From Bryobacterales bacterium (GTDB taxonomy: Bacteria > Acidobacteriota > Terriglobia > Bryobacterales > Bryobacteraceae): a stretch of 38,289 nt of DNA. The notes under the pieces were generated by a model. The model had not been told where the DNA came from, did no database searches, and saw only the letters and a list, made by a program, of their open reading frames with translations. Positions 1 to 38,289 of the stretch are shown one piece after another. Position 1 is the first letter of the stretch. Every line of letters begins with the position of its first letter. A program made the translations under genes and the position numbers. The stretch lies in assembly GCA_003167255.1 (NCBI GenBank), contig PMTR01000157.1, positions 1 to 38,289 on the forward strand, in the 5' to 3' direction.

Positions 1-49
1 GGAACGGGGCGAAAGAGTTTCTACAGCGGCGCTTCTTTCGCCCCGTTCC
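1..49. repeat. Long perfect hairpin
   Basis: Positions 1-16 and 34-49 are perfect reverse complements (16 bp, beginning GGAACGGGGCGAAAGA) around a 17-nt loop. There is no T-tract, so a repeat of REP type is at least as likely as a terminator. It may belong to a gene upstream of the window. No credible coding sequence was found in 1-394; this stretch is filled with palindromes. Confidence 0.6.
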
Positions 50-74
50 GGGGCTGGTCAATTGGCTACGGGAA

Positions 75-265
75 CCCACGGCTCACGCCGTGGGCTATGT
101 TGTTTCGCCCTCCGGGCTTGGTGCTTTGGTTGCGGCTATGCCGCTCTGCGGGGCAGGCAATCTTGCCTTGCAGCCGCCTTTCAAGCGGCTTTTTCGGGGC
201 CGGCGAGCGTTTTCGATCACCGAAGAGCGCCGGCTGAAAGCCGGCGGCAGCCAGGATTGGCTGCC
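75..265. repeat. Array of short consecutive hairpins
   Basis: At least six small palindromes follow one another: 75-94 (8-bp stem, 4-nt loop), 107-117 (GCCC/GGGC), 132-144 (GCGGC/GCCGC), 155-168 (AGGCAA/TTGCCT), 172-190 (AGCCGC/GCGGCT), 228-246 (8-bp stem, 3-nt loop) and 246-265 (8-bp stem, 4-nt loop). Stem sequences differ but the geometry is similar. The first two modules recur near 28911-28958, and the GCCGGC hairpin recurs at the right end of the window. Overlapping open frames here have no recognisable protein features, so this is read as non-coding repeat DNA. Confidence 0.55.
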
Positions 266-326
266 CCACAAACGGTGCATACTCGCTGTTCTGCTTGCCG
301 CGCTACACTGGCGTAGGAGTGCGCTA

Positions 327-413
327 ATCGGAGCCGCGACCGTTAGGGAGCGTTAATTAGGTCGGTCCGCGAGGCCGGCAAGCGCTCCCTTACATTACTG
401 TCGCGGCTCCGAT
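327..413. repeat. Inverted repeat spanning the gltX 3' end
   Basis: The arm at 327-352 (ATCGGAGCCGCGAC then GTTAGGGAGCG) pairs with 383-413, which carries a 5-nt insertion. A third, diverged copy lies at 38086-38111. The right arm covers the gltX stop codon (395-397) and its last codons, so the repeat supplies the C-terminal residues of GltX. It could act as the gltX terminator or be a mobile palindromic element. Confidence 0.6.
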
Positions 414-1852
414 TGGAGCTTCAACTTCCCGAGGGCCTGTTCGATGCGGCGCAGGCAGGTTTCGCGGCCGAGCGCTTCGAGGGTTCCAAACAGCGGCGGA
501 GCCGTCTTGCGGCCGCAGACGGCGACGCGAATGGGCTCGAACATCTGGCCGGGCTTGATGCCCTGCTCGACGGCGGCGGCCCGCAGGGCAGCATCGAGCG
601 AGTCGTGCGAAAACTCAGCGGTGGCCAGCACGCCGCTCGCGCGTTCGAGCACGGCCAGCGCCAGCGCGGCGTCGCCCTTCTTGGGGATGAGCTCGGCGGA
701 ATCGTAAGGCGCCAGGTCTTCCACAAAGAAGAAATCGGCGACCGTCAGCGCGTCGTTCAGCAACCGGATGCGTTCCTGAATCAGGCGCGTGATCTGGAGC
801 ATTTTGAGCGGCTCGATGGAGTGGCCGGCGGCGCGCACGACGGGCAGCAGGCGCTCCGATAGCTCTTCGGCCGGCATGGTGCGGATGTGCTCGGCATTGA
901 GCCACACGGCCTTGGGATCGAAGGGATCTTCTTCCGTGAAGTTGACGACGGCGTTGGAGCGGTTGATGCCTTCGAGAGAGAAGGCGTCGATCAATTCCTG
1001 GCGGGTCATCTGCTCGCGATCGTTCTTGGGAGACCAGCCCAGCAACACGATGAAGTTGGCGAAGGCGTCGGCGAGGAATCCGGCGTCGCGGTAAGTGGTG
1101 ACGCTGACGACGGGGCCGTGCCGGCGCTTGGAGAGTTTGGTGCCGTCGGGCGCGACGAGCAGCGGCAGGTGGGCGAATTGCGGCGGGGTGGCGCCGGCGG
1201 CTTCGAAGATGAGAACGTGCTTGAAGGTGTTGGTGAGATGGTCCTGGCCGCGGATGATGTGGCTGATGCGCAGGTCGGCGTCGTCGGCGCAGGACGCCAG
1301 GTGGTAGGTGGGCATTCCGTCGCTGCGCACCAGCGCGAAATCCTCGATATCGGCGGTGGACTTGGCTTGATCGCCATAGACGGCGTCGGCGAAGCGAACG
1401 GTGTGTTGGGTATCGCGCGGCACACGGAAGCGCAGGGCGAAAGGCTCCCCGGCGGCGGCGCGGCGCTCGCTTTCCTCACGCGGCATGGCGCGCATATCGG
1501 CGTTGAACAGCCACGTGCCCTGCGCGCCGGATTTTTCGGACTCGCCCGTATGGGCCGGCGTGAAATCGCGATAGGCGAGCCCCTTTTGGAAGATGGCGTC
1601 GGCCACCTGGCGGTGCAGCGCGAGGCGCTCGGACTGGCGGTATTCTTCGTCCCAGCCGAGATCGAGCCAGCGCAGGCCTTCATATATAGAGGTGAGCGAG
1701 GCTTCGGTATTGCGTTCGACGTCGGTATCGTCGATGCGCAGGATCATGGCGCCGCCGTTGCGGCGGGCGTACAGCCAGTTAAAGATGAACGTGCGCGCGC
1801 TGCCGATGTGCAGGAAACCAGTGGGAGAAGGCGCAAAGCGGACTCTGAGCAT
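395..1852 (-). CDS. gltX: Glutamyl-tRNA synthetase
   Basis: Cytoplasmic class I aminoacyl-tRNA synthetase that charges tRNA(Glu) with glutamate using ATP. The 485 residues are the usual length for bacterial GluRS. The protein starts [15 protein letters not shown], with the HIGH-type signature HIGS at residues 15-18, and has the KMSKS-type loop [10 protein letters not shown] near residue 240. The helical anticodon-binding region fills the C-terminal third. The zinc-binding cysteines found in some GluRS are not evident in the region after residue 95. The last residues are encoded inside the palindromic repeat at 383-413. A TGTTATACT element lies 11 nt upstream of the ATG. The membrane-protein gene lies 57 nt upstream on the same strand. 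Whether this enzyme is discriminating or also charges tRNA(Gln) cannot be told from sequence alone. Confidence 0.97.
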
Positions 1853-1862
1853 GGGAAATGCC

Positions 1863-1871
1863 AGTATAACA
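1863..1871 (-). promoter_or_regulatory. Candidate extended -10 promoter of gltX
   Basis: The minus strand reads TG-T-TATACT, an extended -10 element (5 of 6 matches to TATAAT plus TGn). It ends 10 nt before the gltX ATG, which predicts a very short leader. No convincing -35 box was seen, as is usual for extended -10 promoters. The assignment is by consensus only. Confidence 0.45.
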
Positions 1872-1909
1872 AGTGGCGCAAAAGGGCTTGGCGATGAGGC
1901 GGCGGTGAG

Positions 1910-3148
1910 CTACGATTGCTCTGATTTCTCTTTTGATGCAACGATCGGTCGAAGATTTGTCATGGCCTTGAGCGCATTGAACCAAAACGGTGCGCCAAGG
2001 CTGAGCAGCGCCGCCGTTGCGAGCACGCCCGCCAAGTATCCGATGTCCGGTTTCGGAGGCCAGCGGAACTTGAGGACATCGAAACCCGTTTGGGAGGCGA
2101 TGTTAACGACCTGAGCGGCATTCTGAGCGCCTTCTTGAATGAGCTTCTCAGACGCTACAGTGGAAACTGCGTTGAAACGGTCGAGTACCGCCGTGAGTTG
2201 CTCCGCAGGCACATTGGCCCGAATCCACTGAACCCCTTCGGCTGTGGTCCGGATGTCCGGTGGCTGCGGTGGCGCCGTAACGTTGGCGTCTTTGAGGGCC
2301 TGCTGCAGCGCGCCGGTGAGCGCCGCGGCCATCGTGTTCTGAGGGTCCAAAACCGTTGTTGCCGTGGCGGCGACCTGCTGGCTCGCGCCGGCCAGCGCAT
2401 TGCGAAGGGTGCTGTTCCCATACAGCTCATTCAGGAGACTGATGGAATTGAGCCCTGATCCGAACGCGAACAAGCAACCGAAGAGTATGGTCCAAAGACG
2501 CATGTACACGACGAATTTCTGAGCAACCCGGTCCATCATGGAACCAAACCACGCCTCAAGACTTCCCGCCGTGCCGCGGATTGCACTGACGGAGTCCTGC
2601 ATAAGGGGCGTGACGGGCCCTGAGATAGGCGGGACGGCAGCAGCAACCGCACCGGTCATGAGATTCAAATCGCGCACCGCCGAGAGATTGCCGGCTGCCA
2701 GCAGAGTGGTGATGTCCGCCGAGAGCGCCGCCTGGACAGCGGCCGGGAGAGCCGCCAGCGCCCCGGGTGGATTTGCGGCGATCTGCCTCAGGATATCCGC
2801 CAGTTCTCTCGGCCGGATAGCCGAAGCGAGCTGAAAACGATCAAAGAGCTTTTTCAGCCCAGGCACCCGGGCCGCGAACCACGTAGCTACGCGGTTGTCC
2901 GAAAACCAGGAATCGGATATGAGGCAATGCCTGAGCACTTCGTTCGCCAGCCCATTTGCGTTGGCCGCGAGTTGCGTATACAGGGTAGGATCGACATTTT
3001 GGAACAACGTCTTCAGTCCCCATCTGAGATTGCTGCCCCGGTGATTGACTAAAGCCGAAACCACTTGCGTGAGGATCGTGATGAGCAAGCTGATCATCAG
3101 CATCACAACGGCAAAACCAATGAGAGTGTCGAGATACGGTAGCACCAT
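1910..3148 (-). CDS. Hypothetical membrane protein
   Basis: A 412-residue protein of a family I do not recognise. An N-terminal hydrophobic helix (about residues 8-31, FAVVMLMISLLITILTQVV) is followed by a long soluble section rich in Ala, Leu and Pro. A second membrane segment lies near residues 213-238 (LWTILFGCLFAFGSGL) and a third near 372-395 (YLAGVLATAALLSLGAPFWF). The central part between the last two helices is also Ala-rich and probably helical. The start is supported by a good ribosome binding site (GAAGGAGAAG) directly before the ATG. The gene lies 57 nt upstream of gltX in the same direction, but gltX has its own candidate promoter. The topology suggests an anchored envelope protein with one or two soluble domains. 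No function can be assigned. Confidence 0.8.
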   Translation of the reverse strand: MVLPYLDTLIGFAVVMLMISLLITILTQVVSALVNHRGSNLRWGLKTLFQNVDPTLYTQLAANANGLANEVLRHCLISDSWFSDNRVATWFAARVPGLKKLFDRFQLASAIRPRELADILRQIAANPPGALAALPAAVQAALSADITTLLAAGNLSAVRDLNLMTGAVAAAVPPISGPVTPLMQDSVSAIRGTAGSLEAWFGSMMDRVAQKFVVYMRLWTILFGCLFAFGSGLNSISLLNELYGNSTLRNALAGASQQVAATATTVLDPQNTMAAALTGALQQALKDANVTAPPQPPDIRTTAEGVQWIRANVPAEQLTAVLDRFNAVSTVASEKLIQEGAQNAAQVVNIASQTGFDVLKFRWPPKPDIGYLAGVLATAALLSLGAPFWFNALKAMTNLRPIVASKEKSEQS

Positions 3149-3242
3149 CTTCTCCTTCGCTTGTCACGCAGCGCTCGCGATCGAAAGCGCAAGTGGCGAC
3201 GCTCGATTCTATCTCATTGGAGTAAGCGGAATCCTTGGGAGG

Positions 3243-3896
3243 CTAGCGGGTGGGCGGGGTGGCGGGGTCGGCCTTGTAAGCCTTCTCGATGCGGTAGATG
3301 TAATTGATGGTCTCGCGGAACGGGGGGATGCCGTTGTACTTGTCGACCACGGCGGGGCCGGCGTTGTAGGCGGCCAAAGCGTGCCGGAGGGCCCCGTGAT
3401 ATTTGTCGAGGAGATCGCGGAGATAGCGGGCGGCGGCGTCGACGTTCTGCGCGGGATCGTATGGATCGACTCCGAGGTCCTGGGCGGTCGAGGGCATCAA
3501 CTGCATCAGGCCGATGGCGCCTTTGGGAGAAACGGCTTGCGGCTCGAAGCCGGATTCGGCGGCCATCATGCTGCGGAGCAGGACGCGCGGCAGGCCGTAC
3601 TTATCGGCGGCGGCATCGGCTAGTTCGAGCGGTGAAGGCAGACGCGGAACCGGAACGACGAGGGGCGGCGGATCGACGGGAGCCGGTGCCGGAGTAGGTG
3701 TGGTTTCTTCAGGCTCGAACGTGCGGATCTCTGCGGCGGCAAACTCCGTGAAGCCGGGACCGCTATAAAGGCGGACGCGGGCGCCATCCAGCTCGTGGCG
3801 ATCGACAAGCAGACGGGCGCCGCTCGAGAGTATGGCGTACTCACCGGCAAAAGCCGTGGCGGCGGTCCAAAGGAGCAATAATCCCAGTAAACGCAT
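3243..3896 (-). CDS. Lytic transglycosylase, SLT domain
   Basis: Predicted to be an exported murein lytic transglycosylase that cleaves the MurNAc-GlcNAc bond to form 1,6-anhydro-muropeptides. Residues 1-18 are a signal peptide (MRLLGLLLLWTAATAFAG). Residues 20-60 form a short N-terminal region, and 63-90 are a Pro-rich linker. The SLT/Slt70-type catalytic domain spans about 95-207, with catalytic Glu114 in the motif AAESGF, then GAIGLMQLMP (127-136) and AAYNAGP (175-181), which are the diagnostic family 1 motifs. At 217 residues it is compact, as for many stand-alone SLT proteins. It lies 94 nt downstream of the promoter side of the membrane-protein gene and 51 nt from the TIGR03435 gene, all on the minus strand. 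The mature protein should act in the periplasm. Confidence 0.92.
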   Translation of the reverse strand: MRLLGLLLLWTAATAFAGEYAILSSGARLLVDRHELDGARVRLYSGPGFTEFAAAEIRTFEPEETTPTPAPAPVDPPPLVVPVPRLPSPLELADAAADKYGLPRVLLRSMMAAESGFEPQAVSPKGAIGLMQLMPSTAQDLGVDPYDPAQNVDAAARYLRDLLDKYHGALRHALAAYNAGPAVVDKYNGIPPFRETINYIYRIEKAYKADPATPPTR

Positions 3897-3947
3897 CGAG
3901 CCTGTACACTATTTTGACGCAATTCGGGGGCAAAGCGTGCACCCGGG

Positions 3948-4790
3948 TCAATTTTCGGTCGGCACCCTCTCGGCGTGATCGATTACCAAAACGTCGATGG
4001 TGCCTTTCTTTGCTTCCAGTTTGAGCCCTAGCTGCGACTGCACCGCACCGATCAATGTGGGACCGACTGGATCGGACGCAGCAGTTCCGCCTTCAGCCGA
4101 GACAGCCGCGCCCTGAGCCGGGCCGCGGCCCGCAGGCTCCTGAACAAAATCCAAACCGATGTCGTAGATTGCGGTGAGCCCGGTGGAGTCGAAAACCGGC
4201 CGCCCCAAACGGACCGTTAAATACCAGGCCAGCTCTTCCATGGTCTGCTTGGCCTTATGAAGGACGCGGCCGCCCCTTTCCTGGTAGTCGCCGGTGGTGA
4301 TCCCATTTTCGGGCGGCGGGTCGGCCACGGTTTCCTTGCACTTCGGCCCGTCCTTTCCGACTTTCAGATCATAGGCCGCCACTTCCTTCTTTTCGAAATG
4401 CACGGTCATCTTGAAGCGCTCCGCCAGCAGATTCTGTTGCATGAGCCGGAACTGTTCCGCGGTGGATCCGGCCGCGATGGTCGCCACCACGTTGTAGAAA
4501 GTGCGGTTCATCCAGTCCGGAAGCGTGACCTGGTACGGTTTGAGGTGGTATGCCGAGAAGACTAACTGGGCGAGGGGGGCGGAATTGCAGGTAAAGCGGC
4601 CCGGATCGGAAGTGCCAGGACCGCCGAAGCAGCCGTACCTGACAAGCGGCATGCCCGGAGCGCCGTGAGGAGTGTCGGTAGCCGGTTTGACGGAGGCAAC
4701 CTCAAAGCTGGGATGCCCGCCGGCGGTCTGGCCGAACGCTGCGGAGCAGGCGAGGAGCCACAGACAGGGCCGATGAAGGGCGGGTTTCAT
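3948..4790 (-). CDS. TIGR03435 family protein
   Basis: A 280-residue secreted protein of the TIGR03435 type, a family of unknown function that is strongly expanded in Solibacter-like acidobacteria. The evidence is a signal peptide (residues 1-20, ending SAAFGQ) and the family hallmark FEVASVKP (residues 29-36). Further typical features are a glycine-rich stretch, LLAERFKMTVHFEKKE, YDLKVGKDGPK, and the C-terminal TGLTAIYDIGLDF and VQSQLGLKLEAKKGTIDVLVIDHAERVP pieces (the last is quoted in part only: LGLKLEAKKGTIDVLVIDH). In other genomes such genes often sit next to M56/BlaR-type peptidases; none is seen here, and the neighbours are ridA and a lytic transglycosylase. It begins 41 nt downstream of ridA, so read-through from trxB-ridA is possible. 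Confidence 0.9.
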   Translation of the reverse strand: MKPALHRPCLWLLACSAAFGQTAGGHPSFEVASVKPATDTPHGAPGMPLVRYGCFGGPGTSDPGRFTCNSAPLAQLVFSAYHLKPYQVTLPDWMNRTFYNVVATIAAGSTAEQFRLMQQNLLAERFKMTVHFEKKEVAAYDLKVGKDGPKCKETVADPPPENGITTGDYQERGGRVLHKAKQTMEELAWYLTVRLGRPVFDSTGLTAIYDIGLDFVQEPAGRGPAQGAAVSAEGGTAASDPVGPTLIGAVQSQLGLKLEAKKGTIDVLVIDHAERVPTEN

Positions 4791-4831
4791 GGGGCTGGCC
4801 TCAACTATGATACACCAATAGCCCCGCGGCG

Positions 4832-5218
4832 CTACTTCGGTTGATACGCGACGGCGTCGATCTCGATTTTGGCGCCGGGGAGCGGGAGCGCGGGCACCGA
4901 GATGGTGGTGCGGGCCGGCTTGATCTCACCGAAGAATTCGGTGTAGACCTCGTTCATGGCGGCGAAATCCTTGACGTCGGTGAGGAAGACACCGCAGCGG
5001 ACGACGTCGGCCATGGAGGCGCCACAGCCTTCGAGGATGCGGCGGATGTTGTTGAGCACCTGCCGGGTTTCCGTTTTGATGTCGCCGACGACGGCCTGGT
5101 TGGTGGCGGGGTCGACGGGGACCTGGCCGGAGACGTAGATGAAATCGCCGGCGCGGACGGCCGGAGAATAAGGGCCGCGGGGCGCGGCGATGCCGGGAGG
5201 GTAAATGCGTTCGATCAT
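4832..5218 (-). CDS. ridA: RidA family enamine/imine deaminase
   Basis: A cytosolic 128-residue protein of the RidA/YjgF/UK114 family. Members hydrolyse reactive 2-aminoacrylate and related enamines released by PLP enzymes, and normally act as trimers. Family features include GPYSPAVRAGDFIYVSGQVP (residues 15-34), the middle segment VLNNIRRILEGCGASMADVV, the catalytic-site Arg103 in KPARTTI and the conserved Glu119 in AKIEIDAVAY. The full length matches the family. The gene lies 3 nt downstream of trxB on the same strand, so the two are very probably co-transcribed. A PLP-linked or redox-stress housekeeping role is likely, but the exact imine substrate cannot be told. Confidence 0.94.
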   Translation of the reverse strand: MIERIYPPGIAAPRGPYSPAVRAGDFIYVSGQVPVDPATNQAVVGDIKTETRQVLNNIRRILEGCGASMADVVRCGVFLTDVKDFAAMNEVYTEFFGEIKPARTTISVPALPLPGAKIEIDAVAYQPK

Positions 5219-5221
5219 GGG

Positions 5222-6145
5222 TCAGTGTCCTTCCGCTTCGAGGAAACGTTCGACTTCGATGGCGGCCATGCAGCCGGCGCCGGAGGCGGTGACGGCTTGC
5301 CGGTAAGTTCTGTCCTGCACGTCGCCGGCGTGGAAGACACCGGCGATGTTGGTGCGGGCGCCGCCTTTGGAAACGATGTAGCCATCGGCATCGGTCTCGA
5401 TCTGGCCTTTGAAAACTTTGGTGTTGGGGATGTGGCCGATGGCGAGGAAAAAACCGTCGACGTCCTGCTGCCAGGCTTCGCCGGTTTTGAGATTGCGCAG
5501 GCGCACGGAGGTGACCAGCTTCTGAGCGGGGTCGAGGATCTCGTCGACTACGGTATTGAGGAGGAACTTGATTTTGGGATTGGCGTGGGCGCGATCGAGC
5601 ATGATCTTGGAGGCGCGAAACTCCTCGCGGCGGTGCACCAGGGTGACCTCGCTGCCGAAGCGGGAGAGGAAGTTGGCCTCCTCCATGGCGGAATCGCCGC
5701 CGCCGATGACCATGATTTTGCGATTGCGGTAGAAGAAGCCGTCGCAGGTGGCGCAGGAACTGACGCCGTGGCCGATCAACTTTTGTTCGGACTCGAGGCC
5801 CAGCCAGCGGGCGGATGCGCCGGAGGCCACGATCAGGGTGCTGGTTTCGATCCACTCGCCCTCGACGTTGATGCGGAAGGGGCGGCGGGAGAGATCGGTA
5901 TCGATGACGGAGCCGTGGAGGTATTCGGCGCCGAAGTGCTGCGCCTGTTTCTTCATGTTTTCGACGAGGTCGGGGCCGTTGATGCCATCGGGGAAGCCGG
6001 GGAAATTCTCCACCAGGGTGGTGAGCGAAAGCTGGCCGCCGGCTTCGTGACCGCTCACTACCAGCGGTTTCAGGTTGGCGCGAGCGGAATAGATGGCCGC
6101 GGTGTTGCCGGCGCAGCCGGAGCCGATAATGACGACGTTGCGCAT
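5222..6145 (-). CDS. trxB: Thioredoxin reductase (NADPH)
   Basis: A cytosolic flavoenzyme that transfers electrons from NADPH through FAD to a CXXC disulfide and on to thioredoxin. The 307 residues are typical of the low-molecular-weight bacterial enzyme. The sequence shows the N-terminal FAD-binding GSGCAGNTAAIYSARANL (residues 8-25), the redox-active CATC at 131-134, and the NAD(P)-binding motif GGGDSAMEEANFLSRF followed by VHRREEFRASK, typical of NADPH binding. The C-terminal FAD motif is AGVFHAGDVQDRTYRQ. In place of the usual GGPAG at the N-terminus there is GSGCAG, so an extra Cys lies near the FAD. It is the first gene of a trxB-ridA unit with a 3-nt gap. It is divergent from the toxin-antitoxin-like pair, with 95 nt between. 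Confidence 0.96.
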   Translation of the reverse strand: MRNVVIIGSGCAGNTAAIYSARANLKPLVVSGHEAGGQLSLTTLVENFPGFPDGINGPDLVENMKKQAQHFGAEYLHGSVIDTDLSRRPFRINVEGEWIETSTLIVASGASARWLGLESEQKLIGHGVSSCATCDGFFYRNRKIMVIGGGDSAMEEANFLSRFGSEVTLVHRREEFRASKIMLDRAHANPKIKFLLNTVVDEILDPAQKLVTSVRLRNLKTGEAWQQDVDGFFLAIGHIPNTKVFKGQIETDADGYIVSKGGARTNIAGVFHAGDVQDRTYRQAVTASGAGCMAAIEVERFLEAEGH

Positions 6146-6240
6146 GAGAAAAAATCAGGGTAGCACGGGGCGAGGGAGTTGCCTGCAATTCGTGACAAGC
6201 GGCCCTATATGCTTTAGGCTGGAAAGAGAAAGGAAAACCC

Positions 6241-6504
6241 ATGACCCTCACGCTTGAACTTTCGCCGGAACGGGAGGCCACGTTCAAGGCGCAGGCCCGG
6301 GCCCGCGGCCTGAGCGTCGAGGAGTGGCTCCTGCAACTCGCAGACCAGCTAGCGCCGCCCGCATCGATCGCGCACCTGCAAAAGACGAACCCCCAGGAAT
6401 GGCTGCGGCAATTCCGCGCCTGGGCCGAGAGCCACGACCGGACGACGCCGTTGCTCTCCGATGAGGCCGTCAGTCGCGAGAGCATTTATCCGGACCGCGT
6501 TTAG
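6241..6504 (+). CDS. Small antitoxin-like protein
   Basis: An 87-residue protein starting MTLTLELSPEREATFKAQAR. The beta-strand-then-helix opening, followed by a basic, Ala-rich helix (ARGLSVEEWLLQLADQL), resembles the ribbon-helix-helix DNA-binding fold of VapB-like antitoxins. The rest (about 45-87) would be the toxin-binding tail; it includes QEWLRQFRAWAESHDR, often seen in antitoxins paired with PIN toxins. It lies 8 nt upstream of a PIN-domain gene in the same direction. A purine-rich ribosome binding site (GAGAAAGGAAAACCC) precedes the ATG. The specific family is not certain; the call rests mainly on size, the N-terminal pattern and position. Confidence 0.75.
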   Translation: MTLTLELSPEREATFKAQARARGLSVEEWLLQLADQLAPPASIAHLQKTNPQEWLRQFRAWAESHDRTTPLLSDEAVSRESIYPDRV

Positions 6505-6512
6505 GCGCACTC

Positions 6513-6944
6513 GTGCTAGTCGATACCAGCGTTCTTACCCGCACCTTGCAGCCTCATCATTCGCTTTATGCGCTGACTGACCGGGCTATCGAGCGCCTTC
6601 TAGCGCAGGGCCGGGAGTTGCAAATCGTTCCTCAAAACCTGGTTGAGCTCTGGGTCGTGGCGACGCGGCCTCTCCAACAGAACGGCCTTGGCATGACGCC
6701 GGCAGACGCCGCTGGTGAGTTGGCGCGCATTAAGCGCATGTTCGAATTCCTGCCGGAAACGCCGGCCGTCTATCCGATATGGGAGACCTTGGTTATCGAG
6801 CGTCAGGTGTCCGGCAAGCCGGCGCACGACACGCGGCTAGTGGCCGCCATGCAGGCGCATGGCCTCACGTCCATTCTCACTTTTGACAAGAGCGGGTTCT
6901 CTCGCTACGCCGACATTGAGGTCATTCACCCCGCCGACGTATAG
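6513..6944 (+). CDS. PIN-domain ribonuclease toxin (VapC-like)
   Basis: A 143-residue PIN-domain protein, probably the toxin of a VapBC-type module that cleaves RNA in a Mg2+-dependent way. The acidic active-site set is intact: Asp4 (LVDTSVL), Glu45 (NLVELWV), Asp106 (AHDTRLVAAM) and Asp125 (LTFDKSGF). The GTG start at 6513 lies directly at the PIN N-terminus and 8 nt after the antitoxin stop, and it gives the normal length. Conserved tail: ADIEVIHPADV. The pair is thus complete and looks functional. Expression would normally be repressed by the toxin-antitoxin complex. The RNA target is unknown. Confidence 0.88.
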   Translation: MLVDTSVLTRTLQPHHSLYALTDRAIERLLAQGRELQIVPQNLVELWVVATRPLQQNGLGMTPADAAGELARIKRMFEFLPETPAVYPIWETLVIERQVSGKPAHDTRLVAAMQAHGLTSILTFDKSGFSRYADIEVIHPADV

Positions 6945-6957
6945 CGCCGCGGGCGAA

Positions 6958-6995
6958 AGGCATGACAGGCCACGAAAGGCGATGGCCTGTCCCAC
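6958..6995. repeat. 38-bp dispersed palindromic repeat, copy 1
   Basis: The element contains a 9-bp perfect stem, GACAGGCCA (6964-6972) with TGGCCTGTC (6983-6991), and a 10-nt loop. Its reverse complement recurs at 38166-38203 with one difference in 38. It lies in the 50-nt gap between the convergent PIN-toxin gene and orf152, and its last base is the first base of the orf152 stop codon complement. It could work as a bidirectional terminator. Confidence 0.7.
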
Positions 6996-7453
6996 TAGAA
7001 GAAGAAATCGCGCAGGCGGCGCAGCGGCGAGCGGAGATCGGTGTCAGGCAGCGCCTCCTCGGCGGGGAGCGTGCGGCCGGAGGCTTCGGCGAGCAGGATG
7101 AGGGTCTCGAAGGCAAGGGCGCGTTCGGTGCGCGAGATGGCGGAACTGTAGCGATCCTGCGGAGTGGACTGGCCCAGCGCGGAGTGCAGCAGGCCGGTCC
7201 AGGGATCGCGGATGCCGTATTTGAAACACAGGCCGCGGGCGCGGGGGAGCATGGCGGCCAGGCGGGCGCGGGCGGCGTCGTAATCGCGCTGCTGTCCCTC
7301 GAGATCGGAAGAGGGCTTGCCGGAGGGATCGACGACGCGGTAATACTTGCGATAGGCGGTTTCCCACTCGTCGACGGCGCGGAAGAACTGCTCGGCCGCC
7401 TGGCGTAGCGCAGCGATGAATTCGACTTCGGAAACGGGCAGCGGGGAATCCAT
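6995..7453 (-). CDS. Conserved hypothetical protein (orf152)
   Basis: A 152-residue, probably cytosolic protein with no recognised domain. It is largely alpha-helical and charged: an N-terminal helix (EFIAALRQAAEQFFRAVDEW), a helix with QRDYDAARARLAAMLPRARG, then GIRDPWTGLLHSALGQST, and a C-terminal helix rich in Arg and Asp ending RLRDFFF. There is no signal peptide or membrane segment. It starts 9 nt after thiS ends and is almost surely translated from the same transcript. No function in thiamine synthesis can be inferred from the sequence. The stop codon abuts the dispersed repeat at 6958-6995. Confidence 0.7.
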   Translation of the reverse strand: MDSPLPVSEVEFIAALRQAAEQFFRAVDEWETAYRKYYRVVDPSGKPSSDLEGQQRDYDAARARLAAMLPRARGLCFKYGIRDPWTGLLHSALGQSTPQDRYSSAISRTERALAFETLILLAEASGRTLPAEEALPDTDLRSPLRRLRDFFF

Positions 7454-7462
7454 GGGGATGGG

Positions 7463-7669
7463 TTAGCCGCCGCCGACGAACTGCACGATTTCGATTTGCG
7501 AACCGGACTCGAGGACGGTCGAGGGCCAGTGAGGCTGCTTGACGATGCGGCGGTCCAGTTCGACGGCGACACGCGCGGGGTCCAGATCCAACTGGCGGAG
7601 AAGGCCGAGGATGGTCTGACCCTGGGGGGCCGACTGTGGCTCGCCGTTCACCACGATGTGGATGGGCAT
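7463..7669 (-). CDS. thiS: Sulfur carrier protein ThiS
   Basis: A 68-residue ubiquitin-like sulfur carrier for thiazole synthesis in the thiamine pathway. It starts MPIHIVVNGEPQ, has the middle segment TILGLLRQLDLDPARVAVELD, and ends IVQFVGGG. The terminal GG is the site adenylated by ThiF and thiocarboxylated. An in-frame upstream ATG at 7735 would add 22 non-conserved residues and run through the nuo promoter, so the internal ATG at 7669 is chosen, which gives normal ThiS length. No thiG, thiF or thiH is present nearby. Related MoaD-like carriers have similar size, but the sequence is closest to ThiS. Confidence 0.88.
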   Translation of the reverse strand: MPIHIVVNGEPQSAPQGQTILGLLRQLDLDPARVAVELDRRIVKQPHWPSTVLESGSQIEIVQFVGGG

Positions 7670-7674
7670 GTTGG

Positions 7675-7704
7675 TTGACACCTTTGTTTTATACCAATTA
7701 TAGT
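7675..7704 (+). promoter_or_regulatory. Sigma70-type promoter of the nuo operon
   Basis: TTGACA (7675-7680, perfect -35) and TATAGT (7699-7704, 5 of 6 for -10) are separated by 18 bp. Transcription would begin near 7711, about 23 nt before the nuoA ATG at 7734. It lies in the 64-nt divergent gap between thiS (minus) and nuoA (plus). This is the only strong promoter seen for the 13-kb nuo gene run. Confidence 0.75.
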
Positions 7705-7733
7705 CAGGTTTAGGTTTTTCTTCCCTAACAGGC

Positions 7734-8129
7734 ATGCCTACCTCACTGACGGAGACGTATTTTCCCGTTCTGCTTCAGGCTCTGCTCGCGATGGCGCTGG
7801 CGGCGGGACTGCTGACGGCGTCGTACCTGCTGGGCAAGCGGGTGCGCAACAAGGTAAAAGATATGCCGTATGAATCGGGCATTGTGCCGACCGGGGACGC
7901 GCGGCAACGATTCAGCGTGAAGTTTTACCTGGTGGGGATGCTCTTCATCCTGTTCGATATTGAGGCGATTTTCCTGTATCCGTGGGCGGTGGTGTTCCGC
8001 GATCTGCGGATGGCGGGATTCGTAGAAATGCTGATCTTTGTGGTTTTGATTCTTTCGGGATTCTTCTATATCTGGAAGAAGGGGGCGCTGGACTGGTCGA
8101 AGCCCGAAGGCGCCGGCCGGAAGCAGTAA
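7734..8129 (+). CDS. nuoA: NADH-quinone oxidoreductase subunit A
   Basis: Membrane subunit of respiratory complex I, lying near the quinone channel. The 131 residues hold three transmembrane helices: about 11-31 (LLQALLAMALAAGLLTASYL), 60-82 and 87-108. The family signature LFDIEAIFLYPW is at about residues 68-79, with the conserved acidic pair needed for quinone-linked function. The cytoplasmic or periplasmic loop KDMPYESGIVPTGDARQRFS also matches NuoA. It is the first gene of the nuo run. Normally nuoB follows; here nuoC begins 10 nt later. Confidence 0.96.
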   Translation: MPTSLTETYFPVLLQALLAMALAAGLLTASYLLGKRVRNKVKDMPYESGIVPTGDARQRFSVKFYLVGMLFILFDIEAIFLYPWAVVFRDLRMAGFVEMLIFVVLILSGFFYIWKKGALDWSKPEGAGRKQ

Positions 8130-8139
8130 CAGACTCGAA

Positions 8140-8628
8140 ATGCTACCCGACAGCTTGCGACAACATGCCACGGCGGCGTCCGTGGAGGCCTTCGACGGCG
8201 ACGCCATCACCGGCGGCAACTGCGATCACAACGAGTTGACGCTCGAGATCGCGGCGGCAAAGATCGCGAGCGTCTGCGGCTTCCTGAAATACGACCAGGG
8301 ATTCGCGCGCCTCAGCACGGTGACGGCGGTGGACCGGTGTCCGGCGGAGCCGCGGTTCGAAGTGGTCTATCACCTGCACTCGGTGGAGCACAAACAGCGC
8401 GTGCGGTTGAAGTGCCGATTGATCGGGACGGAGACGAGCGGGACGGAGCCGGCGATCGATTCGGTGACCCCGGTGTGGCGCGGCGCGAACTGGTACGAGC
8501 GGGAAGTTTTCGACCTTTTCGGCATCCAGTTCCGCAATCACCCCGACCTGAAGCGGATCATGATGCCGGACGATTGGGAAGGCCATCCGCTGCGCAAGGA
8601 CTATCCGGTGACGGGGTCGAGGGTTTAG
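8140..8628 (+). CDS. nuoC: NADH-quinone oxidoreductase subunit C
   Basis: Peripheral-arm subunit (30-kDa type) of complex I, 162 residues. The C-terminal signature is clear: ANWYEREVFDLFGIQFRNHP, then DLKRIMMPDDWEGHPLRKDYP. The N-terminal half is the usual alpha/beta domain (FLKYDQGFARLSTVTAVDRC). It is not fused to NuoD, in contrast to E. coli. It follows nuoA directly, so the expected nuoB is absent. The next gene, nuoD, starts 3 nt after its stop. The complete domain and length indicate a working gene. Confidence 0.96.
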   Translation: MLPDSLRQHATAASVEAFDGDAITGGNCDHNELTLEIAAAKIASVCGFLKYDQGFARLSTVTAVDRCPAEPRFEVVYHLHSVEHKQRVRLKCRLIGTETSGTEPAIDSVTPVWRGANWYEREVFDLFGIQFRNHPDLKRIMMPDDWEGHPLRKDYPVTGSRV

Positions 8629-8631
8629 GCT

Positions 8632-9858
8632 ATGGGCGATCCAGTGAATCCGGAACAGACGGCCGTGGCGGAAGAGGAAAAACCGCAGACCGGTTCGCGG
8701 CGCATGGTCCTGAACATGGGGCCGCAACATCCTTCGACGCACGGCGTGCTGCGATTGCTGCTGGAGCTGGACGGCGAAACCATCATGAAGTGCGAGCCCC
8801 AGTTGGGCTACCTGCACACGGGGATCGAGAAGGAATTCGAGGTCAAGAATTATCAGCAGGCGGTGACGCTGACGGACCGCGTGGATTACCTGGCGCCGCT
8901 CTCCAACAACCTGGGCTACTGCCTGGCGGTGGAGAAGCTGCTGAGCTTGGAAATTCCGCCGAAAGCGCAATGGGTGCGCGTGATGCTGACGGAATTGACG
9001 CGGCTGAACAGCCACCTGGTGGGGCTGGGGACACATGCGCTGGATATCGGCGCGATGAGCGTCTTCCTGTATTGCTTCCGCGAGCGCGAAGACATCCTGC
9101 GGATTTTCGAGATGTTTTCCGGGCAGCGGATGATGACGAGTTATTTTCGCATCGGCGGGCTGGCGCTCGAGCCGCCGCGAGGCTGGCAAGAGCGGGTGAA
9201 GAAATTCATCGACACCTTTCCCAGCCGCGTGGACGAGTACGAGAACCTGCTCACCAACAACCGCATCTGGATGGGGCGCACGCAGGGAGTGGGCCGGATT
9301 TCGCTCGATGACATGCTGGACCTGGGCGTGACGGGGCCGATGCTGCGCGCGGCCGGGTTGAAGATCGATGCGCGCAAGGACGAGCCGTACTCGAGTTACG
9401 AGAAATTCGATTTTGAAGTGCCGGTGCGGACGGAAAACGACGTTTTCGCGCGGTACCTGGTGCGCATCGAAGAGATGCGGCAAAGCGCGAAGATTGTGCG
9501 GCAGGCGATGGACGGCATGCCGGAAGGGCCGTGGAAGGCCGATGACCAACACGTGGTGCTGCCGGACCGGGAAAAGATGAAGACGCAGATGGAGGCGCTC
9601 ATCTACCACTTCAAGATTGTGACGGAGGGGTTCCGGGTGCCGGCGGGCGAAGTCTACCAGGTGATTGAATCGCCACGCGGCGAGCTGGGATTCTACGCGG
9701 TGAGCGATGGGACGGCCAGGCCGTTCCGGGTACATATGCGGACGCCGAGCTTCGGCAACTTGCAGGCAACCTCGGTGATGGTGGAAGGGACGCTGATCGC
9801 CGATGTGATCGCGGCGATCGGCAGCATGGATTTTGTGCTGGGGGATACCGACCGGTAG
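8632..9858 (+). CDS. nuoD: NADH-quinone oxidoreductase subunit D
   Basis: Peripheral-arm subunit (49-kDa type) of complex I, 408 residues. With NuoB it forms the quinone-binding pocket. The region RRMVLNMGPQHPSTHGVLR (residues 23-41) has the His-bearing loop that contacts the quinone headgroup. GYLHTGIEKEFE and TELTRLNSHLVGLGT are further family signatures, and the tail DFVLGDTDR is typical of NuoD. Its normal partner NuoB is not encoded anywhere in the window. Translation is probably coupled to nuoC (3-nt gap), and nuoE begins 11 nt downstream. Confidence 0.97.
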   Translation: MGDPVNPEQTAVAEEEKPQTGSRRMVLNMGPQHPSTHGVLRLLLELDGETIMKCEPQLGYLHTGIEKEFEVKNYQQAVTLTDRVDYLAPLSNNLGYCLAVEKLLSLEIPPKAQWVRVMLTELTRLNSHLVGLGTHALDIGAMSVFLYCFREREDILRIFEMFSGQRMMTSYFRIGGLALEPPRGWQERVKKFIDTFPSRVDEYENLLTNNRIWMGRTQGVGRISLDDMLDLGVTGPMLRAAGLKIDARKDEPYSSYEKFDFEVPVRTENDVFARYLVRIEEMRQSAKIVRQAMDGMPEGPWKADDQHVVLPDREKMKTQMEALIYHFKIVTEGFRVPAGEVYQVIESPRGELGFYAVSDGTARPFRVHMRTPSFGNLQATSVMVEGTLIADVIAAIGSMDFVLGDTDR

Positions 9859-9869
9859 GTCACGGGCAA

Positions 9870-10352
9870 ATGACTTTTTCTCCACAACTCGAAGCGCGGT
9901 TCGCGAAGCTTCTGACAAGCTACCCGCCGGGGCGGCAGCGGTCGGCGATGATTCCGATGCTGCTTTACGCGCAGGATGAGCTGGGGCATATTTCCGACGA
10001 ATTGATCGAGGAAGTGGCCAAACGGGTGGGCGTGAGCACGTTGCAGGTGAACGAAGTGCTCTCGTATTACTCCATGCTGCACCGCAAGCCGCTCGGGAAA
10101 TTCCACGTGCAGGTGTGCACCAACATCAGTTGCCTGCTGCACGACGGCGATAAGCTGTACGAACATGCGTGCAAGAAATTGGGGATTGGGCACAAGGAAG
10201 TGACGGCGGACGGCCAGATCTCGATCGAAGAAGTGGAGTGCATCGGGGCCTGCTCGTGGGCGCCGGCCGTGCAGGTGAATTACGATTTCCACCATTTTGT
10301 AACGCCGGAGAAGCTGGATGAGCTTCTGGACGGCCTGAGGAAGAAGCCCTAG
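9870..10352 (+). CDS. nuoE: NADH-quinone oxidoreductase subunit E
   Basis: NADH-dehydrogenase-module subunit (24-kDa type), 160 residues, thioredoxin-like. It binds the [2Fe-2S] cluster N1a through Cys83 and Cys88 (VCTNISC) and Cys124 and Cys128 (CIGAC); all four are present. An N-terminal helical domain (ARFAKLLTSYPPGRQRSAMIP) precedes it, as usual. It lies 11 nt after nuoD and 3 nt before nuoF, consistent with the E-F-G NADH-oxidising module. Confidence 0.96.
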   Translation: MTFSPQLEARFAKLLTSYPPGRQRSAMIPMLLYAQDELGHISDELIEEVAKRVGVSTLQVNEVLSYYSMLHRKPLGKFHVQVCTNISCLLHDGDKLYEHACKKLGIGHKEVTADGQISIEEVECIGACSWAPAVQVNYDFHHFVTPEKLDELLDGLRKKP

Positions 10353-10355
10353 CGC

Positions 10356-11669
10356 ATGCTGTACAACGACCCCAGCCCGCTTGAGACGAAAGTGCTGACG
10401 CGCCGTTTCGGAATGGCGAATTCGGCGTCGATCGATACCTACCTGGCTACCGATGGGTACCAGGCGTTTCGCAAGGCGGCCGGCATGAAGCCGGAAGAGA
10501 TCATCGAGGAGATGAAGGCGTCGAACCTGCGCGGGCGCGGCGGCGCGGGGTTTCCGGCGGGGATGAAGTGGAGCTTCGTGCCGCGGATGTCGCCCAAGCC
10601 GAAGTACATCGTGGTGAACGCCGACGAAAGCGAGCCGGGCACCTGCAAAGACAGGGTGCTGATGGAGAACGACCCGCACCAGTTGATCGAGGGCGTGCTG
10701 ATCGCGGGGCTGGCGGTGGATGCGCACGCGGGCTACATCTATGTGCGCGGCGAGTATCGCTACCTGATCGAAGTCATGGAAAAGGCCCTCGCGGAAGCCT
10801 ACGAAAAAGGCTGGCTGGGGAAGAACATCCAGGGCACGGGTTTCGATTTCGATTTGTACGCGCACACGGGCGCGGGGGCGTACGAATGCGGCGAGGAATC
10901 GGCGCTGCTGGAATCGCTCGAAGGCAAGCGCGGGATTCCGCGCATCCGGCCGCCGTTTCCGGCGGTGGTGGGCGCGTTTCAGTGTCCGACGGTGCTGAAC
11001 AACGTGGAGACGTACTGCGCGGTGCCGGCGATTCTGCGCGATGGCGGCGCGGCGTTTGCGGCGCTGGGAGTGCCCAAGGCTGGCGGGACGAAAATGACCT
11101 GCCTGACGGGGCACGTCAACAAGCCGGGAGTGTATGAACTGAAGCTGGGTTTCCCGGTGAAGCAGATGATCGAGGAAGTGGGCGGCGGGATCAGGCTGGG
11201 CCGGAAGCTGAAGGCATTCATACCGGGCGGTTCGTCGTGCCCGGTGCTGACGGCGGAGGAACTGGAAGGCGCCACCATGGATTACGATTCCATGGCGCAG
11301 CGCAAGACCATGCTGGGATCGGGCGGTGTGATCATCATGGACGATCACACCTGCATGGTGAAGGCGGCGCTGCGGATCATGCGGTTTTACGCGCATGAAA
11401 GCTGCGGCTGGTGCATACCGTGCCGCGAAGGCACCACCTGGTTGAAGAAGATTCTGGAGCGGTTCCATGGCGGCGGCGGGACGCGCACGGACATCGACCT
11501 GATTGGCGATATCGCCAGGAATATGCTGGGACGGACATTCTGCCCGCTGGGGGATGCGGCGGCCATGCCGACGATTTCGATTGTGGAGAAATTCCGGGGA
11601 GAATTCGAAGATCACCTGAACGGCAAACCGTGCCCGTATGAGCACGAGACGCAGGCGGTAACGGTTTAA
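10356..11669 (+). CDS. nuoF: NADH-quinone oxidoreductase subunit F
   Basis: NADH- and FMN-binding subunit of complex I (51-kDa type), 437 residues. It oxidises NADH and passes electrons to cluster N3. The glycine-rich FMN/NADH site GRGGAGFPAGMKW starts at residue 60. NADESEPGTCKDR (88-100) is conserved around FMN. The [4Fe-4S] cluster N3 ligands are Cys350, Cys353, Cys356 (ESCGWCIPCREG) and Cys396 (FCPLGD). The first 25 residues vary within the family. Its stop codon (11667-11669) is directly followed by the nuoG ATG. Confidence 0.97.
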   Translation: MLYNDPSPLETKVLTRRFGMANSASIDTYLATDGYQAFRKAAGMKPEEIIEEMKASNLRGRGGAGFPAGMKWSFVPRMSPKPKYIVVNADESEPGTCKDRVLMENDPHQLIEGVLIAGLAVDAHAGYIYVRGEYRYLIEVMEKALAEAYEKGWLGKNIQGTGFDFDLYAHTGAGAYECGEESALLESLEGKRGIPRIRPPFPAVVGAFQCPTVLNNVETYCAVPAILRDGGAAFAALGVPKAGGTKMTCLTGHVNKPGVYELKLGFPVKQMIEEVGGGIRLGRKLKAFIPGGSSCPVLTAEELEGATMDYDSMAQRKTMLGSGGVIIMDDHTCMVKAALRIMRFYAHESCGWCIPCREGTTWLKKILERFHGGGGTRTDIDLIGDIARNMLGRTFCPLGDAAAMPTISIVEKFRGEFEDHLNGKPCPYEHETQAVTV

Positions 11670-13706
11670 ATGGCGGATCTGCTTAAGCTGACAATCGACG
11701 GGAAGGACGTGCAGGCGGCGCCGGGCACCCTGGTGATCGACGCGGCCAAGACGGTGGGGATCGAGATCCCGGCGTTCTGCTACTACGAGGGGCTATCGCT
11801 GCAAGCGGCCTGCCGCATGTGCCTCGTCGAAGTGGAGAAGATGCCGAAGCTGATGACGGCGTGCACGCTGCCGGTGGCCGAGGGCATGGTGGTGCGGACG
11901 GAGACACCGCAGGTGGCCACGGCGCGGAAATACATGCTGGAGTTCCTGCTGACGAATCATCCGCTGGATTGCCCGGTGTGCGACAAGGGCGGCGAGTGCG
12001 AACTGCAGGACATGGCCTTCCGCTACGGCGCGGGCGAAAGCCGATACACGGAAACCAAGGTGCATACGCCGGAGAAGCAGTTTTCGCCGGTGGTGTTCTT
12101 CGACGCGCCGCGCTGCATCCTGTGCTTCCGCTGCGTGCGCATCTGCAGTGAAGGGCTGGGCGTGGGCGCGCTGGGCGTGATCAACCGCGGAGTGTTTTCG
12201 GAGATCGCACCCAATCAGGGAGACCACCTGGAGTGCGACGAGTGCGGCGCGTGCATCGACATCTGCCCGGTGGGCGCGCTGACCAGCGGGGCTTACCGCT
12301 ACCAGACCAGGCCGTGGGAGATGACCCACGTCGGGACCATCTGCACGCACTGCTCGGACGGCTGCAAGACCACGCTGGGAACGCGCAACGACCGCATTAT
12401 CCGCGGCAACAATCGCGACCGGTCGGGCATAAACGGCGAATTCCTGTGCATTAAAGGGCGGTACGGATTCGATTTCTACGATCACCCAGAGCGGCTTCAG
12501 GCGCCGCTGCTGCGCACCAACGGAAAGCTGGAAGAAGTTTCGTGGTCGCGGGCGTTGTGGGCGGTGGCGGCGCGATTTAAGCAGACGATCGCGGAAGGCG
12601 GCAGCGTGGGGGTGATCGGCTCCAACCACACCACCAACGAAGAGAATTACTATCTGGCGAAATTCGCGCGAGAGATATTGAAGACCAACCACATCGACCA
12701 TCACCGCACCGGCGATGTGACCACGCTGCTGGACGCGTTGAGCGGCAAGAGCGGAACACTGGCGACGGTGGCGGACCTGTACGAGCGCAAGGCGGTGCTG
12801 GTGCTGGGCGCGGACCTGGCGCTGGAACATCCGCTGCTGGCTTACCAGATGCGCGCCAACTGGCGGCATCACAAGGCGCATATCTACGCGGTAACCGAAA
12901 GGCCGGTGCGAGAAGACCAGTACGCCACGGCGAGCGTGCGCGGGCGGGATTACGAAGGGCTGCGCGAGAAGCTCAAGGCAGAGCCGGAACTGGTAGTGGT
13001 GTTCGACGATTCTTACAAGGGCGACGATATCCGCAAGCTGGTGGAGTTCGGCGAAGGGCTGGGGATTCCGGTGCGGTACATCTGCCTGGTGGATGATTCG
13101 AATTCGCGCGGCGCGCTGGACATGGGGCTGGTTCCGGGGCCGGGCGGGATGAGAATCCCGGAGATGCTGGCCGAGGAATTGAGCGTGCTGTGGGTGGTGG
13201 GATCGAACCCGCTGAAGCCGGCGGCCGGCGGCCTGGGGGCCACGGAAAAGAAGTGCGGCTTCCTGGTGGTTCAGGACATGTTCCTCACCGAAACCGCGCA
13301 GCAGGCGGACGTGGTTTTGCCGGCGGCGTGTGCGTACGAGAAGAACGGAACCATCACCAACGTTTCGGGCGAAGTGCAGCGGCTGAAGCGGGCGGTCAGC
13401 ACCATGGGCGCAAAACCGGACCTGGAGATCATGGGGTTCATTGCGCGCGAGATGGGGATGGCGGCGGCGCTGGGGCCGTGGACGCCGGAAGCGGTATTTG
13501 AAGAAATTCGCAAGAACATTCACGGGTACGAAATTTCGTTGCCCGCGATTGAGATGGGCGGCGCGGCGCAGACCATGCCGGTGAACGGGAGGATTCCCGT
13601 GGATAACCGGCCGGATCTGGTGCACTCTCGCCATAACGGTCTGTTCACGTCCGGCACGCTCGGGCGTTATTCTAAGGTTCTGAAATCAGTGGTGGAAAGT
13701 CGCTGA
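11670..13706 (+). CDS. nuoG: NADH-quinone oxidoreductase subunit G
   Basis: Large iron-sulfur subunit of complex I, 678 residues. All cluster ligands are visible: N1b (2Fe-2S) Cys37, Cys48, Cys51, Cys65; N5 His97, Cys101, Cys104, Cys110; N4 Cys149/152/155 and Cys199, and the second ferredoxin-type set Cys159 with Cys189/192/195. A CTHCSDGC motif (Cys225, 228, 232) plus Cys260 (FLCIKGR) supplies the off-path cluster N7, which many lineages have lost. The rest is a molybdopterin-oxidoreductase-like domain without evident cofactor. It is shorter than the E. coli protein (about 908 residues), mainly at the C-terminus, as in many bacteria. In the normal path N5 hands electrons to N6a in NuoI, which is missing from this locus. 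Confidence 0.96.
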   Translation: MADLLKLTIDGKDVQAAPGTLVIDAAKTVGIEIPAFCYYEGLSLQAACRMCLVEVEKMPKLMTACTLPVAEGMVVRTETPQVATARKYMLEFLLTNHPLDCPVCDKGGECELQDMAFRYGAGESRYTETKVHTPEKQFSPVVFFDAPRCILCFRCVRICSEGLGVGALGVINRGVFSEIAPNQGDHLECDECGACIDICPVGALTSGAYRYQTRPWEMTHVGTICTHCSDGCKTTLGTRNDRIIRGNNRDRSGINGEFLCIKGRYGFDFYDHPERLQAPLLRTNGKLEEVSWSRALWAVAARFKQTIAEGGSVGVIGSNHTTNEENYYLAKFAREILKTNHIDHHRTGDVTTLLDALSGKSGTLATVADLYERKAVLVLGADLALEHPLLAYQMRANWRHHKAHIYAVTERPVREDQYATASVRGRDYEGLREKLKAEPELVVVFDDSYKGDDIRKLVEFGEGLGIPVRYICLVDDSNSRGALDMGLVPGPGGMRIPEMLAEELSVLWVVGSNPLKPAAGGLGATEKKCGFLVVQDMFLTETAQQADVVLPAACAYEKNGTITNVSGEVQRLKRAVSTMGAKPDLEIMGFIAREMGMAAALGPWTPEAVFEEIRKNIHGYEISLPAIEMGGAAQTMPVNGRIPVDNRPDLVHSRHNGLFTSGTLGRYSKVLKSVVESR

Positions 13707-13714
13707 GCCGCTCC

Positions 13715-14896
13715 ATGGACTCATTCATCGTCATCAGCCTGATTAAGGAAGTGGTGGTTTTTGGGGTGCTCTTGACCACGCTGGCTTACCTGCAATGGGT
13801 AGAGCGGAAAGTGATCGCGCACATCCAGGTGCGTCCGGGGCCGTACCGGGTGGGGCCGCACGGGTTGCTGCAACCGGTCGCCGACATCATCAAGCTGCTC
13901 ACCAAGGAAGACCTGGTGCCACCCTACGTGAACAAGCCGCTGTATCTGTTGGCGCCGTTTCTGGCGATGACCATGGCGCTGCTTTCTATTTCGGTGATTC
14001 CGTTCGGCCCGCAGATCCAGGTGGCGGGCTATCAGACGTACATGCAGCTCACGGATTTGAATATCGGCGTGCTGTTCGTGCTGGCGGTGTCGTCGATGGG
14101 AGTTTACGGAATCGCGCTGGCGGGCTGGTCTTCGAATAACAAGTACGCGCTGCTGGGCGGGCTGCGCAGCTCGGCGCAGATGATCAGCTACGAGCTGCCA
14201 ATGTCGCTGGCGATCGCCGCGCCGCTGCTGATCTCGAACACCTTGAGCCTGCGGGGGCTGGTGGAGAAGCAGGCGGGCGGCATCTGGAACTGGAACGTGC
14301 TGCACGGACCGTTTCCGCAGATCGTCAGCTTCATCATTTTCTTGATTGCGGCGTTCGCGGAGACCAACCGCATTCCTTTCGATTTGCCGGAAGCCGAGAA
14401 CGAGCTGGTGGCGGGCTTCCATACCGAGTACAGCTCGATGAAGTTCGCATCGTTCTTCATGTCGGAATACGCCAACATGATCACGGTAAGCTGCATGGCC
14501 ACGCTGCTGTTTTTGGGCGGCTGGGTGGCGCCGTGGCCGGCCGAATACGGATCGAGCTACGTGCCGGCGGCGATCTTCCTTTTGGCTGGCCTGGTGGCGC
14601 TCTATCACGGGTTCCACCCGGCGCGGCGGCGCGACGGATACACGCTTCCGGTCTTTGGCGTGCTGTTTTTGATTGCGGCGGCGGTGTTTCTGCTGCCGAT
14701 GGTGCAAAGCTGGCTGATTCCGCTGTTCTGGTTTTGCGCCAAGACGGGCGGGATTCTTTTCGGGTTTATGTGGATTCGCGGGACGCTGCCGCGCTTCCGC
14801 TACGACCAACTGATGGGCTTCACGTGGAAGTTTCTTTTCCCGGTGGCCATGCTGAACCTGCTGGTGACCGGTTTTCTGGTGGCATTGAGATCCTGA
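13715..14896 (+). CDS. nuoH: NADH-quinone oxidoreductase subunit H
   Basis: Membrane subunit (ND1 type) of complex I that forms the entrance of the quinone channel, 393 residues with about eight or nine transmembrane helices. Signatures: LQWVERKVIAHIQVRPGPYR, VGPHGLLQPVADIIKLLTKED (quoted short: GLLQPVADIIKLLTKED), the charged quinone-proximal loop AETNRIPFDLPEAENELVAG, and YSSMKFASFFMSEYANM. The next gene in nearly all operons is nuoI, but here nuoJ starts one base after the nuoH stop, with no room for nuoI. Confidence 0.97.
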   Translation: MDSFIVISLIKEVVVFGVLLTTLAYLQWVERKVIAHIQVRPGPYRVGPHGLLQPVADIIKLLTKEDLVPPYVNKPLYLLAPFLAMTMALLSISVIPFGPQIQVAGYQTYMQLTDLNIGVLFVLAVSSMGVYGIALAGWSSNNKYALLGGLRSSAQMISYELPMSLAIAAPLLISNTLSLRGLVEKQAGGIWNWNVLHGPFPQIVSFIIFLIAAFAETNRIPFDLPEAENELVAGFHTEYSSMKFASFFMSEYANMITVSCMATLLFLGGWVAPWPAEYGSSYVPAAIFLLAGLVALYHGFHPARRRDGYTLPVFGVLFLIAAAVFLLPMVQSWLIPLFWFCAKTGGILFGFMWIRGTLPRFRYDQLMGFTWKFLFPVAMLNLLVTGFLVALRS

Positions 14897-14897
14897 C

Positions 14898-15398
14898 ATG
14901 GACGTCATACTTTTTCTGGTCTTCGCGATTATCGCGGTGGTATGCGCCATCAACGTGGTGGTGCAGACGCATCCCATTTCGAGCGCCGTCTCGCTGGTGG
15001 GTGTGATGGCATCGCTGGCAGTGCTCTACCTGCTGCTGGGCGCGGAGTTTCTGGCGGCGGCGCAGGTGATTGTTTATGCCGGCGCGATCATGGTGCTGTT
15101 CGTGTTCGTGATCATGCTGCTCAACGCGGGGGCGGAAGCCAAGAAGGGCCGGTCGTTCACGGCGCAGTTGCTGGGATTGCCGCTGCTGGTGGCCTTCCTG
15201 GGGCTGATGGCGTACTTCGTCCAGCGGCTGTTTCCGCAAAGCACCATGGTGCACTTCGGCGGATTCAGGGGTGGCGGGGCGGCGGAAATCGGCCACGCGC
15301 TGTTCACCACTTTCCTGCTGCCGTTCGAGGTGACCTCGATTCTGATTCTGGTCGCGATCCTGGGGGCCATCGTTCTGGCGCGAAAGGAGATGGACTAA
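14898..15398 (+). CDS. nuoJ: NADH-quinone oxidoreductase subunit J
   Basis: Membrane subunit (ND6 type) of complex I, 166 residues with five predicted helices. The conserved helix-3 region AAAQVIVYAGAIMVLFVFVI (residues 54-73) carries the pi-bulge segment of this family, and it is followed by MLLNAGAEAKKGRS. The C-terminal helix is PFEVTSILILVAILGAIVLA. Its stop codon TAA overlaps the nuoK ATG by one base (15398), so translation is likely coupled. Confidence 0.96.
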   Translation: MDVILFLVFAIIAVVCAINVVVQTHPISSAVSLVGVMASLAVLYLLLGAEFLAAAQVIVYAGAIMVLFVFVIMLLNAGAEAKKGRSFTAQLLGLPLLVAFLGLMAYFVQRLFPQSTMVHFGGFRGGGAAEIGHALFTTFLLPFEVTSILILVAILGAIVLARKEMD

Positions 15399-15709
15399 TG
15401 CTGACGGCCGTTCCGATCTCCTGGTTTCTGACGTTGAGCGCGGTGTTGTTCGCGTTGGGCGTGGCGGGCTTCGTGTTCCGGCGCAACATCATCACGGTCT
15501 TCATGTCCATCGAGCTGATGCTGAACGCGGTGAACCTGAGCTTTGTGACCTTTTCGTACCACCAGAAGCAGGTAAACGGCCACCTGTACGCGTTCTTCGT
15601 GATGGTGGTGGCCGCGGCCGAGGCGGCCGTGGGGCTGGCGATTATCCTGACGATCTTCAAGAACCGTTCCACCTTGAATATTGACGACGTCGATTCGATG
15701 AAGAACTAA
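15398..15709 (+). CDS. nuoK: NADH-quinone oxidoreductase subunit K
   Basis: Membrane subunit (ND4L type) of complex I, 103 residues and three helices. The helix-2 segment VFMSIELMLNAVNLSFVTFS has the conserved Glu of the proton path (SIELMLN), and AFFVMVVAAAEAAVGLAIIL holds the second conserved Glu. The ATG overlaps the nuoJ stop by one base. The usual family start (a short hydrophilic N-terminus, then hydrophobic helix 1) agrees with this ATG, whereas the frame is open far upstream inside nuoJ only by chance. A palindromic repeat starts 7 nt after its stop. Confidence 0.95.
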   Translation: MLTAVPISWFLTLSAVLFALGVAGFVFRRNIITVFMSIELMLNAVNLSFVTFSYHQKQVNGHLYAFFVMVVAAAEAAVGLAIILTIFKNRSTLNIDDVDSMKN

Positions 15710-15716
15710 AGATATG

Positions 15717-15811
15717 TTCACCGCCGAGACGCAGAGACACGGAGAAAAAACTGAGATGTCCGATTACTGTGTTTCTCGTATTTCCCGGCGTCTCCGCGTC
15801 TCGGCGGTGAA
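15717..15811. repeat. Inverted repeat between nuoK and nuoL
   Basis: Arms 15717-15747 and 15781-15811 match in 27 of 31 positions (TTCACCGCCGAGACGC at the outer end), with a 33-nt loop. It fills most of the 117-nt gap, the only sizeable gap in the nuo operon. It resembles the widely dispersed 'gagacgcagaga' type of palindromic repeat. It may attenuate or stabilise the mRNA, or be a neutral insertion. Confidence 0.75.
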
Positions 15812-15826
15812 GGAATTCGGCTCCTA

Positions 15827-17676
<1,850 letters not shown>

Positions 17677-17680
<4 letters not shown>

Positions 17681-19242
17681 ACCTGCTGACTCTGGTTCTG
17701 ATCATGCCGCTGGTGGGATTCCTGGCCTCGCTCACCATTCCGCGGCGCTTCCCGCAAAACAGCCGGGCGTGGGCGCTGGCGGTGTCGCTGGCCACTTTCG
17801 CGCAATCGCTGATTCTGCTCTCGCAGTTCAACCGCAACACCGCGAGCGACCAGTTTACGGTAGACATCCCCTGGATCCCGACGCCGGAGATTCATTTCCA
17901 TGTGGCGGCCGACGGCATCAGCTTGTGGCTGGTTCTGCTCTCCACTTTCCTGACGCCCATCTGCGTGCTGATCTCCTGGAAGCACGTGCAGGACCGGGTC
18001 AAGGAATTCTTCGCGTTCCTGCTGCTGCTGGAGTTCGGCCTGGTGGGCGTATTCATCGCGCAGGATCTCTTCCTGTTTTACGTGTTCTGGGAAGTCTCCC
18101 TGGTCCCGATGTATTTCCTGATCGGCATCTGGGGCCATTCGCGGCGCATCTACGCGGCGGTGAAGTTCTTCCTGTACACCATGGCCGGTTCCGTGCTGAT
18201 GCTGGTGGCCATCATCTACTTGTATAACCGCACCGCGACGTTCAGCTACGCGGCCATTCTGGACATGCTGGCCAGCGGGAAACTGACTTTCGCGCCGGGC
18301 GAGCAGATGCTGCTCTTCCTGGCCTTCTTCGTGGCGTTTGCCATCAAGGTGCCGCTCTTTCCACTGCATACCTGGCTGCCGGACGCGCACGTGGAGGCGC
18401 CCACGGCCGGATCTGTGATGCTGGCGAGCGTCATGCTGAAGATGGGCACGTTCGGAATCCTGCACTACTGCCTGCCGCTGTTCCCGGTGGCGGCGCGGCG
18501 ATGCGCTCCGTGGATTGCGGTGCTGGCGATTATCGGAATCATCTACGGCGCGCTGGTGGCCATGGTGCAGCCCAACATGAAGAAGCTGGTGGCCTATTCC
18601 TCGGTGAGCCATTTGGGCTTCGTGGTGCTGGGAATTTTCTCGTTCACGCAGATGGGCCTGGATGGCGCGGTCTACCAGATGCTGAGCCACGGGATTACCA
18701 CCGGCGCGCTGTTCGCGTTAGTGGGATTCCTCTACGAGCGGCGCCACTCCCTCGAGATTTCCGAGTACGGCGGCGTGGCGACGGTGGCGCCCTGGCTCTC
18801 CACGGCCTTCCTGATCGCGACCCTGGCCAGCATTGGACTGCCGCTGCTGAACAACTTCGTGGGCGAGTTCCTGGTGCTGCAGGGCACGGCGATGACGCAC
18901 TTTAGCTGGACGGCCTGGGCCGCCATCGGCGTGATCCTCTCGGCCTGCTACATGCTGTGGATGTACCAGCGGGTGTTCTACGGCGTGACCGCGGCCGATG
19001 TGAAGCGTCATATGCCGGACCTGGGGCTGCGCGAATGGGCGGCGATTGTGCCGCTGATCGTGATGATGGTGTGGATGGGAGTTTACTCGCAGAGTTTCCT
19101 GCCGCCGGTGAGCAAGACCACCGCGCGCGTGCTGGAACAGACCCACATCAACGTGCCGGAACGGGTCGAGTTGCGAGAAAAGCCGCGAGAAAAGACGCGA
19201 GAGAAGACGCGCGGGGAGACGGAGGTAGCGCATGCCCGTTAA
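17677..19242 (+). CDS. nuoM: NADH-quinone oxidoreductase subunit M
   Basis: Antiporter-like membrane subunit (ND4 type) of complex I, 521 residues. The ATG at 17677 overlaps the nuoL stop (ATGA) and gives the typical N-terminus MNLLTLVLIMPLVGFLA; the frame is open further upstream but only inside nuoL. The conserved Glu is in FYVFWEVSLVPMYFLIG. HTWLPDAHVEAPTAGSVMLA is the ND4 core signature. The last ~22 residues form a repetitive charged tail (REKPREKTREKTRGETE) outside the membrane that is not a usual NuoM feature. It overlaps nuoN by 11 nt. Confidence 0.96.
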
Positions 19243-20695
19243 TTTTGGCGCTACCGCGACGGACCTCATCCGCTTCCTGCCGGAGATCATCCTGACGGTG
19301 ATGGGCACGGCGTTGATGGTGCTCGATCCCGTCCTGCACAAGCGGGCTTCGCATGCGTTCGGCCACTTGAGCATCTTCGCGCTGCTGGCGGGTATCGGAG
19401 GAGCGGTCTATGCTCAAAGCAATCCCGGCACGGCGTTTGGCGGCATGCTGGTGGTGGATGGCTTCGCCACGTACTTCCGCGTGCTGGTGATGGTGGTTGG
19501 TATTCTGACCATTCTGCCGTCTTATGGATTCCTGGCGCGGCAGCAGGCGGAAACCAGCGAATACCACGCGCTGCTGCTCTTCTCCATCGCCGGTCAGTGC
19601 ATGATGGCGGCGGCCAACGATCTGATCATCGTCTTCATCGGCCTGGAGATTTCCTCCATCTCGAGCTACGTGCTGGCGGGCTATTTACGCGACGACAAGC
19701 GGTCGAATGAAGCGGCCCTGAAATATTTCCTTCTGGGCTCGTTCGCGACCGCGTTTTTCCTTTACGGCGTGGCGATCACCTACGGCACGGTGGGCACGGT
19801 GAATCTGACCGCGATCCGCGCGGCCCTCTCCGGGGCAGATGCGCCGCCGGTGGTGTTCATCACGCTGGCGGCGGCGCTGATGTTCGTGGGGTTGGGATTC
19901 AAAGTCTCGGCGGCGCCCTTCCAGGTCTGGGCGCCGGACGTGTACCAGGGCGCGCCGACGCCGGTGGCGGCGTTCCTCTCGGCCGGTCCCAAGGCCGCTG
20001 CGTTTGCGGTCTTTCTGCGGATCTTCCTGACGGCGTTTGGGCCCATCGGCGCCGACTGGCTGCCGCTGGTGTGGATGGCGGCGCTGCTCTCCATGACCGT
20101 GGGAAACTTCGCTGCGCTCATGCAGACCAATGTGAAGCGCATGCTGGCCTACAGTTCCATCGCGCACGCGGGCTATGTGCTGGTGGCGCTCACGGCGCAG
20201 TCGGATACGGGCACGGCGGCGGCCATGTTCTACCTGGCGGCGTACGCGTTCATGAACATCGGGGCGTTCGCGGTGGTGAGCCACGTGTCGGGGCGCGGCG
20301 AGCGGTATCAGAATATCGACGACCTGGCGGGCCTGGGACGCAAGCAGCCGATGATGGCGGCGATGCTGACCATCTTTCTGCTTTCGCTGATCGGCGTGCC
20401 GCTCACCGGCGGTTTCTTCGGCAAGTTCTATATCTTCAAAGCAGCGCTGGAATCGCACCTGGTGTGGCTGGCGGTGCTGGGCCTGCTGAACAGCGCGGTG
20501 GCCGCGTATTACTACCTGCGCATCCTGGTGATGGTCTACATGCACGAACCGGGAGAAGCCGCCGGGCAAACCGAGCCGCTGACGCCGGGCTTCCGGCTGG
20601 CGCTGATTCTGCCGGCGCTCGGCACGCTGTTCCTGGGCATCTTCCCGACGTGGGTGCTGGACTGCGCGGGAAAATCGGCGACGCTGGTGAAGTAG
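19232..20695 (+). CDS. nuoN: NADH-quinone oxidoreductase subunit N
   Basis: Antiporter-like membrane subunit (ND2 type) of complex I, 487 residues and about 14 helices. It shows IVFIGLEISSISSYVLAGYL with the conserved Glu, KVSAAPFQVWAPDVYQGAPT (the ND2 core), and MLAYSSIAHAGYVLVAL. The ATG at 19232 lies inside the nuoM 3' end (11-nt overlap), so translation is coupled. It is the last nuo gene; an antitoxin gene starts 2 nt after its stop. A diverged copy of the last ~39 codons is found at 27018-27134. Confidence 0.97.
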   Translation: MPVNFGATATDLIRFLPEIILTVMGTALMVLDPVLHKRASHAFGHLSIFALLAGIGGAVYAQSNPGTAFGGMLVVDGFATYFRVLVMVVGILTILPSYGFLARQQAETSEYHALLLFSIAGQCMMAAANDLIIVFIGLEISSISSYVLAGYLRDDKRSNEAALKYFLLGSFATAFFLYGVAITYGTVGTVNLTAIRAALSGADAPPVVFITLAAALMFVGLGFKVSAAPFQVWAPDVYQGAPTPVAAFLSAGPKAAAFAVFLRIFLTAFGPIGADWLPLVWMAALLSMTVGNFAALMQTNVKRMLAYSSIAHAGYVLVALTAQSDTGTAAAMFYLAAYAFMNIGAFAVVSHVSGRGERYQNIDDLAGLGRKQPMMAAMLTIFLLSLIGVPLTGGFFGKFYIFKAALESHLVWLAVLGLLNSAVAAYYYLRILVMVYMHEPGEAAGQTEPLTPGFRLALILPALGTLFLGIFPTWVLDCAGKSATLVK

Positions 20696-20697
20696 CG

Positions 20698-21030
20698 ATG
20701 TCGAAATCACCAACCACTACCGCTAAGAAAACTGCGCGCGCGAAACTCCCGCCCGTTCACCCCGGCGAGATTCTCAGGGAAACGCTGGAGGATCTGGGCA
20801 TCAGCATGAACCGCCTGGCGCAAGCGCTACGCGTGCCCGCCAATCGCATCTCGGGAATCGTCGCCGGCCAGCGCACCATCACCGGAGAAACCGCATTACG
20901 CCTCGCCCGCTACTTCAACACAACCCCGGGGTATTGGATTGGCATGCAGGCCCAGTTTGACCTCGAAACAGCCCGCGATGAATGGGATGCGAAGATCCGG
21001 ACTGAAGTGCAGTCGCGGCAGGCGGCATGA
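20698..21030 (+). CDS. higA: HigA-type addiction-module antitoxin, orphan
   Basis: A 110-residue XRE-family DNA-binding protein of the HigA type. The signature PPVHPGEILRETLEDLGISM (residues 17-36) leads into a helix-turn-helix (NRLAQALRVPANRISGIVAGQR), then TITGETALRLARYFNTTPGYW and the tail FDLETARDEWDAK. The first 15 residues are basic and Thr/Lys-rich. HigB, the mRNA-cleaving toxin, usually lies upstream; here the upstream gene is nuoN, 2 nt away, and nothing toxin-like follows. It therefore looks like an orphan placed at the end of the complex I transcript. It could be a leftover antitoxin or a free-standing regulator. Confidence 0.9.
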   Translation: MSKSPTTTAKKTARAKLPPVHPGEILRETLEDLGISMNRLAQALRVPANRISGIVAGQRTITGETALRLARYFNTTPGYWIGMQAQFDLETARDEWDAKIRTEVQSRQAA

Positions 21031-21093
21031 GGCGAGATCACCGGCGCGTCCGTGCCACCGCGGCAAGCAGGGCGTCCGCTAGCCCGGATCGGG

Positions 21094-21290
21094 GCGTAGG
21101 CCAACACTAGCCCACTAAATCCAATCCGGTTCACGTAAGCCGTCGAGCGGCCCTGCTGTGTGCTGGCTGTCCACTTTCCAGACGTGATATCGACAGCCAA
21201 CCCGGCATGTCCGGATCCGAAAATCAAAGCGACACCCCACGTGCGCGTTCTGGACAGTTGCCGGCCAAACTCAGCTTGCCGCCAGACCTA
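21094..21290 (-). pseudogene. Possible fragment of an NlpC/P60- or Rhs-associated domain
   Basis: On the minus strand, a frame begins after a stop near 21290 and reads FGSGHAGLAVDITSGKWTAS, then TQQGRSTAYVNRIGFSG and LVLAYAPIR. The pattern (GHAGLAV...WTASTQ...AYVN...GFSG) faintly resembles the C-terminal part of NlpC/P60-like domains found at the ends of Rhs proteins. It has no start region and no upstream domain, so if real it is debris. The rest of the 257-nt gap between higA and the SBBP gene shows nothing else. Recognition is weak. Confidence 0.2.
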
Positions 21291-23462
21291 CCTCACCACA
21301 ATCGTGGCGTACACCTGGCCCTGAAACGTGGTGACCGTGCTACCGGCCTTCCAGCTCAAGGCAGGCGTCACATAGAAATCGCCGGGCGGGGTGCCGGCGG
21401 GGACCACCATATTGATCTGCGTCATGCCGCACAAGAGGGTCGGCGCACCGCCGGCATAATTGATGACGGGGTGCCCCGATCCGGGAGTATCAATGGTGGC
21501 CTGTATGCCAGGGGCCAGGCTGGACAGCCCGTTTGGATTGACTGCGCCGGTCGCGCACGGCGGATCAGTCTGCCCGAAACCGGTGCCGTAGAGTGATACC
21601 ACCGAACCGCCGCTAGCCGGGTGGTCCACGCCGTTGATGGTGCCGTCCTCATTGATGGCAGCGGCCTGCGTCGACATTCCCGGCAGCAGGGAGAACAAGG
21701 CGGGAGCGGCCGGATCAACGGCTACCGCAAAGGGTCCGAACAGCATGTCGTTGTAGGCGAGGGAAACCATGGTCGTGGCTCGGCCGGCGAGTTCGAAGGG
21801 CGCCACCACATTCACCTGCTGCGATTGGGCATAGAGGACCGGCGCCGCCTGGTCGTCGAAGAAGACCTGAACGCCGCCCAACGACAACGGAGCCTGGCCC
21901 TGCGGTCCGGCCTGGTAAACCACTCCCGCATTCGGCCCAATCCCCAACCCCATGAAAGTGGAGATTTGCCCCGGCGCGACCCGCCCGCCATTGAGAAACG
22001 AGGCAGCGTTCACCGGACCCGGAGAAAGACACGCGGGCGCCTGCCAGCCTGGACCTCCGAAGACAATCTGCGCCACGGCGGGGGTGCGTACACCATTGAT
22101 CGTGGTCTCCGCTGTCATTACGGCAGTGCCGTCCGCACCGAGGGCAAGCCCGCCGTTAAACGGAAAGTCGGTGGTGCTGCCCAGATAGGTGGCCTCCAGG
22201 AGGCCGCCATGGGAGTCAACGTGGATCAGGAAAATGGTTTCGAGACAGGCCTGCGGCGCGGATGGTGTGATGGGAAACTGTGTCAAAGCGTTGCCGTCCG
22301 CGTACACCTCGCCCTGACCGTCCACCGTTAACGCAGTGACTCCGCCGCTACTGACGACGTAAGTGCCATAGATCAAGGAGGCGCCGCGGGGCGCCAGTTT
22401 GACGATGAATCCTTCAGGCAGAGTGGAAGTCACCGCCGCCACGGGTGCCGGGTCAAAGCTGCCTGTCGTGGTGGGAAAGCGGATGGAGGTGGTGGAGCCT
22501 CCCGCATAGACGTTGCCTGTGCCATCGATTTGAACACCGTATGCGATGTCGGAACCAGAACCACCCAGATATGTAGAGAAGATCACCTCTCCAGAGGCGT
22601 TCAGCTCGGCCACAAACGCATTTTGCAAACCGAGGAGACGCGCCTGCAGCGCGCCGTCCGAAACGGGAAAGTCGGCCGACGTGGTGGATCCGGCGATCAC
22701 TGCATCTCCGTCAGGGTCTACCGCGATTGCATAACCAAGGTCCTTGCCGGATCCCGCCAGTTCGCGATAATAGACGAACGTCGAACCGTCGGTACTCACC
22801 TTGACGATGGCGGCGTGGCCGGTCGCCGACTTGCCGGTCACGTAAACGGTTCCATCGCCGCCCAACGCCATCGCCTGTACCGTCGTCAACGCTGCCGGCA
22901 AATAGGTAGAGTAAATCACCTTGCTTCCGTCAGCGCTCAGCTTGGCGGCAAACGTTCCACTGGCGGGAATGTTGGCCAGCGCGGCGTGAGCCGTGATGGG
23001 AAAGGACCCGCCTGTTATGCCGGTGAGATAGGTCGCGCCCACGGAGTCCACCGCCAGAAACTGCGCGTAGTCGTTGGCAGGGCCACCCAGATAAGTGGCG
23101 AAAACCGTTTTCCCGGTGGCATCCTGCTTCATGATGAAGGCGTCGGAGCAAGGCCCCGGCACGACTCCGAAGAAGGCGGTCGCCGTGCCGCAGGTTCCTC
23201 CGCCCGGCTGGGTTTGAGCCGCGCCCGATGTTGGCGTATAGGCGCCCGCTAGGACGGTACCGGCGGTGTAGAGGTTGCCCGAGCCGTCAACCACGGTGGC
23301 GGCGAACGGAGCAGGGCGCGTCGCGATGCTGCCGGCCAGAGGTTGAGCATTGACGGGAAAGACGGTCACGAGGGCCAGCAGCAACAAGGCTGGGCCGGTG
23401 CGTTTTGACACGCGGGTGCGGCGGCCGAACCCTTTCGAGCACGTTACAGGTATTGATTCCAT
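21288..23462 (-). CDS. Secreted SBBP-repeat protein, TIGR03437 C-terminus
   Basis: A 724-residue secreted protein. A basic, then hydrophobic signal segment (RTGPALLLLALVTVFPVNAQ, about residues 19-38) is followed by roughly ten beta-propeller-type SBBP repeats, each with VFATYLGG- or IYSTYL-like strands followed by DGSGNLYVAGST-like strands (residues about 50-490). The C-terminal ~230 residues are of the TIGR03437 type: NAASFLNGGRVAPGQISTFM, LGGVQVFFDDQAAPVLYAQS, QQVNVVAPFELAG, GSVVSLYGTGFGQ, TQINMVVPAGTPPG. The ATG at 23462 is preferred because GGGGAGGG lies just upstream and a signal peptide follows; the frame is open to 23879 but that extension has no signal peptide. It is divergent from a related gene. 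Function in this lineage is unknown; an outer-surface or extracellular role is likely. Confidence 0.88.
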   Translation of the reverse strand: MESIPVTCSKGFGRRTRVSKRTGPALLLLALVTVFPVNAQPLAGSIATRPAPFAATVVDGSGNLYTAGTVLAGAYTPTSGAAQTQPGGGTCGTATAFFGVVPGPCSDAFIMKQDATGKTVFATYLGGPANDYAQFLAVDSVGATYLTGITGGSFPITAHAALANIPASGTFAAKLSADGSKVIYSTYLPAALTTVQAMALGGDGTVYVTGKSATGHAAIVKVSTDGSTFVYYRELAGSGKDLGYAIAVDPDGDAVIAGSTTSADFPVSDGALQARLLGLQNAFVAELNASGEVIFSTYLGGSGSDIAYGVQIDGTGNVYAGGSTTSIRFPTTTGSFDPAPVAAVTSTLPEGFIVKLAPRGASLIYGTYVVSSGGVTALTVDGQGEVYADGNALTQFPITPSAPQACLETIFLIHVDSHGGLLEATYLGSTTDFPFNGGLALGADGTAVMTAETTINGVRTPAVAQIVFGGPGWQAPACLSPGPVNAASFLNGGRVAPGQISTFMGLGIGPNAGVVYQAGPQGQAPLSLGGVQVFFDDQAAPVLYAQSQQVNVVAPFELAGRATTMVSLAYNDMLFGPFAVAVDPAAPALFSLLPGMSTQAAAINEDGTINGVDHPASGGSVVSLYGTGFGQTDPPCATGAVNPNGLSSLAPGIQATIDTPGSGHPVINYAGGAPTLLCGMTQINMVVPAGTPPGDFYVTPALSWKAGSTVTTFQGQVYATIVVR

Positions 23463-23885
23463 GGGCCCTCCCCGTTGTGCCGTGCAAGGCACGGGCCATC
23501 TCAAGCTCTCCCTGGAATACTTGGGGCATTGATTACCATCGGAAGCCAACCCAGCCTGCTTCCGACCGGATGTCACGCGTTGCCCGCGATGTACTCGGCC
23601 ACCGACAGGGCTGAAGGACAGGGGCGGGAGGCGGGCGTTATTGGAGTGCCGAAGCCGGTCGAGCGATGTCCGGAAGCAAGTTTCCGATAAGCCCACCTTC
23701 AAGGGGACTTGGCTGCGATGCGGGGGGCGTGGACCCAGGCCGGGGTGCCTAATGTGCACGAATGGTTGCTGTCCCACATCCGGTGTATCCTGCCTATGCG
23801 GGCAAAGTGGTCCAAATCGCACCAGTGGTGATGTAACAAGCTTTTGGCCGCTCAAGTGCATGCACCAATGCGGCGCCAATCAGTT
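23463..23885. other. Intergenic region between divergent SBBP genes
   Basis: This 423-nt region should hold the promoters of both SBBP/TIGR03437 genes. A perfect 8-bp inverted repeat TCGGAAGC (23539-23546) / GCTTCCGA (23558-23565) with an 11-nt spacer lies 77-103 nt upstream of the minus-strand gene and could be an operator. The related half-site CGGAAGC recurs near 23671. No convincing -35/-10 pair or coding sequence was found; frames open here have no start, signal peptide or domain. Confidence 0.35.
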
Positions 23886-26060
23886 ATGTCGACGGCAGTT
23901 GGGTTTATCGGAAACCGCGTGAAGAAGTGCGTTGCGGCCGGACCCAGGTTGCGGGGCATTCTGCCACGGTTCGCGGTGCTGATGGTTACAACTTGCGCCT
24001 TCGCGGCGAATTCGCCGCGGTTTGTCTACACGGCCGACTCTGGCCTGCAGATGGGCGCCGTGACGATGGATGCCAGGGGAAACACCTATTTGACGGGAGG
24101 CGTGGGAGGGAGTCCATTTACTGCTACTCCAGGGGCGTTTCAGTCCAAGAGCGCCGGCGGAACCTGTTATGGCGGAGGAGGAATCGGGCCACCCATCATG
24201 ATCCCGTGCCGCAATGTGTTCGTGATCAAGCTGGATCCGGCGGGAGCGGTGGTGTTTGCGACCTACCTGGGGGGAACCGGGGATGTGGAGGCGTCGGCCA
24301 TCATGGTGGATTCCGACGAGAATGTCTACGTTGCGGGAACGATCTCAAACGGCGGCGGTTCGAGCGCCGGCACTTTCCCGACCACACCCGGCGCGGCCTT
24401 CACGAGCGTCACCTATACGGGAGGTTTCGTGGCCGAGCTGAACTCGACCGGCACGCAGTTGGTATACTCCACGGTGATTCCGGGGGCAGGGGTTTCGGCG
24501 ATCACGATAGACGGCGCCGGTAATGCGTACTTTACGGGCTATTGGAACGTCACAATCGAGCAAGCGTTTCCGGCTACGGCGGGCGCGTATCAAACGGCGC
24601 CGGCGAGCCCGGCGGCGGTGGTGGGCAAACTGGACCCGTCAGGCTCCACGCTGTTGTATGGGACCTTTCTGTCCGGCAGCCAGGGGGGCACCGGTGGGAC
24701 GGGCATCGCACTGGACGCTTCCGGAAATGTGCTGGTGGCCGGAACAACCAATGAGGCCGATTTCCCCGCGACATCAGGCCAATTCAGTACCAGCGCTATT
24801 GGCTCGGCAAACGCGTTTATCGCCAAGCTGACTGCCGATGGCAGCAACCTGGTCTATGCGACGCTGCTGGGTCCAGCACAGGTGAGCGCGATGAAAGTGG
24901 ATGCGCAGGGCTACATATACGTCGCGTGCAATTCGGCAGGGGCGGATTTCCCGGCGACGGTTCCGGGGTTTGGCGTGGCTCCCCCGACTGGCAGTAACGG
25001 CGACCTTCTAGTGCGCGTGAGCGCAGACGGCTCAACGGTGCTGTACTCGATCTATCTGCCGTTCGCCTCTCCTTGGATAGGGATGGATGTGGATTCCGGC
25101 GGCAACGCGTACGTCGCGGGTTGGATTGAGGACGGCTCAATGCAGGTGAGCATGGGCGCGCTTCAGACCGCTTTCGGCGGCGGAACAACCGACGTCGCCA
25201 TTGGCAAGATCACTCCAGGCGGACAAGTGGCGGGAGCGACTTACCTGGGCGGATCGGGAACGGACGCGGCGCAATGGATTGCCGCGGGGCGGGACGGTTC
25301 GGTGACGGTGGCCGGTAGAACGACGTCGGCCGATTTCCCGGGGCTGACAACGGCAGCGCCCGCTTTAGGTGAGCTTTTTGCGGCCAACTTCTTCCCGGCG
25401 ATTACGATACAAAATTCCGCAAGCTATGTGGCGAACACGGCGGTGCCGGGAGAGATGGTGTCGATTCGCGGCTACGGGATCGGGCCGGATGCGGGGCTGG
25501 TTTCTGCGCCGGTGATGCAATTGGGCGGCGTCCAGGTTTACTTCGACGGTTTTTCTGCGCCCATGATCTACGCGCAGGCCGCGCAGATCAACGTGCAGGC
25601 GCCGTGGGAGATTGCGGGCCAGACGACGACATTAATACGCGTGGTGTATAACGGCGCGGAAGTGGGCCGCGCGACGGTGGCGGTGGGGCAGGCACAGCCG
25701 GGCGCTTTCTACATCGAGAACTCCGATGACACGCGCAACTCGACGTCGAATCCGGCGCAGGCGGGAGATTTCGTGTCGGTCTATGGAACGGGTGGTGGTG
25801 CGACGAATCCCCCGGGCGTAACGGGCGGCTTCTGGCCGCTGGCACCGCTGTCTTTTGTGAGGCAGGCGGTGTCTGCGAAAGTTGGCGGCGAGGCTGCCGG
25901 GATCATGTATGCGGGCTCGGCTCCCACGCTTGGCTCGTTCTATTTCCAGATCAACGTGCGGCTGCCCGCGGATCTGACGGCGGCGGCGCGGACTCTGTGC
26001 GTGACGATCGGCGGCGTGAAGAGCGCACCGGTGGAGATCGCGATTCGCGGGGCGCAGTAG
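23886..26060 (+). CDS. Secreted SBBP-repeat protein, TIGR03437 C-terminus
   Basis: A 724-residue secreted protein if started at the ATG at 23886. A basic N-terminus and hydrophobic stretch (LPRFAVLMVTTCAFA) act as signal peptide, though the start is uncertain: ATG 23868 or GTG 23919 are also possible and none has a good ribosome binding site. SBBP repeats follow (for example VVFATYLGGTGDVEASAIMV, then DENVYVAGTIS; LLYGTFLSGSQGG; LVYATLLGP). The TIGR03437-type C-terminus begins near NSASYVANTAVPGEMVSIRG and includes LGGVQVYFDGFSAPMIYAQA, QINVQAPWEIAGQ, DFVSVYGTGGG and FYFQINVRLPADL. Its layout matches the divergent neighbour, but the sequences are well diverged, so any duplication is old. Function unknown. 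Confidence 0.85.
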   Translation: MSTAVGFIGNRVKKCVAAGPRLRGILPRFAVLMVTTCAFAANSPRFVYTADSGLQMGAVTMDARGNTYLTGGVGGSPFTATPGAFQSKSAGGTCYGGGGIGPPIMIPCRNVFVIKLDPAGAVVFATYLGGTGDVEASAIMVDSDENVYVAGTISNGGGSSAGTFPTTPGAAFTSVTYTGGFVAELNSTGTQLVYSTVIPGAGVSAITIDGAGNAYFTGYWNVTIEQAFPATAGAYQTAPASPAAVVGKLDPSGSTLLYGTFLSGSQGGTGGTGIALDASGNVLVAGTTNEADFPATSGQFSTSAIGSANAFIAKLTADGSNLVYATLLGPAQVSAMKVDAQGYIYVACNSAGADFPATVPGFGVAPPTGSNGDLLVRVSADGSTVLYSIYLPFASPWIGMDVDSGGNAYVAGWIEDGSMQVSMGALQTAFGGGTTDVAIGKITPGGQVAGATYLGGSGTDAAQWIAAGRDGSVTVAGRTTSADFPGLTTAAPALGELFAANFFPAITIQNSASYVANTAVPGEMVSIRGYGIGPDAGLVSAPVMQLGGVQVYFDGFSAPMIYAQAAQINVQAPWEIAGQTTTLIRVVYNGAEVGRATVAVGQAQPGAFYIENSDDTRNSTSNPAQAGDFVSVYGTGGGATNPPGVTGGFWPLAPLSFVRQAVSAKVGGEAAGIMYAGSAPTLGSFYFQINVRLPADLTAAARTLCVTIGGVKSAPVEIAIRGAQ

Positions 26061-26190
26061 GGTTCCGGCCGCTGGCCGGCCCCACTTGGTTGGTCATCCG
26101 CGGCTATATGCCTTCAAAGGGGGAAAACAGGGGCAGCCTGAACTGCGCAAGTTTTAGACGCATTTTTGCCCCCGCCTCCCGCCTTGGTAA

Positions 26191-26222
26191 TGTCCTAAAA
26201 GTGAAAACTCGGATTTAGGACA
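26191..26222. repeat. Short perfect inverted repeat
   Basis: TGTCCTAAA (26191-26199) and TTTAGGACA (26214-26222) are perfect 9-bp reverse complements around 14 nt. It lies in the 274-nt gap after the SBBP gene and at the left edge of the decayed region. It may be the remnant of an insertion-sequence end or a small hairpin; no transposase is present. Confidence 0.4.
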
Positions 26223-26334
26223 CTACCCTGGCGTGACAGGCAGAAAGGCAATGCGCTACCATCGGATTGCTGGGCCTTTAGTGATTGCGTCGCTTTCCAT
26301 ATGGCCAAGTGACGGACCAATGCGGGAGATTCTT

Positions 26335-26529
26335 ATGTCCAACACGGAAAGAGCGCAATTACTGCGGGAGTCCAAGCCGAATAGTTGGATCGCTATGGCC
26401 AGTGACGAGTCCCGAGTTGTGGGTCGTGGTTCCACCTATGCGGAGGCCGTGGAAGCTGCTGAACGTGAAGGCGTCGAAGACCCAGTTTTAGTCAAGACTC
26501 CCGACGAGTGGCTGCCACTCGTGCTGTAG
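26335..26529 (+). CDS. Small DUF5678-like protein
   Basis: A 64-residue cytosolic protein: MSNTERAQLLRESKPNSWIA, then MASDESRVVGRGSTYAEAVE and a C-terminus ending LVKTPDEWLPLVL. The pattern 'W-I-A-x...D-E-S-R-V-V-G-x-G-x-T-Y-x-E-A' followed by 'D-P-V-L-V-K' matches the DUF5678 type of small proteins as I remember it. The ATG at 26335 is chosen because GGGAG lies 7 nt upstream; an upstream ATG at 26233 adds a segment that does not fit. It precedes a retropepsin-like gene by 3 nt, a pairing I recall from other bacteria but could not check. Function unknown. Confidence 0.65.
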   Translation: MSNTERAQLLRESKPNSWIAMASDESRVVGRGSTYAEAVEAAEREGVEDPVLVKTPDEWLPLVL

Positions 26530-26532
26530 CCT

Positions 26533-26974
26533 TTGACGGTTCCATACAAAGTTTACCCGCTCTCAACCCCGGAACCGGCGCATCCCGGAGAAAAAGAGAC
26601 ATGGGTACCAATCCTAACGGTGGGCTTGATCATCGGGCACGCTCCCACGCGACGATTTGAAGCAGTAGTAGATTCCGGCTCACCATCGTGTCTGTTTCAC
26701 GCGGACATCGCAAAAGCTCACGGTTTGAAAGTCGAAACCGGGGTCGAAGGACCGTTGGGTGGTGTCGTGGGCGGTGCTATCGGGAAGGTTTACTACCATA
26801 AGGTCAAGCTCACTTTCGGTTCCCACATCAGACCGATCACCGCCGGATTCTCACCACTGCTGTCAGTAGCGGCCAATCTTGTGCCGACATGGGTTCTTCG
26901 AGCACTTCAGGATCGTCTTTGATCCTTCAAGTACTCCTCCCGGCTTGCAGATCGAACGGATATACCGCGCCTGA
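26533..26974 (+). pseudogene. Retropepsin-like aspartic protease, frameshifted
   Basis: Translation from the TTG at 26533 gives 129 residues to 26922, with the aspartic-protease motif AVVDSGSPSCLF (catalytic Asp in DSG) and a glycine-rich flap region. The frame then ends abruptly in a sequence unlike the family. Removing one T at 26882 restores the family's conserved end, NLGRHGFFEHFRIVFD, and extends the frame to a TGA at 26972-26974. The most economical reading is a one-base insertion that destroys the C-terminal strand of a clan AA single-domain protease. A programmed frameshift is not supported by any slippery run. A sequencing error could also explain it. Confidence 0.7.
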
Positions 26975-27017
26975 TGTGCTTCTGCTTTGCCTGTCGATTA
27001 GTGCGCCCTTTTGCCTG

Positions 27018-27134
27018 GACGCCGGGTTTCCGCTTGGCTCTGATTCTGCCGGCGCTGGGCACGCTGTTCCTGGGCATCTTCCCGGCGGGGGTGCTGGACT
27101 TCGCCGTAAAATCGGCCACGCTGGCGAAGTAGCT
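27018..27134 (+). pseudogene. Copy of the nuoN 3' end
   Basis: This stretch aligns with 20580-20696, the last ~39 codons of nuoN, with about 13 differences in 117 positions by hand count. In frame it reads TPGFRLALILPALGTLFLGI followed by FPAGVLDFAVKSATLAK and a TAG at the same place as in nuoN. There is no upstream nuoN sequence, so it is a fragment. It is followed by a second block shared with the higA 3' end (27156-27212), in the same order and orientation as in the parent region. Confidence 0.85.
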
Positions 27135-27155
27135 GCGACCGGATGGTTAAGGGCA

Positions 27156-27212
27156 AGTGCAGCCGCGGCAGGCGGCATGAGGCGAGATCACCGGCGCGTC
27201 CGTGCCACCGCG
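27156..27212 (+). repeat. Copy of the higA 3' end and flank
   Basis: This 57-bp block matches 21006-21062 in 56 of 57 positions, covering the last codons of higA, its stop and 32 nt of flank. The higA body between the nuoN copy and this block is missing; only about 20 nt of unrelated or diverged sequence lie between. The identity is clearly higher than in the adjoining nuoN copy. Confidence 0.85.
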
Positions 27213-27566
27213 CGGATGGCGCGGTGGTGAAACGCCTGCGCGAGGCTGGCGCCGTGCAGGTGGCCAAGGTGAGTTTGGGAGCGCTGACGCTCAACGATAT
27301 CTGGTTCGGCGGTCAGACCATGAATCTGCGGCTGCTCGAAGAGGGCGCGCCGGGGTCGAGCGCCGGACCAGGCGCCGCTACGGCCGCCGGGCTGGTAGGA
27401 TTTTCGATCGGCAGCGAGACCGGCGGCAGCATCGTCGCGCCGGATCCCGCGCACCCGCTGGCCAAGTCTTCGGCCGCGCCGCGTGGCTCACGGCGTGACG
27501 CTGCTCGGGCGCCTGTTCGAGGAGGTCACCGTCGGACGGGCAGGCATTGCGCTGGAGCGGGGGGTT
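27213..27566 (+). pseudogene. Amidase (GatA/amidase-signature family) remnant
   Basis: The frame through 27213-27455 reads DGAVVKRLREAGAVQVAKVS, then LGALTLNDIWFGGQTMN and GSSAGPGAATAAGLVGFSIG followed by SETGGSI. This is the amidase-signature core with the GSSAGP and GSETGGSI serine motifs that carry the Ser-cisSer-Lys triad. After about 27475 another frame reads GVTLLGRLFEEVTVGRAGIA, which resembles the C-terminal end of the same family. The intervening ~250 residues and the N-terminus are missing, and the two parts are out of frame. The gene is therefore a decayed remnant. It sits directly after the copied higA flank. Confidence 0.7.
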
Positions 27567-28815
27567 TTAGCGTTTTATCGTCTCAATCGCCTTGGCGAAA
27601 TCGAGTGGGGAATGGACCATCAGGGTCTTGCCCTTCAACCGCGCTATAAGCAGATCGATTGGGTCGGAAACTTCCGGGGTGATCCGCGGTTCGGGCCGGA
27701 AGAACGGCGGAGTGTTGTCGTGCGGATTGTTACCCATGTTGGTCGGGACTCCGTAGTATATCGGATTCGCCGCGAGGCGATATTGCAGATAGAAGAATCG
27801 CTGAGCGGAGCCTTTCTCGCCTTCCAGAAGACGTGCGGGCATCTTATCGAGAGGTGCAATCCTCGGACCCAGAAACAAGACCGTGTCGGACGGCACTTGC
27901 GCGTAGATCTCACGCCGGATCAGGTTCGCCAGCAGACCCCATGGACCCGGCTGATCCTGCAGCTCGCGGACGGTCACCACCCAATGGTTCGGTATTATTG
28001 GCGGCGTGCGCAGCCTTGTCGATGTCCTTCAGTGTGAAGCCGTCCTGCCGAAGCGTTTCCTTCCGCTGATCGAGATCGAATACCACCAGCCGAATCGCGG
28101 TTCCCGGCAGCTTCTCCAACAGCGCTGCCAGTATCCCGACGAGCGCCGAGCGATAGTCCATCGGGGTTTCGATCTCGGGGCCGGCGGTGTGCGGCACGAT
28201 TACGCGCCGATAAGGCTCCCAATCCGAGGGTTGGTACGGTTCCGAGCCATTCATCAGCACGGTGAGCCGGCGAGGGACCGGAGTTCCCGGCGGGGTAACG
28301 ACCGAGCCGATCCACGAGAGGTCGGCGACGGTGTGGGGCGGAATCGCAACCTTTACCACGCGTTCGCCCCGGCCTATCGCGGCGTCGAGTTTCCACTCCT
28401 TGCGGCATACGCGATCCTTGTCGTCGATTGCCGCAAACTCCGCGTCATAGCGACCTTCTCCGAGGAGAAACGTGCCGGGCGTTTCCCCGGTGTACTGCGA
28501 ATCCACCAGGCTTGGCAGTTCGAAACGATCGGTCAGATAAGTTGGTTCACCGCTCTCGGGCGTGATTCTAAGAACGATCTGCCATGAGTGTCGGGTTCCG
28601 GAGTATTGTACAAGCGGCACACCCAGGACGTACCCCGCTTGAAATCGCAAGCCAAAGTTAAGCTCCGCTTTCGAGGTGTCGACGTAGCATCGCAGGACCT
28701 TTTCGCTCTCGTTGGATTCGAGGCGCTTTTTCGCGGCTGGGATGTCTGCCGGGCTGACCACGGTTTGCGCGGCGGCTACCCAGGCGAGAAGGGTCGCAAA
28801 AATAAGCTGGCGCAT
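27567..28815 (-). pseudogene. Secreted hypothetical protein, split by a frameshift
   Basis: The N-terminal part (28815 to about 27990) encodes a signal peptide (MRQLIFATLLAWVAAAQ) and ~280 residues, including MDYRSALVGILAALLEKLPG, then TAIRLVVFDLDQRKE and DGFTLKDIDKAAHAANNT. The remainder continues in another frame: HWVVTVRELQDQPGPWGLLA, FLGPRIAPLDKMPARLLEG, ending SPLDFAKAIETIKR at 27567. Near 27987-27995 a one-base change joins the two into one ~410-residue protein (NNT-NHWVVTV). The join reads through naturally, with no overlap of domains, so one original gene is likely. The domain type is not recognised with certainty; the VVFDLDQRKE...FLGPR pattern is vaguely like acidobacterial secreted proteins with a von Willebrand-like part. 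A sequencing error is the alternative. Confidence 0.65.
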
Positions 28816-28910
28816 CGGCTCTAGCTTGATTTTAGACGAACGCGGCTGGCGCCGATCAGTTCACTGACGGCTTCTCAACGCGATTCGCGTCGGTACTCGA
28901 TATGGCGACG

Positions 28911-28958
28911 CAGCACGGCTTGTGCCGTGGGCTATTATCTTTCGCCCGGGCTTCAACG
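28911..28958. repeat. Palindromic repeat, second copy of the 71-122 module
   Basis: The sequence has CACGGC (28915-28920), loop TTGT, GCCGTG (28925-28930), then GGGCTAT and TTTCGCCCGGGCTT. The same order of hairpin, GGGCTAT and TTTCGCCC...GGGCTT is found at 71-120. It sits in the 159-nt gap between the split secreted-protein gene and the TPR gene, which are both on the minus strand, and lies 17 nt beyond the TPR stop codon. Confidence 0.55.
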
Positions 28959-28974
28959 AGGTAGCGCCCAACCT

Positions 28975-30717
28975 TTACTTGCCCACCAATTGCTTTACTT
29001 TTGCCATATCCGCGTCCGCGCCGCTGGTGTCGCCGGCGGCGCGGCGGGCGGAGCTGCGATTGATGTAAGCGTTGATGTAGGCCGGATTCAGGCGGATGGC
29101 ATTGTCGAAATCGGCCAGAGCGTCAAGGTACCGTTTCTGCCGGAAATAGGCGTAACCGCGCGCGTTGTAAGCGAGAGAGAGCGACGGATCCATTTTCAAT
29201 GCGGCGCTGAGCTCTTTGATGGCCTCCGCGAAGTGTTCCTCCTGAAGAGCCTGGCGGCCGAGCGAATGATGCTGGGCGGCGGTCAACTCCGCGACCGGGG
29301 CGGGAGCCACCGGCGGCGCCGATGGCGGCGGAACGGGCGGTTGCAGGGGTTTCGGTTCCGATGGCGGCGCAGCGGTTTCGGGCTTTACCTCGGGTCTTGC
29401 CTCCTGCTTGGGCTCGGCCGGCGGCGTAGTTACGGGCGTCGTCGCGGTTTTCTCTTCGGGCTTGGGCGGTGCGCCCACAGTGCCCGGCAAGTTTACGGAA
29501 ATGGTGTCGGGCAAGGCTTCATTGGAAAGCGCCTTGGCCACGATTTCGTCGACCTTGGCCTGGGCCTGCGCGGCCAGAGCCTGCAAGCCTTGGTTCTTGG
29601 GATCGAGTTGCACGGCCCGTTTCAAATCGGCGAGCGCATCGTCGAAGCGGCCGAGCAGGAAGTAGGCGTTCCCGCGGGCGGCGAAGGCCAGCCCGCTGGA
29701 AGGGTCCAGATCGATGGCGGTGGTACGGTCGGTGATGCCCTTCTCATGCTGGCCCATCAGGTGGTAGGTGCTGCCGCGGGCCACGTAGACTTCGGGGTTG
29801 TGGGGGTCGAGTTGCACGGCCTGGTCGCGATCCTGGAGCGACTCCGTCAGTTTCTGCTGCCGCGCGTAGACGGCGCCGCGGGCCGAGTAGAGGCGGGAAT
29901 CCTTGGGATCGCGGCGGATGGCATCGGTGTAGTCGGCGACGGCGCCATCGTCGTCTCCGAGGCGCTCGCGGACGGCGCCGCGGATGCGCCACGCGCGCAG
30001 GTCTTCGCCATTCAGCTTGAGCGCGGAGTTGAGGTTTTCGAGCGAGTGCTGATAGTCGCCGAGGCCGGCGTAGGCCAGGGCGCGCTCCACCCAGGCGTCC
30101 TCGTAATCCGGCTTGTAGCTCAGCGCGAGATCGAAATCGTCCACGGCGTCGCGGAACCTGCCCAGCGCGGCCTTGGCGATGCCGCGGCCTTTGTAGGGCT
30201 CGGGATTGTCGAGCCGCAGTTTGATGGCCTGTGTGAAATCGTCGATGGCTTTCTCGTATTCCTTGAAGGCCACATAGGCGAAGCCGCGCCCGCTGTAAAT
30301 CTCGGTGCGTTCGAGTTTCAGGCTGATGGCGGTAGTGAAGTCCTGCGCGGCGCGTTCGGGCTGGGAGGTGGCGGCAAAGAATTCGGCGCGCGCGGCGTAA
30401 GACTGTGCATCGCCGGGTTGGACGCTGAGAGCCTGATCGAAATCGGCCGCGGCTTTCTCGCGGTCGCCGGCGGCGAAGTAATCCTTGGCGCGGGCGCGCC
30501 AGGCGGCGGAGTTGGCGGGGTCGGCCTGGACGGCTTCGGAGTAGGCGGCGATGGCGTCGGCGCGCTTGCCTGCCTGGTCGTCGCGCTGGCCCTGCTGGTA
30601 AGCGGTCTGGGATTTTTTCTTATCGGGCTTGACTTGCGCGCCGTCAACCGAAAAGGTCAGGCCAAATATGGCGATCGATAGTACAATCCGCGCCGCGCGG
30701 TAAGTTAGCTTGCACAT
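28975..30717 (-). CDS. Secreted tetratricopeptide-repeat protein
   Basis: A 580-residue protein made almost wholly of TPR units. A signal peptide (residues 1-27, MCKLTYRAARIVLSIAIFGL...) supports the ATG at 30717; an ATG 24 nt upstream would put eight extra residues before it. About eleven 34-residue units follow to ~residue 400, with repeated patterns such as AIAAYSEAVQADPANSAAWR, AAADFDQALSVQPGDAQSYA, AIDDFTQAIKLRLDNPEPYK and AVADYTDAIRRDPKDSRLYS. A Pro/Ala/Glu/Lys-rich linker (about 425-480) precedes a last set of repeats at the C-terminus. TPR arrays scaffold protein-protein contacts; the signal peptide points to the periplasm or outer membrane. It is divergent from the cobalamin riboswitch unit. 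No catalytic domain was seen. Confidence 0.9.
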   Translation of the reverse strand: MCKLTYRAARIVLSIAIFGLTFSVDGAQVKPDKKKSQTAYQQGQRDDQAGKRADAIAAYSEAVQADPANSAAWRARAKDYFAAGDREKAAADFDQALSVQPGDAQSYAARAEFFAATSQPERAAQDFTTAISLKLERTEIYSGRGFAYVAFKEYEKAIDDFTQAIKLRLDNPEPYKGRGIAKAALGRFRDAVDDFDLALSYKPDYEDAWVERALAYAGLGDYQHSLENLNSALKLNGEDLRAWRIRGAVRERLGDDDGAVADYTDAIRRDPKDSRLYSARGAVYARQQKLTESLQDRDQAVQLDPHNPEVYVARGSTYHLMGQHEKGITDRTTAIDLDPSSGLAFAARGNAYFLLGRFDDALADLKRAVQLDPKNQGLQALAAQAQAKVDEIVAKALSNEALPDTISVNLPGTVGAPPKPEEKTATTPVTTPPAEPKQEARPEVKPETAAPPSEPKPLQPPVPPPSAPPVAPAPVAELTAAQHHSLGRQALQEEHFAEAIKELSAALKMDPSLSLAYNARGYAYFRQKRYLDALADFDNAIRLNPAYINAYINRSSARRAAGDTSGADADMAKVKQLVGK

Positions 30718-30751
30718 GAGCGCTCTGAAATTAGTGTACACTCGGAATCGT

Positions 30752-30907
30752 AGTTGAAGTTCCGCTGGTGTTCGGGAAGCTGGTGAAAATCCAGCACAGC
30801 CCCGCTACTGTAAGCGCGGAGAGCCCTTCGAAGATGCCACTGTTCCGGCGACGGGATGGGAAGGCCGACGGGTTCGATGAGGCGCAAGTCAGGAGACCGG
30901 CCGGCGG
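30752..30907 (+). promoter_or_regulatory. Cobalamin (B12) riboswitch
   Basis: The RNA upstream of the receptor shows the conserved cobalamin aptamer elements in order: GGGAAGCTGGTGAAAATCC, then GCACAGCCCCGCTACTGTAA, and finally the B12 box AGTCAGGAGACCGGCC near 30888-30903. The variable P-stem region lies between them. Binding of a corrinoid should repress the downstream operon. The length (~155 nt) and the 38-nt distance to the receptor start are typical. Class (AdoCbl or aquocobalamin) was not assigned. Confidence 0.95.
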
Positions 30908-30911
30908 AAGC

Positions 30912-30940
30912 GAGCTCGCACAGCTCTCTAGGGAGGAGCT
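30912..30940 (+). promoter_or_regulatory. Shine-Dalgarno-masking hairpin and competing stem
   Basis: AGCTCTCT (30922-30929) can pair with GGAGGAGCT (30932-30940), with one bulge, which buries the ribosome binding site GGAGGAG of the receptor gene. GAGCT (30912-30916) can instead pair with AGCTC (30922-30926). The two helices cannot form together, which gives a plausible off/on switch for the riboswitch at the level of translation. No T-tract is present. Confidence 0.6.
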
Positions 30941-30944
30941 TGGT

Positions 30945-33140
30945 ATGCGTCATAACGTCGGGGCCCTCGCGGCCTGTTGCCTCTTTTTTCCCGCCGGCCT
31001 TTTTGCTTCTCAAGTGAAAGGAACGGTCACCGATCCATCCGGCGCGCCCGTGGGCGGCGCGCAAATTTCCGTCGTGAGCCGCCTAGGCGTGGAGGCCCAG
31101 ACGGTATCGGCCATGAATGGCTCGTTCGAGCTTGACGTCGTGGATATTCCCGATTCGCGCCTGGTAGTAACGGCGCTTGGGTTTAGTACGCAGACGCTTA
31201 GCACGCGGACGCTCGCGGCCGGCCCCTCGCTTGCGGTGCGCCTCGAAATCGCGCCTCAAGTGGATTCGGTGCGCGTGGTGGGCTCCACCATCGATGTGCC
31301 GGCCAGCATGCAGGGCGGCAGCGTGAGCATCGTGCCGGGCGAAGAGATCCGGCAGCGAAATGAACCGTACGCCATGGACCTGCTGCGGTATCTGCCGGGC
31401 ATGGCTTTCAACCAGAGCGGCGCGCCGGGCAGCGTGGCGAGCCTGTTTCTGCGCGGCGGAAACTCGAATTTCAGCCTGGTGGAAATCGATGGCGTTCCGG
31501 TGAATGCGTTCGGCGGCAGCTTCGATTTCGCCCATATTCCAGCGGAGGCGGTGGAGAGCATCGACGTGATTCGCGGGCCGCAATCGTCGGTGTACGGACC
31601 ATATGCCAACAGCGGCGCGATCAATTTCACCACGCGGCAACCGGGAGCCGTTCCGGAGCTGGATGTGCTGGCGGAGGGCGGAACGTTCGGCGAGCATCGC
31701 TTCGGGATTACGGGTTCGGGGGCCGTGGCGGGGTTCGGGATCGCGGCGTCGGTGTCGCGCATCGATACCGGCGGCCCGGTCCAGAACAGCGATTACCACA
31801 ACCAGGATGCGCTGCTGAACGTAACCCGGCGCTTTGCGCGGCAAAGCATTTCGCTGCACGCCGATTTCGATTTCAATAACGTGGGCGAGCCTGGGCCATG
31901 GGGCTCCGATCCCAAAGATACGTTCACGGGCATCGACACCATCAGCCGCGAAAGAAATAATTTCGGCGATTTCGGGCTGCATTACGAAGCCGATCTTTCG
32001 GCGCGCGTGCGCGAAGAGGTGTTCGGAAGCTTCTTCGTGGACAACAGCGGTTTTGCGAGCCCATACGGCGCCAGCTTCAGCAAAGACATGCGCTGGCAGG
32101 GGGAAGCGCGCACGGTAGTGAGCGTCACGCGCCAGTATACGACGGCGTTTGGCGTTTCGGCGGGGCGCGAAGAAACCAAGAACACGTTCATCAGCGACGC
32201 CAATTTCGAGACGTTCCCCATCGCGCGCACCGATCTGGCGGCCTATTGGGAGAACCGCTTCGAGATCGGCGGCCGGTTTTTCCTGAACGCCGGCGTGCGC
32301 GTCGAGTGGATCCGGACGCCGGCGGTCCCCACCGACGGATACTCGCGGCCGTTCTTCCCGGCGAACACGGTGTCGCGCGCCAACCCGAAAGTTTCCGCGG
32401 CGTACGTAGTGCGGCCCGGCGCGACGCGGCTGCACGCCTCGTTCGGAACCGGCATCCGGCCGCCGAGCGGATTTGAAATCGCCTTCACGGATAACCCGCA
32501 GCTCAAGCCGGAGCGCACCCGCAGCGTGGATGCGGGCCTGGAGCAGAAGTTGTTCGGCAACCTCCTGTTGCTGGACGCCACGTACTTTTACAACCGCTAT
32601 TACGATTTGATCGTGACGCTAGGCGGGTCGCTGGCGCAGTTGAGCCGGTATCAATCGGCTAACCTGGCCAACTCGCGCGCCCAAGGGGCGGAATTCTCGG
32701 CTGCGCTGCGGCCGGGCCGGCGGCTGTTTGTGACGGGATCGTACACGCTGCTCGGGACGCGGATTCTCTCGCTCGACGGCGACACCAGCCTGGCGCCGCT
32801 GCCCTTTCAGGTGGGGCAGCCGCTGACGCGGCGGCCGAGGAACTCCGGCAGCATCGTGGCGACGTACACGCGCGGCCGTGTCACGGCCGACGCGACGGGT
32901 TATTTCCGCGGCAAGACGCTGTATGAAGAGCCGACCTACGGCGCGACAGGCGGGTTGTTCTGGAACCCGGGCTTCGCTAATGTAGGGATCAACTTGAATT
33001 TTGCGCTGGGCCATGGCGTGACGGCGTACGGCAGCCTGCGCAACGCGCTCGACCGGCACTATGAAGAGGTGTTTGGGTACCCCTCGCCGCGGCTGAATTT
33101 CGTAGCCGGGCTGAAGTGGAAGATATCGAAGGGGCAATAA
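30945..33140 (+). CDS. TonB-dependent receptor, probable cobalamin (BtuB-like)
   Basis: A 731-residue outer-membrane protein. Signal peptide about residues 1-21 (GALAACCLFFPAGLFA). Residues 23-90 are a carboxypeptidase-regulatory-like beta-sandwich (QVKGTVTDPSGAPVGGAQIS), common in TonB receptors of this phylum. The plug domain follows: EIRQRNEPYAMDLLRYLPGM, FLRGGNSNFSLVEIDGVPVN, VESIDVIRGPQSSVYGPYAN. The rest is the 22-stranded barrel, ending YPSPRLNFVAGLKWKISKGQ. The ATG at 30945 has a strong ribosome binding site (GGGAGGAG). The cobalamin riboswitch in front and the adenosyltransferase directly behind indicate corrinoid uptake; a specific substrate cannot be proved. No tonB/exbBD is nearby. 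Confidence 0.92.
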   Translation: MRHNVGALAACCLFFPAGLFASQVKGTVTDPSGAPVGGAQISVVSRLGVEAQTVSAMNGSFELDVVDIPDSRLVVTALGFSTQTLSTRTLAAGPSLAVRLEIAPQVDSVRVVGSTIDVPASMQGGSVSIVPGEEIRQRNEPYAMDLLRYLPGMAFNQSGAPGSVASLFLRGGNSNFSLVEIDGVPVNAFGGSFDFAHIPAEAVESIDVIRGPQSSVYGPYANSGAINFTTRQPGAVPELDVLAEGGTFGEHRFGITGSGAVAGFGIAASVSRIDTGGPVQNSDYHNQDALLNVTRRFARQSISLHADFDFNNVGEPGPWGSDPKDTFTGIDTISRERNNFGDFGLHYEADLSARVREEVFGSFFVDNSGFASPYGASFSKDMRWQGEARTVVSVTRQYTTAFGVSAGREETKNTFISDANFETFPIARTDLAAYWENRFEIGGRFFLNAGVRVEWIRTPAVPTDGYSRPFFPANTVSRANPKVSAAYVVRPGATRLHASFGTGIRPPSGFEIAFTDNPQLKPERTRSVDAGLEQKLFGNLLLLDATYFYNRYYDLIVTLGGSLAQLSRYQSANLANSRAQGAEFSAALRPGRRLFVTGSYTLLGTRILSLDGDTSLAPLPFQVGQPLTRRPRNSGSIVATYTRGRVTADATGYFRGKTLYEEPTYGATGGLFWNPGFANVGINLNFALGHGVTAYGSLRNALDRHYEEVFGYPSPRLNFVAGLKWKISKGQ

Positions 33141-33144
33141 AGGA

Positions 33145-33780
33145 ATGAGTGAGCAGCCGTTCGACAAGCCGCGTATCTCGATCAACCGCGTGTATACGCG
33201 GCAAGGCGACCAGGGCGAAACCGCGCTGGCGGGCGGCCAGCGCGTGCCGAAGGACGGCGCGCGCATCGAAGCCTATGGCACGGTGGACGAGTTGAACTCC
33301 TTCGTGGGCGTGGCGCGCTCGACTGTCGCGGAGATGGCGGCGGGCGAGCCGCGTCTCGCGGTACTCGCGGCCATCCTGCTGCGCGTGCAGCACGAGCTCT
33401 TCAATTTGGGTTCGATTCTGGCGACCCTGCCGGAAGACGTGCATCCGAAACAGGCGCGCGTCACCGAAACCGAAGTGGCGCAACTGGAAATTGAGATGGA
33501 CCGCATGAACGAAGATCTGCCGCCGTTGCGCTCCTTCGTGCTGCCGGGCGGAAGCCGGCTGAACGCGGAGTTGCACGTCTGCCGGACGGTGTGCCGCCGC
33601 GCGGAGCGGGCCGCGGTCGAGCTGGCGCGGGCAGAGAGCATTCCTCCGGAGACGGTGAGATACTTGAACCGGCTGAGCGATGCCATGTTCGTATGGAGCC
33701 GCTGGGCGAGCCATGTGGCGGGCGCCCCGGAAACCTTGTGGGAACCCAACCAAGCCGCGTCGGGGCGGTCTGAGCGATAA
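33145..33780 (+). CDS. Cob(I)alamin adenosyltransferase, PduO type
   Basis: A cytosolic enzyme of 211 residues that transfers the 5'-deoxyadenosyl group of ATP to cob(I)alamin to give adenosylcobalamin. PduO/MMAB-family signatures: the N-terminal ATP-binding motif YTRQGDQGETALAGG (residues 17-31), RIEAYGTVDELNSFVG (40-55), and FVLPGGSRLNAELHVCRTVC followed by RRAERA, which is the second active-site region. The helical bundle then closes with LNRLSDAMFVWSRW. It lies 4 nt downstream of the receptor stop, so it shares the riboswitch-controlled transcript. This supports corrinoid uptake followed by conversion to coenzyme B12. Confidence 0.95.
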   Translation: MSEQPFDKPRISINRVYTRQGDQGETALAGGQRVPKDGARIEAYGTVDELNSFVGVARSTVAEMAAGEPRLAVLAAILLRVQHELFNLGSILATLPEDVHPKQARVTETEVAQLEIEMDRMNEDLPPLRSFVLPGGSRLNAELHVCRTVCRRAERAAVELARAESIPPETVRYLNRLSDAMFVWSRWASHVAGAPETLWEPNQAASGRSER

Positions 33781-33801
33781 TCAGTGATTAAGGAGAAATC
33801 G

Positions 33802-34332
33802 ATGCAAGAGAATTCGGCAAGGCCATTGGCCATCGGCCTGACAGTTCTGGGTGGTTTGGCGCGGTTCGCGCAAAACCTGAATTTCGCGCCCGTAGGGGCT
33901 TTGAGCCTCTTTGCCGGCGCGCGCCTGCGGGGATGGCAGGCTTACCTGCTGCCGATCGCATTAATGGCGGTGACGGATCCGTTTCGGGGCGGCTACTCCT
34001 TCGCAACCCCGTTCATTTATGCCAGCTTCCTGATCAACGTCTGGATTGGCTCGCGGCTGCGCGGCACGGAAAGTCCGAAATGGATTGGCGGAGCGGCCCT
34101 CGTCGGAAGCGCGCAATTCTTCCTGCTCTCCAACTTCGGGACATGGCTGGCTCCCGGCTTCGCTTACAGCCACACGCCGGCCGGGTTGATGGCCTGCTAC
34201 ATCGCGGCCATTCCGTTCTTCCGGAACACGCTGGTTTCGGACCTGCTCTTTACCGCCGTCTTCTTCGGGCTGCACGCCGTGCTGAGCCGCACGGTGGCGA
34301 GGTCCGAGCGCGTGGCGGTCGCGACGGCGTAG
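33802..34332 (+). CDS. DUF6580-like integral membrane protein, putative transporter
   Basis: A 176-residue membrane protein with about five or six helices: residues 11-27, 31-44, 50-64, 71-87, 98-115 and 130-165. Recognisable pieces are LNFAPVGALSLFAGARLRG, FIYASFLINVWIGSRLRG and FLLSNFGTWL. The shape resembles ECF-type substrate-binding (S) components. I believe it belongs to the family called DUF6580, described as putative transport proteins, but cannot confirm it. The ATG at 33802 is chosen because AAGGAG lies a few bases upstream. It sits between the adenosyltransferase and the Dph6-like gene, and no BtuC/BtuD is present in the window, so a role in bringing corrinoid across the inner membrane is a reasonable guess. 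Confidence 0.75.
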   Translation: MQENSARPLAIGLTVLGGLARFAQNLNFAPVGALSLFAGARLRGWQAYLLPIALMAVTDPFRGGYSFATPFIYASFLINVWIGSRLRGTESPKWIGGAALVGSAQFFLLSNFGTWLAPGFAYSHTPAGLMACYIAAIPFFRNTLVSDLLFTAVFFGLHAVLSRTVARSERVAVATA

Positions 34333-34333
34333 C

Positions 34334-35005
34334 GTGAAAACTCTGCTGGCTTGGAGCTCCGGCAAGGACAGTGCCTGGGCCTTGCACCGGCTGCGGCAAC
34401 AGGGCATTCCGGTGGCCGCTTTGCTCACCACCATCAACGAGCTAGCGGACCGCGTGGCGATGCATGGCGTGCGCCGGCGGCTGCTCGAAGCGCAGGCGGA
34501 ATCGGCCGGGCTTCCGCTATGGGTAGTGCCGTTGCCGTGGCCCTGCACCAACCCGGATTACGAATCGCGCATGGCCGAGGCGTGCGCGAAGGCGGTGGCG
34601 GAAGGCTTTGACGCGATGGCGTTCGGAGATCTGTATCTGCGCGACGTGCGGCAATACCGCGAGCGGCAGTTGGCCGGTACGGGTCTGCAGCCGGTATTCC
34701 CGCTTTGGGAACTGCCCACGGCATCGCTCGCGCGGGAGATGATCGCGGGGGGCTTGCGGGCGCGGCTCTCGTGCGTGGATTCGAAGGCGCTCGACGCCAG
34801 TTTCGCCGGCCGCGAATTCGACCTGGCTTTGCTCGAGAGCCTGCCGGCCACGGTCGACCCGTGCGGCGAAAACGGCGAGTTTCATACCTTTGCCTACGAC
34901 GGCCCGATGTTTGGCTCGCCCATGCGCGTGGAGTCCGGCGAGATCCGCGACATCGATGGTTTTGTTTACGCGGACTTGCTGCCTTGCCCCGAATCGTCTC
35001 ACTAA
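34334..35005 (+). CDS. Dph6-like ATP pyrophosphatase (PP-loop)
   Basis: A 223-residue cytosolic PP-loop ATPase of the Dph6/MJ0570 (COG2102) type. The PP-motif SGKDSAWAL is at residues 9-17, and the family end pattern ENGEFHTFAYDGPMF is at about 178-192. GFDAMAFGDLYLRDVRQYRE is a further conserved part, as is FPLWELPTASLAREMIAGGL. In archaea and eukaryotes Dph6 amidates diphthine on elongation factor 2, a modification bacteria lack, so this homologue must do something else; members probably adenylate a carboxylate and amidate it. The GTG start at 34334 lies 1 nt after the previous stop. Lying between the putative transporter and BtuF, a corrinoid-linked role is a fair inference. Confidence 0.85.
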   Translation: MKTLLAWSSGKDSAWALHRLRQQGIPVAALLTTINELADRVAMHGVRRRLLEAQAESAGLPLWVVPLPWPCTNPDYESRMAEACAKAVAEGFDAMAFGDLYLRDVRQYRERQLAGTGLQPVFPLWELPTASLAREMIAGGLRARLSCVDSKALDASFAGREFDLALLESLPATVDPCGENGEFHTFAYDGPMFGSPMRVESGEIRDIDGFVYADLLPCPESSH

Positions 35006-35898
35006 TCGCCAGCGCCACGGAGATCGTCGATGCGCTCGGAGAACTGCCGCACCTGGTGGGCCGCTCGCATGAATGCGATTATCCCGAAGCGGTGAAGCGG
35101 CTGCCGGTTTGCACGCGGCCGCGCATCTTGGTGGAGGCCGACAGCCGCGAGATCGACCGGCAGGTGAAGGAACGGGCGCGCACGGCGGTTTCCATTTACG
35201 AAGTCTTCGACGCCGTCCTGCGCGAGCTGAAACCGACCCACATCCTGACGCAGATCCAGTGCGAAGTTTGCGCGGTGAGCTTGCGGGATGTGGAACAGGT
35301 CATGGCGCGCGGCATCGAGGGGAATCCGCAGATTGTGTCGCTGCAGCCCGATTCGCTGGCGCAGATTTGGGAGGACGTGCGGCGCGTGGCACGGGCGCTC
35401 GGGATTGAGCCGCGCGGCGAAGAAGTCGTGAGCGAACTCCAGAGCCGGATGGCCGCGCTGCGGCCGGCAGCCAGCCCCCAGCCGCGCGTGGCGTGCATTG
35501 AGTGGATCGAGCCGCTGATGGCGGCGGGCAACTGGACGCCCGAGTTGGTGGAGATGGCCGGCGGGATCAATCTGTTCGGCGAAGCAGGGAAGCACTCGCC
35601 GTGGATGACCTGGGAGCAGCTCGCGGAGGCCGATCCGGACATTCTGGTGATTGCGCCCTGCGGGTTTGACCTGGCGCGCACCGGGCAGGAGATGCACTGG
35701 CTGGCGGACCGGCCCGGCTGGCGCAACCTGCGGGCGGTGCGAACGGGCCGCGTTTACCTGGCGGACGGCAACCAGTATTTCAACCGGCCGGGGCCGCGGG
35801 TGGTGGAAACGCTGGAGGCGCTGGTGGAAATGCTCCATCCGGCTGGGGGCGCGCCCCGGCTTCGGGGCCACGCGTGGCGCGTTATGATGAACTTGTGA
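34984..35898 (+). CDS. btuF: Cobalamin-binding protein, BtuF-like, without signal peptide
   Basis: A 304-residue periplasmic-binding-protein fold of the BtuF/COG0614 type. It begins (TTG start) LPRIVSLIASATEIVDALGE, with LPHLVGRSHECDYPEAV next, the pattern of cobalamin- and siderophore-binding proteins. Residues 93-96 are CEVC in TQIQCEVCAVSLRDVE. The C-terminal lobe has WIEPLMAAGNWTPELVEMAG, then PDILVIAPCGFDLARTG and RVYLADGNQYFNRPGPR. There is no signal peptide, and the TTG lies 22 nt inside the Dph6-like gene, so it appears to be cytosolic. It may bind corrinoid inside the cell. The ABC permease and ATPase normally needed are not nearby. Confidence 0.85.
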   Translation: MPRIVSLIASATEIVDALGELPHLVGRSHECDYPEAVKRLPVCTRPRILVEADSREIDRQVKERARTAVSIYEVFDAVLRELKPTHILTQIQCEVCAVSLRDVEQVMARGIEGNPQIVSLQPDSLAQIWEDVRRVARALGIEPRGEEVVSELQSRMAALRPAASPQPRVACIEWIEPLMAAGNWTPELVEMAGGINLFGEAGKHSPWMTWEQLAEADPDILVIAPCGFDLARTGQEMHWLADRPGWRNLRAVRTGRVYLADGNQYFNRPGPRVVETLEALVEMLHPAGGAPRLRGHAWRVMMNL

Positions 35899-35899
35899 C

Positions 35900-36853
35900 A
35901 TGGCGTTGATCGCGGTTTCGGGCCATCCCGGCTGCCGGTTCGAGGAGCTGGCGCGCATCAGCGCGCAGCGGCTGGGCTTCGAGCTGCTGACGCAGTCGCG
36001 GCTGCGGGTTCTCATTGAAAAGGAATTTGGCGCGGATGTGCAGATTCCGGATAAGGCCTATCCCAGCCTGGTGACGTCGATTCTGGCGCGGGCCGCCACC
36101 GAAGCGCACATTGTCTATTGCGCCGTCGGCGGCGAGTTGCAGGCGCGCCATTTCGCGGGTATGCTGCGGGTGCACGTGGTGGCGCCGGAAAGCGTGCGCA
36201 TCGGCAATCTGATGCTCGACAACCACATGGAGCGCGCCGCCGCCCGGCAATTGCTGTTGCAACTGGAGGCGGAGGAACGCGCCAGCCGCAAAGCCAAGTT
36301 CGGCAAGACGCGCGCCACCGCCGACCTTTTCGACGTCTTGCTGAACGCCGAATCCCTGACCTCCGAGCAGATGGCCGAGTTGATCGAAACCGCCGTAACC
36401 TCGACCGGGCTCAAGGAGCGCGGTTACCTGGCGGCGGCGGCCGAGGCGCAGCTCCAGTTTCAGATGCGGCTCAAGCTGGCGCGCTTTGGCATGGTTCCGC
36501 CGGGCCACGTGACCCTGCGCAAGAAAGGCTTCGCGCACCAGAGCGAGGAGATGTTCGCCAACCTGCTGGACTTTTACCGCATCGCGTGGGAGTACGAGCC
36601 GCGCAGTTTCCCGGTGCAGTACGGCACCGATGGCGCGGTGCTGGAATCCTTCACTCCCGATTTTTATTTGCCGGAATTCGATCTCTACGTGGAACTGACC
36701 ACCATGAAACAATCACACGTGACGCGCAAGAACCGCAAAGTGCGGCTGCTGCGCGAGCTGTACCCGCACCTGAACATCCAGGTCTTCTACCAGAAGGACT
36801 TTGAGAACCTGATTTTCAAGTACGGGCTGGCGGAACGGCCGGTGCAGGCATGA
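35900..36853 (+). CDS. Cytidylate-kinase-like protein with C-terminal nuclease-like domain
   Basis: A 317-residue protein with two parts. Residues 1-200 resemble cytidylate-kinase-like proteins: MALIAVSGHPGCRFEELARI, FAGMLRVHVVAPESVRIGN and the helical LLNAESLTSEQMAELIETAV. The P-loop is degenerate: SGHPGCRFEE has no Lys where GxxGSGK would be. Residues 205-317 look like a PD-(D/E)XK nuclease fold: HQSEEMFANLLDFYRIAWEY (with Glu217/218), FTPDFYLPEFDLYVELTTMK (Asp254 and Glu265) and LNIQVFYQKDFENLIFKYGL. The usual E-x-K is replaced by ELTT with Lys270 later. The gene starts 1 nt after btuF and overlaps hpt by 4 nt (ATGA). Family function is unknown to me; a nucleotide- or nucleic-acid-linked job is suggested by hpt. 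Confidence 0.72.
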   Translation: MALIAVSGHPGCRFEELARISAQRLGFELLTQSRLRVLIEKEFGADVQIPDKAYPSLVTSILARAATEAHIVYCAVGGELQARHFAGMLRVHVVAPESVRIGNLMLDNHMERAAARQLLLQLEAEERASRKAKFGKTRATADLFDVLLNAESLTSEQMAELIETAVTSTGLKERGYLAAAAEAQLQFQMRLKLARFGMVPPGHVTLRKKGFAHQSEEMFANLLDFYRIAWEYEPRSFPVQYGTDGAVLESFTPDFYLPEFDLYVELTTMKQSHVTRKNRKVRLLRELYPHLNIQVFYQKDFENLIFKYGLAERPVQA

Positions 36854-37407
36854 GCGCGGCCACGCTGCCGGGAGTGGACCGCGTTCTGTTCACCGAGGAA
36901 CAGATCGAGGAACGGATTCGCGAAGTCGGCGCCCGGATTTCGCGCGATTACCAGGGCAAAACGTTGAAGCTGGTGGGCGTGCTCAAGGGGTCGGTGTTCT
37001 TCCTCACGGCGCTGGCGCGGCGCATCGACGTGCCGGTGAAAATCGATTTCCTGGCCATTTCCAGCTTCTCGAACAAGAGCGGCGCTCCCGGTCTGGTGCG
37101 GATCGCCAAAGACCTGGATGAGAGCATCGAGGGCGAAGACGTTCTGCTGGTGGAAGACATCGTGGACACGGGCTTCACGTTGCGGTACCTGCTGCAGGCG
37201 CTGGCGTGGCGGGGGCCGAACTCGCTTGCGGTGTGCACGTTTCTGGACCGCAACTCGCGGCGGATTGTGCAGGCACAGGTGGATTACCGGTGCTTCGAGA
37301 TTCCCGACCGCTTTGTAGTGGGTTTCGGCCTGGATCACAACCAGCTCTATCGCAACCTGAGCTACGTGGCGGTGATGAAGCCCGACAAGGGTACGGCGCA
37401 GCACTAG
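36850..37407 (+). CDS. hpt: Hypoxanthine phosphoribosyltransferase
   Basis: A cytosolic purine-salvage enzyme of 185 residues that makes IMP (and usually GMP) from hypoxanthine or guanine and PRPP. The PRPP-binding signature VEDIVDTGFT is at residues 101-110 with the preceding VLLVE hydrophobic strand. LVGVLKGSVFFLTALAR (41-57) and FVVGFGLDHNQLYRNLSYVA near the C-terminus are typical of bacterial Hpt. The ATG overlaps the upstream gene stop by 4 nt, so translation is coupled. Its TAG stop codon (37405-37407) forms the left end of a palindromic repeat. It need not be linked to B12 functionally. Confidence 0.95.
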   Translation: MSAATLPGVDRVLFTEEQIEERIREVGARISRDYQGKTLKLVGVLKGSVFFLTALARRIDVPVKIDFLAISSFSNKSGAPGLVRIAKDLDESIEGEDVLLVEDIVDTGFTLRYLLQALAWRGPNSLAVCTFLDRNSRRIVQAQVDYRCFEIPDRFVVGFGLDHNQLYRNLSYVAVMKPDKGTAQH

Positions 37408-37521
37408 CAGTTTGATGAAAGAGCCTTTAGCCGCCGATGAACGCAGATTGAAACGAATTGGCTTATCCGCGTTGATCTGCGTTTATGGGCGGCTGAAATT
37501 GGGCTTTTCAGCACCCTGCTA
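37405..37521. repeat. Nested palindromic repeat after hpt
   Basis: The outer arms start TAGCAG (37405-37410) and end CTGCTA (37516-37521), with partly matching flanks (TGAAAGAGCC with GGGCTTTTCA). Inside, AGCCGCCGATGAACGCAGAT near 37429 pairs imperfectly with ATCTGCGTTTATGGGCGGCT at 37477-37496. It thus looks like a 117-nt long hairpin or MITE-like element. Its left end is the hpt stop codon. The remaining 90 nt to the receiver gene show no other feature except the ribosome binding site. Confidence 0.6.
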
Positions 37522-37611
37522 AAGGGCCACAAAGGGCCATCGGTCTGTCATCTTCGTTTTATCAAAGCGGGAGTAAGATTAGGAAAGAACGGCAGGAAGG
37601 AGTGCGGCTCC

Positions 37612-38004
37612 ATGAGATCCCGGATCTTGTTCGTTTCCGGGCATCCTGACGATGCCCGCCGCCTCGCGCCCATGTTGCAGGCGCTGCCCCTTGTTATGGA
37701 ACAGGTGGGAACGCTTGAGCAGGCGCGCAACCAGCTTCAGCAGGGTGACTACGAGATCATTCTGACGGAAGCGGTTTTGCCCGATGGAGACTGGCTGGGC
37801 GCCCTGCACCTGGCTCGCGAACACCCGGGCGAGATCAAGGTGATCGTGACCGATCCGCAGGCCGATGCCCGATTCTGGGCCGAAGCCCTCAATCTGGGCG
37901 CGTATGACTTGCTCACGCAGCCGTTCTATGAGCCCGAGGTGCGCCGCATCTTATATAACGCCTGCTCGCGCCAGCCGTGCCAGACCGCCGGCGCCGCCAT
38001 GTGA
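37612..38004 (+). CDS. Stand-alone receiver-like protein lacking the phosphoacceptor
   Basis: A 130-residue single-domain protein with a CheY-like receiver layout: ILFVSGHPDDARRLAPML (acidic pair Asp13/Asp14), YEIILTEAVLPDGDWLGAL, IKVIVTDPQADARFWAEAL with the conserved Thr80, and GAYDLLTQPFYEPEVRRILY. The phosphoacceptor Asp is replaced by Glu53 (ILTEAVLP instead of a D), and the conserved Lys of L-T-K-P is Gln103. It should therefore not be a normal phosphorylated switch; Glu may mimic the phosphorylated state. No output domain follows. An AAGGAG ribosome binding site lies upstream of the ATG. No histidine kinase is in the window, and the signal it serves is unknown. Confidence 0.82.
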   Translation: MRSRILFVSGHPDDARRLAPMLQALPLVMEQVGTLEQARNQLQQGDYEIILTEAVLPDGDWLGALHLAREHPGEIKVIVTDPQADARFWAEALNLGAYDLLTQPFYEPEVRRILYNACSRQPCQTAGAAM

Positions 38005-38085
38005 TGGCCCTTCTGCAAATCCTGCTTCGTGCCATTTGCGACGCTCTAGTGTTTTGACCGCTAGAAGTTGTTCCGTCGGCCGGCG

Positions 38086-38111
38086 ACGCTCTCTTACGTT
38101 CGCGGCTCTGA
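38086..38111. repeat. Third copy of the gltX-end repeat arm
   Basis: This 26-nt stretch (CGCTCTCTTACGTTCGCGGC, ending TCTGAT) matches the reverse complement of 327-352 with four differences and, allowing for a 5-nt insertion, the arm at 383-413. It is a single arm, without a nearby partner in the window. Nothing else was recognised in 38005-38165. Confidence 0.5.
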
Positions 38112-38165
38112 TCCGAGTCGCGCGCGTCAGGAAGCTAGACTTAGCTACAATACTGTTCAGTTTAG

Positions 38166-38203
38166 GTGGGACAGGCCATCGCCTTTCGTAGCCTGTCATG
38201 CCT
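38166..38203. repeat. 38-bp dispersed palindromic repeat, copy 2
   Basis: This is the reverse complement of 6958-6995, differing at one position of 38 (38190). It contains GACAGGCC and the partner GCCTGTC. Thirty-one kilobases separate the two copies, which lie in opposite orientation. Confidence 0.75.
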
Positions 38204-38254
38204 CGCTGAAGCAAGGGCGCTTGACAGGGGCGAAAAAGCGCCGGGCCGGGTGGG

Positions 38255-38289
38255 GCGGCCAATTCTGGCCGCAGCCGGCTTCAGCCGGC
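38255..38289. repeat. Hairpin repeats at the window end
   Basis: GCGGCCA (38255-38261) and TGGCCGC (38266-38272) form a stem around ATTC. GCCGGC (38274-38279) and GCCGGC (38284-38289) form a second stem around TTCA. This matches the GCCGGCTGAAAGCCGGC hairpin at about 230-245 in opposite orientation. The element runs off the end of the window. Confidence 0.5.

Follow-up and report, generated by a model that had tools for sequence, protein, structure and literature searches.

How does a corrinoid cross the inner membrane of a bacterium whose B12 locus encodes neither BtuC nor BtuD? The question is raised by an operon in a 38,289-nucleotide contig of a Bryobacterales bacterium (the whole of which is referred to here as the window), where a membrane protein of the DUF6580 family sits in the place of the ABC permease and ATPase. 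The DUF6580 family is small, has no name of its own and comprises bacterial membrane proteins that are often encoded in operons under vitamin B12 control; no paper of the literature that we searched names it. According to excerpts of a 2021 review (PMC8123684), many such B12 transporters are still to be identified.

A riboswitch-led B12 operon without BtuCD

The operon occupies positions 30749 to 35898 of the window on the forward strand and is a tight, single unit of five genes led by a riboswitch.

30749-30919, +, cobalamin riboswitch aptamer (RF00174; 111 bits, E 3.4e-27, full model length; gathering score, 31.5 bits)
30945-33140, +, TonB-dependent outer-membrane receptor (Pfam plug, E 2.1e-21; barrel, E 1.9e-38)
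33145-33780, +, PduO-type corrinoid adenosyltransferase (PduO_Nterm, TIGR00636; 183.7 bits, cut-off 108.45)
33784-34332, +, DUF6580 six-helix membrane protein (PF20221; E 2.3e-41, 142.2 bits against a Pfam gathering score of 27; start at ATG 33802 or GTG 33784)
34334-35005, +, DUF71-B12 type ATP pyrophosphatase (Diphthami_syn_2, PF01902; E 5.1e-30)
34984-35898, +, BtuF-like protein (Peripla_BP_2, PF01497; E 3e-19; no visible signal peptide)

Searches against Rfam, Pfam and NCBIfam therefore bear out the gene content that an earlier note had read from the sequence (riboswitch, receptor, adenosyltransferase, DUF6580-like protein, Dph6-like ATPase and BtuF-like protein). The successive genes are separated by 4, 3 and 1 bases and then overlap by 22 bases if the BtuF-like protein starts at TTG 34984, and neither the open reading frames nor Pfam revealed a candidate permease other than DUF6580 in the operon. 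The riboswitch is the one RF00174 match listed for the whole host genome in a scan with stricter filters. Read by eye, its 3' end is closely followed by a purine-rich ribosome-binding site and by the receptor ATG at 30945, an arrangement which suggests that it acts on translation. The receptor scored 120.2 bits against the NCBIfam TonB-B12 model TIGR01779, below the cut-off of 599.7, and is BtuB-like by context only. The translation of 34334-35005 carries the motif ENGEFH; ENGEF/YH replaces EGGE/DxE in the DUF71-B12 subgroup (PMC3541065), to which we assign the protein by this motif.

The last gene departs from what its name implies. The N terminus of the BtuF-like protein, MPRIVSLIASATE, read by eye, is already that of the mature domain, with no signal peptide visible, and the TTG start at 34984 runs directly into RIVSLIASATE. 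By hydropathy, none of the 14 measured BtuF copies linked to DUF6580 has a hydrophobic leader, the ATG lying 1 to 9 residues ahead; such a leader is present in 7 of 9 copies linked to FecCD. The label given in the earlier note holds for the Peripla_BP_2 domain; as to location, the protein probably resides in the cytosol and not in the periplasm.

Other B12 routes in the host genome

A profile search of the 7.35-Mb host genome (98.9% complete) found no FecCD/BtuC permease at E 0.001, and the same search gave matches in 13 of 14 control genomes. With this search empty and the controls positive, we reject a btuCD set elsewhere in the host; the lack of BtuC and BtuD noted at the locus extends, for the FecCD permease, to the genome as assembled. 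De novo B12 synthesis was likewise rejected, on one marker, because CbiC was not found in the host genome. A BacA-like route was rejected as well, since PF06472, the BacA-type permease family, which we take to cover mycobacterial BacA, is absent from all 99 genomes of a sample of the host's phylum, host included; it was found in 2 of 14 controls, Escherichia coli among them.

The host genome has a single EcfT, of the CbiQ type, and its presence, together with the predicted S-component fold described below, would fit a reading in which DUF6580 imports corrinoid as an S-component docked to an ECF module, here borrowing EcfT and EcfA of the nickel/cobalt set. We regard this as unlikely. The host EcfT sits in a NikR-linked CbiM-CbiQ-ATPase (CbiM-Q-O) nickel/cobalt set, and the other 13 genomes with DUF6580 in the phylum sample gave no EcfT match. 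Most genomes of that sample have no EcfT in any case (it occurs in 25/99, and in 24 of the 85 without DUF6580), which means that lacking it does not set the DUF6580 carriers apart.

DUF6580 and FecCD are nearly mutually exclusive in two samples

Among the 99 genomes of the phylum sample, FecCD is present in 2 of 14 with DUF6580 versus 81 of 85 without it (Fisher P = 1.6e-10, kinship ignored). The same comparison within an Ignavibacteria-type class (80 genomes), the class of the genome carrying locus L066, gave 3/39 versus 38/41 (Fisher P = 1.7e-15, kinship again ignored). The two families are therefore nearly mutually exclusive in two samples. Counted from the other side, 12 of 16 phylum-sample genomes and 36 of 39 class genomes without strong FecCD carry DUF6580, three of those 12 (G044, G057 and G080) being only 72 to 86% complete. 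In genomes other than the host, FecCD was scored as absent if its match was weaker than E 1e-20. Most of these weak matches span only profile positions of about 80 to 309 and presumably represent related ABC-3 permeases. One of them, in G299 (E 6.5e-20), could come from a genuine fragment of FecCD; G052 and G078, where the matches are partial, were scored as having FecCD. In the planctomycete phylum sample (G133, the genome of locus L075), DUF6580 occurs in 3 of 99 genomes.

CbiC is confined in the host's phylum sample to one genome, G094, and all 14 DUF6580 carriers lack it. G094 is also the sole near-complete genome of that sample without both DUF6580 and FecCD and, as it alone among the 99 has CbiC, it probably makes its own B12.

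Strong FecCD is missing from 42 of 50 genomes among the 80 scan-found DUF6580 loci (completeness not given) and is kept in the other 8; G126 and G136, both among these 50 genomes, also belong to the class sample. In loci L074 and L099, DUF6580 and FecCD stand side by side. These two loci would suit a membrane-bound enzyme or sensor that handles corrinoid, another protein translocating B12, as would the use of the S-component fold by sensors and MreD (described in excerpts of PMC11109136) and the decyanation of cobalamin by BtuM itself (from the portion of PMC6072759 available). Nothing obliges a processing enzyme to exclude FecCD; near mutual exclusion is nevertheless what we see, and the window operon offers no other candidate permease, which together make such a role improbable.

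DUF6580 loci and B12 features

The earlier note proposed to check whether DUF6580-like genes co-occur with cobalamin riboswitches, and such co-occurrence was found. A riboswitch is present in 36 of 80 scan-found DUF6580 loci from many phyla; in 9 of the 80, it immediately precedes the DUF6580 gene, and L058 and L075 are loci where DUF6580 is such a direct riboswitch target. Twenty loci from the Ignavibacteria-type class, taken blind to neighbors and sequence pattern, included 14 with a riboswitch and 16 with a BtuB-like receptor. The host's own phylum sample gave a lower figure, 3 of 14 genomes (G000, G010 and G067), and no B12 genes were found around DUF6580 in the stretches examined from seven relatives of the host's class. 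The earlier note had set against its own reading the combination of btuCD genes at another site with a lack of co-occurrence with B12 loci; we tested both, and neither half holds. In one locus (L035), the whole operon recurs with the same gene order. In another (L165), BtuB is followed by a 188-residue membrane protein that has no match in the PDB.

No B12 feature was seen in 37 of the 80 scan-found loci, and a search of the loci that lack B12 genes for partners conserved alongside DUF6580 led nowhere. S-components transport many vitamins, and these 37 loci could mean that the substrate of DUF6580 is a related compound (a base used as lower ligand, cobalt or a different small vitamin) and that DUF6580 is linked to B12 indirectly. 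We consider this very improbable: the corrinoid itself is indicated by the frequent pairing with riboswitch-led receptors and by the near mutual exclusion with FecCD, and 98 of the 99 phylum-sample genomes, including all 14 DUF6580 carriers, show no CbiC and so would hardly require cobalt for B12 synthesis.

Predicted fold and sequence of DUF6580

AlphaFold models of the window protein (pLDDT 94.6, pTM 0.89) and of a second DUF6580 protein (pLDDT 95.7) both have a predicted six-helix S-component fold, in line with what the earlier note had guessed from size and helix count; a shared fold shows no function. VIA-align ranked cobalamin-bound BtuM first for both, with Z 13.6 over 160 residues at 3.4 Å for the window model (8ovv/8c7p) and Z 13.9 over 159 residues at 3.2 Å for the second, for which FolT (13.4) came within 1. 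After BtuM, 16 and 20 further S-component entries precede any other fold for the two models, and these predicted structures do not separate BtuM clearly from FolT. Foldseek matches of the window model were weak, the best (E 0.75) being to an unrelated fold and the best S-component at 0.96, and BtuM was not among the 50 matches listed for either model.

Sequence comparisons were less telling. When hhalign was used to align DUF6580 with four BtuM-like proteins, one of them tied to 8c7p by phmmer (E 8.6e-36), the alignments ran collinearly for 145 and 169 columns but were weak (E 0.063 and 0.019, probability 1 to 2%); in this weak alignment, the invariant cobalt-binding Cys80 of BtuM faces a gap of DUF6580. 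Searches with the DUF6580 profile against PDB sequences and against PHROGs gave no matches. Cys132 of DUF6580 (model numbering) is common (18/22 unselected sequences and 12/13 in one alignment, A1), and its invariance in a second, 81-row alignment (A2) owes much to the scan pattern, which required that Cys. We therefore dropped a cobalt-binding Cys as a defining feature, as it is not invariant in unselected sequences. In helix 1, the window protein has ARPLA at model residues 6 to 10, where the family consensus has no conserved AxxxA. Many conserved residues lie at or near periplasmic loops 1, 3 and 5; Arg21, Asp59, Asn111 and Cys132 (model numbering) are among the conserved positions of the family.

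A proposed corrinoid route

DUF6580 is often encoded in B12-controlled operons, its predicted fold resembles that of a known B12 carrier, and most genomes that have it lack the textbook pump. It is therefore a strong candidate for the B12 importer that has been missing from the inner membrane of many bacteria. The operon is likely to serve riboswitch-controlled corrinoid import and salvage, with DUF6580 as a solitary, BtuM-like importer of S-component fold that would replace BtuCD. The absence of FecCD and the co-occurrence with riboswitches support the different inner-membrane route that the earlier note proposed; we infer the transport, its direction and its energy source.

In this scheme, the receptor and TonB would bring corrinoid to the periplasm, where DUF6580 may bind it on the periplasmic side, at loops 1, 3 and 5, and carry it over the inner membrane without an ABC ATPase. 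The signal-less BtuF-like protein could then act as acceptor in the cytosol, where PduO would adenosylate the corrinoid and so trap it metabolically, and the DUF71-B12 protein may act in the salvage of non-native cobamides, as excerpts of PMC3541065 lead us to suppose. A wider version is put forward more tentatively: DUF6580, the cytosolic BtuF-fold protein, DUF71 and PduO might form a BtuCD-free, ATPase-free corrinoid route in about a dozen phyla, its direction set by the cytosolic acceptor plus adenosylation. For a sizeable part of the genomes without a known importer, DUF6580 would provide a specific answer that can be tested and, if the proposal is true, would prompt one to ask what role a BtuF protein has in the cytosol.

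Comparison with known systems

DUF6580 would act at the same pathway step as BtuCDF and likewise adjoins a BtuB-like receptor; it differs in that no FecCD permease was found in the host and no signal peptide is visible in the BtuF-like protein. The DUF71-B12 salvage clusters of de Crécy-Lagard et al. (2012) contain the same ENGEFH-type DUF71 beside B12 genes, whereas the neighbors named in the excerpts available (PMC3541065) are BtuCDF and CbiB, not DUF6580. With the ECF S-components (FolT, BioY, RibU, ThiT, PanT and CbrT), DUF6580 has in common the fold and conserved residues near periplasmic loops; unlike them, it occurs without an EcfT match in 13 of 14 phylum-sample genomes that carry it.

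The closest likeness is to BtuM of Thiobacillus denitrificans and relatives (PDB 8c7p and 8ovv), a solitary B12 transporter with the S-component fold, which DUF6580 is predicted to share over 158 to 160 aligned residues. BtuM-like proteins also adjoin BtuB in cobalamin-riboswitch loci, and most carriers of DUF6580, too, have neither FecCD nor EcfT. By eye, the conserved helix 1 Arg, the common loop 1 His and the Asp at the end of helix 3 are similarly placed, the window protein having Asn where the common His stands. No significant sequence relation was found, and Cys132 of DUF6580 is placed elsewhere than Cys80; by the tests made, DUF6580 is not a member of the BtuM family. It is spread over many phyla, whereas BtuM is described in excerpts of PMC6072759 as mostly proteobacterial. 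If DUF6580 is indeed the importer, it would join BtuM as the second family of B12 carriers that have the S-component fold and work without an ECF module.

Organization of the B12 operon

The operon opens with the following element:

30749-30919, + strand, cobalamin riboswitch RF00174 (Rfam, 111 bits)

Behind it, five tightly packed genes on the + strand encode, in order, a TonB-dependent receptor, a PduO adenosyltransferase, a 182-residue DUF6580 membrane protein, a DUF71/Dph6-like ATPase and a BtuF-like protein; profile searches recovered every member of the gene set that the earlier note had read from the sequence. An ENGEFH motif, diagnostic of the DUF71-B12 subgroup (PMC3541065), assigns the ATPase to the B12 branch and not to that of diphthamide synthesis. 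The complete order from riboswitch to BtuF recurs at locus L035, from an acidobacterial genome, and the order up to DUF6580 recurs at L036 and L040. Downstream, at 35900-37407, lie a cytidylate-kinase-like open reading frame (PF13189), whose C-terminal part gives a weak nuclease-like match, and a hypoxanthine phosphoribosyltransferase gene; L035 and L036 have this pair behind their B12 operons as well. The window further holds an Acido-Lenti-1 RNA (75-118, 43.6 bits) and, upstream of the B12 locus, Complex I (nuo) genes (8632-20695).

The genome of the window (G000; 7.35 Mb, 98.85% complete) was searched for other routes of supply. A genome search with stricter filters listed no further RF00174 match. 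No FecCD permease, the family of BtuC, was found in a profile search of G000 that was positive in 13 of 14 control genomes, and none is encoded in the operon, upholding the earlier claim that the locus lacks an inner-membrane ABC permease. Nor did searches of G000 find CbiC, which marks corrin ring synthesis, or a BacA-type permease (PF06472). The earlier note had also proposed looking for ecfAT; the genome does have one EcfT, but this is grouped with CbiM, an ABC ATPase and NikR and on that basis is predicted to serve a nickel or cobalt importer.

Association of DUF6580 with B12 loci

We scanned one genome per species (84,980 species) for DUF6580, obtaining at least 588 pattern matches, of which 533 coded for relatives, and kept the best 80 of these by similarity to the window and a short motif. 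Among these best 80 of 533, 36 loci had a cobalamin-type riboswitch (Rfam; RF01482 in one), with batch counts of 4/11, 4/11, 6/11, 7/12, 5/15 and 10/20. Since genomes of 1.2-8.4 Mb mostly contain one or two such riboswitches, fewer than one would be expected by chance in the 0.89 Mb covered. The same 80 loci held BtuB-like receptors (29), DUF71 (18), BtuF-like proteins (15), PduO (5) and FecCD (2), the receptor and BtuF profiles having been built from the window's proteins, so that they may also match receptors or binding proteins that serve other ligands. Of these B12 features (riboswitch, BtuB, DUF71, BtuF and PduO), 43 loci had one or more and 37 had none; DUF6580 was the first gene after the riboswitch in nine. 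On a quick tree of 81 DUF6580 proteins (11 of 78 inner branches well supported), B12-linked loci were dispersed, requiring a minimum of 19 label changes, and came from Acidobacteriota, Planctomycetota, Verrucomicrobiota, Ignavibacteriota, Bacteroidota, Chlorobiota, Myxococcota, Pseudomonadota, Nitrospirota and others, mostly as metagenome bins.

Because the 80 loci had been chosen by window similarity and motif, we turned to an Ignavibacteria-type class with 37 further DUF6580 loci and drew 20 of them, blind to neighbours, as an unselected set. A cobalamin riboswitch was present in 14 of the 20 and a BtuB-like receptor in 16. The co-occurrence with riboswitches envisaged in the earlier note is thus seen in the scan and in the unselected loci, but among 99 Acidobacteriota genomes (the phylum sample) DUF6580 adjoins a riboswitch in only 3 of the 14 genomes that have it (G000, G010 and G067); in loci L015 and L016 it follows the receptor. 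In same-class relatives of G000, DUF6580 sits away from the riboswitch-BtuB locus, so that only the missing strong FecCD (six of seven genomes) ties it to B12.

In the reverse direction, we took riboswitch loci from 40 of the 74 genomes with a match in Gammaproteobacteria, the class that L068 comes from (stretches of 7-9 kb, one of 574 bases), and found DUF6580 in two, BtuM-like proteins in four and FecCD in one. One such locus (L165, 4452-5015, - strand) encodes, right after BtuB, a 188-residue predicted membrane protein that has no PDB sequence match and is not matched by the FecCD and DUF6580 profiles.

DUF6580 and FecCD across genomes

With FecCD scored as present at E <1e-20, the phylum sample contained 2 genomes with both families, 12 with DUF6580 alone, 81 with FecCD alone and 4 with neither (Fisher p 1.6e-10, which ignores kinship). 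Both occur in G061 and in G095, where DUF6580 is a fragment. The 12 DUF6580-only genomes span five families, six coming from one, and three of them (G044, G057 and G080) are 72-86% complete. Three of the genomes with neither are 79-83% complete; the fourth, G094, probably does not need B12 import, because it alone of the 99 has CbiC. The CbiC gene of G094 lies ~1.4 kb from a cobalamin riboswitch.

A class sample of 80 genomes, from the class of an Ignavibacteria metagenome-assembled genome (that of L066), gave DUF6580 above the cut-off in 39 and FecCD in 41, with both in 3, DUF6580 alone in 36, FecCD alone in 38 and neither in 3 (p 1.7e-15, again ignoring kinship); one of the last, G299, has a FecCD fragment barely below the E limit. 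Of the 80 genomes of the scan, 50 of unstated completeness, two of them shared with the class sample, were examined for strong FecCD, and 8 had it. In L074 and L099 a BtuF-FecCD set lies in the same locus as a riboswitch-BtuB-DUF71-DUF6580 set, so that coexistence of the two routes is possible.

A BtuF-like protein without a visible leader

The window's BtuF-like protein starts with TTG at 34984 and continues as MPRIVSLIASATE, which by eye is directly the mature domain. We compared relatives using only matches at E <1e-40 that begin at the profile's first positions, judging leaders by hydropathy. All 14 DUF6580-linked relatives had an ATG 1-9 residues before the mature start and none had a hydrophobic leader, whereas seven of nine FecCD-linked relatives had one. 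Because its mature domain starts at once and its DUF6580-linked relatives have no leader, the BtuF-like protein is probably cytosolic.

Predicted fold and topology

Two DUF6580 proteins, that of the window (81 sequences) and a gammaproteobacterial one (38 sequences), were modelled with AlphaFold at pLDDT 94.6 and 95.7, respectively. VIA-align against the PDB placed cobalamin-bound BtuM first for both (Z 13.6 and 13.9; 158-160 residues superposed at 3.1-3.4 A, 16-18% identity), although BtuM and FolT tied within 1 for the gammaproteobacterial model. Only S-components followed, down to Z 7.8 and 9.8, respectively; MreD came next for the gammaproteobacterial model (8.2), and unrelated folds began at 6.7 and 6.3. 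The ranking agrees with the earlier suggestion of an S-component. Foldseek matched neither model to the PDB at E 0.001, its best hits being an unrelated chain (window, E 0.75) and FolT (gammaproteobacterial, E 0.029), and BtuM was absent from the best 50 rows for either.

In the window model, loops 1, 3 and 5 are uncharged, whereas Arg occurs in loops 2 and 4 as well as in the C-terminal part; loops 1, 3 and 5 are accordingly predicted to face the periplasm. S-components bind ligand at the region of these loops, and many of the conserved residues (Arg21, Pro/His24-25, Asn27, Asp59, Asn111, Trp115, Tyr122 and Gly128, model numbering) lie in or adjoin them. At 24-25 the protein of the window itself reads Gln-Asn instead of Pro-His.

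A proposed route and its relation to BtuM

The analysis shows gene content, distribution and a predicted fold, while transport by DUF6580, its energy source and the acceptor role of the BtuF-like protein are inferred. Corrinoid would enter via the receptor and be carried across by DUF6580; the cytosolic BtuF-like protein would then bind it and PduO adenosylate it, with DUF71 taking part in remodelling where needed. Plentiful cobalamin would switch the operon off through the riboswitch, shut-off by cobalamin being established for this class. DUF6580 members far from B12 genes, or in genomes that keep FecCD, could have other substrates.

The term DUF6580 was not found in a search of 5.39 million open-access papers, nor was a description of the family seen among the open papers listed for BtuM, BtuB, riboswitches, signal-less BtuF or novel transporters; an earlier prediction under another name may exist, for instance in subscription journals or in a database such as SEED. 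BtuM, the solitary B12 transporter with the S-component fold, was itself first predicted from genome context (cited in PMC6072759).

For a sequence comparison we built a BtuM profile from the four BtuM-like proteins of the gammaproteobacterial riboswitch loci, one of which matched 8c7p (E 8.6e-36). In hhalign, DUF6580 and BtuM ran in register along most of their length without significance (E 0.063 and 0.019, probability 1-2%). We do not class DUF6580 as a BtuM because this alignment is not significant, because the invariant Cys80 of BtuM falls opposite a gap in it and because the common Cys of DUF6580 is itself not invariant (4 of 22 unselected sequences lack it). His28 and Asp67, among the BtuM pocket residues described in PMC6072759, are by eye at positions comparable to conserved DUF6580 residues, and DUF6580 may work like BtuM.
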